Source of the DNA: Vicia villosa
Lineage: Eukaryota; Streptophyta; Magnoliopsida; Fabales; Fabaceae
Reading direction: 5' to 3'
Length of the DNA stretch: 64,000 nucleotides
Assembly (NCBI RefSeq): GCF_029867415.1
Contig: NC_081185.1
Location: 42,044,766-42,108,765, forward strand
Shown here: positions 1-64,000 of the stretch, in pieces
Numbering within the stretch: position 1 is the first letter of the stretch
Layout: every line of letters begins with the position of its first letter
Made by a program: the position numbers and the translations under genes
Notes under the pieces: generated by a model
Told to the model about the DNA's origin: nothing
The model's input: the letters and a program-made list of their open reading frames with translations, nothing else
Databases searched by the model: none

Positions 1-1151
1 AAACAATGTTTTCCCTAGCCAGAGTCAACCACAACCTTGGGCTTCATACAAGGCAGAAAATAACATATTCCCCGATTAAGAGTCAGCCACAATTATGGGC
101 TTTGTACAGAACACCAAATAAAATCCATTAAATAAAAACTCTCCAACTAGAGTCAGCCTCAATTCTGGGCTTTGTACAAAACACAAAAATTCTTAGTTTA
201 AAGTTAATCCCTAGTGGAATTATCTCCCAGAGTCAATAAAATCAATCAATCAAAAAAGCCTCAAGCTTGGGCCTCATACAAGTCAGCTAAAGTCAAATCT
301 TTTATACAGTAGATAGATATAGCTTATCTCTATAGAGAGATCTTTCTCCTATCTCACCACATTCAAGCAAACAAACATTACATTACATTTTAATTTTAAT
401 CAGTCTACCGTTTAGGATTTTGAAAGGCATGCTCTGTCAGTAAACCCAAGCATGTGGTAACTTTCCCTAATTTGGTTGAGCACCTTTCTTTCATTCAAGA
501 CGCAGTTGACTGGTATACTTGCACATACACAAGTAAGGTCCCCCTCTTGAATGAAATGAATTCAGTTATTCTGTCACTCTTTTACTGTTTGTGGTGGAAT
601 AGTAGAAATACCTCTCTGTAAAGATAATTTCATGTTTCTTTACTGTAAATAGAGATTTAATTCAAGCTTCAACCTTGAGCTTTAAGCAAGGCACCAAAAA
701 TAATTAATTTCCCTAATTAGTTCTCCGAACTACAAAAAGCTCTGACTTACATTAGGGAAACGTAGGCATGAGGTTCACAAGGAATCTCAGCGAGCTAATA
801 AAAAACCAAAAATAGTCAGTCTTTCTTTCTTTTAATTCAATTCAATTCCTTCTCCTAACACAAAGGAGAAACTTTCCCAATCATTCAGCAATTAACACAA
901 ATACATAGACATAGAGAAGGTTCCCGTAGAGTACTAGGTGAATCCCCACACTTAGCAAACTCCTAGGGTTTATTTGAGATCTTTTTCCCCTCTCCTATTC
1001 GTAGGATAATTAAAAAGTTCGTGTAAAATCGTAGGAAGAACTGAAACAAAATTCATCCCGCCACGGGCGCATTCTCCTTCAAAATTTCGCGTGAAGGGTC
1101 TAGCGTGCCGTCCTCCCAAGTGAAAAGGGGAGGTAAAAAAATGACACCACA
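1..1151 (+). mobile_element. 3' end of an Ogre-type LTR (element body lies left of the window)
   Basis: This stretch aligns throughout with the last 1.2 kb of the Ogre-1 LTR (about 10,020-11,277): same hairpin repeats built on GGGCTTTGTACA, same CTCCTaacacaaAGGAG and TAGTTC/GAACTA hairpins, and the same end motif GGGGAGGTAAA..ACCACA. It stops exactly at the LTR terminal CACA (1,151), after which Sirevirus A LTR sequence begins. So it is the right end of a plus-strand Ogre-type element or solo LTR inserted in A's 3' LTR. The 5-bp duplication should be CTCAT (1,152-1,156), but its partner is outside the window. Compared with Ogre-1 it lacks about 70 bp after position 935, between two CTA trinucleotides, a likely microhomology deletion. 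It is more diverged from Ogre-1 than the two Ogre-1 LTRs are from each other. Confidence 0.88.
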
Positions 1152-1768
1152 CTCATTCCCCCTCAATCACAGTAGTGATTACAAACAAACATAAACAACT
1201 ACAGAGAGAAGACACTCTTCAAAAACACACCTTGATCTGCTTAAAAGCTTCAATCAAGAGACACACGCTCATGCTTAAAAGCTTAGAGTGAACATAACCA
1301 CACACACCCTATTCCAACACAGTCATCAAGGACAATTGCTTGGATCACAAGAGACAGCTACAAAATTACAGTTCTTCTTACTACACAATCTTCTATCTGC
1401 GTTCCAAAATAGGATTGCATCTTTTTATATGCAGTATTGGGCCTTGGGCTTTTTTAAAAATAAATTAGGGTTAACCAAGTTAACCTAATTTACACGCCAT
1501 CTGGTTGTTACAAAATGTGGTGTCAGCAGGATCTTCTCGACGAATTATTCAGCACACAATAAAAGGTTTCCTAAATTGATAATTGAGATAAATTAGGAAA
1601 CACATTTAATAAATAATAATAGCTCCTGATGTCAGACATGGATGTCATGACATCGTTCATGACATTCACTACAGAACCAGTATTAGCTTCACACATATGC
1701 AACGTGCATAACACAATATCAACCAGGTATGTTTTACCACTAATGCAGCCAACATGAAAACACCTTCA
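1152..1768 (-). repeat. Truncated 3' LTR of Sirevirus-like element A
   Basis: Matches 53,067-53,684 (the 5' LTR of A) with scattered substitutions and small indels, several percent overall. The minus-strand start TGAAGGTGTT is at 1,768, and a polypurine tract follows on the interior side. The far part is cut by the Ogre-type insertion ending at 1,151. A TATA-like box is on the minus strand at 1,421-1,430 (plus-strand CTTTTTATAT). Confidence 0.9.
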
Positions 1769-2159
1769 ATCCCCCCACCCTTTGGCAAATTTTTGGCTAA
1801 AACAACCTGTCACACCATACCAAAACAACCTGTCACACCATACCAGAGAAATACTTGCAGCGGATAAAAAGCAACTCAAACACAATCAAGGCAAGCTAAT
1901 ACAGAACAGACAACATACATCACCAGTATGCACATAGTGCTTAGACAAACCAGAAAAACAACCACAAGAGCAGCACAAGCACAAACAGATCAACACAAAA
2001 CTAAGCAAATTAGAATTGTTGATCACACGCAACCACCATTCTTGTTGTTCTTGGGCGACATGTATTACTTCTCCCCCTGTTTGGCCACAAAAGTTGCCAA
2101 AGCCAACAAAATGTCTTCTCCACCTGTTTTTTTTTTTTTTTGACTCTATGGTTCTTCAA
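1769..2159 (-). promoter_or_regulatory. Polypurine tracts and 3' untranslated region of element A
   Basis: Directly inside the 3' LTR the minus strand reads as a G-rich polypurine tract (complement of CCCCCCACCCTTTGG, 1,771-1,785), the primer for plus-strand DNA synthesis. A second PPT-like block is at 2,069-2,080 (plus strand TCTCCCCCTGTT) and a weaker one near 2,114, next to a T15 run. Multiple PPT copies are a known trait of Sireviruses. A short direct duplication of about 22 bp lies around 1,800-1,845. No gene is visible. Confidence 0.65.
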
Positions 2160-3605
2160 GGATGCATAGTCCTAACTTGCTTCGCAAGTTCTCAAACTGT
2201 GTAGCATCAAGAGCTTTTATGAAAATGTCAGCTAGCTGAAGTTCAGTGTTCACATGCTCTAGGCAAATTACCTTGTCTTCGACGAGTTCTCTGATAAAGT
2301 GGTGTCGGATATCAATATGTTTCGTTCTGCTATGATGAATTGGATTTTGGGGATATTGATAGCACTGAGATTGTCACAATATAAAGTCATGACATTTTGT
2401 GGAACATTGTACTCAATCAGCATTTGTTTCATCCAGACCAATTGTGAACAACTACTACCAGTTGCTATGTACTATACTTCAGCGGTAGATAAGGAGACAC
2501 AGTTTTGTTTCTTGCTGAACCATGATATAAGGTTGTTGCCTGGAAAGAAACATCCTCCAGATGTGCTTTTTTTGTCATCAGCACTTCCAGCCCAGTCAGC
2601 ATCACAGTATCCAGTCAATACAGGGTCACTTCCGTTGGTGTACAATATGCCATAGTCAGAAGTTCCATTTACATATTTAAGGATTCTCTTGACTTGATTC
2701 AAATGACTAGCCTTTGGCTCTGCTTGGTATCTGTCACACACTCCAACTGCAAATGTAATATCTAGTCTACTGGCTGTTAGATATAGCAAGCTTCCAATCA
2801 TGCTCCTGTACAAACTTTGGTCAACACTTATGCCCCCTTCATCTTTGCATAGCTTTTGATGTGTTGGTGCAGGAGTTCTTTTGTGACTTGCATTATCCAT
2901 TCCAAACTTCTTCACTATGTTCTTGGCATATTTGCTTTGAGACATGAAGGTGGAGTCTTCCATTTGCTTGATTTGAAGACCAAGAAAGTAAGTCAGTTCC
3001 CCAACCATACTCATTTCAAATTCAGTCTGCATTTGACCGACAAAGTGTTTTACCATTGTATCAGACATTCCCCCAAACACTATGTCAACCACATATATCT
3101 GTGCAATCATGATTCTTCCATCCATGTTTTTGACGAAGAGGGTTTTGTCTATTCCTCCTTTCTTATATCCATTCGTGGTCAGAAGTTCAATTAACCTTTC
3201 AGACCAAGCTCTGGGAGCTTGTTTCAACCCATAGAGAGCTTTTCTTAGTTTGTATACATGATCAGGAAGATTTGGATAAGCAAACCCTTTAGGTTGTTCC
3301 ACATATACTTCTTCGTTCAGATATCCATTTAGAAAAGTACTTTTTACATCCATCTGATATAGTTTGAACTTCAGGATGCAGGCTACTCCTAGTAGGAGTC
3401 TGATTGACTCAAGTCTTGCTAGAGGTGCAAAAGTTTCGTCAAAGTCTACTCCCTCCACTCGAGTGTATCCTTGAGCTACTAACCTGGCTTTGTTTCTTGT
3501 TATAACACCTTGTTCATCAGACTTATTCTTGTATATCCATTTGGTACCTATGATATTCGTTCCTTCTGGTCTAGGTACCAGTTCTCATACTTCATTCCTT
3601 TTGAA
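2160..3605 (-). pseudogene. Element A pol: reverse transcriptase and RNase H, inactivated
   Basis: Minus-strand Ty1-copia RT and RNase H. Visible landmarks are the RT start region ([29 protein letters not shown]), [14 protein letters not shown], the active-site segment near 3,085-3,105, [18 protein letters not shown] and [15 protein letters not shown]. The catalytic motif, normally Y-V-D-D, reads Y-V-V-D, so one metal-binding aspartate is lost. Stops in frame are TGA at 3,585-3,587 and TAG just after STAEV near 2,472. The frame reopens after the latter, with typical RNase H tail residues down to about 2,160. The family copies RNA to cDNA in virus-like particles; this copy cannot. It continues upstream in the same frame into the integrase. 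Confidence 0.9.
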
Positions 3606-5175
3606 CTATGCAAGCTCCTCTTGCATGGCATTGATCCAAAATTCATCTATCAGGGCTTCCTTTACGTTTTTTGTTTCAATTTTGGACACAAAGCAGGAAT
3701 TAGCTATAGTTCCTCTTGACCTGGTCATTATTCCACTATTGAGATCTCCTATGACAAGTTCCTTTGGGTGATCTTTCTGAATTCTAATAGATGGATCTTT
3801 GCTGATTGTCTCAGGTTCTGGCTCTGAAGGAGTCTCATTACTTACTTCAGGTTTGTTTATCTGTTCAGCCTGAATTTCAATAAATATTTCAACATTCTCT
3901 GTGACATTGAATTCTCCATGTTGATCATCGACGACCACATTGATGGATTTCATCAACACTTGTGTTCTTGTGTTAAATACTCTATAAGCTCTGATGTTTG
4001 TGGAGTATCCCAAGGATATGCCTTCATCACTTTTGGAGTCCATTTTTCTCCTTTGGTCTCGATCTGTCAGGATATAGCACTTGCTCCCAAAAACATGAAA
4101 ATACTTGACACTTGGTTTCTTTCCTCTCCAGAGTTCATAAAGAGTGGAGGAGGTTCCTTTTCTCAATGTTACTCTGTTATGAACATAACAGGCTGTGTTC
4201 ATAGCCTCAGCCCAAAAATACATGGGTAGTTTCTTAGCATGAATCATTGCTCTGGCTGATTCTTGTATAGTCCTGTTTTTCCTTTCTACTACTCCGTTTT
4301 TTTGAGGTGTAATAGGGGAGGAGAATTCATGACTAATTCCTTTAGTTGAACAGAATTCAGCAAATTTGGCATTCTCAAATTCTTTTCCATGATCCCTCCT
4401 GATTATGATGACAGCGCTTTCCTTTTCTCTTTGCAGTCTAGTGCAGAGCTCCTTAAAGACATCAAATACGTCGGATTTTTCTCTAATGAAGCTTATCCAT
4501 GTGTATCTAGAGTAATCATCAACTACTACATAAGCATACCTTTTTCCTCCAAGACTTTCCACTTGCATTAGTTCCATTAGATCCATATGTAGTAGTTCCA
4601 GGGTTTTAGAGGTAGTAAGTTGACTGATCCATATGTTTGCTTGCCAGTCTGACATTCTCCATAAACTTTGCCTTCATCAATCTGTAGTTTTGGTATTCCT
4701 CTCAAAGCTTCCTTGTTTATGATCTTTTTCATCCCTCTCAAATGTAGTTGTCTGAGTTTTTGATGCCAGAGTCTAACCTCTTTTTCTTCTCTTGCCATGG
4801 AGCATATTGATGAATGACTTACTATTTTGGGTTCCCATAAGTAGCAGTTGTCTTTGGATCTTAATCCCTTCGTGACCTCTACATTTTCTTCATTAGTGAC
4901 CACACATTCATCTTTGGTAAATCTGAATTTTAGGCCTTGGTCATACAGTTGACTGATGCTGATCAAGTTTGCAGCTAGACCTTTGACCAGTAGAACACTG
5001 TCTAGTTGAGGGGCTCCTGAATATTCTAGCTTTCCTACCCCTTTAATCTCTCCCCTAGCTCCATCACCAAAGGCCACATAGCTAGTGGAGTGTGGCTTGA
5101 TTTCTTCTAACAAGTTTTTCATTCTTGTCATGTGTTTTGAACATCCACTATCAAAATACCAGTCTCCTTTGGTTG
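3606..5175 (-). pseudogene. Element A pol: protease end, GAG-pre-integrase and integrase, inactivated
   Basis: Minus-strand Ty1-copia coding remnant. From the right: WYFDSGCSKHM (protease Asp-Ser-Gly), the LWHQKL and GECQTGKQ pieces of the GAG-pre-integrase zinc domain, then the integrase core with its acidic triad (LLHMDLM, RRDHGKEFEN, KNGVVERKN), and a C-terminal part ending in the INT/RT linker. A frameshift separates the zinc domain from the core near 4,620-4,640, and TAG at 3,606-3,608 closes the frame. Order protease-integrase-RT defines copia, and the residue style resembles SIRE/Sirevirus pol. Ogre-1 interrupts the protease region at 5,175; the missing upstream part resumes at 28,392. 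Confidence 0.9.
5171..5175. repeat. Target-site duplication of Ogre-1, left copy (GGTTG)
   Basis: GGTTG immediately precedes the TGTCATACCC start of the 5' LTR and is repeated at 28,387-28,391 right after the 3' LTR. Removing Ogre-1 plus one copy restores an open protease frame of element A. Confidence 0.95.
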
Positions 5176-6703
5176 TGTCATACCCTAATTTTTGACCCCC
5201 CTGAGATGACATATCTTCAGGATTTTCATCAAGTCAAAGTAAGTACCTAGGACAGTCTGGCATTCAATCGAGGGTGTTCAAAGACAAGAAAACTCAGGCA
5301 AAGGATCAATCAATAGAAGGATTAGTCTCTAATACAAGCATAAGACTCAAAAGCCTCATTATTACACCTATGATTGATTAAGACACCCAGTTATCTAAGT
5401 ACAGGATTACTCAGATCAACAGACTAGGGTTTGGAGCCTATCAAGGACTAAAATCAGGGATCACCTTTGGGAAACCCTAAAAAGCCCCAGGGGATCATTC
5501 AAAGACATCAATCATCTACAAATAACTCATATGACAAGATCCACTGGACATTACACCCCAATTCAAAGTCTACAGTCATTATTTTCATATGGTCGACAAT
5601 TAGGGTTTTTGACCTAATTCACCAGGATGGTTGACTTTTAATCAGGGCATGGATCCAAAACTCAAGATATGATTCAAGAATCTCTACTACCTCAATATAA
5701 TCCATTTACATCATTCATTTGAGGAGAAGATCTTGTTTCTTCACAAAAGCCCAAAAAATTCACTTTGTCAGGAAAAGTCAACTGTGTGGGATCATCGTTG
5801 ACTTTTAAGGTTTTTGGTCAAAAAATGACTTTCAAAGATCAATATCATCAATATATGGATGTCAAAGTCATTTGACCAAAGAAATTCAAAGAAATTCATC
5901 AAGGAGCAAAAAGTCGGGAATTAGGGTTTTTGAGGGCATGGTGAGAACTCAAAATTTCACCTACACAACTCAAAAAACTTCCAACATGAAAGTTGTAGAT
6001 CTTGCAAAATAAAACAACATCTTACAAAGGAACTTTTTTCAAAAGATCAATCATTTATGAAGTTTTGGAAATTTTGAAGTTTAGGTCATAAACACTTAGA
6101 AATTTTTCTAAGTGTTTTAACCTAGTTTTCATCCAACTTTGGGCTCATTTTTCACAAATTTCCCAAATGATTCTGAAGAAGACATAAACTAATGATTTAA
6201 AGTAGATGTTTAGGGCTTTCCAAATTATGTTCAACCTTCTCCAAATTCAATTTGAGCTAAGAGTTATGCTTGTCCAAAGTTGGCCTCATGAAGTAAAATT
6301 ATAGGTCATGAGCAAATTGGAACTTTGCAATTTTGTGCATTTTGCTTCACTAATGGATGCTACACGACCCATAACATGTCTGAAACAATACCATGCATTC
6401 ATTTTCACCATGCCATGATAATTGAAGAAGATTCCTAAAACAAGAACATGTGATTATGTAATGATTACTTTTGAGAATTTATGGCAAATTGATGAATCAC
6501 CCAAGGAATCTTCTCACCAACCAATTAGAGCTCACTTTGCATCTGAATTGTCCCCTAAGATCAGATAGAATCAATGGATAGGGGAGGTGGCTCGAAAATG
6601 CAATGATCACACTTGGATATTCTTTGAAATTTCTTCATGGCTAAGAAACCAAATTTGCTTCACTAAGCAAGCTCACTCTCCCAGTCAGTACTGAGACATT
6701 TGC

Positions 6704-6713
6704 CTATAAATAG
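6704..6713 (+). promoter_or_regulatory. TATA box of the Ogre-1 5' LTR
   Basis: CTATAAATAG in a C/T-rich setting, followed by CA-rich sequence about 30 bp downstream suited to transcription start. It is the best core-promoter match in the LTR and is repeated exactly at 23,811 in the 3' LTR. Confidence 0.75.
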
Positions 6714-7659
6714 AGGCCTCATTCTCATTCAAAAAACACACCAAAGCAACCATATTCCTTGCTTTCTCTTTCTCTTCTCATGTTCATTGTTTTTCAAAGT
6801 TCTTTGGCAAGAAGAATCGATTTCTTCAAACCAGAGCTTATCTTTGGAAAGTGAGCATTCTAACATCTCAAGGGAGATCATTTGAGGTGATCCAAGCACC
6901 TGGATCACTTCTGTAAGTAGAGGAACACCATTGTTGCTCTCACTTTGGAGCATTTGCAGTTGGAGGTCCATAGAGTGATTCAGGAGGTTTCAAGTCAAGC
7001 CAATCATCCAGGCACACTCCTCAGGTCATAGTGAAGCTAACCAGATGGCTGCAGCTCATCTGTAACTCCAAATTCAACAACCTCCATGTTCACTTGATGC
7101 TGAAATCGAGGGAGGTCCATAGAGCAATTCAGGAGGATTCAAGCTCCAATAAGCATTCAGTTAGCATCATTGAGTCTCAGGGAAGCTATTGAGATCATTC
7201 ATTCAAGCCCAGTTGCTCTCAATCATCCTCACGACCTCCATTTTCAGAGGTAAGTTTCTGAACTTCACCTCTTTAATTTAAGCACTCACTGAGTTAAAGC
7301 TCGATTCTATCTTGTTTAGCATCATCAGAGGATTGAAAACCCTCTATCATCTTGCATTTATTCATCTTGTTTGTCATTTAATTTCAAATTTAGGGTTTAT
7401 ATGTTCTTAGAGTTTTCTGAGAAATTAGGTAGCTATAGTTCATATAAATAAATGTTAGTTACATATCTGGATTCGTGAGGAAATTTAGAACAAGATTGAT
7501 GTTTACATCATGTCATTTAGTTGAGAAACCAGAGAGTTAGGATTTTGAAAATCTTTGAGCTCGAGGAAGAAGATGACAATGGCCATGGCGCGCAAAATTT
7601 GAATCTGGGGCCAAAGTTTATTTTATTTTGAATGGTATGCGTTCCTTAAACGACTTAAC

Positions 7660-7745
7660 AAACTTGCCCTAGTGGCCTCCCATACGCCCTTAGTCTCATC
7701 ATGCCTCAAGTCTGGGGTTCGAATCCCCCTCGCCCCAGACTTTTT
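7660..7745 (+). other. tRNA-like module 1 in the Ogre-1 LTR (A-like box, B box, T run)
   Basis: TGCCCTAGTGG (7,665-7,675) resembles the RNA polymerase III A box with one mismatch. GGTTCGAATCC (7,716-7,726) is a perfect B box inside a GGGG/CCCC T-arm-like hairpin, and a T5 run follows at 7,741-7,745. Box spacing (about 51 bp) is close to that of a tRNA gene. The acceptor stem does not pair, so this is tRNA-derived rather than a working tRNA. A copy is at 24,767-24,852. Confidence 0.55.
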
Positions 7746-7817
7746 GATTCTTTTATTTTTCAATGATTTACTAGTTGTTTTGAAACATAACCAAATGAAT
7801 GCAAGTTACTATCACCA

Positions 7818-7905
7818 CACGCGCGTTGGCTCAGTGGTGTTTGTTTTGAGTGTGTGACCTAGAGGGCGTGGGTTCAAACCCTCCAAGGGCCAAAACTATT
7901 TTTTT
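7818..7905 (+). other. tRNA-like module 2 in the Ogre-1 LTR (A box, B box, T7 terminator)
   Basis: TGGCTCAGTGG (7,827-7,837) matches the A-box consensus exactly. GGTTCAAACC (7,871-7,880) fits the B-box core 44 bp further on, the normal tRNA geometry, and a T7 run lies at 7,899-7,905. GGGttcaaaCCC forms a T-arm-like stem. The acceptor ends do not pair well. The same arrangement is repeated at 24,925-25,012 in the 3' LTR. Confidence 0.55.
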
Positions 7906-8462
7906 AACACACAATTTCTTTCATTTTCTCACAAACTTCACATATTTATTTAACCTATCAAATTAATTTATTTTCACTTCATTTTTCACACACTTATCAT
8001 TTAATATACCTATTTTGTGAATAATAAAAAAAATCATAAAAATATTATTTATTTCATATATTTTTATTAGGTTTAAAATAGTATGTTTTAAGTGTTTTCT
8101 TAAATACTTTAAATACATATATTCACTTTGTTTTAACCTAATCATTTTGTAAATAAAGTTTATGATAAAACCCTAATTGTTTAGGTCTTAATTAAGTAAA
8201 AATCTTTATTTTTACTTTGATTAAGTTGACTTTTGTCAATATTCAAAACTGTTTTCAATCTCTAATTAAACGGATGATTAAGGTTTTCAAACAACAAAAC
8301 CTTGTATCATTCCAAATCATTTTCAAATTGCTTTTACACCAGTACTGTAAAGTACTGGGCCTCTAATAGAGTGTAAGTCCCAAAAACCTTCTCTTCTTAG
8401 CTTGTTTTCAAAACTGTATTTTCAAAATCTTCTTTCTGTTTTCAAAACATTCTTCTGGTATT

Positions 8463-8954
8463 TGAAGGGCATTATTCCCGGTGAAACTCTTCAGATACCT
8501 ATGTGACCTTTGTCCATCTTCACTTCTTCTGTTTTCAAAAACCATTAACTGTTTATCATATATATATTCAACTGATATCAACAAAACAACAAAAATTACT
8601 GTTGAGGCTCTGTACATACTTCTTCAATGGCCTCCACTCCATCCAGGTTAGACTTTACAAGCTTTCAATTTACAGTCTTTATTTAAATTACTGTCAAATA
8701 TAAACTGTGCATATATATTAGTTTAGAACTACGTTTGAGTATAAACCCTAGGACAGTTAAACTATATATATATTATAGGAATATGACCTAGGATTGAGAA
8801 TGTCTTCCCGGTGAAGGCTCTTTCCTAATTAGAGATCTGTAGTTCAAACCCCCAAGATGAATTATTCCCGGTGAAACATCTTGGCAAAAACCTTAGAATC
8901 CAAAATAATAGGACACATCCACCCAAAGAGGAATTATTCCCGGTGAAACCTCTT
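8463..8954 (+). repeat. CCCGGTGAAAC hairpin repeats, three copies with different stems
   Basis: A constant loop core (ATTATTCCCGGTGAAA) is enclosed by stems that differ but pair: TGAAG/CTTCA (8,463-8,493), CCAAGATG/CATCTTGG (8,852-8,884) and AAGAGG/CCTCTT (8,926-8,954). A weaker relative is near 8,806-8,820, and another (GAGG/CCTC, with inner GTCTTC/GAAGAC) lies after the primer-binding site at 11,554-11,580. Lies in the transcribed part of the LTR. Confidence 0.7.
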
Positions 8955-9036
8955 ACCCATTTGCTTAGAGCCAAAATAAGTTCAAAACTACATAGCTTTC
9001 TCTTGTGCTATAACAAGGACCCTCGATTAGCCTCCT

Positions 9037-10735
9037 CTTGGGCTTTGTACAAGGACCCACAGGCTTCTTAAAAGCATTTCCAGCTTCCTCTTGAGCTTGT
9101 ATACAAGGACCCATCAGGTTTCTTATAAACATAGGAACAGGTCTTTAGTCACCTTTTAGCCTACCCTGGTGAGTTTCTTCCAATTTAAACCAGACTTTAA
9201 ACAAGCTAAGTTTGTCTCAATTTTGCATTGAGTACACCTTTTGGAATGAGAGACATGGACAGTCTCTGTCACCCTTATCTTCATCAATCTTCCTTAGCAG
9301 AGTCTAGGATCCATGTTTGATCATCCTCAGCATGTGTCAGCCTTCATCTTGGGCTTTAAACAAGAAGTCTCCATTAGATAATCTTTCTGCCATTCATTTT
9401 CAATAAAACCCCTGGAAAGGGTTAGCCTCCAAAGTCAATTAAAAATCATTCCATCATTTCAATAAAATTCCCTGGAAAGGGTTAGCTTCCACACATTCTT
9501 TCATTTTCAATAAAACCCCTGGAAAGGGTTAGCCTCCAAAGTCAATTATTAAATGTCAAAATAAATAAAGATTCATTTCTCTTAGGAGATAATTTCCCCA
9601 AAAGAGTCAAAACCCCTGGAAAGGGTCAGCCTCCAAAAAACATGATAAAGTCAGTCTTTTAATAGACAAATTCACCAGCTGAGTCAAAATCCCTGGAAAG
9701 GGTTAGCTTCCAAAGAAAAACAGTCTTTTAATAAATAAAACCTCCTCAGTAGAGTCAAAACCAACAAAAACAGTTAGCCTCAACCTTGGGCTTCATACAA
9801 GGCACCCAAACAATAAAACTCCCCTGTCAAGAGTCAGCCTCAACCTTGGGCATTGTACAAGGCAGATAATAGAGTCTCCCCAGTGAGTTCTTCATCATTC
9901 AGTAGCCACAACCTTGGGCTTTGTACAAGGCAGATAAACCATATTTTCATGTGTCAAAGATTCCTAACACTTAGGATCTTTTCCCCATAGAGTCATCCAT
10001 ACTCAGTTTATTTAAGAGTCTGCCACAACCTTGGGCTTTGTACAAGGCAGAAAATAATGTTTTCTCTAGCTAGAGTCAGCCACAACCTTGGGCTTTGTAC
10101 AAGGCACATAAAATAGAGTCATTCATTCAATTATCCTCAACAGTTAGCCACAACCTTGGGCTTTGTACAAGGCACATAAATAGAGTCTCCCTAAGTAGAG
10201 TCAGCCTCAATTCTGGGCTTTGTACAGAACACAAAAATACCCTGTAATTAATCCCCAGTGGAGTCATCTCCCAGAGTCAATAATTAATTAATCAATCAAA
10301 AAGCCTCAAGCTTGGGCCTCATACAAGCCAGCTAAAGTCAAATCTTTTATACAGTTGATAGACATAGCTTATCTCTATAGAGAGATATTTTTACTACTCT
10401 ACCACATTCAAACAAACAAACATTTCATTTCAATTTTAATCAAGTCTCCCATTTAGGATTTTGAAAGGAATGAGCTGGCAGTAAAACCCAGACATGTGGT
10501 AACTTTCCCTAATTTGGATGAGCATCTTTCTTTCATTTAAGAGGCATTTGACTGGTATACTTGCACATACACAAGTAAGGTCCCCCTCTTGAATGAAATG
10601 AATTCAGTTATTCTGTCACTCCTTTAAATGTTTGTGGTAGAATAGTACAAATACCTCTCTGTAAAGATGATTTCATGTCTCTTTACTGTAAACAGAGATT
10701 TAATTCCAAGCTTCAACCTTGAGCTTCAAGCAAGG
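9037..10735 (+). repeat. GGGCTTTGTA-loop hairpin family, about a dozen dispersed copies
   Basis: Each copy is a short hairpin closed by TTG or CTG and CAA or CAG around a GGCTTTGTA-like loop. Most have CCTTG/CAAGG (for example 9,784-9,802). Others have TCTTG/CAAGA (9,349-9,367), TTCTG/CAGAA (10,211-10,229) or GCTTG/CAAGC (10,310-10,328), so the stem changes in a paired way. Copies are spaced about 60-100 bp and usually preceded by AGAGTCAGCC. The same family fills 1-1,151 and 26,146-27,845. Confidence 0.75.
9405..9713 (+). repeat. CCTGGAAAGGGTTAGC repeats, five copies
   Basis: Copies start near 9,411, 9,471, 9,519, 9,615 and 9,691. Most can fold as AACCC/GGGTT around CTGGAAA. They lie between two blocks of the GGGCTTTGTA hairpins inside the LTR and are repeated in the 3' LTR. 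Confidence 0.75.
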
Positions 10736-11283
10736 CACCAAAAACAAGTAATTTCCCTAGTTAGTTCCCCGAACTACATTAAGCTCTGACTTCCACTAGG
10801 GATATGTAGGCATGAGGTTCACAAGGAATCTCAGCGAGCTAATAAAATACCAAAAATAGTCAGTTTGTTTGTCTGTCTGTCTTTTAAAATCAATTCAATT
10901 CCTTCTCCTAACACAAAGGAGAAACTTTCCCAATAATCATTAGCAGCACAATCACAATGACACAGAGAAGGTTCTTGTAGAGTACTACAGATATGTAGGG
11001 TGTTTAAACACTTCCCTATGTATAACCGACCCCCCGGACTCCAGAATTTCTAGTCTAGGTGAAATCCCCACACTTAGCAAACTCCTAGGGTTTAGTTGAG
11101 ATCTTTTTTCCCCTTTCCTACTCGTAGGACAAATAAGAAAGTTCGTGTGATATCGTAGGAAGAACTGAAATAAAATTCATCCCATCACGGGCGCATTCTC
11201 CTTCCAAATTTCGCGTGAAGGGTTTAGCGTGCCGTCCTCCCAAGTGAAACGGGGAGGTAAAGAAAACGACCACCACAGAAAAA

Positions 11284-11301
11284 TGGCGACTCTGCTGGGG
11301 A
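11284..11301 (+). promoter_or_regulatory. Primer-binding site of Ogre-1
   Basis: TGGCGACTCTGCTGGGGA starts 6 bp after the LTR end, and the identical 18-mer occupies the same place in Ogre-2 (32,549-32,566). As I recall, Ogre elements prime from an arginine tRNA; I could not check the complementarity here. Confidence 0.85.
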
Positions 11302-12100
11302 TATAAGTGTTCAAAACCTTGGTTTTTCATCCAAACCAATGGTTGACCTGTTGCTGGTCCAGCCCCAATGAGGAATTAGGGATGCCAAATTCCCCCTCAA
11401 ACAAGAGAGGTCCTGCCTAACCTCTGTGTCATTTCATGTGATTGTTGCATATATATTTGTTTATTTTGTTTATTCTGTATCGGGAAAGGGCTTGATTCCC
11501 CCTTGTGGTGAGAAATCCTATACCCGGATTTGAGTGCAACATAAGATAGGATGGAGGATGTCTTCCCGGTGAAGACCCTCTAATCTTGGTTTCCAAGTCT
11601 ACTCTTGGGATTTGCCTGGCTGGTTGTGATTAACTGCGCCACTGCATTCCGAGACTGATTTGTACCAGGAGGACCTAGAAACACATTAACCCCACTTAAA
11701 GCCTTTTTTTTAGGACGTAGAGCGGTGATTACGGAAGTAATTGTCACGCAGATACTACACTCAGAGAAAACTCTCTTATAGATACCAATCAACGTATCTT
11801 TAAGGTTGAGCAAAAACTCTGAGACCCCTAGAACCCGTTCTACAGGTACAAAAATCCTTAACCTTAGTTTACCATTGGGGCGGAGATTGCGTTTGGACTT
11901 CATGACCACTATACCCTTCAACGCCATGTTTGTTTAAAACTCTTGTGTGTGCATTCATGCATTCATGCATCATTCATTAATAAACAACCAAAAACAAAAA
12001 AAAGAGTCTTTTTCGAGTCGTTTTTCAAGGAAACTAAATAACGAACGTTTTGAACTTCAGAGGAAGAGAGAAACGGAGAAAGGACTTAAGGATCTATATT
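11302..12100 (+). promoter_or_regulatory. Untranslated leader of Ogre-1 with a conserved hairpin at 11,513-11,531
   Basis: No plausible sense-strand protein. AAATCC (11,513-11,518) pairs with GGATTT (11,526-11,531) around TATACCC. Ogre-2 has the same hairpin with AGATCC/GGATCT at the same distance class from its primer-binding site. A second hairpin, GTCTTC/GAAGAC, is at 11,560-11,576. Position between primer site and first ORF fits a packaging or dimerisation signal, but that is inference. Confidence 0.6.
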
Positions 12101-13537
12101 ATGGATTACGGAAGAAAGAGAGCTAGGAAATACACCTTCAAGATTCCCCAGGTCGAGGAACTGGGAAAGCTCGGAAAACTGGTGGTCAACCCCCAGGCTT
12201 TCAAGGAGAAGTATGGAAAACTTCTGCCTTTGCTCAATACCAACATGGTGGATGGGATCCTTCCCACCTTGGTACAGTTTTACGATCCGACGTATCACTG
12301 CTTCACCTTTCCAGATTATCAGCTCATGCCTACGTTAGAGGAGTACTCTCGTCTGATTGAGATACCCGTGTACGCGCAAGATCCGTACTCCGGTTTGGAA
12401 AAGAATCCTGACGATATTATCATTGCTGCAACTACTCATTTGAACGTAGTCGACATCAGAACTCATATGGTGAGTAGAGGAGGAATTCAAGGATTGCCCT
12501 CCAAATTCCTGTTTGATCAAGCTCGGTACTTCGTCAGCATCCAAGATATGAGCGCTTTTGAGGAAGTCTTGGCTTTGCTTATCTACGGATTGTTTTTGTT
12601 CCCTAACATTAACGATTTCGTCGACATCAACGCAATTAAGATCTTCTTGATTGGAAATCCAGTTCCAACCTTGCTTGCGAATGCTTATCACTCTGTGCAT
12701 TCAAGAAACCTGCAGCGAGGAGGATTAATCACATGCTGCGTACCGTTGTTATACGAATGGTTCGTTTCACACCTGCCTAAGTCTAGCACTTTCTGGAACA
12801 TGAGGGATGGCCTTTACTGGTCACAGAAAATCATGTCTCTCACTCATACGGACATTGATTGGTGTAGTCCTGACAACGACGAAACCAAGATCATCTTCAG
12901 TTGCGGAAGTTTTCCCAACATACCCCTTATTGGAACTAAGGGAGGAATCAGTTACAATCCAGCTTTAGCCCGTCGTCAATACGGCTATCCCATGAAAAAT
13001 ATACCAAGTAACATCCAATTGGAGGGTCTGTTCTTCAAGAACATCGACGATCATGGCAACATGCTGAAGAAGGAAATTGTCCAAGCCTGGCGTCTTGTAC
13101 ACAGCAAAGGGAGAAGATTGTTAGGAAAACATCTTTGCATCTTTTTGGATCCTTACCTTCAATGGGTACGCGCCAGAGCATTCAAGCTCAGGATGCCATA
13201 TCAACATCAAGAACCTATTCCCCTAAGGGAACCAATTTACCTTTTCTCCACCGATGTTGAAAAACTGCAAGCGGCATTAAACAAGGTATGCCAAGAAAGG
13301 AATGCTTGGAGGAACAAGTATCGAATTGTCAACACAGAAAATGTTGAGATTCAAAACATCCTAAGAAGGAAGGATGAGTTACTTGAAGTGCTCGATCGAC
13401 AAGTGACACAAACGTCACTTTCTCATCATATCCCTCCTGCTTCCTGGATCATCGATCAGCTCACGTCAGAGAACGCTCAGCTCAAGAAACAGAAGAAGAT
13501 GTTAGAACGTGAAGTCGGCTCATCATCAAAGTTTTAG
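12101..13537 (+). CDS. Ogre-1 ORF1 protein (DUF7745-like, unknown function)
   Basis: Intact 478-residue ORF beginning at ATG 12,101 (MDYGRKRARKYTF). The frame is open about 50 bases upstream but has no ATG there. The same protein type is encoded at the same place in Ogre-2 (33,295-34,629). Shared blocks include YHCFTFPDYQLMPTLEEYS, LPSKFLFDQAR, FEEVLALLIYGL, INAIKIFLIGNPVPTLL, SHLPKS and the tail stretch before LQWVRARA. The last 100 residues look like a coiled coil. Ogre-type elements typically carry this extra ORF upstream of gag; its function is not established. The N-terminal KRARK cluster could be a nuclear or RNA-binding signal (inference). Retention of an open frame in a copy whose pol is broken fits recent insertion. 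Confidence 0.85.
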   Translation: MDYGRKRARKYTFKIPQVEELGKLGKLVVNPQAFKEKYGKLLPLLNTNMVDGILPTLVQFYDPTYHCFTFPDYQLMPTLEEYSRLIEIPVYAQDPYSGLEKNPDDIIIAATTHLNVVDIRTHMVSRGGIQGLPSKFLFDQARYFVSIQDMSAFEEVLALLIYGLFLFPNINDFVDINAIKIFLIGNPVPTLLANAYHSVHSRNLQRGGLITCCVPLLYEWFVSHLPKSSTFWNMRDGLYWSQKIMSLTHTDIDWCSPDNDETKIIFSCGSFPNIPLIGTKGGISYNPALARRQYGYPMKNIPSNIQLEGLFFKNIDDHGNMLKKEIVQAWRLVHSKGRRLLGKHLCIFLDPYLQWVRARAFKLRMPYQHQEPIPLREPIYLFSTDVEKLQAALNKVCQERNAWRNKYRIVNTENVEIQNILRRKDELLEVLDRQVTQTSLSHHIPPASWIIDQLTSENAQLKKQKKMLEREVGSSSKF

Positions 13538-13827
13538 AGTCCTTTCTCTCAGTTTCTCTGTATTTCCATTTTCAAAGTGTGTAAAAAACGGCGTTTTCGC
13601 TTAATTAATAAAAGTTTGATGTTTCATAACGTAATTATGGTGTTTCCTTGAAAAATAATAACTTAATTGCATATCATACATCGCTTTAGTCGTACGCACT
13701 GACACGAGAATTGTCGCGGATCTAATAGTCACTTTCTTTTCTCCAGAAAGAGAGGAGGAGAAAGAGGTGAACCAAGACTTTCAAGCTGTCTCATCCATAC
13801 AACACTCGTTCAAGTCGCAAGAAAAGA
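13538..13827 (+). other. ORF1-gag spacer of Ogre-1 with a splice-acceptor-like site
   Basis: No ORF of note. A pyrimidine-rich run ends in CAG at 13,744-13,746 (CTTTCTTTTCTCCAG), a good plant splice acceptor, 81 bp before the gag ATG. Ogre-2 has a comparable acceptor just before its second ORF. A spliced subgenomic RNA that starts translation at gag is a possible reading. Confidence 0.4.
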
Positions 13828-16800
13828 ATGGAAGACTTTGAGCAAGAGAATGAAGAACTCAGAGAAGAGATTAATACTCTCAAAGGTACTGTTGAAAGAC
13901 TCAATAGTATGGTAGAAGCCCTGGTAGTTGCACAGAATCGACCAACGCCAGAAGAACCACAAAGGACTGTGGTTTCCGAGATTGTTTCTACTCCTATTCC
14001 TCAGTATACCATGCCGCCTGATCGACCTTGGGGCATGCCGTATAACTTTACTCCAGAAGGGTACATACCCCCAGTTTCTGAAGTTCCAAGAGTCACCATG
14101 GATATGCGTCCACCGGAGGGTTACAAACCTCTGGAAATTGAAGTTCCAAGAGCAACGGCAATGGGTTTCACACAACAGAATGTTGAGATTCCAAGATCTG
14201 CTGTCATGGCTTCTCCACAGCCCATTATGCATACTTTTCCCCCGCAAGGCGGACAAGTATATCATCACGCTCCAAGTGAGGATGCTGGCGTGTATGAAAG
14301 ATTGGACGAGTTCCAGGAACAGTTTCTGCAAATGCAGAAGGAACTCAAGACTCTCCGAGGACAAGATCTATTTGGAAAGAATGCTGCAGACCTCTGTCTG
14401 GTTCCAAATGTTAAGATTCCTCACAAATTCAAAGTACCAGAATTCGAGAAGTACAAAGGGAATTCATGCCCACAAAGTCATCTTGTGATGTACGCTCGAA
14501 GAATGTCAACTCAGACCGATAATCAACAATTGCTCATTCATTATTTTCAAGACAGCCTGACTGGTGCTGCACTCAAATGGTACATGAACTTGGACAGTTC
14601 AGAGATTCGTACTTTTCGAGACCTCGGAGAGACCTTCGTCAAACAGTATAAGTACAATCTGGATATGGCTCCCGACAGAGATCAACTCCGGGCCATGACT
14701 CAAAAGGATAGAGAAAGCTTCAAGGAATACGCTCAGAGATGGCGTGAAGTTGCTGCTCAAATTTGTCCACCACTTGAAGAGAAAGAAATGACAAAAATCT
14801 ATCTCAAAACTTTGAGTCCATTTTACTACGGACGAATGGTTGCAAGTGCACCAAGTGACTTTACCGAGATGGTGAACATGGGTGTACGTTTAGAAGAAGC
14901 AGTTCGGGAAGGACGCTTGAACAAAGAACCAGAATCTTCTATTGGTCCAAGGAAGTATGGAAGTTCTTTCCAGAAGAAAAAGGATCAAGATGTCAGCAAT
15001 GTCTTGCACAAAATCAAGAAGAAATTCCAACCTCAAGTTGCAACAATAACTCCGGTTGTTAACTCAGCGCCAGCTTATCAACCTCAGGTCTCGCAACAAC
15101 AAACTCAACAAAGGTCGCAGCAACCTCAGCAGCAGGTTCGACCTCCAAATTACAACAATCAGGCTCCAAGGTATCCTGCCTTTGACCCCGTACCAATGCC
15201 GTATGCAGAATTGTTTCCAACATTACTGGCAAAAGGACTCATTCAGACAAGGAGTCCTCCAAATCCTACAAACAGTTCCTCACCATGGTATAAGGCTGAC
15301 CAATCTTGTCCCTATCATCAGGGGGCACCAGGTCACAATATTGAGAACTGTTTCCCTTTCAAGATTGACGTCCAACGATTAGTGAAAAGCGGAATGCTAT
15401 CCTTCAAAGATACTAATCCAAACGTCCAAGCAAATCCTTTGCCGCATCATAAAGAAGCTTCAGTAAATCTGATAGATCAACACCCCAACGTCATTCAAAT
15501 CTACGACATTCGTCAGATAGGGGAAAATCTTGTCAAGATGCACGCTAAACAAGCTGGGTACGGTCATGTACCACCTCACAACTACTTCACATGTGAAATT
15601 TGTCCAAAGAATAATCAAGGATGTGCCGTAGTTCAAGCTGCATTACAAGAACAAATGGACTTGGGATGGATTCAACATATCCGAGTCAGAACTGAGCATG
15701 ACATCAACATGGTTCAAGGATGTCCAGGAGAATACAAAATCTACAAAGTTGAAGACCTTGAAGGATCGGTAGTCAGGTTCCATAAGACTTTAAATGGACT
15801 TGCCTACTTTGGAACAGATTTCCACGCTTACAGTAGATGCGAAATCTGTCGAAGAAATTCACAAGGATGTTTGCGTGTTCGCAACGACATTCAAAAGCTG
15901 ATGGATGACAATACCATTACTGTTCTTGCCAACAGAGAAGATGACGAAGTCTTTACCGTATCTCCTCAAATTAATCAAGTTGAACCTATGCAAGTCAAGT
16001 ATGATAGCAGGAAGACAGCAGTCGCACCACTAGTCATCTACTTACCAGGTCCTGTACCGTATGAGTCCAGCAAGGCTATACCATACAAGTACAACGCTAC
16101 ATTCATTGAAAATGGTAAGGAAATACCATTACCGTCTGTTGTCAACATCGCTGATGTTAGTCGAGTCACCAGAAGTGGACGAGTCTTCAACAGAACAACA
16201 GAAAATGTGGAGAAACCTTCGGAGGAAGTACCACATAGGCAAGACAACCATCCGACCAATGCTGTTCAAGCGAAAGAAAATGATGAGATCTTGAAGTTAA
16301 TCCAGAGGAGTGAATACAACATTGTAGACCAATTACTACATACTCCATCTAGGATTTTTGTTATTTCCCTGCTATTGAGTTCTGAAGCTCATAGGGAAGC
16401 TCTACAGAAAGTTTTGGAACAAGCTTTCGTAGAACCAAGTGTTACAATAAGCCAATTCAACAACATCATTGCCAACATCTCCGCCGGAACTAACCTAAGT
16501 TTCTGTGACGAAGATCTTCCTGAAGAAGGAGTGGACCATAATCTTCCACTTCACATCTCAGTTGGCTGTATGGGTGATACACTCACAGGAGTCCTAATAG
16601 ACAATGGATCCTCTCTCAATGTCATGCCTAAATCAACATTATCAAGATTATCTTTCGAAGATTACCCTCTAAGAAAAAGTCATGTCATCGTCAAAGCATT
16701 TGATGGATCAAGGAAGTCAGTTTTCGGAGAAGTAGATCTTCCCATAACTATTGGACCTCAGACGTTCAAAATCACTTTCCAGGTTATGGACATTCCAGCA

Positions 16801-18029
16801 CAATACAGTTGTTTGCTAGGTCGCCCATGGATTCATGAGGCTGGGGCAATTACTTCAACACTTCATCAGAAACTGAAGTTCATAAGAAATGACAAATTGG
16901 TAACCGTATGTGGAGAACGAGCTCTGATCGTCAGCAACCTGTCATCATTCTCCGACATAGAACCAAAAGAAGTTGTTGGAACTAAATTCCAAGCACTTTC
17001 CTTGGACAAAGGAAAGGAGAAAGCAGCGTCTATCTCTTCATACAAAGATGCAATCCAAGTTGTAAAGGATGGCACTACTAGTGGTTGGGGGCACATTAAT
17101 ATTCCTACCAACAACAAGAACAGAACAGGAATTGGATTCTTTCCAACATCATCAAAAGCTATCCCAGGGATTGAGGTAGTTCTCCCAATTCAAGAAACTT
17201 TCTGCAGTAGAGGTTTTCTTCAACCTGTTCAACAAACAGTCAATACCATCGGTACGGAAAACACCGATGAAGAGGAATGGTTATCCTATCTTAACAAAGC
17301 AGGATACATCTTCCTACCAGAGTCTGATTCACCTTGCTGTTATCCGACTAAAGGATCTGAAAGTAAGACTCAACCAAGCAGTGATGAAGTTACTAACAGC
17401 TTCACCACCAGGAGTCATGGTTCATCAAAAGAAGTTCCTCCTATCCCTGAAGAGACTTGGGATACATTAGGAGAACCAAGCGGAAAATTCGACTACATGG
17501 TGAAATACTCCGCTCCTGAAAGTTCAAGAATCTCTCTTGAAGATATTGTTCCAACTGGATGGAACATTGATTATGAGTACCTCTCTCAGCCAAAAGAGAT
17601 GTATAACCCTTGCTATTCATCATCATCTACTGGTGAAATCATCATTGAGGATTATATCCCCAAGTCACCTTCCGAGGCTACGGATCTAGAGTTCACATAT
17701 CTAGTCAATGCCATCTTGGGAGAAGAGCAAGACCAAAATACAGAAGAGGATGATCTCGAAAGTGTCTCCGACAATGAGTCTCTCCATTCAGAAGATTGGA
17801 AGTTTCCTCAAAAGAAAAACCGACATACTCCACTTGGAAATGGGTATGCTCACACAGCTCAGTCTGCTGAAGTAGAAGAAGATCGTCTGAGTGTTGCAAA
17901 GACAGTGGTTGGTAAATCAAGACCTACCACAGGCCAGCTTAAGCCTAAGGTTCCAGATTACTTAGTGCACAATGGGGTTCGCCACTACTGGAGAGCTGTT
18001 GAAGTTTCAACTGCTGTTCGCACTCCTAA
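13828..18029 (+). CDS. Ogre-1 gag-protease exon
   Basis: ATG at 13,828 opens 1,401 codons up to TAG 18,031. N-terminal coiled coil (residues 1-35), a proline-rich stretch (60-150), then a Ty3-type capsid core (about 190-370, with ALKWYMNL and FKEYAQRWREVAAQI). A zinc-finger motif CPYHQGAPGHNIENC spans 494-508. Two similar C-x2-C-x6-C motifs (CEICPKNNQGC at 589, CEICRRNSQGC at 671) follow. The aspartic protease starts near 905, with the catalytic segment VLIDNGSSLNVMP (Asp925; N replaces the usual T or S, common in plant Tat elements) and LLGRPWIH. Gag forms the particle and packages RNA; protease matures it. The 1401-codon frame appears intact. The last coding bases before the intron are 18,028-18,029, and the predicted splice removes the stop codon. 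Confidence 0.88.
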
Positions 18030-18356
18030 GTAGGAACTTTCACCGTTATTTTGTCCTCTCACCATAGCCCAGGGTGAAGAGATGTTTCATAGGGCTTTGC
18101 ATTTTACTATTTCTTAGGAAAATGTCCCTCTTTGCTTCGCCCAAAGCAATAGAGTTTTGTTTTATAGGGTCTTTGTTTCAAGAAATGACTGTCCATAAAT
18201 AAAAATGTCATTCTGTTCCTTCGTTTAGTTTTCCTTTTTCTTTTTTCGGAAATTGGTAATCCTAAAAAACACCCTTAAAAAACATCAAAAATCTCATTAA
18301 CTGCATACACCGAGTCTTCCCTCGTTGTCTAAATAAAACTTATCACACATATGCAG
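18030..18356 (+). other. Predicted intron of Ogre-1 gag-pol, 327 nt
   Basis: Donor GTAGGA at 18,030 overlaps the gag-protease stop codon. Acceptor ATGCAG ends at 18,356 after a T/A-rich stretch. Joining 18,029 to 18,357 removes the stop and keeps the frame open for 12 codons into ATG 18,394 and on into the RT ORF. An intron between protease and RT is a known Ogre feature. Unspliced RNA would make gag-protease only; spliced RNA would make the full polyprotein. Confidence 0.8.
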
Positions 18357-19767
18357 ATTAATCATAAAATACCCCGTTGAAACGTGCGACCGTATGACTT
18401 CTCCAAGCTTTGAGTTTCCTGTATTCGAGGCAGAGGAAGAAGAAGACGAAGAAATATCAAAGGAAATTTCACGGTTACTTCAACAAAAGGAAGAGGCCAT
18501 TCAGCCATACAATGAGCCTCTAGAGATCATTAACCTTGGTTCCGATGGAAACAGAAAAGAGGTTAAGATTGGAGCTTCGCTCAGTTCAGAGATCAGAGAG
18601 AGTTTGATACAGCTACTCAAAGAATTCTCAGATGTCTTCGCTTGGTCTTATCAAGATATGCCAGGGTTGGATACCAGTATAGTGTAGCATCACTTGCCGT
18701 TAAAAGCAGAATGCCCTCCGGTCAAACAAAAATTAAGAAGAACTCATCCGGAGATGGCCATGAAAATCAAAGAGGAAGTTCAAAAGCAGATCAACGCAGG
18801 TTTCCTCGTCACTTCAGAATACCCTCAGTGGTTAGCTAACATTGTTCCCGTTCCTAAGAAAGACGGAAAAGTCCGCATGTGCGTCGACTACAGAGATTTG
18901 AACAAAGCTAGCCCTAAGGATGATTTTCCTTTACCACATATTGATATGTTGGTAGACAGTACAGCAAAATCCAAAGCTTTCTCGTTCATGGACGGATTTT
19001 CAGGATACAACCAAATCAAAATGGCACCTGAAGACATGGAAAAAACAGCTTTCATCACCCCCTGGGGCACGTTCTGCTACCGTGTTATGCCTTTTGGACT
19101 AAAGAACGCAGGGGCAACTTATCAAAGGGCCATGACTACACTTTTCCATGATATGATGCATAAGGAAGTGGAAGTCTATGTGGATGACATGATTGCCAAA
19201 TCAGAAAATGAAGAAGATCACATACAGAATCTGACAAAGTTATTTCAACGCTTACGGAAGTTTCAGCTTCGCCTGAACCCCAACAAGTGTACCTTTGGTG
19301 TCTATTCAGGAAAACTCCTTGGTTTCATTGTCAGCAAACGAGGAATTGAAGTAGATCCAGACAAAGTCAAGGCAATTCAAGAAATGCCTTCACCCAGAAC
19401 CGAGAAACAAGTTAGAGGATTTCTTGGACGTCTGAATTACATCTCGAGATTCATATATCTCATGACTGCAACTTGCGCTCCTATTTTCAAACTTCTACGG
19501 AAAAATCAAAGTTGCGTCTGGACAGACGATTGTCAGAAAGCTTTCGACAAAAAGGTTCGACCTCGCACAATCAAAGAAGGCGACCTTGTACTCAAAAAGA
19601 TTCAATCTTTTCTCACAGATTCGAGAGGGAAATGGACTCCCAATTATGACGGCCCCTACGTGGTCAAGAGAGCTTTCTCAGGAGGAGCCTTAATACTCAC
19701 GACTATGGATGGAGAAGAATTCACCCGTCCTGTGAACGTCGACGCAGTCAAGAAATACTTCGCCTAA
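18357..19767 (+). pseudogene. Ogre-1 RT exon fused to the integrase C-terminus
   Basis: After the intron the frame runs through an acidic linker, is broken by TAG at 18,685-18,687, and continues as a Ty3-type RT: VPVPKKDGKVRMCVDYRDLN, FSFMDGFSGYNQI, and the catalytic YVDDM at 19,177-19,191, with fingers, palm and thumb present. At about 19,548 the start of RNase H (CQKAFDKK) jumps in frame to the integrase C-terminal domain (GKWTPNYDGPYVVK, KKYFA end). RNase H and the integrase zinc and catalytic domains are missing, perhaps 2 kb judged from family size. AAA at the junction may be microhomology. The product could not integrate DNA. Apart from the amber codon the fused frame is open. Confidence 0.9.
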
Positions 19768-20796
19768 ATAATTAAAAGAACAGCTCGCTAAGTTGAAAAC
19801 TCGCAAAGAGCGGCTTAGGCAAAAAAGAGCGTCTCGGTGAATCGAAAACCCGAAAGGGCGATTCAGGCAAATATTAGAGACATAAAAAAAAATATATATT
19901 AATCAATCCCGGTAGACTTAAAACCCGAAAGGGGTAGTTTACGCAAAAGTTAGGGATATATGGCAAGTAACTGTGTTCAGGACACACTTGATCATTCAAA
20001 ATCCATAGCGGAGTATTCATCAGCAGTAGGTCATCTTCTACGAAGCACGAATACAGCGCAACTCGGAGTGGAAGGGAAAGATAACGGTCGTCACGTTTCA
20101 TCGTAGCCCTTTTCCCGAAAATTACCAATTTCCAACTTTGTAAATACTCCATGGAATCAAGCATTTGGCTGATTACCATTCCATATATAATAATTTGAGC
20201 CTTGTGCTTTTCCTTTGCAATCTAGTCTTATTCAGTTTCTTGAAATGCATTTTAAGTTTAAACAGTCATTTTCTTGAAACAAATGTTTTCATAAAATAAA
20301 AATGAATTTACTTGCAAAAATAAAGGTGAAATTTCTTTCTAAGGTTTACAAACAATAGGAAGAATGCAAACAGTTGCTCCGAGAACGGTTGAGACTCCGG
20401 GAACCAATATTTCCCCATGAGGTCGCTTTGCGAACATCTCCCGATGACGGATCTTCACTTCAATTCATATTACTCACTTCGGACAGCGGACAACTGATAA
20501 CCAGATATTCCCAACAGAGTTCGAACTACAAGAAGAGGACATCTTCTGATCAACAAGAATTTCAGTCGCATCTTAGGATTTTACATCCGCGACAATTCTG
20601 TTCACATTCACTTTACATTCTATCATTGTCATAATATTCATGCATACATTACATCATAATTGCATAGTCGAATCAGGCTTTGATCCTGTGAATGCCTAAG
20701 TCATTGAGGCATGAACTCAAGTTTCCCCTGCAAGTTCCGGAGAAACTTTTTCCTTCGAGACAACAGTTCATACACAAGGATCTCCCCAAGCAAGTC
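19768..20796 (+). other. Ogre-1 3' untranslated region, first part, with three GGCAAA-tailed hairpins
   Basis: Just after the stop codon, three hairpins follow one another: CTAAG/CTTAG (19,788-19,818), TGAATCG/CGATTCA (19,838-19,865) and GTAGACT/AGTTTAC with one G-U pair (19,912-19,942). Loops are AAAACCCGAAAGG-like and tails GGCAAA or CGCAAA, ending in GTTAGGGATAT. Ogre-2 has the same type at 36,718-36,797. The rest (19,970-20,796) has no convincing ORF. Confidence 0.65.
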
Positions 20797-21300
20797 AACA
20801 AATGGTTGTCTCCCTCAAGGAGATAGTTTGTTCACTTTTGGAATTCCTCAGCCGAGATTCTCCTGCAGAGCGACATTCAACAGTCTTCTTCAGATAAGAT
20901 AGTTTGCTTCGCATTTTGGAATTCCCTACAGGTTTGGTATTTCCCCAGCAAGGTCGAGAGATGCCACTTTTTCGTCAAAGAAAATAATTCAGAATCTCCC
21001 AGCAGATCGACAAAATGATTCCCCAGCAGAATCAGTGAATGGTAGTCTTCATCCAGAAGATAGTTCATGATCCCCAGCGGAGTCAACAAATGGTAGTCTT
21101 TCCCCCAAGGAAAGACAGTTTGTCTGTTAAATACTCAAGAAATCGACAAATGGCAGTTTCTTCAAACAGTTTGTCTGTTTCAGGGATGTTTAGTTCCCCA
21201 CAGAGTCGATAAATGGTAGTTTTCCCCTTAGGAAAACAGTTTGTTGATTCCCCAGGCACCAGTCGACGAATGGCAGTTTTCACCCCGAAAACAATTCGTC
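20797..21300 (+). repeat. Nested-hairpin repeat family in the Ogre-1 3' region, six clear copies
   Basis: Each copy has an outer stem, an AATGG spacer, an inner stem and a 4-5 nt loop. Copies: 20,797-20,832 (outer AACAAA/TTTGTT, inner TCTCC/GGAGA); 21,036-21,067 (TGAA/TTCA, TCTTC/GAAGA); 21,085-21,123 (ACAAA/TTTGT, TCTTTCC/GGAAAGA); 21,145-21,175 (GACAAA/TTTGTC, GTTT/AAAC); 21,208-21,245 (GATAAA/TTTGTT with G-U pairs, GTTTTCC/GGAAAAC); 21,265-21,300 (GACGAA/TTCGTC, GTTTTC/GAAAAC). CCCCAGCAGAGTC-like links separate them. Confidence 0.75.
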
Positions 21301-21386
21301 CGCCTTCAAACAAAGTCATTAGCCCCTCAAAAGAGCGCGGGCCCATATGACAATCTTTCAAAGATGCCAAGTCAAAAGGGGAGATG

Positions 21387-21915
21387 GTGAAGTTTCTTTA
21401 TTTACCGTCAAATGGTATCTCATCTCCAAGTGCTGATGAGAAGTTTGATGAGGAAACAACCTTTGAAGTTTCTTTATTACCATCAAATGGTATCTCATCT
21501 CCAAGTGCTGATGAGAAGTTTGATGAGGAAACAACCTTTGAAGTTTCTTTATTACCATCAAATGGTATCTCATCTCCAAGTGCTGATGAGAAGTTTGATG
21601 AGGAAACAACCTTTGAAGTTTCTTTATTACCATCAAATGGTATCTTACCTCCAAGTGCTGGTAAGAAGTTTGATGAGGAAACAAACCTTTGAAGTTTCTT
21701 TATTACCGTCAAATGGTATCTTACCTCCAAGTGCTGGTAAGAAGTTTGATGAGGAAACAACCTTTGAAGTTTCTTTATTACCGTCAAATGGTATCTTACC
21801 TCCAAGTGCTGGTAAGAAGTTTGATGAGGAAACAAACCCTTGAAGTTTCTTTATTACCATCAAATGGTATCTCATCTCCAAGTGCTGATGAGAAGTTTGG
21901 TGAGAAAACAAACCT
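21387..21915 (+). repeat. 75/76-bp tandem repeat, seven copies, with a covarying hairpin
   Basis: Units begin near 21,393, 21,469, 21,544, 21,619, 21,695, 21,770 and 21,846. Each has TCCAAGTGCT as loop, flanked either by TCTCATC/GATGAGA or by TCTTACC/GGTAAGA. The two stem types differ by two compensatory pairs. A second small stem ACCAT/ATGGT (or ACCGT, keeping a G-U pair) precedes it. Because 75 is a multiple of three, long ORFs run through the array in several frames; I regard them as artefacts. The array lies in the 3' untranslated region. Confidence 0.9.
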
Positions 21916-22267
21916 TTGGAAATTTTCTCTTTATCTGAGATATTGTCCAAAATCACAACTGAGACCAGTTTCGAGATTTGGACATCCGGAACGAGAGGAG
22001 GTTGTTCACCTTTTTCTAAGTGTCAACACTTAGTTAAAGAAGATGGATTGCGCATCTTACATTGCCATCCATTCACCAGAATCCACATCAAGTACTTCTA
22101 CAGGAGTTTGTCTCCTCATTCCCCGCCAAGTGCGACAACGGGATCAAATCATGCAAAGATTTTATCATCTCAGGAGCGCCCAAAATTCGGGCATTCTTTG
22201 ATATTTAAGTCTCTTTTACGCAGGAGAGATCGAGATATCAATCTCTCTCCCTCCAGTTAAAAGAAAC
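21916..22267 (+). other. Ogre-1 3' untranslated region, last part
   Basis: Unique-looking sequence between the 75-bp array and the purine tract. No gene or clear repeat is visible. Confidence 0.5.
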
Positions 22268-22282
22268 TTAAATAGGGGCATC
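22268..22282 (+). promoter_or_regulatory. Polypurine tract of Ogre-1
   Basis: TTAAATAGGGGCATC abuts the TGTCATACC start of the 3' LTR. Ogre-2 has AACAGGGGCAGC at the same place. It is the expected plus-strand primer; the two bases before the LTR are not purine-only, as also in Ogre-2. Confidence 0.75.
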
Positions 22283-23810
22283 TGTCATACCCTAATTTTT
22301 GACCCCCCTGAGATGACATATCTTCAGGATTTTCATCAAGTCAAAGTAAGTACCTAGGACAGTCTGGCATTCAATCGAGGGTGTTCAAAGACAAGAAAAC
22401 TCAGGCAAAGGATCAATCAATAGAAGGATTAGTCTCTAATACAAGCATAAGACTCAAAAGCCTCATTATTACACCTATGATTGATTAAGACACCCAGTTA
22501 TCTAAGTACAGGATTACTCAGATCAACAGACTAGGGTTTGGAGCCTATCAAGGACTAAAATCAGGGATCACCTTTGGGAAACCCTAAAAAGCCCCAGGGG
22601 ATCATTCAAAGACATCAATCATCTACAAATAACTCATATGACAAGATCCACTGGACATTACACCCCAATTCAAAGTCTACAGTCATTATTTTCATATGGT
22701 CGACAATTAAGGTTTTTGACCTAATTCACCAGGATGGTTGACTTTTAATCAGGGCATGGATCCAAAACTCAAGATATGATTCAAGAATCTCTACTACCTC
22801 AATATAATCCATTTACATCATTCATTTGAGGAGAAGATCTTGTTTCTTCACAAAAGCCCAAAAAATTCACTTTGTCATGAAAAGTCAACTGTGTGGGATC
22901 ATCATTGACTTTTAAGGTTTTTGGTCAAAAAATGACTTTCAAAGATCAATATCATCAATATATGGATGTCAAAGTCATTTTACCAAAGAAATTCAAAGAA
23001 ATTCATCAAGGAGCAAAAAGTCGGGAATTAGGGTTTTTGAGGGCATGGTGAGAACTCAAAATTTCACCTACACAACTCAAAAAACTTCCAACATGAAAGT
23101 TGTAGATCTTGCAAAATAAAACAACATCTTACAAAGGAACTTTTTTCAAAAGATCAATCATTTATGAAGTTTTGGAAATTTTGAAGTTTAGGTCATAAAC
23201 ACTTAGAAATTTTTCTAAGTGTTTTAACCTAGTTTTCATCCAACTTTGGGCTCATTTTTCACAAATTTCCCAAATGATTCTGAAGAAGACATAAACTAAT
23301 GATTTAAAGTAGATGTTTAGGGCTTTCCAAATTATGTTCAACCTTCTCCAAATTCAATTTGAGCTAAGAGTTATGCTTGTCCAAAGTTGGCCTCATGAAG
23401 TAAAATTATAGGTCATGAGCAAATTGGAACTTTGCAATTTTGTGCATTTTGCTTCACTAATGGATGCTACACGACCCATAACATGTCTGAAACAATACCA
23501 TGCATTCATTTTCACCATGCCATGATAATTGAAGAAGATTCCTAAAACAAGAACATGTGATTATGTAATGATTACTTTTGAGAATTTATGGCAAATTGAT
23601 GAATCACCCAAGGAATCTTCTCACCAACCAATTAGAGCTCACTTTGCATCTGAATTGTCCCCTAAGATCAGATAGAATCAATGGATAGGGGAGGTGGCTC
23701 GAAAATGCAATGATCACACTTGGATATTCTTTGAAATTTCTTCATGGCTAAGAAACCAAATTTGCTTCACTAAGCAAGCTCACTCTCCCAATCAGTACTG
23801 AGACATTTGC

Positions 23811-23820
23811 CTATAAATAG
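23811..23820 (+). promoter_or_regulatory. TATA box of the Ogre-1 3' LTR
   Basis: Exact copy of the CTATAAATAG box at 6,704. Transcription from here would read out into element A and B sequence, antisense to both. Confidence 0.7.
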
Positions 23821-24766
23821 AGGCCTCATTCTCATTCAAAAAACACACCAAAGCAACCATATTCCTTGCTTTCTCTTTCTCTTCTCATGTTCATTGTTTT
23901 TCAAAGTTCTTTGGCAAGAAGAATCGATTTCTTCAAACCAGAGCTTATCTTTGGAAAGTGAGCATTCTAACATCTCAAGGGAGATCATTTGAGGTGATCC
24001 AAGCACCTGGATCACTTCTGTAAGTAGAGGAACACCATTGTTGCTCTCACTTTGGAGCATTTGCAGTTGGAGGTCCATAGAGTGATTCAGGAGGTTTCAA
24101 GTCAAGCCAATCATCCAGGCACACTCCTCAGGTCATAGTGAAGCTAACCAGATGGTTGCAGCTCATCTGTAACTCCAAATTCAACAACCTCCATGTTCAC
24201 TTGAAGCTGAAATCGAGGGAGGTCCATAGAGCAATTCAGGAGGATTCAAGCTCCAATAAGCATTCAGTTAGCATCATTGAGTCTCAGGGAAGCTATTGAG
24301 ATCATTCATTCAAGCCCAGTTGCTCTCAATCATCCTCACGACCTCCATTTTCAGAGGTAAGTTTCTGAACTTCACCTCTTTAATTTAAGCACTCACTGAG
24401 TTAAAGCTCGATTCTATCTTGTTTAGCATCATCAGAGGATTGAAAACCCTCTATCATCTTGCATTTATTCATCTTGTTTGTCATTTAATTTCAAATTTAG
24501 GGTTTATATGTTCTTAGAGTTTTCTGAGAAATTAGGTAGCTATAGTTCATATAAATAAATGTTAGTTACATATCTGGATTCGTGAGGAAATTTAGAATAA
24601 CATTGATGTTTACATCATGTCATTTAGTTGAGAAACCAGAGAGTTAGGATTTTGAAAATCTTTGAGCTCGAGGAAGAAGATGACTATGGCCATGGCGCGC
24701 AAAATTTGAATCTGGGGCCAAAGTTTATTTTATTTTGAATGTTATGCGTTCCTTAAACGACTGAAC

Positions 24767-25012
24767 AAACTTGCCCTAGTGGCCTCCCATACGCCCTTAG
24801 TCTCATCATGCCTCAAGTATGGGGTTCGAATCCCCCTCGCCCCAGACTTTTTGATTCTTTTATTTTTCAATGATTTACTAGTTGTTTTGAAACATAACCA
24901 AATGAATGCAAGTTACTATCACCACACGCGCGTTGGCTCAGTGGTGTTTGTTTTGAGTGTGTGACCTAGAGGGCGTGGGTTCAAACCCTCCAAGGGCCAA
25001 AACTATTTTTTT
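24767..25012 (+). other. tRNA-like modules 1 and 2, 3' LTR copies
   Basis: Same boxes and T runs as 7,660-7,905, offset by 17,107 bp. A and B boxes of both modules are unchanged between the two LTRs although substitutions occur nearby. Confidence 0.5.
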
Positions 25013-28000
25013 AACACACAATTTCTTTCATTTTCTCACAAACTTCACATATTTATTTAACCTATCAAATTAATTTATTTTCACTTCATTTTTCACACAC
25101 TTATCATTTAATATACCTATTTTGTGAATAATAAAAAAAATCATAAAAATATTATTTATTTCATATATTTTTATTAGGTTTAAAATAGTATGTTTTAAGT
25201 GTTTTCTTAAATACTTTAAATACATATATTCACTTTGTTTTAACCTAATCATTTTGTAAATAAAGTTTATGATAAAACCCTAATTGTTTAGGTCTTAATT
25301 AAGTAAAAATCTTTATTTTTACTTTGATTAAGTTGACTTTTGTCAATATTCAAAACTGTTTTCAATCTCTAATTAAACGGATGATTAAGGTTTTCAAACA
25401 ACAAAACCTTGTATCATTCCAAATCATTTTCAAATTGCTTTTACACCAGTACTGTAAAGTACTGGGCCTCTAATAGAGTGTAAGTCCCAAAAACCTTCTC
25501 TTCTTAGCTTGTTTTCAAAACTGTATTTTCAAAATCTTCTTTCTGTTTTCAAAACATTCTTCTGGTATTTGAAGGGCATTATTCCCGGTGAAACTCTTCA
25601 GATACCTATGTGACCTTTGTCCATCTTCACTTCTTCTGTTTTCAAAAACCATTAACTGTTTATCATATATATATTCAACTGTTATCAACAAAACAACAAA
25701 AATTACTGTTGAGGCTCTGTACATACTTCTTCAATGGCCTCCACTCCATCCAGGTTAGGCTTTACAAGCTTTCAATTTACAGTCTTTATTTAAATTACTG
25801 TCAAATATAAACTGTGCATATATATTAGTTTAGAACTACGTTTGAGTATAATTCCTAGGACAGTTAAACTATATATATATATTATAGGAATATGACCTAG
25901 GATTGAGAATGTCTTCCCGGTGAAGGCTCTTTCCTAATTAGAGATCTGTAGTTCAAACCCCCAAGATGAATTATTCCCGGTGAAACATCTTGGCAAAAAC
26001 CTTAGAATCCAAAATAATAGGACACATCCACCCAAAGAGGAATTATTCCCGGTGAAACCTCTTACCCATTTGCTTAGAGCCAAAATAAGTTCAAAACTAC
26101 ATAGCTTTCTCTTGTGCTATAACAAGGACCCTCGATTAGCCTCCTCTTGGGCTTTGTACAAGGACCCACAGGCTTCTTAAAAGCATTTCCAGCTTCCTCT
26201 TGAGCTTGTATACAAGGACCCATCAGGTTTCTTATAAACATAGGAACAGGTCTTTAGTCACCTTTTAGCCTACCCTGGTGAGTTTCTTCCAATTTAAACC
26301 AGACTTTAAACAAGCTAAGTTTGTCTCAATTTTGCATTGAGTACACCTTTTGGAATGAGAGACATGGACAGTCTCTGTCACCCTTATCTTCATCAATCTT
26401 CCTTAGCAGAGTCTAGGATCCATGTTTGATCATCCTCAGCATGTGTCAGCCTTCATCTTGGGCTTTAAACAAGAAGTCTCCATTAGATAATCTTTCTGCC
26501 ATTCATTTTCAATAAAACCCCTGGAAAGGGTTAGCCTCCAAAGTCAATTAAAAATCATTCCATCATTTCAATAAAATTCCCTGGAAAGTGTTAGCTTCCA
26601 CACATTCTTTCATTTTCAATAAAACCCCTGGAAAGGGTTAGCCTCCAAAGTCAATTATTAAATGTCAAAATAAATAAAGATTCATTTCTCTTAGGAGATA
26701 ATTTCCCCAAAAGAGTCAAAACCCCTGGAAAGGGTCAGCCTCCAAAAAACATGATAAAGTCAGTCTTTTAACAGACAAATTCACCAGCTGAGTCAAAATC
26801 CCTGGAAAGGGTTAGCTTCCAAAGAAAAACAGTCTTTTAATAAATAAAACCTCCTCAGTAGAGTCAAAACCAACAAAAACAGTTAGCCTCAACCTTGGGC
26901 TTCATACAAGGCACCCAAACAATAAAACTCCCCTGTCAAGAGTTAGCCTCAACCTTGGGCATTGTACAAGGCAGATAATAGAGTCTCCCCAGTGAGTTCT
27001 TCATCATTCAGTAGCCACAACCTTGGGCTTTGTACAAGGCAGATAAACCATATTTTCATGTGTCAAAGATTCCTAACACTTAGGATCTTTTCCCCATAGA
27101 GTCATCCATACTCAGTTTATTTAAGAGTCTGCCACAACCTTGGGCTTTGTACAAGGCAGAAAATAATGTTTTCTCTAGCTAGAGTCAGCCACAACCTTGG
27201 GCTTTGTACAAGGCACATAAAATAGAGTCATTCATTCAATTATCCTCAACAGTTAGCCACAACCTTGGGCTTTGTACAAGGCACATAAATAGAGTCTCCC
27301 TAAGTAGAGTCAGCCTCAATTCTGGGCTTTGTACATAACACAAAAATACCCTGTAATTAATCCCCAGTGGAGTCATCTCCCAGAGTCAATAATTAATTAA
27401 TCAATCAAAAAGCCTCAAGCTTGGGCCTCATACAAGCCAGCTAAAGTCAAATCTTTTATACAGTTGATAGACATAGCTTATCTCTATAGAGAGATATTTT
27501 TACTACTCTACCACATTCAAACAAACAAACATTTCATTTCAATTTTAATCAAGTCTCCCATTTAGGATTTTGAAAGGCATGAGCTGGCAGTAAAACCCAG
27601 ACATGTGGTAACTTTCCCTAATTTGGATGAGCATCTTTCTTTCATTTAAGAGGCATTTGACTGGTATACTTGCACATACACAAGTCAGGTCCCCCTCTTG
27701 AATGAAATGAATTCAGTTATTCTGTCACTCCTTTAAATGTTTGTGGTAGAATAGTACAAATACCTCTCTGTAAAGATGATTTCATGTCTCTTTACTGTAA
27801 ACAGAGATTTAATTCCAAGCTTCAACCTTGAGCTTCAAGCAAGGCACCAAAAACAAGTAATTTCCCTAGTTAGTTCCCCGAACTACATTAAGCTCTGACT
27901 TCCACTAGGGATATGTAGGCATGAGGTTCACAAGGAATCTCAGCGAGCTAATAAAATACCAAAAATAGTCAGTTTGTTTGTCTGTCTGTCTTTTAAAATC

Positions 28001-28386
28001 AATTCAATTCCTTCTCCTAACACAAAGGAGAAACTTTCCCAATAATCATTAGCAGCACAATCACAATGACACAGAGAAGGTTCCTGTAGAGTACTACAGA
28101 TATGTAGGGTGTTTAAACACTTCCCTATGTATAACCGACCCCCCGGACTCCAGAATTTCTAGTCTAGGTGAAATCCCCACACTTAGCAAACTCCTAGGGT
28201 TTAGTTGAGATCTTTTTTCCCCTTTCCTACTCGTAGGACAAATAAGAAAGTTCGTGTGATATCGTAGGAAGAACTGAAATAAAATTCATCCCATCACGGG
28301 CGCATTCTCCTTCCAAATTTCGCGTGAAGGGTTTAGCGTGCCGTCCTCCCAAGTGAAACGGGGAGGTAAAGAAAACGACCACCACA

Positions 28387-28391
28387 GGTTG
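28387..28391. repeat. Target-site duplication of Ogre-1, right copy (GGTTG)
   Basis: Partner of 5,171-5,175, directly after the LTR end CCACCACA. Confidence 0.95.
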
Positions 28392-28512
28392 ATACCCTTA
28401 AGGAGGTGTGAGCAATTAAAGCATAACTTTTGGCAACCCATTGTTGTTTCGTGATAGGGTTGTGCTGGTTGAGATTGTTCGTATTCGTTTGCCAAGGGTA
28501 TCCAACCATATC
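28392..28512 (-). pseudogene. Element A gag-protease segment between two insertions
   Basis: A 121-bp island of A coding sequence left between Ogre-1 and B. On the minus strand one frame (DMVGYPWQTNTNN...HTSLRVS) joins across Ogre-1 to the protease at 5,175 and across B to the frame entering at 51,802. Another frame continues a zinc-knuckle start (CHACEGYG) in which the expected histidine is replaced by tryptophan and the last cysteine is missing. The last 5 bp are the B duplication. Confidence 0.8.
28508..28512. repeat. Target-site duplication of Sirevirus B, left copy (ATATC)
   Basis: ATATC before the LTR start TGAAGGATAG and again at 51,802-51,806 after the other LTR. Confidence 0.93.
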
Positions 28513-28817
28513 TGAAGGATAGAAAAACACTTAGAAAGGGGGGGTTTGAATAAGTGTAGCTTTAAAAACTTGACAGATAAAAATAAATTGCACAGTTATT
28601 TTTATCCTGGTTCGTTGTTAACTAAACTACTCCAGTCCACCCCCGCAGAGATGATTTACCTCAACTGAGGATTTAATCCACTAATCGCACGGATTACAAT
28701 GGTTCTCCACTTAGTCAGCAACTAAGTCTTCCAGAGTCTTCTGATCACACACTGATCACTCCAGGAACAACTGCTTAGATACCCTCTAAGACTTTTCTAG
28801 AGTATTCTGATCCACAC
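28513..28817 (-). repeat. 3' LTR of B, first part (before Ogre-2)
   Basis: 305 bp identical or nearly so to 50,596-50,900. Interrupted at a CACAC by Ogre-2 and resumed at 42,841. The two parts sum to 1,206 bp, the same as the 5' LTR. Confidence 0.95.
28813..28817. repeat. Target-site duplication of Ogre-2, left copy (CACAC)
   Basis: CACAC before TGTCATACCCC and again at 42,836-42,840. The uninterrupted site is visible in B's other LTR near 50,896. Confidence 0.95.
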
Positions 28818-29963
28818 TGTCATACCCCAAAATTTGCCCATGCTATTCAAAACACAAAACTCCAAAACACAGTCTCCTACACAGAAACTCTAAACTAGGG
28901 TTTGACTAATTCAAGGGAAAATCATTGAATCAATGGCTCAAGGTGGTTCAATAAGGTCCCTAATATCCCAAAGTATCTCCATATAAAGTTTCAAGTCAAA
29001 CAGAACAAGTTGGTCCCTCAAATCATGATTAGGACAACAGTCGATCCCCAAGGGCAAAATAGTCATTTCAAGTCCAAATACAGTCAAAGTTCAAGATACT
29101 TGGTCAACAATATCCTCATAACCCTAAAATCATCATTTGATTAAGGGTTGATCATGATGATACAAGAAAAGATCAGAAAAGTCAAAAGTTAAAGGTTACT
29201 ATTTTAGGCATGAACTGAAAAAGTCAACCAAACTTTGAAAATTCACCAAATATTCATACTTCATCAGAAAAATTCCCACCAAAGCTCATTTTGAAGGGAA
29301 TTCATTCCTCTATCCAATGGTCCAAGAATCAGAGCCCATAGGTCAATGGTTTAAGAGATATGGCTTCATACATTATAGGTCTTTTCCAAAAGTCAACAAA
29401 AAGACATTTTTTTCAAAAGGTCATAAAATGAGAATGGCAAATGATTTTGATATGGGATCAAAGACACTAGTTAGAGGACTCTCTAAGGTTTCCAAAAAGT
29501 CCACAAGCTTGAAAAAATATTGAGATATGAAGGAATGGCATGGTGTACAAGTTCACCTATTTTCAAGAGTGTACAAGAGGGAAAAAAGCCTAAAACTCAA
29601 AATATTTCTAAATGGGCTTGCATTCCTTTTATTCTAACTTTATTTTAAGCCCATCCACGTGCTAGAACAAGGAGCATGTTATTTTCACTATTTTATTTAT
29701 TATTTTATGGTTTTAATTCATTAAAATCATGATTTAATTATATAAAATATAAAAATAATGCAAGATTGGATTTTGCTTTAATTTTAAGTCAAGAATTGAA
29801 TCAAATCTCTCCCACCAATCAGTCAATTTCGTTCATGATGCTTGAATCCCAAGATTGGCCTAATATAGAAAGGATCCATGGCAAATTTCAATCAAATTTC
29901 CAATCACATTCAATTCTTGATTCAATGAAGATTTGTTCCAATTTTGTTGACCTAAAACGCTCT

Positions 29964-29973
29964 AGTATATATA
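29964..29973 (+). promoter_or_regulatory. Probable TATA box of the Ogre-2 5' LTR
   Basis: AGTATATATAC followed by CA-rich sequence. Another TATA-like sequence (GTATAAAAAG) lies near 30,483, and I cannot tell which is used. Repeated near 40,255 in the 3' LTR. Confidence 0.5.
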
Positions 29974-31845
29974 CAAAAGCATTGCAGACCCTTAAGGGGA
30001 GGAAATTCGGCCTAAAAGAACTCTAACCCGAGCACACAAATCTCAAAGAAAATTGAAGTTGCTCTTGGAGATTCAGGCTGATTCAAGAGGATTCAAAGAT
30101 TCCAACACGTTCCCCAAGCATCACTGAGCGTCTCTCGATCCTTGACAAGCCTCGATACATCCGGAGACGCCTCCAGTCCTTCAAGGTTTGACCAAATTCG
30201 TATTCACTCAATTATCACATTCCATGCATTCTAATTGATTTTTGGATGTGTTTTCGTACATATCGTGATGTTATAATCAATCCTGGATGTTTAATTGTGT
30301 TTTCATGTACGTTTGCTGTGATTCACCATGTTAGGGTTTATGGACTTTGAATTAGGGCTTTTTGATTGACTAAGAATTAGGACAAATCATATAGTTCATG
30401 AAACTCGTGACCTCTGGACGATCACAATGGAGGGGTCGCGAACAATTTCTAGTTTGTTTTGGCCGTTTTATGGTTTTCACAGGTATAAAAAGCTTGGCCT
30501 TTCATAGCGCGTCTGCAAAAAGCGCTGTAAAAGCGCAGTCTGCAATTTCTCAGCGAGGAAGACGATGCGTGGCAGCATCCGATAGGCCAGTTTGAACGGG
30601 CTTTGGCGCGCAGGATTTTGGAACGACTTGGGATCCGGTGATTCTCAGGTTCGCGCGTATGACGCACCCTCACTCTCTGAGTCTCTTGATTTCATCAATC
30701 CGTCATCCAGCGTACCAAAGACTGCAGGTGCACCATGCTCCCGTGCGCGCTGCCACACCAAATCATAAGCTAAGAATTTTTGAAATTTTTTTTAATTTTA
30801 ATTATACAACCCTTTATTTTGTGTATTTTGATATATATATATTTTGTTTTTTTTCTTTCTTTCTTTTAAATTTATATAAAAAACTAATAAATAATTTTAT
30901 AAAAAATATTTTTAATATTTGTTATTTATTTATTTTTAGAGTATTAATATTTATATTATTATTAAGAATACTTATTTTATACTAAGATCCTTATTTAATT
31001 CACTAATATTCTAAAAAATTTTCCAAAAAATATATTTCGCATCCGATTTTATTTTTCGACTCGATTTAATTAATTAGGTCGTTAGACCAATAATTAATTA
31101 AATTATTTATTCTCCTTTTTTACAACTTCTTCGTACCCTAATTAGGGTTTATGAAGAATAAGCCATACACTGATTTCATTTGATTTTCTTGTTATCAGGG
31201 TTAGCAACATGATTCGCCCCGAGCGCGCGCCTTCAACAAACCCCAAAGATAAGTGTTCTATTCTATTTAATTTTAATTATACTTAAATTAATTTACTCTT
31301 AGGGTTTGCTTTGCGTTCACCCTCTCTCTCTGCCATGTCTTTTCAGGGTTACCCCCGAGGTTTCTTCCGACTCAAACCATATCAGATCAAATCAAAGCTA
31401 AGTACCCTCGCCTATTTGATCATTTTTTTTTCTTTATTTATCTACTCTTTATTTTTTAGAGTCACCCCCGCCCGCCTTTGAATTAGTCATACACTCACCC
31501 AATTTTGTTATTTATTTGCCTTTTCAGGGTTTGTCGAATGCCAAAGCGACGAGTCTGGTAACCCTGAGCCCTATCTTAAATGTTTTTTTCTATTTTATTA
31601 TTACTTGTGTCAACCCTGATAAGGGATCCGCTGGTTACAATTTCCCGCCCCCTTTATTGCTTTATGTTATTATATACTGCGTGGTTAGTAATCTTAGGGA
31701 GTGCAAGCCTTAAACTGAATTAGAATAACTAATTAAAAGATAAATATCTGAATATAATCACGTGATTGTTGCACACACGCACCCTTTTGGGGTAACCCTC
31801 TCTGTTGCCTTGTTGCCTTGTTGCCTGTTGCCTTTGTATTTTTGC

Positions 31846-32021
31846 AGAATAAGCCATGTCCCTCGAATACGAGGATACCTCAGCCACGTTGCCTCGAATA
31901 AAGGTTATGAGACCCTAAAAATGATGCTGCCTTCGATACACTAACATGACCTCGACCCTCGGATGTTGCCTACGAAAAAAGGCTGAGGTATCTTCTGGTT
32001 GCCTACGAAAAGGCTTATTCT
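31846..32021 (+). other. Large nested inverted repeat in the Ogre-2 LTR
   Basis: AGAATAAGCC (31,846-31,855) pairs with GGCTTATTCT (32,012-32,021). Inside it GATACCTCAGCC (31,874-31,885) pairs perfectly with GGCTGAGGTATC (31,981-31,992), and a local hairpin CCTCG/CGAGG sits on the left arm. Downstream are further hairpins: CCTTTC/GAAAGG near 32,134-32,160 and CCATGG/CCATGG near 32,347. It lies in the transcribed part, before the primer site, and is repeated at 42,136-42,311. Confidence 0.7.
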
Positions 32022-32548
32022 GATCCTTACCTTAGACTACCTGCCCTTCTATGGCATGGGACAGTCTTATGGCAAAGGATGCTTCGATGACCCTTCAACC
32101 TCCAAACGAAAGGCTTCCTGCCCTCTTCTGGCAAGGATAGACCCTTTCATTCTGAAAGGCTAAAAAGAGACCTATCATCTGAGTTTAAGGTAATTGCCCC
32201 TAATTGCCTTGCAATGCTCAATTTTCATATTCTTTCTCACAATTCTTAAAAAAACTGGCTACGCTCATTTACGAGCTAAAGTCCACTTTTTTTTCTTCCA
32301 TCTACTTTTTCTAAAGACAAACAAGCAAGCAAAGCAATTAAGAGCCCATGGAAAACCATGGATGCAAAGGGTGCCTTACACCTTCCCTTTGCATAAATTA
32401 CCCCCCGAACTTAGATTTCTTTAAAAAGGTTTTTTTCTGTTTCTTTTTGCCTTTCCGAATATAGTTTGGATAAAATAAAAGTCGGTGGCGACTCTTGCTT
32501 ACCGCGACATACCGATTATTAAAAAGTCAGTTCACCGTGTTACAGAAC

Positions 32549-32566
32549 TGGCGACTCTGCTGGGGA
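32549..32566 (+). promoter_or_regulatory. Primer-binding site of Ogre-2
   Basis: TGGCGACTCTGCTGGGGA, identical to that of Ogre-1, 5 bases after the LTR end. Confidence 0.85.
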
Positions 32567-33294
32567 TTTTTCGAATAAAAGAGGGGTTACCTTAAAAGTT
32601 TAGGATTCACTTAAATGTTTTCTATTGCTTGTTTTGCTTGCTTTACTTTTGCAGGGCTGTTTTGGGTATTCTGTTGTGTGAAAGATCCTAACCCGGATCT
32701 GAGTACCTTAGGTATGTGGCATGAGATCAGGGAGACTGTACGACATGTATCGTTATGGTTGAACTGGTGGCCACCGTTAGTGTGACACTTTGGTTTGTCC
32801 TGATGGCCCTTGAATCTGATCGAGGAGACATTTGGCTACCGTGTGGTGTCATGAGCACTAATTCGCCCTTAGAACCTTAGTCGAACTTGACTTTGGCTTA
32901 TAAGAAGTAGCGAGATGGCTGGCTTCGGATTCCTGACTGAAGCCGGTTGATACTCGATGCTACACTCATTGAGATTGGACTCAAGGGATGCTTTTGGCTG
33001 GCCGATTGAGTGCTATGTTGAGACAATGCCCACGAGAAAGATCAGGGATATGAGCACCATAGAACCTGGTTACTTTTTAGGACAGGTTGAACCAACTAAA
33101 CGAAAGGAAGAAGGGTATATACCTATGAACTTCATGCAAGCCTACCCTTAAGGCAATTGTGTGACTTGTTTGTGTTTGTTATCTACTTGGCATCATAACA
33201 TCATAACATCATAACATCATAACATCATGACATATCATAACCACTAACAAATTTCAAGGACCGAGAAATTTATATTTACACTGTTTTGTAGGAC
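32567..33294 (+). promoter_or_regulatory. Untranslated leader of Ogre-2 with a conserved hairpin at 32,683-32,700
   Basis: AGATCC/GGATCT around TAACCC corresponds to the AAATCC/GGATTT hairpin of Ogre-1. An 8-bp tandem repeat (CATAACAT) runs from 33,194 to about 33,233. Just before the ORF1 ATG the sequence GTTTTGTAG resembles a splice acceptor. No ORF of note. Confidence 0.55.
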
Positions 33295-34629
33295 ATGGCT
33301 TTTTCTACCAGAGATTATGTACGACTCAACTTTGTAGGGATACCTTCTGAGCTTAAGGAGCTCGCCTTGGAAGTCCCTGGAGACTCTAAGTTTGCTGAAA
33401 GACATGGTTATCTTCTTCGACTAGTCACCTCTCAATTTGAAGAAGATATGATGAGAGTCTTATGCCAATTCTTTGATCCCGAACATCATTGCTTCACTTT
33501 TCCGGATTATCAGTTGGTACCTACTTTGGAGGAGTTCTCAAACTTACTTGGTGTACCTATATCTAAGCATCTGCCCTTTACTGGATTGGAAAGCACTCCG
33601 AAACTCGAGACTATTGCTGCTGCACTTCACCTAAAGAGATCCGACATCGCCTCTAACTGGGACACCAAGAATGGAGTAGAAGGTCTCTCAGCCAAATTCT
33701 TATTTGGAAAAGCTCGACAATTTCTGAAGGCCATGAGCTATCATGCTTTTGAAGATGTTTTGGCTTTATTAATATATAGTTTGGTTTTGTTTCCTAATCC
33801 TGATCAATTCATTGATGTGCACGCAATCAAGATCTTTCTGACTCACAACCCCGTGCCTACGCTACTTGGAGATATTCTACATTCCCTTCACTCTCGTGTC
33901 ATGAAGAAGCGAGGGACTCTTATGTGTTGCACACCCTTGCTGGCTAGGTGGTTTATTTCGCACCTTCCACGCTCAGTAGTCAGAAACGATCAAAAGATGC
34001 AATGGTCTCGAAGAATCATGTCACTTTCTCACTCAGATATCCGTTGGCATGTTATGTCTCAAGAGTACGTCACTATCATTGATCATTGTGGGAAATTCCC
34101 TAATGTGCCTCTCCTTGGCATTAGAGGAGGAGTCACCTACAATCCTTCATTAGCTTTACGACAATTTGGTTATGCTCGAAGGGATGGTCCTCATCACTTG
34201 CTCATTGAAGGGGTTGTTTTCAATTATGAAGAAGATGTTCGCCAAGAGTTCATACGCGCTTGGAACAAGGTGTACAGGGTGGATAGCAAAAGTTGGGGGC
34301 AAAAGAACTCTCTTCCCTCGGAACCTTATCTTAGATGGGTACGCACTCGCGCTCAACGCTTTGTCATGCCATACCCTTATGTTAGACCTGTGATTGTTGA
34401 ACCTGAATGTGAAGAAAAGGTTCCTTTAGTTGTTCTCCATCCAGACATGCCCACTGATCTAGAAGAACTACAAAAATCATGGGTCCAATTGAAAGAAGAA
34501 AGGGATACTTTTGAGGCTCAATTCCGCGCCAAAGAGAAACAAGTGTTAGAACTCACAAGGCTACTTCAAGCAGAACAGAACGTCAATAACTTCATCGGAT
34601 CAAAGAGGAAGCGTCCATGGGAAGCTTGA
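33295..34629 (+). CDS. Ogre-2 ORF1 protein (DUF7745-like)
   Basis: Intact 444-residue ORF from ATG 33,295 (MAFSTRDYVRLNF). It aligns along its length with Ogre-1 ORF1: HHCFTFPDYQLVPTLEEFS, LSAKFLFGKARQF, FEDVLALLIYSLVLFPN, VHAIKIFLTHNPVPTLL, FISHLPRS, RGGVTYNPSLALRQFGYAR and LRWVRTRA. The C-terminus is a likely coiled coil (residues 375-430). Function unknown. That it stays intact in an element which lost every enzymatic domain suggests a role in cis or in particle assembly (inference). The residue-level similarity to Ogre-1 looks moderate, so the two families separated well before these insertions. Confidence 0.85.
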   Translation: MAFSTRDYVRLNFVGIPSELKELALEVPGDSKFAERHGYLLRLVTSQFEEDMMRVLCQFFDPEHHCFTFPDYQLVPTLEEFSNLLGVPISKHLPFTGLESTPKLETIAAALHLKRSDIASNWDTKNGVEGLSAKFLFGKARQFLKAMSYHAFEDVLALLIYSLVLFPNPDQFIDVHAIKIFLTHNPVPTLLGDILHSLHSRVMKKRGTLMCCTPLLARWFISHLPRSVVRNDQKMQWSRRIMSLSHSDIRWHVMSQEYVTIIDHCGKFPNVPLLGIRGGVTYNPSLALRQFGYARRDGPHHLLIEGVVFNYEEDVRQEFIRAWNKVYRVDSKSWGQKNSLPSEPYLRWVRTRAQRFVMPYPYVRPVIVEPECEEKVPLVVLHPDMPTDLEELQKSWVQLKEERDTFEAQFRAKEKQVLELTRLLQAEQNVNNFIGSKRKRPWEA

Positions 34630-34902
34630 AGAAATTCTAGTTTATTGTTATTATTATTCCTAGTTGTTTACACATTTACTTTTGTAAGCCAAAATGGCAA
34701 AGAACCATAAACTAAAGTACAATCTAATTATTATTATTATTATTAACAAAGCTTGTTCTTTCTTTCTTGTTTAAAGTGAATTTAAATTTTAAGGTCCTTG
34801 AAAACATTGCATATGCATAATCATATCATTCATAAACATCGCATCACAGGTTTCATAAAATCAAATGCCTCATCTTTGTTGCTGTTTATTTCAGTAAGAA
34901 AG
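34630..34902 (+). other. Spacer between ORF1 and ORF2 of Ogre-2
   Basis: Contains an ATT trinucleotide run near 34,728-34,745 and ends with a splice-acceptor-like GCTGTTTATTTCAG (34,881-34,894), 8 bases before the ORF2 ATG. The frame is open further upstream, but the AT-rich residues there do not look coding. Confidence 0.45.
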
Positions 34903-36075
34903 ATGAATCTCGAACAATCTGTCAAAAATCTTCAGGCTCAGAATAACCAGTTCCAGAAAATAATCTTTCACTTAGCCAAGGGGCAAGAAGAATTAAAGGC
35001 ACTTCTGTCCGAGAAGGAGAAGGACCAACAAAGGGAGCAAGGTGTGCAAGATGAATGGAAATCCAAACCTAAGCGATCATTCACTCCGTTGCACATGCCG
35101 ATGTCTCAAGTTCTGCAACAACTGCTCAACCAGAACTTGATAACCTTATTACCTTCATATTCAATCCCTACAAATCCTGCTCCTGGGTATAAGTACCATG
35201 CGAGATGTGCTTATCATTCGAATAGCCCTGGCCATGACACAGAGGATTGTGGACCATTGAAGCATAAGATCCAAGACTTAATTGACAACAAGATCATTGA
35301 CTTCAATTCAACTGGGGGGCCTTACATGGCTAATACCCTGTGTAAACAACAAGTTGGGGAAGCTCTGATCTCCACATCAGCATCACAACCACAACATAAG
35401 CATAACGCGCCTAAAAGACAATTCACAAAGATCAACATGACTTTGGCTGAAGCGTTGCAACAGATGCTGAGGAAAGGGCTAATGACTTTGAGGGATCCTC
35501 CTCGGAATCCTAACATTTCGTCTCATCAGTATAATCCTAATGCAAGATGTGCTTACCACTCCGACAGCATCGGACATGACACTAACGATTGTTGGCTACT
35601 GAAGAATAAAATCCAAGACCTCATTGATGATAAGATGATTGATTTCAATTCACCCGAGGAATCTCATGTGGCTAATGCTGGGAACAATCAGAAAGGTCAC
35701 AATGAACCCAACCAATCTGTAGGGACAATTCTGATCTCTACACCAGTTCCACAACAAAGATGCAAGTCAGGAGCACCTAGGCGTCAGTTCACGAAGATCA
35801 ACATGTCACTGGCTCAGGCATTACAACATTTGTTGAAAGCAAACTTGATCACTGTGAGGGGTCCTCCTGTAAAGCCCAACACTTCCGCTCCCAGCTATAA
35901 GCCCAATGCGAGGTGCGCATACCACTCCAATAGCCCTGGACATGATACAAATGATTGTTGGCCATTGAAGAACAAGATTCAAGACATGATCGATGCTGGT
36001 GAAATTGAATTCCCTCATCCCCAGACTCCTATAGTGATCCCTGCTCCCAGGCACAATCACGACAAGAATGATTAA
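34903..36075 (+). CDS. Ogre-2 ORF2: coiled coil plus three tandem gag zinc-finger modules
   Basis: ATG 34,903 (MNLEQSV) starts a 390-residue protein. Residues 1-50 form a coiled coil comparable with the gag start of Ogre-1. Three modules of about 115-122 residues follow, each with a hydrophobic helix (FTKINMTLAEALQQMLRKGL and variants), a P-rich linker and a C-x2-H-x5-H-x4-C finger: CAYHSNSPGHDTEDC (102), CAYHSDSIGHDTNDC (216), CAYHSNSPGHDTNDC (338), then a KIQDLID helix. Ogre-1 gag has exactly one such module (residues about 450-525, finger CPYHQGAPGHNIENC). The capsid core is missing. Likely an RNA- or particle-binding adaptor (inference). Confidence 0.85.
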   Translation: MNLEQSVKNLQAQNNQFQKIIFHLAKGQEELKALLSEKEKDQQREQGVQDEWKSKPKRSFTPLHMPMSQVLQQLLNQNLITLLPSYSIPTNPAPGYKYHARCAYHSNSPGHDTEDCGPLKHKIQDLIDNKIIDFNSTGGPYMANTLCKQQVGEALISTSASQPQHKHNAPKRQFTKINMTLAEALQQMLRKGLMTLRDPPRNPNISSHQYNPNARCAYHSDSIGHDTNDCWLLKNKIQDLIDDKMIDFNSPEESHVANAGNNQKGHNEPNQSVGTILISTPVPQQRCKSGAPRRQFTKINMSLAQALQHLLKANLITVRGPPVKPNTSAPSYKPNARCAYHSNSPGHDTNDCWPLKNKIQDMIDAGEIEFPHPQTPIVIPAPRHNHDKND

Positions 36076-36717
36076 TGTCATAGTGGATGAACTTTAGATC
36101 ATTAAATTTACTTTCATTTGCAATTTCTATTCTGTTTGTTTAAACATTCAAATTATGATAGACATTATTTGTTTTAATAATTATCATCAGTGCATTGCAT
36201 ATATTTGTCTTGAATAAATTATTTCGTTATCACTCATTTTAAATTATGTCTTTATTCTGCATATGTTTTTGTGATACTCAACTCCTGCTAAAGTTGTATA
36301 CCTTTTGAGGGAGGATGACGAAAATGATACCGCAACCTCATACAATATGCTTTTGAACGGACTATGCTGACGATGTACAGGCATTGTTTCAATTCCTAAA
36401 CAGTGGAGATATAAGGATGGTAATCCCTCGTCAACCCCTTTGAGCCTAAGGAGTAGAAGTTTCTTTTTGTACGAAACACCCGCATTTTTAACCTGGGGCA
36501 GGGTAGTTCTCAGTTATTTTGGCTGTGCATTCTATTTTAAGAGAATCACTCAGTACATCTTTCAACAAAGGTTTCAATCACAAACGCTCAGCCGCACACA
36601 TCAAAGAAGTGTCGGAAATGTCAATCAAAAGACAATGACGGTTCATCAATCATCAAACAAGGCAGTCAATATCTTTCAAAAAAAAAATGGAAAAAACATA
36701 TATACAAAGAAAAGCCT
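36076..36717 (+). other. Ogre-2 3' untranslated region, first part
   Basis: No ORF with recognisable content. This interval stands where protease, RT, RNase H and integrase would be in a full element; I see no remnants of them. Confidence 0.5.
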
Positions 36718-36797
36718 GCTAAGTCAAAAATCAAAAAGAAGACTTAGGCAAAAATCAAGGCGTCCCGCTGACTGTAAGCTCCAAAGAGACAGTTCAG
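36718..36797 (+). repeat. Two GGCAAA-tailed hairpins of Ogre-2
   Basis: GCTAAGTC/GACTTAG(GC) (36,718-36,749) and CTGACTGT/ACAGTTCAG with one bulge (36,768-36,797), followed by GCAAAAGTTAGGGATAT. Same class, tail and relative position as 19,787-19,960 of Ogre-1. Confidence 0.7.
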
Positions 36798-38373
36798 GCA
36801 AAAGTTAGGGATATCAAAGAGATGAAAAAAAAGAAGTCAATAAATTCTTGAACAACTCAAAGTTGCAACTACCACAAGGAAGAAGTGACTGCCATCTCAA
36901 AAGTTCTCTCTGCTTATGAACCATCATCGTTGTCAAAAGCGCAAATCCAAAAGTCTCTTGGAACCTGAAGGCATAAGTTGAGTTGACTGAGCTTAGGACT
37001 GAAGTTCATCACGAAGAGGGGTGGGTACAATCAAATTTTGAGCCATTATCCTTTGTTTCTTAAACCGTGAACCAAGCCACGTTACAACCCTTGAAAGTCC
37101 TAATTGAAGCATGGTTAGTTCGAAAGCATACTGTCACAAAAAAAAAGGTATCCTGACTCCTTAAGGTTTACCAAAAACGAGGAGTCGGTATTTCATTCTT
37201 ACAAATATTATTACAAATATCATTTTTTTACAAGTGTCGTGTTTTTGCATCTCATGTTTTAAAGGTTTTTCAAAAATTCAAGACAAACGTATGCATTGCA
37301 TCTCACGAATTCATTATTAAACATATTCTGCTACATAATTTCAAATGTTAGCATCAGAAAGAACTTGCACAGGGTACAACTAATGACTGAAAGTTATCCC
37401 GACAGACAAGATTACGCCAAGAAGCAATGTATCCTACGTATACAAGGGGCATGGCATGCTTTGCCCAATCAATCTGGGGCAATCCAGTCAAGATTATAAG
37501 AATCTCTCAAAAGCCAAACAATCAAAGGCATACACCTCAAGTGGGTTTCAAACTATTTGTCCAAACAATCTGGGGCAATCAAGTCAAGATTCCGAGAACC
37601 TCTCAAGGATGCCAAAATAATCAGGGGCACGCATCCAAGAAAAATCTGAAGCTACTTCTCAACCAACATAGGACATCATATTGGGCATATGATTACTAGG
37701 GGCATGTCTCCTAAAGTGCACATCTTATAAAAGTCTCGCAAGGCGAATCTTTCCAAAGTTCCTGCTAACTGGGGGCAAGTCTATACAAGTCCAGTTTGAC
37801 ATTTTAAGTGACGTGTCCTAAATTAAGTAGTAGTTACTATAATACTGGGGGCAACTTTCACCCATGTCTCCCCACAAAGCCGGGTTCACAAGATCATATC
37901 CCCACAGAGTAATCATTAAGAAGATATCTTCAAACGCCCCCGATAGAGACATGACTGCCCAACAGAGTTTACATCTTCAACACTGTCGCTCTCCTCCAAC
38001 ATGATTTATCAATATCTTTATCACCAATCAGGGAACATCAAGTCACTGATCATCTCCAAGCAGAAATCATAAATTCCCAGCTGAGCATCTTCAAGACAAG
38101 ATCAGACAGTACAATTACAAGGACATAAAGATCTACTTTCTTAATCAAAGACAACATAAATCATATTCACATATCATATGTCATAAACATGTTCATACAC
38201 TGCATACATTACCTCATAATGAACTCATACATAACATGCAAAAGCTCTCATTTATTTTGAGGGATTCATTACATAACCCATGCATCATGACATTGCATAA
38301 AGATTAACCTTACCTTTTTCAGAATACAGGTACCGACAAATGAACGAAATCTCCAACTTTCCAAGATCTAATT
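36798..38373 (+). other. Ogre-2 3' untranslated region, middle part
   Basis: No convincing gene. A roughly 110-bp unit with CAATCTGGGGCAAT occurs twice (near 37,470 and 37,580), and TGGGGGCAA-type motifs recur to 37,860. CCCCACAGAG motifs near 37,870-37,965 resemble the links between hairpins in Ogre-1. Confidence 0.45.
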
Positions 38374-38907
38374 CAGCTACTACGAATGGTATTGACACGA
38401 TCAACGCTCGAAGATCTAATTCATTTACCACGAACGGTAATGACACGATCACTTTCAAAGTCTAATTCAGCTACTACGAACAGTACTGACACGACAAAAG
38501 ATCTAATTCGGTTACTACGAACGGTACTGACACGGTCAACTCTCAGAGATCTAATTCTATCATCACGAACGATGAAGACACGATTATCTCCTCAGATCTA
38601 ATTCAGCTACTACGAACGGTACTGACACGATCAAATTTCAGAGGTCTAAGTCTATCATCACGAACGGTGTGGACACGATCACTGGCCTTCCCAGTCTAAT
38701 TCAGTCACTACGAACGGTGCTGACACGACAAGAGAATCTAATTCTATCATCACGAACGATGAAGACACGATTATCTCCTCAGATCTAATTCTATCATCAC
38801 GAACGATGAAGACACGATCATCTTTCCAAGATCTAATTCAAGTATCACGAACGATACTGACACGATCAATTCCAAAGGATCTAATTCATCTACCACGAAC
38901 GGTAATG
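38374..38907 (+). repeat. ACGAAC-loop hairpin array of Ogre-2, twelve copies with covarying stems
   Basis: Twelve units 40-60 bp apart, usually led by AGATCTAATTC and followed by ACACGA. Each folds as three pairs, a one-base bulge, four or five pairs and the loop ACGAAC. Stem versions include CAG-c-TACT/GGTACTG, CAT-t-TACC/GGTAATG, TCT-a-TCATC/GATGAAGA, CAG-t-CACT/GGTGCTG and CAa-GTATC/GATACTG. Loop and flanks are constant while stems change in pairs. The array ends about 200 bp before the 3' LTR. Confidence 0.85.
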
Positions 38908-39108
38908 ACACGATCAACGCGCAAACAACATCTTCTCAAAATTCAACTACCAGATGGCATCCACAAGCCCATCTCCGACAAAAGTCCCTACTTCAAATAG
39001 GGCAAATTTCTTGGTATTCTTATGTTCAATCATCTTCCACCTTCAGATACCGACTGGCGCGCAAACCACTCTACATCTTCAGGTTTAAGATAATTGAACA
39101 GGGGCAGC
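38908..39108 (+). promoter_or_regulatory. End of Ogre-2 3' untranslated region with polypurine tract
   Basis: The stretch ends TTGAACAGGGGCAGC, directly before TGTCATACCCC of the 3' LTR; 39,094-39,108 is the purine tract. Confidence 0.7.
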
Positions 39109-42100
39109 TGTCATACCCCAAAATTTGCCCATGCTATTCAAAACACAAAACTCCAAAACACAGTCTCCTACACAGAAACTCTAAACTAGGGTTTGACTAA
39201 TTCAAGGGAAAATCATTGAATCAATGGCTCAAGGTGGTTCAATAAGGTCCCTAATATCCCAAAGTATCTCCATATAAAGTTTCAAGTCAAACAGAACAAG
39301 TTGGTCCCTCAAATCATGATTAGGACAACAGTCGATCCCCAAGGGCAAAATAGTCATTTCAAGTCCAAATACAGTCAAAGTTCAAGATACTTGGTCAACA
39401 ATATCCTCATAACCCTAAAATCATCATTTGATTAAGGGTTGATCATGATGATACAAGAAAAGATCAGAAAAGTCAAAAGTTAAAGGTTACTATTTTAGGC
39501 ATGAACTGAAAAAGTCAACCAAACTTTGAAAATTCACCAAATATTCATACTTCATCAGAAAAATTCCCACCAAAGCTCATTTTGAAGGGAATTCATTCCT
39601 CTATCCAATGGTCCAAGAATCAGAGCCCATAGGTCAATGGTTTAAGAGATATGGCTTCATACATTATAGGTCTTTTCCAAAAGTCAACAAAAAGACATTT
39701 TTTTCAAAAGGTCATAAAATGAGAATGGCAAATGATTTTGATATGGGATCAAGGACACTAGTTAGAGGACTCTCTAAGGTTTCCAAAAAGTCCACAAGCT
39801 TGAAAAAATATTGAGATATGAAGGAATGGCATGGTGTACAAGTTCACCTATTTTCAAGAGTGTACAAGAGGGAAAAAAGCCTAAAACTTAAAATATTTCT
39901 AAATGGGCTTGCATTCCTTTTATTCTAACTTTATTTTAAGCCCATCCACGTGCTAGAACAAGGAGCATGTTATTTTCACTATTTTATTTATTATTTTATG
40001 GTTTTAATTCATTAAAATCATGATTTAATTATATAAAATATAAAAATAATGCAAGATTGGATTTTGCTTTAATTTTAAGTCAAGAATTGAATCAAATCTC
40101 TCCCACCAATCAGTCAATTTCGTTCATGATGCTTGAATCCCAAGATTGGCCTAATATAGAAAGGATCCATGGCAAATTTCAATCAAATTTCCAATCACAT
40201 TCAATTCTTGATTCAATGAAGATTTGTTCCAATTTTGTTGACCTAAAACGCTCTAGTATATATACAAAAGCATTGCAGACCCTTAAGGGGAGGAAATTCG
40301 GCCTAAAAGAACTCTAACCCGAGCACACAAATCTCAAAGAAAATTGAAGTTGCTCTTGGAGATTCAGGCTGATTCAAGAGGATTCAAAGATTCCAACACG
40401 TTCCCCAAGCATCACTGAGCGTCTCTCGATCCTTGACAAGCCTCGATACATCCGGAGACGCCTCCAGTCCTTCAAGGTTTGACCAAATTCGTATTCACTC
40501 AATTATCACATTCCATGCATTCTAATTGATTTTTGGATGTGTTTTCGTACATATCGTGATGTTATAATCAATCCTGGATGTTTAATTGTGTTTTCATGTA
40601 CGTTTGCTGTGATTCACCATGTTAGGGTTTATGGACTTTGAATTAGGGCTTTTTGATTGACTAAGAATTAGGACAAATCATATAGTTCATGAAACTCGTG
40701 ACCTCTGGACGATCACAATGGAGGGGTCGCGAACAATTTCTAGTTTGTTTTGGCCGTTTTATGGTTTTCACAGGTATAAAAAGCTTGGCCTTTCATAGCG
40801 CGTCTGCAAAAAGCGCTGTAAAAGCGCAGTCTGCAATTTCTCAGCGAGGAAGACGATGCGTGGCAGCATCCGATAGGCCAGTTTGAACGGGCTTTGGCGC
40901 GCAGGATTTTGGAACGACTTGGGATCCGGTGATTCTCAGGTTCGCGCGTATGACGCACCCTCACTCTCTGAGTCTCTTGATTTCATCAATCCGTCATCCA
41001 GCGTACCAAAGACTGCAGGTGCACCATGCTCCCGTGCGCGCTGCCACACCAAATCATAAGCTAAGAATTTTTGAAATTTTTTTTAATTTTAATTATACAG
41101 CCCTTTATTTTGTGTATTTTGATATATATATATTTTGTTTTTTTTCTTTCTTTCTTTTAAATTTATATAAAAAACTAATAAATAATTTTATAAAAAATAT
41201 TTTTAATATTTGTTATTTATTTATTTTTAGAGTATTAATATTTATATTATTATTAAGAATACTTATTTTATACTAAGATCCTTATTTAATTCACTAATAT
41301 TCTAAAAAATTTTCCAAAAAATATATTTCGCATCCGATTTTATTTTTCGACTCGATTTAATTAATTAGGTCGTTAGACCAATAATTAATTAAATTATTTA
41401 TTCTCCTTTTTTACAACTTCTTCGTACCCTAATTAGGGTTTATGAAGAATAAGCCATACACTGATTTCATTTGATTTTCTTGTTATCAGGGTTAGCAACA
41501 TGATTCGCCCCGAGCGCGCGCCTTCAACAAACCCCAAAGATAAGTGTTCTATTCTATTTAATTTTAATTATACTTAAATTAATTTACTCTTAGGGTTTGC
41601 TTTGCGTTCACCCTCTCTCTCTGCCATGTCTTTTCAGGGTTACCCCCGAGGTTTCTTCCGACTCAAACCATATCAGATCAAATCAAAGCTAAGTACCCTC
41701 GCCTATTTGATCATTTTTTTTCTTTATTTATCTACTCTTTATTTTTTAGAGTCACCCCCGCCCGCCTTTGAATTAGTCATACACTCACCCAATTTTGTTA
41801 TTTATTTGCCTTTTCAGGGTTTGTCGAATGCCAAAGCGACGAGTCTGGTAACCCTGAGCCCTATCTTAAATGTTTTTTTCTATTTTATTATTACTTGTGT
41901 CAACCCTGATAAGGGATCCGCTGGTTACAATTTCCCGCCCCCTTTATTGCTTTATGTTATTATATACTGCGTGGTTAGTAATCTTAGGGAGTGCAAGCCT
42001 TAAACTGAATTAGAATAACTAATTAAAAGATAAATATCTGAATATAATCACGTGATTGTTGCACACACGCACCCTTTTGGGGTAACCCTCTCTGTTGCCT

Positions 42101-42835
42101 TGTTGCCTTGTTGCCTGTTGCCTTTGTATTTTTGCAGAATAAGCCATGTCCCTCGAATACGAGGATACCTCAGCCACGTTGCCTCGAATAAAGGTTATGA
42201 GACCCTAAAAATGATGCTGCCTTCGATACACTAACATGACCTCGACCCTCGGATGTTGCCTACGAAAAAAGGCTGAGGTATCTTCTGGTTGCCTACGAAA
42301 AGGCTTATTCTGATCCTTACCTTAGACTACCTGCCCTTCTATGGCATGGGACAGTCTTATGGCAAAGGATGCTTCGATGACCCTTCAACCTCCAAACGAA
42401 AGGCTTCCTGCCCTCTTCTGGCAAGGATAGACCCTTTCATTCTGAAAGGCTAAAAAGAGACCTATCATCTGAGTTTAAGGTAATTGCCCCTAATTGCCTT
42501 GCAATGCTCAATTTTCATATTCTTTCTCACAATTCTTAAAAAAACTGGCTACGCTCATTTACGAGCTAAAGTCCACTTTTTTTTCTTCCATCTACTTTTT
42601 CTAAAGACAAACAAGCAAGCAAAGCAATTAAGAGCCCATGGAAAACCATGGATGCAAAGGGTGCCTTACACCTTCCCTTTGCATAAATTACCCCCCCGAA
42701 CTTAGATTTCTTTAAAAAGGTTTTTTTCTGTTTCTTTTTGCCTTTCCGAATATAGTTTGGATAAAATAAAAGTCGGTGGCGACTCTTGCTTACCGCGACA
42801 TACCGATTATTAAAAAGTCAGTTCACCGTGTTACA
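39109..42835 (+). repeat. 3' LTR of Ogre-2
   Basis: 3,727 bp, the same length as the 5' LTR. Changes I noticed: AAAG to AAGG near 39,752, CTCAAA to CTTAAA near 39,888, ACAACCC to ACAGCCC near 41,099, one T fewer near 41,720 and one C more near 42,697. The large inverted repeat recurs at 42,136-42,311. Confidence 0.95.
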
Positions 42836-42840
42836 CACAC
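42836..42840. repeat. Target-site duplication of Ogre-2, right copy (CACAC)
   Basis: Partner of 28,813-28,817. Confidence 0.95.
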
Positions 42841-43741
42841 GATCACTCTAGTTACAACCTGCTTAGATAACCTCTAAGACTTCCTAGAGTATTCTGATCC
42901 ACACGATCACTCTAGTTCCTTACAACTTAATGTAATCAATTCTAAGAGTATTACAATTGCTTCTTAAAAGCTATAATCACAAACTGTGATATTTCTCTTA
43001 ACGTTTAAGCTTAATCTCACTAATATATTACAACAGCAATGTAGTGAGCTTTGATGAAGATGAAGATTCTGAGCTTTGAATAGACAGAGTTTCAGCAAGT
43101 TAATATGAGTTGTTTTGTGCAGAATCGTTAACCTTGCTTCTCATCAGAACTTCATATTTATAGGCGTTGGAGAAGATGACCGTTGAGTGCATTTAATGCT
43201 TTGCGTGTTCCGTACAGCATCGCATTTAATGTTATACGCTTTTGTCAACTACCTCGAGCCTTGTTCACGCTGTGTCTACTGACGTTGCCTATAATAGCTT
43301 TTAACGTTCCTTTTGTCAGTCAGCGTAGCTTGCCACTTGTACTTCCTTCTGATCTGATGTTTGTGAATATAACGTTTGAATATCATCAGAGTCAAACAGC
43401 TTGGTGCAAAGCATCTTCTGATCTTCTGACCTTGAAGTGCTTCTGAGCGTGATACCATCAGAACTTCAGTGCTTCTGATCTCATGTTCTTCTGATGCTTC
43501 CATAGACCCATGTTCTGATTCTGCTTCGACCATCTTCTGATGTCTTGCCAGACCATGTTCTGATGTTGCATGCTGAACCCTTTGAGACAAAGCTTCTGAG
43601 CGCTGAATTATGCATACTCTTTATATATTTCCTGAAAAGGAAATTGCATTGGATTAGAGTACCATATTATCTTAAGCAAAATTCATATTATTGTTATCAT
43701 CAAAACTAAGATAATTGATCAGAACAAATCTTGTTCTAACA
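42841..43741 (-). repeat. 3' LTR of B, second part (after Ogre-2)
   Basis: Matches 50,901-51,801 with one noticed substitution. The minus-strand LTR start TGTTAGAACAAG lies at 43,741. TATA box on the minus strand at 43,154-43,163 (plus-strand ATATTTATAG). Very rich in TTCTGA/TCAGAA words. Confidence 0.95.
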
Positions 43742-43910
43742 ATCTCCCCCTTTTTGATGATGACAAAAACATATATAAATGATATGAATTTGCGATCAGA
43801 AAGAACAGACGGCAAAAGACAAATTACACAGCTATAGCATAAGCATATGAATATGTCTCCCCCTGAGATTAACAATCTCCCCCTGAGATAAATAATCTCC
43901 CCCTGAAATA
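43742..43910 (-). promoter_or_regulatory. Multiple polypurine tracts of Sirevirus B
   Basis: Plus-strand ATCTCCCCCTTTTTG (43,742-43,756) is the PPT abutting the LTR; on the minus strand it reads AAAAAGGGGGAGAT. Three more GGGGGAGA blocks follow within 170 bp (43,855, 43,874 and 43,897), and another full one is at 44,815-44,830. Repeated PPTs next to the 3' LTR are a recognised Sirevirus signature. Confidence 0.85.
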
Positions 43911-43984
43911 AATACTCGAAGAACTTTAATAAAAGACTTCCCTGATTATTTCGGTAGAGACGATCATATAAGCTTTTGTCTTCA

Positions 43985-44330
43985 GAGAATTCATAGCTTC
44001 TGACTTCTGCTTCCATTGGACAGCTTCAGAACTAGAATTTCTTTAGATCCTTAGAACACTCACAGCTTCTGATTCCTGCTTCCATCTAGGACAGCTTCAG
44101 AACTTGAATTTCTTTGATCTTCAGAACATTCACAGCTTCTGATTTCTGCTTCCATTTAGGACAGCTTCAGAACTTGAATTTCTTTGATCTTCAGAACATT
44201 CACAGCTTCTGATTTCTGCTTCCATTTAGGACAGCTTCAGAACTTGAGTTTTCTGGATCTTTAGAACAATCACAGCTTCTGATTTCTGCTTCCCTCGGAT
44301 AGCTTCAGAGCTTGAATTTCTACCAACCTC
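43985..44330 (-). repeat. 70-bp tandem repeat in the 3' region of B, about five copies
   Basis: Units start near 43,992, 44,061, 44,131, 44,201 and 44,271 with the shared core ACAGCTTCTGATTTCTGCTT, then GGACAGCTTCAGAACTTGA. The two central copies are almost identical. Between env-like ORF and PPT. Confidence 0.88.
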
Positions 44331-45005
44331 ACTTCATGCTAGATTTGTATCAGAACATTGTTGAATGTACCAGAGCATCATCAGAGCATCTCTACATCCT
44401 GAAATGTTACAGAACAAAAACTAAATGACAAAAGTCAGCATGAACGAGTCAGAACATAAAATGTATATTAGAACACATTATATGTATCAGAGCCATATAG
44501 GCTAAAATAGTGTATCAGAGCAAATAGAATTTTGTCAGAGCAAATAGACAAATATGGATCAAATTCTATTATCAGTGCTTCTGATTTATTCTTCTTTCTT
44601 GCTTCTGATTTCTGAAGCTTGATAGCACTCAGCTTGCTTCAGTTTCCATGAGTTTATTCTTTTTACAGAATAACACTTCTTATGGTTTTGCTTCTTGTGT
44701 TTGCTTTGAAGATTCTCTTCACTTCTTTATACCTGCAAAACACTTAAACCATACAGAACTTGCAGTTCTTGTTAGTCAATGCAACTGATTAAATCAAATC
44801 ATTTATCACATATTTCTCCCCCTTTTTGTCATAACATCAAAAAAGAATATGTCAAAAGATTCAGATACAAACAAAACGAAACACACGGAGGAAGAAGATG
44901 ATTTCATTGAAGTTCAAACAGCAGGTACAGAAGTACATGAAGATAAGTAAGATCAGATGCACAAAGACAGATGCAACGAAAAGAAAGAAACAACACAGAC
45001 TCAAT
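44331..45005 (-). other. 3' untranslated region of B
   Basis: AT-rich, dense in TCAGAG/TCAGAA words, with an extra PPT-like block at 44,815-44,830. No ORF. Confidence 0.5.
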
Positions 45006-47696
45006 CTAAGATGGCCCTAGTCTTGACAAGATCTTGGCCAGCATCTCTTGAACCTCATTGTTGTGTCCATCTTGCCTCACCATGAAAGCTCTATACTCAG
45101 CATTGAGTGAGCTTTGCTCATCCTGTCTCCTCTGAATTTCTTCCAGAGTCCTTGCAAGACGAGAAGATTCATCAGAAGAAGCTTCACCGCTTTCAACCAC
45201 AGGAATCGCAACTTGATCTGTAGCTTCCATGGATAGATCATTTGCAGGGATTTCCTCAACAGGATCTGATTCAGCAACATGATCTTCAGCATCTGCTTCT
45301 TGCATAGAAGCATCTCCATATTCTGCAGCAGGAATTTCAGAATCTCCATTCTCAAGAGCCTGAAGAATGGCAGCTAGATTCCTGGGAGCAGAAGGACCTT
45401 CAACTTCTGGTGGGTCAACAACTTCTGGAATGACCAAGCTTGGATCTTTCTCAGAAGGGTTTTCCCTCAGATAGTCAAAGAGAGTCTTGAAGTCTCCGAG
45501 CAGAACAGGATAATCAGGAATAAAGATAACGATATCCCTGCATGGATTTGCTTCCATTTCAGCAGCCAGTCTTAATTGTTCCATCTCATCCAAGAAGGGC
45601 TTCTCTTCCAACAGATGTCTTCCTTTGAGACTAGCAAACCAGAAGTCTTCATAATTCCTCAGAATTCCACGAGGCCGTGGGGCAGCAGCTACACAAGCTT
45701 CCTGAAGTTCTAAAAACAGAGCATCTGAATCTCTGCGAAAGATCCTCCAGTAGTTCCGCATAGCAACATCATTCAATCCAGAACTTTCAGCAATTCTGAG
45801 AGTATCAAAGATACTTCTGAGATTCCTCTTTATGTTTTCAAAAACTACACCAATAGGATATACAGGGCGGAATTTTATTTGGGTTTTTGAAAAGGCAGGG
45901 TTGAAAGTGAAGTACGGATGAGGTTCTCTATCCAACCTATAAGAAGATTCTGCTTCAGTATCAGAATCTAACACTACCACTTCAGCTTCAGGACGAGGCT
46001 TGGGAGTGTAGTTGCAATCACGGAGCAGCTGCTCATGTGATGCAGAGGTTGGAAGAGGAGAATCACAAAGATTGTTTTGAGAGGTGGAGGGAGTATGTTC
46101 AAGGGTGGCATTGAGAGAAGATTGAGATGGAAAGAGAGTTTGAAGGGGTGGTATATCCAGAACAGGATTTATGGTAGGTGGAGAGGAAGGAATGGTTATA
46201 GGAGAAGATGGAGGTGTAAGAACATGGACAAAGACAGGTGATTCTGATGTGGCTTTTTCTGGTTCAGGTGTAGGGACAACCTCTATTGGTGCAACTTCTG
46301 AACGAACAGCGGGAACAGAATCAGGTTCAGAAATGCATATACCTTTGGAACCTCTCAGAAAAGCTTTGGCCACATCCTCAGTCTTCTTCTGCTTCTTACT
46401 CTTCGGCTCTTCAATAATCTTTGCTTTGCCGCTAGCGATTTCTTTCCTTCTGACATATGCCAGAACTTCTGGTTGATTCTCAGCCTCTTGAGAGACATTT
46501 TCTTCATCAGACTCTTGAAGAATCATCTTCCTTTTTCTTGTTTTCTTCTTCTCAACAGCTTCTTTCCCTTTCTTCTCAAACTCATCAGAGACAGACTTAG
46601 CAACCTTTGCAATGACCTCTTTAGAAACATCTTGTTTCTTAGAGACAGCAGAAGGATAATCGTGCTTTCTTTTAGTCCTTTCTTCCTTCTTCTTATTTAT
46701 TTTCATTGGAGCACCCTTCTCTTGATTTTTGAGATATTTATTTTCTTCTTGTGATAACAGATACCTAGTTTTGACTACAGGTACCTCACAGTTGAAGAAA
46801 GTTTCAAACTCAGCAAGAACAGGTGCTCTTCTGATTCGTGTATCAGTAAGAGGTTGAGGAGTCTTACTAATAGTCTTAATTACTTTCATCTTCTTCAAAG
46901 TGAATGCATTCAGACAAGCCCCAGATGTGACAGCAAGGTCTTTCACAATACCTTCAGATTCCAAACTTTCAACAATCTTTGAATGCACCAAAAGATTTGA
47001 AATAATCCTTCCAAAAGGAATGATTGTTCCACCTTTTTCTCTGAAAGCGTTTCTGGAATCCTTTACTGCTTTCCACAAGTGGTTGAAGATGATGTAGATC
47101 GCATCAACCTTCTTCCTGGTGGCAATGCAATAAAGAATATACTTTTGCTCATTACTGATGAAATCCGAAGCATGTGTTGCTTTCCTATGGTAGAAACACC
47201 CAAGAATGATCTTTGTCCAGATTTTGTAGATATCTCTCAAATCCTTGACGTGTTTTGTTTTCTTGACATTTGGATAGAGAGTGGATAGAACATCTTCCCA
47301 AACTGCCCTTTGATCAATCTCAAAAGCCCCTTCAGGGTTTTTCAGATCAAACATCACTCTTAGGATGTTTTCAGTAATAACAACAAACTTTCCATGGACG
47401 AAGGAAAGTATTGATTTTGGAGCAACCACAGCATGTGCCCAGAATTCCTTGACAAGATCCGGATAAACTGGGCCAACGAACTCAGCGAACAACGAGGTCC
47501 ATCCTTGAAAGATGATGTCTTCTTTGAGATGAAATCCATGTTCTTCAAGGTTGTCAAAATCAACAATAAGTTCACATATAACTTCTAATTTGTCCTTGGG
47601 AATAGAGCATGCAACAACAGGAGTAAGTTGCAAAATTTCTTCTTGGAGATGGTGAGGAACAGATGTACCAACATTTTGGGAAGAGAAGGCAGCCAT
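45006..47696 (-). CDS. Env-like / putative plant transposon protein ORF of Sirevirus B
   Basis: Intact 896-residue minus-strand ORF, ATG at 47,696. It lies downstream of the pol remnant, the place of the envelope-like ORF in Sireviruses. Residues 1-300 resemble the domain often labelled putative plant transposon protein (FVGPVYPDLVKEFWAHA, NILRVMFDLKNPEGAF). Residues 330-460 are rich in lysine with several basic clusters (KKKTRKRKM, KSKKQKK), candidate nuclear localisation signals. Residues 470-620 are proline/serine-rich. A second folded region spans about 640-770 (YPIGVVFENIKRNLRSIF), then an acidic segment and a C-terminal coiled coil. I see no signal peptide or transmembrane helix, so a membrane envelope role is doubtful. 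Its length and openness suggest recent function. Confidence 0.75.
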   Translation of the reverse strand: MAAFSSQNVGTSVPHHLQEEILQLTPVVACSIPKDKLEVICELIVDFDNLEEHGFHLKEDIIFQGWTSLFAEFVGPVYPDLVKEFWAHAVVAPKSILSFVHGKFVVITENILRVMFDLKNPEGAFEIDQRAVWEDVLSTLYPNVKKTKHVKDLRDIYKIWTKIILGCFYHRKATHASDFISNEQKYILYCIATRKKVDAIYIIFNHLWKAVKDSRNAFREKGGTIIPFGRIISNLLVHSKIVESLESEGIVKDLAVTSGACLNAFTLKKMKVIKTISKTPQPLTDTRIRRAPVLAEFETFFNCEVPVVKTRYLLSQEENKYLKNQEKGAPMKINKKKEERTKRKHDYPSAVSKKQDVSKEVIAKVAKSVSDEFEKKGKEAVEKKKTRKRKMILQESDEENVSQEAENQPEVLAYVRRKEIASGKAKIIEEPKSKKQKKTEDVAKAFLRGSKGICISEPDSVPAVRSEVAPIEVVPTPEPEKATSESPVFVHVLTPPSSPITIPSSPPTINPVLDIPPLQTLFPSQSSLNATLEHTPSTSQNNLCDSPLPTSASHEQLLRDCNYTPKPRPEAEVVVLDSDTEAESSYRLDREPHPYFTFNPAFSKTQIKFRPVYPIGVVFENIKRNLRSIFDTLRIAESSGLNDVAMRNYWRIFRRDSDALFLELQEACVAAAPRPRGILRNYEDFWFASLKGRHLLEEKPFLDEMEQLRLAAEMEANPCRDIVIFIPDYPVLLGDFKTLFDYLRENPSEKDPSLVIPEVVDPPEVEGPSAPRNLAAILQALENGDSEIPAAEYGDASMQEADAEDHVAESDPVEEIPANDLSMEATDQVAIPVVESGEASSDESSRLARTLEEIQRRQDEQSSLNAEYRAFMVRQDGHNNEVQEMLAKILSRLGPS

Positions 47697-48109
47697 GGAT
47701 GCAGAATGAACAAAAACGAACAGGAGAAGAGAACTGGGTTTTTGATTAGGGTTTTAGAAAACGGCTAAGAACTTTTCAAACGAGAGAATGCAAGAAGAAA
47801 GAGAGACAAGGGAGCGAAAAAGATGTATGATATGATTTGAAAAGAATATAAGGAGACGAATATAAAATAGAAAATGAAAAAGAATAAATAAACAAAATGA
47901 ATAGTTTCAGAATCAAAAGAAATCATTTTCATTAAATGACGAGTGACGTGAGGAGAGAGATCGTGGTAAAAGAAATGATTTGAAACAGTTACCTAGGTCG
48001 GCGTCTTTTCAACTGCACTCTTCGTACTAACCGCACAGACACGTGTTCACCATCAGATAATGGATGACAGCTGTAAAATATGAATAGGCTTTACGCCTTT
48101 TGATTCTGA
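47697..48109 (-). other. Spacer between pol remnant and env-like ORF of B
   Basis: A-rich on the plus strand; no ORF. RT and RNase H would lie on this side of the linker remnant in a full Sirevirus; nothing recognisable remains. Confidence 0.5.
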
Positions 48110-48480
48110 TCACTGCTTCTGATAGTCATTCTTAAGAAATGATCTGGTTCTGATAGGATCATCTTTCTTCCCAAGAATCACATCTTCTGGATAAGCTGAA
48201 GCAAGTCTAAGTGATCTTCTGTTAGTTGGTTCTTCAGAAATTCTCAGATTCTCTAAAGATGCAGCAACTTGATCTTCTGATCCATTGCTTCTGAGACTGC
48301 CAACTTCTGGAGATTCACTTCTTTGTTCTGCAGCTTCTGATAAGACAAAACTGTATCTGCAGAAATTCTTAAGCTGCTTTGTTTCATCAGAAACAAGTTT
48401 ATCATCAAACCAGATATTTATTGATTCGTCCCCAATCAATGTTTCAATATTGTATATTCTGTAGCATTTAGAGTATTCAG
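48110..48480 (-). pseudogene. Pol remnant of B: integrase-RT linker
   Basis: Minus-strand fragment with DYSEYSKCYRIYNIET and ESINIWFDDKL, then an acidic, serine-rich stretch and DPIRTRSFLKN, typical of the variable linker after copia integrase and just before RT. No start codon of its own. It marks two separate deletions: protease plus integrase core on its 5' side, RT plus RNase H on its 3' side. Confidence 0.75.
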
Positions 48481-48589
48481 AATAATCAAGAACGAAACAT
48501 CATTGCTATAGAAACAAACAAAACAAATGGTTCCAAGACTAATAAACTTTCTTTTCTGATCTCTTACGAACATAGTTTCTTCAACAGAT

Positions 48590-50509
48590 CTAAGAACCAG
48601 AACTTGGAAGACAACCCTTCTTCCCTTCAAGTGTTGAGACCAACTTGAGTCCAGGTGACATGTCATGTTGACTTTTATCTTCTTTGTCGCCAAGAGAATC
48701 TGCAAAAGAAATAGTCTTTTTCTTTGGTACCCACATCTTCTTGGGTCCTTTCTTGTTAGATTTTCTCAAGTTCTGATTGAACTTGGGTTTAACATTGTAA
48801 GCAATAGGAGGAACAGCATGATAATTTTTAATGTGAGTTTCATGATATTTCCTAGGTTGTGTCACATGCTTTTTGGTGTGTGTTATGTGAAAACTTTGAG
48901 CATGTGAAGTGTGCCTAATATCATGGGAGTGGCCATACTTGAACTGATCATACAATGGCTTGTATGTGAATTTCATTTCATCAACAGGTTCAAGTTTGTA
49001 TGGGGTTTTACCCTCAAAACCAATGCCGACTCTTTTGTTTCCAGACACAGCATATATCATAGAAGCTAGCTGACTTCTGCCAATACTTCTAGATAAAAAC
49101 TTCCTGAAACTTAAATCATATTCTTTCAGAATATGGTTTAGACTAGGAGTGGATTTTTCTGAATCAGAAGGAGATCCAACATTATTGGATAATTTTAAAA
49201 GTTTTTCTTTTAATTCAGAATTTTCCAACTCAAGCTTCTTTGTTTCAAATTCAAATAGCTTTTTCAGCTTTTTGTATTTGAGACTAATCTGAGACTTGAA
49301 TTCCAGAAGTTCTGTTAGACCGGAAACTAACTCATCTCTAGTAAGTTCAGAAAATACCTCTTCAGAATCTGATTCTGATGTAGATTCTGATCCGTCATCT
49401 TCTGTCGCCATCAGCGCACAGTTAGCCTGCTCATCTTCAGAGTCTGAATCATTTTCTGACTTATCCCAGGTTGCCATAAGACCTTTCTTCTTATGAAACT
49501 TCTTCTTGGGATTTTCCTTCTGAAGTTTTGGACATTCATTCTTGAAGTGTCCAGGCTCATTGCATTCATAGCACATGACCTTCTTCTTGTCAAATCTTCT
49601 GTCATCAGAAGATTCTCCACGTTCAAATTTCTTTGAACTTCTGACGCCTCTGAACTTCCTTTGCTTGTTCTTCCAGAGTTGATTTAGCCTTCTGGAGATC
49701 AAGGACAGTTCATTTTCTTCTTCAGATTCTGATTCTTCAGGATCTTCTTCTCTAGCCTGAAAAGCGTTAGTGCATTTCTTGATATTGGATTTTAATGCAA
49801 TAGACTTACCTTTCTTTTGAGGCTCATTTGCGTCCAGCTCTATTTCATGGCTTCTCAAGGCACTGATAAGCTCTTCCAGAGAAACTTCATTCAGATTCTT
49901 TGCAATCTTGAATGCAGTCACCATAGGACCCCATCTTCTGGGTAAGCTTCTGATGATCTTCTTTACGTGATCAGCCTTGGTGTATCCCTTGTCAAGAACT
50001 CTCAATCCAGCAGTAAGAGTTTGAAATCTTGAAAACATCTTTTCAATGTCTTCATCATCCTCCATCTTGAAGGCTTCATACTTCTGGATTAAAGCGAGAG
50101 CTTTAGTCTCCTTGACTTGAGCATTTCCTTCATGAGTCATTTTCAAGGACTCATATATGTCATAGGCCGTTTCCCTGTTAGATATCTTCTCATACTCAGC
50201 ATGAGAGATAGCATTCAGCAAAACAGTTCTGCATTTATGATGATTCCTGAAAAGCTTCTTCTGATCATCGTTCATTTCTTGCCTTGTCAGCTTTACGCCA
50301 CTGGCATTTACTGGATGTTTGTAACCATCCATCAGAAGATCCCATAGATCACCATCTAGACCAAGAAAGTAACTTTCCAGTTTATCTTTCCAGTATTCAA
50401 AGTTTTCACCATCAAATACCGGCGGTCTAGTATAACCATTGTTACCGTTGTGTTGCTCAGCAGAGCCAGATGTAGATGCAGGTGTAGACTTTGCAGTTTC
50501 ATCAGCCAT
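48590..50509 (-). CDS. Gag of Sirevirus B
   Basis: Intact 639-residue minus-strand ORF from ATG 50,509 (MADETAKSTPAST), about 75 bp inside the primer site. A copia-type capsid (UBN2-like) occupies roughly residues 25-230 (FDGENFEYWKDKLESYFLG, EDEDIEKMFSRFQTL, IRSLPRRWGPMVTA). A CCHC zinc knuckle CYECNEPGHFKNEC spans 313-326 after a basic linker. Then come acidic serine clusters and a long coiled coil (about 410-470); long gags with a C-terminal coiled coil are typical of Sireviruses. The C-terminal 150 residues are basic and histidine-rich and stop at TAG/TAA near 48,590, probably where the pol deletion begins. Expected to form particles and bind RNA. Confidence 0.9.
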   Translation of the reverse strand: MADETAKSTPASTSGSAEQHNGNNGYTRPPVFDGENFEYWKDKLESYFLGLDGDLWDLLMDGYKHPVNASGVKLTRQEMNDDQKKLFRNHHKCRTVLLNAISHAEYEKISNRETAYDIYESLKMTHEGNAQVKETKALALIQKYEAFKMEDDEDIEKMFSRFQTLTAGLRVLDKGYTKADHVKKIIRSLPRRWGPMVTAFKIAKNLNEVSLEELISALRSHEIELDANEPQKKGKSIALKSNIKKCTNAFQAREEDPEESESEEENELSLISRRLNQLWKNKQRKFRGVRSSKKFERGESSDDRRFDKKKVMCYECNEPGHFKNECPKLQKENPKKKFHKKKGLMATWDKSENDSDSEDEQANCALMATEDDGSESTSESDSEEVFSELTRDELVSGLTELLEFKSQISLKYKKLKKLFEFETKKLELENSELKEKLLKLSNNVGSPSDSEKSTPSLNHILKEYDLSFRKFLSRSIGRSQLASMIYAVSGNKRVGIGFEGKTPYKLEPVDEMKFTYKPLYDQFKYGHSHDIRHTSHAQSFHITHTKKHVTQPRKYHETHIKNYHAVPPIAYNVKPKFNQNLRKSNKKGPKKMWVPKKKTISFADSLGDKEDKSQHDMSPGLKLVSTLEGKKGCLPSSGS

Positions 50510-50581
50510 CTTTTATTGAAGCGTTTTTCTCTTCCTGAATCTTTTCTAAACACGGTTAAGTGCTTGCACCTTAGAACCGGC

Positions 50582-50593
50582 GCTCTGATGCCA
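50582..50593 (-). promoter_or_regulatory. Primer-binding site of B
   Basis: Minus strand TGGCATCAGAGC, two bases after the LTR end TTCA. Matches the usual copia primer site TGGTATCAGAGC for initiator methionine tRNA with one change. A has the same variant at 52,774-52,785. Confidence 0.9.
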
Positions 50594-50595
50594 AT

Positions 50596-51801
50596 TGAAG
50601 GATAGAAAAACACTTAGAAAGGGGGGGTTTGAATAAGTGTAGCTTTAAAAACTTGACAGATAAAAATAAATTGCACAGTTATTTTTATCCTGGTTCGTTG
50701 TTAACTAAACTACTCCAGTCCACCCCCGCAGAGATGATTTACCTCAACTGAGGATTTAATCCACTAATCGCACGGATTACAATGGTTCTCCACTTAGTCA
50801 GCAACTAAGTCTTCCAGAGTCTTCTGATCACACACTGATCACTCCAGGAACAACTGCTTAGATACCCTCTAAGACTTTTCTAGAGTATTCTGATCCACAC
50901 GATCACTCTAGTTACAACCTGCTTAGATAACCTCTAAGACTTCCTAGAGTATTCTGATCCACACGATCACTCTAGTTCCTTACAACTTAATGTAATCAAT
51001 TCTAAGAGTATTACAATTGCTTCTTAAAAGCTATAATCACAAACTGTGATATTTCTCTTAACGTTTAAGCTTAATCTCACTAATATATTACAACAGCAAT
51101 GTAGTGAGCTTTGATGAAGATGAAGATTCTGAGCTTTGAATAGACAGAGTTTCAGCAAGTTAATATGAGTTGTTTTGTGCAGAATCGTTAACCTTGCTTC
51201 TCATCAGAACTTCATATTTATAGGCGTTGGAGAAGATGACCGTTGAGTGCATTTAATGCTTTGCGTGTTCCGTACAGCATCGCATTTAATGTTATACGCT
51301 TTTGTCAACTACCTCGAGCCTTGTTCACGCTGTGTCTACTGACGTTGCCTATAATAGCTTTTAACGTTCCTTTTGTCAGTCAGCGTAGCTTGCCACTTGT
51401 ACTTCCTTCTGATCTGATGTTTGTGAATATAACGTTTGAATATCATCAGAGTCAAACAGCTTGGTGCAAAGCATCTTCTGATCTTCTGACCTTGAAGTGC
51501 TTCTGAGTGTGATACCATCAGAACTTCAGTGCTTCTGATCTCATGTTCTTCTGATGCTTCCATAGACCCATGTTCTGATTCTGCTTCGACCATCTTCTGA
51601 TGTCTTGCCAGACCATGTTCTGATGTTGCATGCTGAACCCTTTGAGACAAAGCTTCTGAGCGCTGAATTATGCATACTCTTTATATATTTCCTGAAAAGG
51701 AAATTGCATTGGATTAGAGTACCATATTATCTTAAGCAAAATTCATATTATTGTTATCATCAAAACTAAGATAATTGATCAGAACAAATCTTGTTCTAAC
51801 A
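50596..51801 (-). repeat. 5' LTR of B
   Basis: 1,206 bp, TG..CA on the minus strand. Minus-strand TATA box at 51,214-51,223 (CTATAAATAT). Confidence 0.95.
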
Positions 51802-51806
51802 ATATC
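51802..51806. repeat. Target-site duplication of B, right copy (ATATC)
   Basis: Partner of 28,508-28,512. Confidence 0.93.
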
Positions 51807-52716
51807 CTTCACATGCGTGGCATTGGACCCCTCTTTCCTGATCTGCCTTTTCTTCAGCTGTGACTCTTCTGTTAGGAACATAGATTTTGTTGATCTCATT
51901 GGAAGTGTTCTTGACATTGAATCTGGACTTCTGACCAACCCTTTTAATAAGATTGTTGAATTGTTTTCCAAGCATGGCTATGGCTTATGATATATTGTCA
52001 TTATTTCCTCCATTGCTTGCATTATCATCTGTGTTGGTGATAAACACTATACTTTTGTTCTTCTTTTCAACAGGCTCACAGATGCTCAACTCAAAGGTTT
52101 GTAGAGACCCAATGAGTTCGTCTAGCTTCATGTTGCTGATGTCTTGGGCTTCCTCTATGGCAGTTACCTTCATATCAAATCGCTTAGGCAGTGATTTGAG
52201 GACTTTTCTTACCAATTTTTCTTCAGTCATTTTTTCTTCTAAGGCTCCTGAGTTGTTTGATATCTTAAGAACATTCATGTATAATTCATAAATGGTTTCG
52301 TCCTCTTTCATCTTGAGATTTTCAAACTTGGTGGAAAGCATTTGAAGTCTCGACATCTTTACCTTAGACGTGCCTTCATGTGCTGCTTTGAGAATGTCCC
52401 AAGCTTCTTTAGCCATCTCATAGTGTTGCACAAGTCTGAATATGTTCTTGTCAATACTATTGAACAGTGCACTTATGGCCTTGGAATTGCCCAAAGCTAG
52501 CTCTTCTTCAGTTTTTCTCCATTGATTTTCAGGAATTAGAACAATGGTTCCATCTTCCATAATCTTCTCAGGATGTTTCCATCCGCTTTCAACAACTCTC
52601 CAGGCCTTGCTATCCACTGACTTAATGACTGCTACCATATGAGGTTTCTAGTAGTCATAGTTAGAGCCATCCAGGATAGGTGGTGTATTTCCAAATACTA
52701 ACAGTTCCTTCTCCAT
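51802..52716 (-). pseudogene. Gag of element A, 5' part, inactivated
   Basis: Starts at ATG 52,716 (MEKELLVFGNTPPILDGSNYDY). TAG at 52,648-52,650 stands where tryptophan is expected. The long open part (52,638-51,985) is a UBN2-type copia gag: VDSKAWRVVESGW, AKEAWDILKAAHEGTSKVK, LVRKVLKSLPKRFDMKVTAIEEAQD. It ends at a TAA before AIAMLGKQFNN. Downstream the frame moves toward a zinc knuckle (QCHACEGYG), where B is inserted. The rest is at 28,392-28,512. Confidence 0.88.
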
Positions 52717-52773
52717 AGTACCAGATTTTTGTTATCCCTAGATCTCACCCAGATGAAAATAGGCAGGGTGCCT

Positions 52774-52785
52774 GCTCTGATGCCA
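52774..52785 (-). promoter_or_regulatory. Primer-binding site of A
   Basis: Minus strand TGGCATCAGAGC next to the LTR end; same as in B, supporting a shared Sirevirus-like lineage. Confidence 0.88.
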
Positions 52786-52787
52786 AT

Positions 52788-53684
52788 TGAAAATTCTAGT
52801 AACACACGCTCGATGTTTTACTAGATGTTATGACATCCAAAATTACACATCACATAAAATTATAACATAACAGCATAAAAACAACAAAGAACACGTAGAA
52901 TTGTTTACCCAGTTCGGTTCAAACAACCTACTCTAGGGGCTACCAAGCCAGGGAAGGAATCCGATATAAGCATAATTGATTCGGAGTTAAACTCCCCCGT
53001 TTACAACTCCTTACTTAAGACCTACCCAATGCAATTCCAACCTATTCCTAGATATGAGTATTTCCACTCACTCCCCCTCAATCACAGTAGTGATTACAAA
53101 CAAACATAAACAACTACAGAGAGAATACACTCTTCAAAAACACACCTTGATCTACTTAAAAGCTTCAATCAAGAGACACACACTCGTGCTTAAAAGCTTA
53201 GAGTGAAAATAAACACGCACAACCTATTCACACGCAATCATCAAGGACAATTGCTTGGATCACAAGAGACAGCTACAGAACTACCATTCTTCACAATACA
53301 TAATCTTCTGTCTGCGTTCCAAAATAGGATTGCAGTCTTTTTATATGCAGTCTTGGGCCTTGGGCTTTTTTAGAAAGAAATTAGGGTTAACCAAGTTAAC
53401 CTAATTTACACTCCATATGGTTGTTACAAAATGTGCTGTTAGCAGGATCTTCTGGACGAATTATTCAGCACACAATAAAAGGTTTCCTAAACTTATAATT
53501 GAGATAAATCAGGAAACACATTTAATAAATAATAACAACTCCTGCTATCACACACGGATGTCATGACATCGGTCATGACATTCACTACAGAACCTGTATT
53601 AGCTTCACACATATGCAACCTGCATAACACAATATCAACCAGGTATGTTTTACCACTAATGCAGCCAACATGAAAACACCTTCA
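52788..53684 (-). repeat. 5' LTR of A
   Basis: 897 bp with TG..CA ends on the minus strand. Right end TTCA at 53,684 matches the left LTR end at 1,768. Minus-strand TATA-like box at 53,337-53,346. Several percent divergence from 1,152-1,768 makes A the oldest retrotransposon of the nest. Confidence 0.92.
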
Positions 53685-53689
53685 AGATC
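53685..53689. repeat. Target-site duplication of A, right copy (AGATC)
   Basis: Five bases after the LTR end; the partner lies left of the window, beyond the Ogre-type LTR that begins it. Confidence 0.5.
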
Positions 53690-56600
53690 TTCTTTTTGTT
53701 TGGTGACAAGCTCCAGCTCTGTGTTCAAGTCGGACATTTCCTTCGACAAGGCCTTAAGCCGACGGTGTATTTCAACTGATCTCTCCCTTTTGGGAGTAAG
53801 CTCTTGCCGTTTCTTACCAACCTGGGCCTTTATTCCTTCTATCAGCCTCTTTGTTTTTATCACGATATCTACATTCATATTCACCACTTCCTGTTTGGCC
53901 TCAATCAAGTCCTCAATCTCCTTCACATTTTTAATATTTTCAAGCAGATGAGAGAGGATTTTTTCAAAGGCCACCACCATGAGCCTGCGGAACTCAGAGA
54001 TATCGAGACCCTTTAGTTGAGCAAGAGCATCTAAAAGTTCTGGACCAAGAGCCGAATCCTTGCGTAGTAACTCAGGCAAATCAGAACCAAGAGCATACGT
54101 CCGGATTTTATCCATCAAGCTTTTGTTTTTTGTTGCCTCGGGTCCCAATTTGTCATTTTGAGTTTGGGAATGGTCGGAGTCATAGGAGAAAATGAGTGAC
54201 TCACGAAGCTATTCAACCTCGTTAGTGCAGCGTCGACGTCAATCTCTGTCGGGTCAATTAAGATCTTGTCGGCCGAGAACATTGTTGAGTCGAGGGTTTT
54301 CTCCCTTAAAGGGCCAGGCAGGGCATTCTTTACCTCTGTGGTGGGCTTGGGTGAAGAGTATTTTTGAGCAGTAGAGGGTGGTGGTGAACCGACTTTAGAC
54401 TCCTCAGTGAGTGGTTGCTTCTCAGCTGATGTCGAGGGTGGTTTCGAACCGACTTTGGGAGAATCATTCTTTTCACCGGTCGACTTGAGAGATGCAGCTT
54501 CAGAAGAGGGAAGAGGGTTGCCATCTTTATCAGTCCCTAAAGCCTGTATGAAATCTGAAAGAGTAGAATCAGAACTAGTCGAATAGGGACTATAGTGTAT
54601 GGTAAGACTAGTGACAGAATTAGAGTCACTAAGAGTAGTTGTGATATTCAATTCAATGAAATCACTAGCGGCTAAGTTAGGATCATCTTGATGACGGGGA
54701 GGGAATTCACCAGAAGCAGGAGAATACTCGGTCGTACCAACGAAACTTGGCTGTGGACCAGAAAGTCCAACCTGATGAGAAAAACAAAATTCAGAGAGAC
54801 GAACTCAACGCATAAAAGGAGGTGAGGTATTAGCAAGTACCTGTAACACTAGATCGAATTCCCATTGTTTATTCTCTCTTGTCGAGACAGCAGCAATACT
54901 CTTTGGTGAATCCTACACCTTGTCTGGACTTGGCGGAGGAGGCGTGACAAGGGCTGTAGTTATGACTATAATGTCAATGTTGAAATCTGAGTTAGCCTCA
55001 AGAGTTTTGACAAGAATCACCTTATCTCTCCTTTTGGTAACAAGGGGTTGATGGTCATGATCCGACTCTTTCGTCGTGTCGACGACCGTTTCCTCGCTTC
55101 GAGCACCAGAGGTCTTTATTTGCTTTTGTTTTTTAGCCTCTCCACCTTCAAAAAGAGACTCTTTCTTCCTCTTGTGTTTTTTGGATTTGGGGGATTGTCG
55201 AGGGGATTTAGCATCCTGGGATGGCTGGAAAAATTAAGGAAAAAATGATGTGAGGCCAAAATCATGAGTCGAGTCGAAAACGAAAAGACTAAGTCGAAGG
55301 TAGTACCTTAAATCCCTCTGAAGTGTGTTGTTTGTCCTTTTAGGACGATTTGGACTTATTAGAGGGAGCAGTCGAAACCGTTGAACGTTTCCGACTCTAG
55401 CATGGGAAAAACATTAATACCTAATAAATTTTCAAGATTGGGTATAATGGAAAGGTCAAGTAGGCTTACAGGAGAACTAATATTGCTGAGAGAGTGTGAA
55501 ATGGGTTCTTCATCAGAAGTTGTATGGTCGGGCGTGGCCTGCAAGGCAAATTGGTTGGGTTAAGCAACGCCAAACTAAAAAGATAATTAGCAAAGGGTTA
55601 AGTCGAGTTGTTACTTTGGAAGAGCCAGTTTTGTTGGGATTGCCGGCAGGAACTTCTTTGCTGGCTGCATGAAGAGGAATGGCTAAAAAAGAAATAGCTA
55701 AGTTGATAAAATGATTGAGTCGAAATAAAAAGAAAAAATAAGCTTTCCAGAAGCTGTTACCATTGGGGATGGCATCAAGTGTTCGCACATATTGAGGAGC
55801 TATATGTAGGACACCCGGATAGTTATCCAACCTATACTTTGTCGACTCAACTCTAGCGGCTTTTTTCTTATAAGAATTTTTGACATCCGGCCAAGGGCAA
55901 TAATACCAGTCAGGGATGGGTGGTCGAAATGCCAAAGCCAAAGGCTGGTAGGTAAAGGAGGAAATTTATTTTTTCCAAAATGAAATGCGTAAAGATATTT
56001 ATCTTTCGTGTAACCAGGTATTTTAAGTTGAGGAATCTTACTAGTTACCTTCTCCTTTAGCACTTCAGCCGCCTGAGAAATGGTCCGACGAAGGTTATTG
56101 GGTAGATATACCACCCCAAAGTATTTCTAGAAAGCTTGAATCTGCTTGATATTGGTAGGCTTACATTTGGTCGGCTTGCCCTACAAATGGTCAAGAGCAG
56201 TGGTCAGTTCGATAATCTTTCTGTCGGGATCACCAACAAAAGTAACGAAATATACACGCCACCAAGTTTCAAATTCCTTGGTCCAGAAGAATGCAGATTC
56301 GAAATGGTAAAAATGAGCGCAGGTTTCTTGTTCCAAAGGTTACTATAATCTTCTCGTACAAAGTCCCAGTGTCTGTCGGCCAGTATGTCGACAAGAACTC
56401 GTGAAAATTGAACAAGGGTTTTGGGACCAATTGGTAGAGTCCAAATTTTCGATCCACCAAGTTAGGTTGGTAGGCAACTAAACTGGGGCTCATACTGGTG
56501 ATTGAATAGGAAAGGAAGCAGGGAAGCAAAACACGTTTCCAGAAAGACAAAGACTATTTTTTGTCCTCCTGCTTCACATGTGGAAACATATCAGCAAGCC

Positions 56601-57730
56601 ACTCCGGGCCATTTTTGCCACCAGCAAAGGGAGCCATAGTCGAGTTAAAATCGAGGTTGGGGAGGCCCCTGTCGGTGGGGGTCAGCGGGAGAAGGCGTTC
56701 CCATACACTGTAAACTTTGGAAGGGGAGCAGGCTTTCTTCTTGTTTCTGAAGGGTTTCAATTCCCCAGAAAAAGTGGCATTCAGCCATAGTTGCAACAAC
56801 AAAAAAGGTCCATGCACGAGGACATTCTTCTTCTTGGCACTGTTGGGGTTATAATTTCTGATTTGGTTGGCAACCTCTATCATCGACGTGTAGAGAGAAA
56901 CCAATATAAGCTGCCCCGTGGACACACTTTCACCATGATGCAGGTGACTTGCAAGGTAACCATATTGTTTGGCCACTTGCATCGACCTTGAGCAGAAAAC
57001 ACAGTGTGACAACCAGTATGTCAGAAAAGCGACATGCTCCTCCTCAGTGATGTCGGGAGTGTCCTTGTGGTAATGGGTGTGGAAATTGGTGTATGTTGGG
57101 TTCTTGGTTTCCCCGACATCGAACTTCACAGGTACCAGATCGACATCTAAGTGGTTAAACACAGTACCAGAGGGATTTAACCCTATGATGGCTGCGATAT
57201 CCAGGAGAGTTGGAGTGATCATACCACAACCAGTATGGAAGGTTTTTGTCGAACCCTCCCGGAAGTACAAAGTAGTTGTCAACATGTTGTGGGAATAAGG
57301 GATACCAGTGCGAGAGAGGCATAACAAGGTATAAATACCTATTTCCTTCCACAAAGCCTATTTGGTGGGTTCTAAACGTGCCATCCAAGCGCTAAACTTT
57401 GGAAAATCCAAAGGTGGAGCCGTCCTGAAGTTTCTGTCGAAATGGCGCAGAGAAATAGGATTCATAGAAGATATTAACGGTTTAGTTTCTTGACTGGTTG
57501 TGAAGAAGGCACCATCATCAGTGGTGTAACTCTCAGAAGGAGCGTCAGCGGGTAAAGGACCTAAGAAAGATAAGGGTTTATCTTCAAGTTGGAAAAGGTT
57601 TAGTACCTGAGATTGCCAGATTTTTTGCCTTCTCGTCTAAAAAGGGTGGCTCTGGAACATAGGGTTTGCCTTCAACGTGATAGATTTTGTAAGCCTTGGC
57701 CAGATCAGTTCTCATTTGAGTGTTTTCCAT
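53685..57730 (-). pseudogene. Plant mobile domain (PMD, MAIN-like) gene, broken
   Basis: Minus-strand multi-exon gene. Exon 1 starts at ATG 57,730 (MENTQMRTDLAKAYK) and ends at 57,607. A 46-nt intron with GTAC..TTAG ends leads to exon 2 at 57,560 in frame. The PMD follows: RHFDRNFRTAPPLDFPKF, LWKEIGIYTLLCLSRTGIPY, MITPTLLDIAAIIGLNPSG. Amber codons break it at 57,358-57,360, 56,554-56,556, 56,181-56,183 and 56,127-56,129, with frame changes near 56,300-56,360 and 55,945. Later pieces (55,360-55,690 and 54,115-54,651) are S/P-rich. The last (54,148-53,690) is a long coiled coil cut by element A after QKEDL; its end is off the left side of the window. PMD proteins act in silencing and genome stability in Arabidopsis and are often carried by transposons; this copy may be either a former host gene or a captured one. 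Confidence 0.75.
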
Positions 57731-57838
57731 TGAAAATGGGAGAAGAAAAACAGTGGAAGAGATTAGAGTTTCTGAGTTTGAAAAAATTAGAATAGCAGGA
57801 AATGAGAAAGAAGAAAATTTTTGTTTGAAGAGAGGAGG

Positions 57839-57848
57839 ATATTTATAG
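57839..57848 (-). promoter_or_regulatory. TATA box of the PMD gene
   Basis: Minus strand CTATAAATAT, about 110 bp before ATG 57,730, a normal plant spacing. Confidence 0.6.
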
Positions 57849-59200
57849 CCAACACATTGTGGTGGAAGAAGTGGGAAAGTTTTGATTTTTCCCAAGTGCC
57901 AGATCGTGTCAAAAGCTTAGGACACGTGTGGTTGGATTGTTGCAATAGCGTGGGGGGCCACTTCTGCCGTCAAAAATGCCACCATGACGTATTTAATGGA
58001 CCCACGTCTCGAAGCAAAAAGCGTGATACGAAATCATGATTGCCTGACGTCACGGGAAAGACGGAATAGTAATTCCATTTTATGGGGTAGTGGGAACGAC
58101 TAGGTCGAAATGAAGGTATGTAACTTCATAGATGCCATTGTCTCATAAGTCGACAAATGCTAATTTCGAAAATGTCATCTCTAGGGGGTATTTTGTTACC
58201 TTAAAATTTCTTACAATAGGGAGGAACGTGTATTCCCAACTGATAGCCTTAAGGGTTAAGGGAAGATTCCTACAAATAAAGGCGCTTCAGGTGATTAAGA
58301 CTTTTGTGGAAAAATGTACATGAAAAAGTCGAAGTAAAGATGCGTCAAAGGAGCATATAGGTCGACTCAACGATGATGTGGATCAGGGGTAATGGTCGAG
58401 AGTAGTCTTGTTGACCACAGAGGCTTCCCATACTTAGCAAAAATTATCATGTTTATGTATTTGACAAATGCAAGCGTCGAAGCCAGGAGCGGTTAATTCG
58501 TAAATAGCCAAAGGCGGGAAGTTTCAAATTTCAAGATCATAGACAGTTACTTCAAGAGGTCGTGCAATGTAGGCGCCAAATATATGGAAAGATCTCGTGA
58601 AGCGGTTGTTTTTAGTTTCAATTTCAGCCGTAGATTGCTTTAGGCAGTTATCTTTATAAATTACTATAAATAAGTCATTTTGATGTACGTGAATCACCAC
58701 TTTTATTTCAATGCAAAATTCTTACATTTCAATTATTTAGTTTGAAGTTTATATGTGCATTTTACTCATTGATCAGCATTCATTCTACGTTTTCGTGTAC
58801 GTCGACACTCTTTTGGTCACAAGTCTCGAGTTTACCAAAGAGTCAGTCAATCCTTATTTCGTATAGAACAAACCTGAATTCACGACCTTGTGTCGGTCAC
58901 GATTTACCATAGTAGGTCAAGATCAGTGTATACCCAGATTTGTCAAGTTATTACGTTTAGGTCTGTTTCCGTTGGTCACGAGTTACCTGTCGGTCGAGCA
59001 TAATCCATCATGTGGAAAACTGTTGTACTTGTTCCTATGGTCTTAGAAAACCGTTTCTTAGGCCAGCATCATCGATAGAACGGGTACAATATCAAAACCG
59101 TAGCACTAGTTTTAAGATCAACTGGTCGATCTTGCAAGTAACCCTTAGTTTAGGACTTTGGTAGGACCAGCGGTTGTTTACCAATTTCCACAATAAACAC
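57849..59200. other. Region upstream of the PMD gene, GTCGA-rich, possibly an LTR remnant
   Basis: No ORF. The word GTCGA and relatives recur from here into the PMD introns. Near 58,650-58,690 ACTATAAATAAGT followed by TTTATTTCAATG looks like a plus-strand core promoter with a nearby poly(A) region, as in a short LTR R region, and GTCACGA/GTCACAAG motifs recur at 58,817-59,000. I could not find LTR ends or a duplication. Confidence 0.3.
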
Positions 59201-60817
59201 CTTCCAATCTATCATATAAGAAAATTAAGTGCTCTAAAAATTACCAACTTGCCCTGCCTGATCACCACCTTACCACGTGGATGCCTTCATCAATTCTCAT
59301 TCTTTTTCTTTCAATATTGGATTTTGTTTCTATACTACTTTTTGGTTATTTCACGAAATACACTTTTTTATGCTTTCTATCATTTAATGCATGTGATGCA
59401 GTACTGTTTGATATTAATATTTGGTTTTTTCCCAACACAAATTATGGAGACCATTTAATGCAATCTGACATCTTTTTATTTCAAATTTAAGTTTTAAAAT
59501 TTAAAATTCAAACTTCCACTACACACTTTCTTATAACACTATTTTTCTTTATAAAACTTCAAACTTATCCTACACACTCCAAACATTATTTTTCTTTATA
59601 AATGCATAGTCCTTGTCTTGATATCTTCAAAGTATGTTATCTCTTGATTTCTTCCAATCACTTTGTTATGAATACTTTTTCTTTCTTTCTCTTCTTTTAG
59701 ATTTTCATATTTCATTTTGCTTTCTTTAATAATTATATTTATTCGCAATAAAAAAGTTAAAAAATTATTCTTCTTTGGTTGCTGCATTATTTAGTTCCGT
59801 GTTATATTTTGAAAATAATTATAGATGTGTGTTGTTGTTTTTATGGTATCAATAAAAAGAAGAAAAAAATGGAAATGACTACACCCATTTTTACTAGAAA
59901 GAGATAATTTAAAGGGGTTAAAATGGATATAATAATAACTCATGTGTTAAAACCAAAAGTATTGTGATTCTTTTTCATGAACTTTATTAAATACTTTGCT
60001 ACAACCTTTACTTATTTGTTTTCCTATGAATATGTAGCACAGTTACTTCAATATATTATTTAATTGATTTATATATGATAATTTCATTTCATCAACTATG
60101 GTGTTGTCATTGTTACAACCGGGAATTAGTCTGGGCTTTTGATAGGTTATAATTCTTGGTATTGAAGGTGTTTTATGGGTTTATGAGAAGAGAGATTCTT
60201 GAAGTTGATAAATTTTTCTGAAAAAATGGTGAATATGGTGAAGGAACAAGATGAAGATTTTGGTTTTGGGAGAAAGAATTAGGATACATTTTCATGTAAA
60301 AAAGGGAATAGAGAGAGTGAAAAACGAAATAAATGAATTTTTTTTAATGATTTTTCTTATATGAATCAAGGAGAATATAAGGTGTAATCCGTGAATGGCT
60401 AATTGATAGGAGACACGGTGAGAAAGTCTTGGTGGGAGAAAAATGGTGAAACACGTGTGAAGACGTATGATAAAATGGACAATTATCATACATAATTATT
60501 ATACATATTCGATTAAAACACTACTTTAATTTTTATATTACTCTATTCATAGAGTATTGATCATTTGCATTTCAAAAATTCATCAAAAATAAAAGACATT
60601 TAATGATAGTTTAAATTGTTTGGTGTGAACCAATTTTTATTTATTTAAGTTAAAATAATGGTTTTCTATGAAGATGGATGAAAAAAGTGAATTTATATGT
60701 TGTTTCTTCTCTAATATATTTTTGATCAATTTAATTTTCTTCTAATATGAAAATTATATAAAATGGAAAAATGAAATTATTAATTCATATATTTAAATAT
60801 GAAAATTAATCAACTTT
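59201..60817. other. AT-rich stretch without recognisable genes
   Basis: No protein similarity, RNA gene or terminal repeat seen. ORFs here are short and low-complexity. Confidence 0.5.
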
Positions 60818-61600
60818 TAAAATATTGAATATTAATCGGAACATGAAATTATTGATCAAAATAGAAAATACAAACGGAAACATGAAATTACTGATCACAA
60901 TATTGAATATTAACAGGAACCTGAAGTTACTGATTAAAAATATTGACTATTAACGGGAACATGAAGTTACTGATCACAATATTGAATATTAATGAGAACC
61001 TGAAGTTACTAATTAAAATAGTGAATGTTAACGGCAACATGAAGTTACTGATCACAATATTGAATGTTAACGGGAACCTGAAGTTACTGATTAAAATATT
61101 GAATATTAACGGGAACATGAAGTTACTAATCATAATATTGAATATTAACGGGAACCTGTAGTTACTGAATAAAATATTGAATATGAATGGGTACATGAAG
61201 TTATTGATCAAAATAGTCAATATTAATGGGAACATGAAGTTACTGATCACAATATTGAATATAAACGGGAACCTGAAGTTACTAATTAAAATATTGAATA
61301 TTAAAGGGAACGTTACTGATCACAATATTAAATATTAGTAGAGACATAAAGTTACTGATCACAATATTGAATATTAACAGGAACCCGAAGTTACTAATTT
61401 AAATATTGAATATTAACATGAACATGAAGTTACTGATCAAAATATTGAATATTAACGGGATTATGAAGTTACTGATCAAAATATTTTGAAATTAACAGAA
61501 ACAAAGTTACTGATCAAAATATTAAATAATAACGGGAACATGAAGATACTGATCAAATTTTTTTACTATTAACGGGAAAATGAAGGTACAAAAGGTTGTT
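60818..61600. repeat. 39-bp minisatellite with a 78-bp alternating pattern, about 19 units
   Basis: Unit pattern GGGAACATGAAGTTACTGAT followed by CACAATATTGAATATTAAC. Many neighbours alternate between an ACATGAAG..GATCACAAT type and an ACCTGAAG..ATTAAAAT type, giving a 78-bp dimer. Edges are diverged; the centre (60,950-61,150) is most regular. 39 is divisible by three, so through-reading ORFs on both strands are artefacts. Confidence 0.9.
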
Positions 61601-61951
61601 TAGGCACAATTTAATTTTGGTGATTTCAACTTTGTTCCTAATTTTTTTTAGATACTATTTAATTTTAATTATTCTTATTTTTTTCTACAAAATATTAATT
61701 ACTTTTCATATACACATTTTTCTATCAAAAAATATTTATCTAAAGCAAATGTGCGTCACATACCAGAACCCATGCGAGCACACGGGTTTGTTACTGGTTA
61801 AAATAAAAAAACTTTAACCATAAAAAGTAATATTTGATGCAACACAATTAAAAAATAATAGTCTTTCATATTAAAGATATAAAAAACTAAATCATAAAAA
61901 GAGTTTTTGATACAACAACACTAAAATAAAATAAACTGACCATAGTTATCA
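61601..61951. other. AT-rich spacer
   Basis: Nothing recognisable. Confidence 0.5.
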
Positions 61952-61954
61952 TAA

Positions 61955-62909
61955 GGGTCCGTTTGGTTCAACGGAGGGGAGGGGAGGGGAGGGGAGGGGA
62001 GGGAATTCAATCGAGGGGAGGAGAATGGAGGGGAAGGGAGGGGAGGGAATTTAACTAAATATATGTTTGGTTCAAAGAAGGGGAGGGGAGGGGAGGGGAG
62101 GGATTTTTAATAACAAGTATGTTTGGTTCACAAGGGGAGGGGAGGGATTTTAAAATCAATTTACATTTTTATCCTTATAAATATTATTATTTGTGCTTAG
62201 TAAAAATAATTCTTAATAAAAACTTGTTCATTCATAAACCATAATATAACCGTAAACAACAACACACATTAGTTGAACTATATATCTTCAACGTAAATCA
62301 AACTATTATCTAATCTTATGATTAATCTAACCCAATAAAACAATTCCTATAATTAAAAATAAATAAAATAAAGTTAGAATATTAAAAAAATTAAATAAAT
62401 AATATTAGAGTTAAAAATTTTATTTATAACATAGATATATTATATTTGCATATATTGTATATTGTTATTATATATAAGAACTGATATAAGTATAAGTATG
62501 TTATTATTATAAAAATAATAATATAATATCAAAAAGGGAACTTCAACAAAATAAAAAGAAAAAAATTCACCTGAGAGGAACAACGCACAAATAGCAACAC
62601 ACAATAGAAAAAAATAAACGTGAAATAATACGGAGAAAAAATGTAGTCTTTAATAATTTAATAAGGACAATCTTGGAATTAAAAAAATAACTGAGGTTAA
62701 AATAGGGAAAATAATATAAGTATTATTACTAAATCTTCCCTCCCCTCCAAATCCCTCCAATTTGGAGGGGAGCAAAAAGTTAGTCTAGGAGGGATTTTGC
62801 TCCCCTCCCCTCCCCACCTCTTATAAAAAATGAACCAAAGATATATTTTAATAAATATCCCCTCCCCTCCCCTCCCCTCCCCTCCATCTACTCCTAACCA
62901 AACGGACCC
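61955..62909. mobile_element. Harbinger/Tourist-like MITE with G-rich inverted arms, 955 bp
   Basis: GGGTCCGTTTGGTT (61,955-61,968) is the exact inverse of AACCAAACGGACCC (62,896-62,909), and both sides carry TAA (61,952-61,954 and 62,910-62,912), the 3-bp duplication of PIF/Harbinger elements. Next to each terminus are (GGGGA)n arrays, G-rich on the left (61,974-62,100) and C-rich on the right (62,740-62,885), making extended arms with a second inner GTTTGGTTCA copy on the left near 62,066. The middle is AT-rich with no transposase. Confidence 0.8.
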
Positions 62910-62912
62910 TAA

Positions 62913-63750
62913 GAGAAATGCTCTCGTGATCGAAATAATGCTTATTCCTCAAGCATTAAGAGAGTTAATGCACTAATTAATAATAAGAAAACTAGAGAAC
63001 CACTTCTTTTAATTGAAAGGTGGGGTTAAATATAAGTGTTGATAAAGCCTTAAATGACTTTTTTTTTCTTTTTTAATTAAAATTGATTAGTTTTTTGTTT
63101 TTTTAATTATTATTATTTATTATAAATTTATGGAAGATATTTTTTATGGAAGAAGTAATAAGATTATAATTGTGTTAACTAAAATTTATTATTTAATTCT
63201 TACTTATTATAAATTTTTGGAGGAAAATTTTTATGGAAGAAGTTATAGGGATTATAAATTTTTTTAATTAAAAGTTATTATTATTTTTATTATTTAATTA
63301 TTATTTTTTACTATAAATTTTTGGAAGAAAATTTGTGCGAAAAAAATTATAGGATTTTAATTTAGTATGATATGATATATTATTTTATAGATTATTATTG
63401 ATATTTTTATTATTCTTACATTTAACTATATTATATTAAGTACATTTTATCGCTTCAATAAAATTGTTTATTCACTCCATCATTTCATTTCGTTTCTTAA
63501 ATTATAATTAAATTTAAAAGATAACTTTACTTTAATTAAATATAATTTAAAATTTAAATATAATTTTTATAATACATAATTACTTATTAGTTTGGTTACA
63601 TTTTAAAAGAGTATTAAATTAAATTAATTAGGATATATATTCCACACATTTATAAAAAAAAATTATTTATCATATTACAAATTATTTTAAAAATATTAAT
63701 AGTAAATAATTTTATTAGAATTTAGAAATATGTGTTTCATAAAAGTATAT
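62913..63750. other. AT-rich region with a diverged 90-105-bp repeat
   Basis: TATAAATTTTTGGA(A/G)GAAAATTT recurs near 63,120, 63,206 and 63,312 as three diverged units (63,118-63,360). No gene seen. Confidence 0.45.
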
Positions 63751-63851
63751 GTTTTTTTTTTACCAATAACCAACTTTTTCAACTTAATTTCTCCAATAAC
63801 CATGTTTCCCCATTATTTACCTAAATAACCAGGTTTTATAATGCACTCAAT

Positions 63852-63943
63852 AAGTAACTTAGACGCCATATAAGTTGACTAATATGTGACATCATAATGA
63901 TGTCACTTAATAGTCATTTCATATGGCGATGCCTAAGTTACTT
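63852..63943. repeat. 92-bp imperfect palindrome
   Basis: AAGTAACTTAG (63,852-63,862) mirrors CTAAGTTACTT (63,933-63,943), CGCCATAT mirrors ATATGGCG further in, and the centre is TGACATCATAATGATGTCA. Could be a small foldback element or the end of a larger transposon continuing right; ATAACCA repeats lie just upstream (63,762-63,835). Confidence 0.7.
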
Positions 63944-64000
63944 TTTGAATTCATGCGCCATATGAGACGTCGCCTAGACTTATTTTCAAAATAAAAATTA

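Follow-up and report, generated by a model that had tools for sequence, protein, structure and literature searches.

The 3′ untranslated region (3′UTR) of the Ogre-2 element of Vicia villosa carries an array of twelve bulged hairpins, and our analysis supports this array as a maintained sense-strand RNA structure that covaries within and between copies of the element. Hairpin arrays unrelated in sequence occupied the same site in other Ogre families of V. villosa. The tandem repeats of Ogre 3′UTRs were already known, and their nature as covarying RNA hairpins adds to what the literature consulted describes. The stretch of DNA that was analysed, referred to as the window, comprised 64,000 nt of contig NC_081185.1 (assembly GCF_029867415.1, genome of 2.03 Gb), positions 42,044,766-42,108,765 of the forward strand, and coordinates below are counted from its first letter. 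The features of Ogre-2 were the following:

28818-32544, forward strand: 5′ LTR, followed by a PBS-like stretch
33292-34629, forward strand: ORF1, a stop-to-stop frame with DUF7745 (PF24924, E 8.2e-118)
34786-36075, forward strand: ORF2 of 429 residues, in which a CX2HX5HX4C zinc-knuckle module occurs three times in tandem
38364-38916, forward strand: array of 12 bulged hairpins of 38-40 nt each, outer stems included
38364, 38412, 38459, 38499, 38547, 38594, 38642, 38693, 38734, 38781, 38829 and 38877, forward strand: starts of the twelve units
38376-38393, forward strand: unit 1 as an example, comprising the inner stem-loop TACT-ACGAAT-GGTA, the adjacent bases of the arms, and the bulged C
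38917-39108, forward strand: spacer of 192 nt that separates the array from the 3′ LTR and has the polypurine-tract-like AACAGGGGCAGC at its end
39109-42835, forward strand: 3′ LTR, 99.87% identical to the 5′ LTR

Ogre-2 is a young element with two long LTRs and a target-site duplication of 5 bp, CACAC, which was read off the sequence letters at 28813-28817 and 42836-42840. The empty target site was found undisturbed at 50896-50900, within a paralogous stretch of the window (50596-51807) that matched 28513-28817 at 100% and 42836-43747 at 99.8%; since this near-identical stretch retains the undisturbed site, both the duplication and the insertion of Ogre-2 must be recent. An extra ORF1 with DUF7745 was located upstream of gag in both Ogre elements of the window (E 8.2e-118 in Ogre-2 and 3.3e-129 in Ogre-1). 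No match to capsid, protease, or reverse transcriptase (RT) was obtained in the window copy of Ogre-2, so that the Gag-Pro and RT/RH-INT set of Tat/Ogre elements was not found there and the copy is regarded as a pol-less derivative. Its tandem array is situated between the coding region and the 3′ LTR, the place of Ogre 3′UTR repeats. Elsewhere in the window, at 2472-5233 on the minus strand, fragmented frames resembled by appearance a copia-like integrase and RT.

The triple zinc-finger protein that the initial annotation had placed in the same element is real: ORF2 repeats, three times in tandem, the part of Gag that comes after the capsid domain. Each module aligned with this region of the Ogre-1 Gag, and ORF2 itself is devoid of a capsid. 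A sequence search of ORF2 against the PDB returned no matches, and nothing scored above the cut-off in Pfam and NCBIfam. Close relatives were found among many database proteins, including those of pea (listed as Lathyrus oleraceus) and V. villosa.

An array of twelve hairpins with a fixed ACGAAC loop had been described at 38374-38907. The twelve units were confirmed, with the hexaloop ACGAAC in units 2-12 and ACGAAT in unit 1 (loop positions 38382 to 38895). An outer GATC/GATC stem had been overlooked, and the true span is about 38364-38916 because the outer stems belong to the units. The units followed one another at start-to-start distances of 41-50 nt, and every one repeated the same geometry of a 7-nt 5′ arm, a 6-nt loop, and a 6-nt 3′ arm, set in a frame present in 12/12 units: TTC (GTC in one), 7-nt arm, ACGAAC or ACGAAT, 6-nt arm, and GACACG. 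In the minimum-energy fold, a GAUC/GAUC stem forms the outside of a unit and is followed inwards by the UAAU/CAC internal loop, an upper stem whose 5′ arm bulges by one base, and the hexaloop. The outer stem appeared as GATC/GATC, GATC/GATT, AATC/GATT, GGTC/GATC, GATC/GGTC, or GTC/GAC, closing a near-constant TAAT/CAC internal loop. The one-base bulge was kept as described. When a single base of the 5′ arm was allowed to bulge, all six variable pairs formed in 12/12 units; this base was the third of the arm in most units and the second in the TATCATC/GATGAA and AAGTATC types. A search of the window with a covariance model of the 12 units returned exactly those 12 sites, all on the plus strand (E up to 1); recovery of the units is by construction, and the informative part is that the window held no further site.

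Pairing was complete in the upper stems of the window array, where 72/72 variable cells paired in the sense strand, 8 of them as G-U and none as A-C. When the 3′ arms were shuffled among the 10 distinct units, complete pairing was reached in 1/10,000 trials. The stem arms do change together, as had been claimed: in the 12-unit alignment, seven of the twelve pairs of the full structure showed change on both sides, and in the outer stem two of its four pairs did so. Over the full structure, 97.2% of the cells were paired against 85.4% in shuffles (0/500 as high), and displacing the 3′ partners by 1 to 3 columns lowered pairing to 17-40%. The sense strand of the array folded with a z of -3.56 (0/100 dinucleotide shuffles as low), and the antisense strand with a z of 0.00 (51/100 shuffles as good).

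The structure was then followed in other genomic copies. From 2,557 candidates, 40 loci were scored, namely the window copy and 39 others, and these are not independent, as they were picked by their likeness to the window array and some are segmental duplicates. Loci L002-L008 duplicated L009-L015 and were removed before all counts, and where a locus was represented by two pieces, the second (8 of 48 rows) did not enter as a separate count. Units were located with a finder that used 14 fixed positions and was blind to the arms. The 40 copies contained 510 units (10 to 20 per copy) with 37 distinct arm pairs, 33 of which were fully paired. Pairing held in the 39 further copies as well; over all 40 copies, 3055/3060 upper-stem cells paired under the sense rule versus 2732 under the antisense rule. 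When only Watson-Crick pairs were used to place the bulge, the upper stems comprised 3744 Watson-Crick, 331 G-U, 3 A-C, and 2 other cells; the outer stems of the same copies comprised 1797 Watson-Crick, 121 G-U, 10 A-C, and 112 other cells, many of the last being due to the GTC/GAC type, which is without the outermost pair. The bulge was retained in all 510 units. The loop, TAAT, and CAC were near fixed across copies, and the arms and linkers were variable. Fold energies were calculated for 12 copies with 25 shuffles each, giving negative values in the sense strand of 12/12 (mean z -2.79, range -4.13 to -1.62) and a mean of +0.99 in the antisense strand (range -0.50 to 3.02).

The Ogre-2 stems thus tolerate G-U and not A-C (331 versus 3). 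Decay of methylated DNA from C to T yields G-T and A-C equally, and the asymmetry therefore requires sense-RNA selection or an unknown strand-specific process. A genome-wide pattern count returned 4,362 matched AG/CT arms and 45 AG/AT chimeras, with 0 for the reversed-pattern controls, where free combination at the arm ratio of the 510 units would give ~1,586 chimeras. This scarcity is not counted as proof of selection because linkage within the unit explains part of it.

For a null that takes the phylogeny of the repeats into account, a tree of 141 distinct 47-mers was used, on which substitutions were redistributed randomly, column by column, in 500 simulations. Two-sided covariation reached 1.508 in the observed data and lay above all 500 simulations (null mean 0.219, maximum 0.766), so that its significance survives once the repeat phylogeny is modelled; compensatory change beyond phylogeny, the mark of a selected RNA structure, was accordingly found in the Ogre-2 array. 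Paired cells on the tree amounted to 1104/1128, with a null maximum of 1098. Taken individually, three upper-stem pairs were strong (0, 0, and 2 of 500) and two were variable without reaching significance (29 and 83 of 500). Against the same null, the outer stem alone was weaker, with 14/500 for covariation and 44/500 for paired cells. A one-step network of the 37 variants pointed the same way. Full pairing was kept in 27/31 changes under the sense rule versus 15.8 expected (between 11.4 and 17.5 when the transition weight is varied from 1 to 8; P 5.2e-9 to 2.4e-4), and in 5/11 under the antisense rule versus 4.2 to 5.8 expected; changes that break pairing as often as they keep it were therefore not what the copies displayed. 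These changes consisted of 14 from Watson-Crick to G-U, 6 from G-U to Watson-Crick, 4 to A-C, 3 to other combinations, and 4 involving the bulge. Likewise, full pairing was observed in 15/15 variants present in at least three copies versus 15/18 of those present in one copy.

The second Ogre element of the window bears an array of its own:

5176-11277, forward strand: 5′ LTR of Ogre-1
21389-21928, forward strand: 3′UTR hairpin array of Ogre-1, seven units of 75-76 bp
22283-28386, forward strand: 3′ LTR of Ogre-1

Between the two LTRs, ORF1, a Gag-protease frame, and RT were identified; at 18688-19767, the RT frame runs straight into an apparent integrase end, as after an internal deletion. The units of this array form a TCTCATC/GATGAGA or TCTTACC/GGTAAGA stem around a constant TCCAAGTGCT loop, and the array also holds a small ACCRT-CAA-ATGGT hairpin. 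Upstream of it, at 21200-21320, more inverted repeats were observed (GTTTTC..GAAAAC inside ACGAAT..ATTCGT). Across 21 copies (the window plus 20 loci from the genome listing, out of 877 candidate loci for Ogre-1), 194 units were counted, 110 and 73 of them belonging to the two main types, together with 10 other paired variants and one chimera, and 1357/1358 cells were paired. The advantage of the sense strand was small in Ogre-1, with 83 sense versus 79 antisense of 84 cells among the distinct variants, and both strands folded well (z -6.39 and -3.62).

Unselected Ogre 3′ ends were sampled with a pattern joining the primer tract to the LTR start, which occurred 19,855 times in the genome (control, 0). 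The first 30 junctions listed were used, all on one chromosome arm end and including the near-duplicates L090/L091 and L096/L097, with 1.5 kb (20 junctions) or 1.0 kb (10 junctions) of upstream sequence. Arrays with a period of at least 40 were found at 26/30 junctions and corresponded by eye to about 11 sequence families. In 20/26 arrays, one or more pairs of the sense structure changed on both sides, and the consensus fold beat column shuffles (at most 2/100) in 22/26 in the sense and 14/26 in the antisense strand. The array is therefore not a peculiarity of one element, as had first been thought; such arrays are widespread at Ogre 3′ ends in the V. villosa genome. The four other junctions (L081, L085, L100, and L105) presented no hairpin array of period at least 40 within 1.0-1.5 kb upstream, and all four were of the GGGGCAT type, to which L093 and L102, both with Ogre-1 arrays, also belong.

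Two tandem arrays of the window served as controls. One, at 60819-61589, is a 39-bp tandem of about 20 copies with no consensus RNA structure, and the other, at 43975-44321, is a 70-bp tandem of 5 copies with some consensus fold. Neither contained a two-sided pair, yet one still scored 1/100 in column shuffles, so that the fold-energy test alone is not specific. A counter of perfect-stem hairpins did not separate arrays from controls because of the bulges in the stems. When arms were permuted among distinct units (5000 trials), the observed pairing was equalled once for ACGAAC, twice for the TTTGAC outer stem, 13 times for ATTCAC (1/5000 when L083 was taken alone), and 0 times for TAACGCAC; in three small families and in L092 (613/5000), the permutation was not significant. 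In the TTTGAC, ATTCAC, and TAACGCAC arrays, the sense rule performed no better than the antisense rule (antisense versus sense cells, 53 vs 49 and 54 vs 49 in two of them and 72 vs 72 in the third), and the strand asymmetry was not found in these three. The evidence that covarying hairpins are general is thus firm in one family, good in a second, and partial in the remainder. By eye, the loops of several unrelated families end in AC (ACGAAC, TTTGAC, ATTCAC, YAACAC, and TAACGCAC, mostly hexaloops). This ending was seen in L083, L087, L088, L090, L089, L095, and the window array, with Ogre-1, L080, L092, and L099 as exceptions, and may be coincidental.

The stretches upstream of 12 copies of the Ogre-2 array, picked by their array, contained the knuckle module in 11 cases (in one of them as a piece of 33 residues), ORF1 and capsid in 2 cases each, and RT in 1, and the Ogre-2 LTR end was present in 10/12. 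In one of them, a region with matches to ORF1, capsid, knuckle, protease, and RT (L072) precedes an array (L038) of 14 units, 13 of them fully paired. Copies with and without pol carry the same array, and therefore both kinds of element share the signal. The setting of the pol-less V. villosa copies, with arrays near the knuckle module, agrees with that of the Lathyrus arrays FabTR-54 and FabTR-57, which lie in pol-less elements near GAG (PMC7004042).

The LTR retrotransposons of the Tat lineage, Ogre among them, are known to carry hypervariable tandem repeats in the 3′UTR (Macas et al. 2009, cited in PMC7004042), and related cases include the Gmr9/GmOgre minisatellites (PMC3305785) and the Retand arrays (PMC11963269), whose origin and function are described there as unknown. 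Like the V. villosa arrays, the Ogre/Tat repeats are situated between the coding region and the 3′ LTR with units of tens of bp; their sequence families are numerous and unrelated, and pol-less elements carry them as well (PMC7004042). In the published accounts consulted, these repeats are treated as DNA without known function, whereas the V. villosa units are covarying RNA hairpins. No mention of hairpins for Ogre 3′UTR repeats was found in the open-licence literature, to which the 2009 source paper does not belong, and the terms hairpin, stem-loop, and secondary structure were absent from the accessible text of PMC6317226. Exact unit patterns gave 0 matches in each of the viral-contig and genome-contig collections. 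With arrays at 26 of the 30 junctions and a two-sided pair in 20 of these 26, the long-known hypervariable 3′UTR repeats of Ogre look like RNA hairpin arrays.

As to function, the array is a candidate multivalent platform for Gag/NC binding or packaging, a reading drawn from sequence patterns to which we give a little less than an even chance. The 10-20 near-identical bulged stem-loops in the 3′UTR of the genomic RNA would be kept by sense-RNA selection during replication of the element. Since the unpaired parts are fixed on stems of free sequence, a repeated protein-binding site is suggested, in which a protein would read the hexaloop and the internal loop and repetition would supply avidity. 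Within the element family, the most likely reader would be the nucleocapsid part of Gag with its zinc knuckles; virus-like particles would then most likely take up the array-bearing RNA as preferred cargo. Pol-less derivatives, which retain both array and knuckle module, would accordingly be moved in trans by relatives that have pol and the same array. The Gag knuckles are the best candidate reader because the derivatives keep this module and need recognition in trans, even if joint retention of module and array may be mere proximity, as the module adjoins the 3′UTR.

Packaging signals of retroviruses and retrotransposons are groups of stem-loops bound by nucleocapsid, usually a few different ones near the 5′ end. 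The Ogre array resembles them in that stem-loops occur in the genomic RNA of an LTR element that also encodes Gag zinc knuckles, and differs, as a candidate signal, in consisting of 10-20 copies of one hairpin in the 3′UTR. The coat-protein operator hairpins of RNA phages and the iron-responsive element combine a short stem, a one-base 5′ bulge, and a hexaloop. As in these, the bulge of the Ogre hairpin lies four or five pairs below the hexaloop, and stem sequence is free while the geometry of loop and bulge is fixed. Unlike them, the Ogre hairpin is arranged in tandem and has an internal loop and an outer stem in addition, and its loop letters are different; the likeness is one of geometry only and no common descent is claimed.

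A broader proposal, which we regard as possible but doubtful, is that the 3′ ends of Fabeae Ogre elements are selected for rows of hairpins of identical geometry, whose loop and internal loop would act as an element-specific code read by the cognate Gag, with families being replaced as autonomous elements and pol-less parasites compete for packaging. If true, this competition would explain why the repeats are hypervariable and yet always present, and how new satellites are seeded.

Among alternatives, the array might hold a host protein for nuclear exit or decay resistance of the long, partly spliced RNA. By analogy, constitutive transport elements of simple retroviruses lie near the 3′ end and serve RNA export; they share with the Ogre array a repeated internal-loop motif between coding region and 3′ LTR, but comprise two copies in one long stem, where the Ogre array is made of separate hairpins. 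Such an export or stability role would be in keeping with the location of the array in the sense RNA, with a repeated site bearing an internal loop and a hexaloop, and with the retention of the array by copies stripped of most coding sequence. We nevertheless consider it unlikely, as many unrelated loops per genome would require one host factor reading many motifs, or many factors, and the array matches no Rfam family at gathering score (six weak matches, best E 0.15, all below the cut-off). An effect in cis on translation or 3′-end formation, or processing or sensing by the host small-RNA machinery, would likewise suit a structured sense RNA in the 3′UTR, and we rate it as improbable; for silencing in particular, the short, bulged stems are unlike a dicer substrate.

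The remaining explanations fare worse. Inheritance of a few old hairpin types by duplication of whole units would by linkage alone yield the observed scarcity of chimeras (45 versus 4,362 matched), and units do duplicate whole. It is nonetheless very unlikely to account for the data, given that the tree-aware null and the one-step test count changes rather than descendants, and that every variant in at least three copies was fully paired. Template switching or hairpin repair could copy one arm onto the other, with array homogenisation spreading the product, and matched arms would follow; indeed, Ogre 3′UTR tandem repeats are thought to stem from abnormal strand transfer (PMC7004042). This mechanism, which the initial annotation had offered as its own alternative, fits poorly and appears highly improbable, since arm copying gives perfect Watson-Crick palindromes and the bulge persists in 510/510 units, a strand-symmetric process would give G-U and A-C cells in equal numbers, and one-step changes pass through G-U (14 from Watson-Crick, 6 back). 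Together with the pairing in 39 other copies and the excess over the tree-aware null, the bulge and the G-U cells thus uphold the earlier view of a maintained structure. Binding sites or cruciforms in double-stranded DNA or cDNA would agree with imperfect palindromes and GATC arms in a mobile element, and are just as hard to credit, because a DNA site would fix the stem letters, whereas here the stems vary, the unpaired positions are fixed, and the sense strand tolerates G-T and not A-C mismatches; these objections do not reach a structured intermediate made of plus-strand cDNA. Because ACGAAC is not self-complementary, a self-pairing (kissing) loop was set aside.

Covarying hairpins shift the question posed by these repeats from DNA turnover to RNA recognition, which is accessible to probing and binding assays. 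Ogre elements constitute a large share of Fabeae genomes, amounting to 45% of that of Lathyrus sativus (PMC7004042). If Gag reads the hairpins, they would be a rare example of tandem duplication amplifying a code for packaging or partner choice, and would provide a reason for the many plant satellites that start in Ogre 3′UTR regions.
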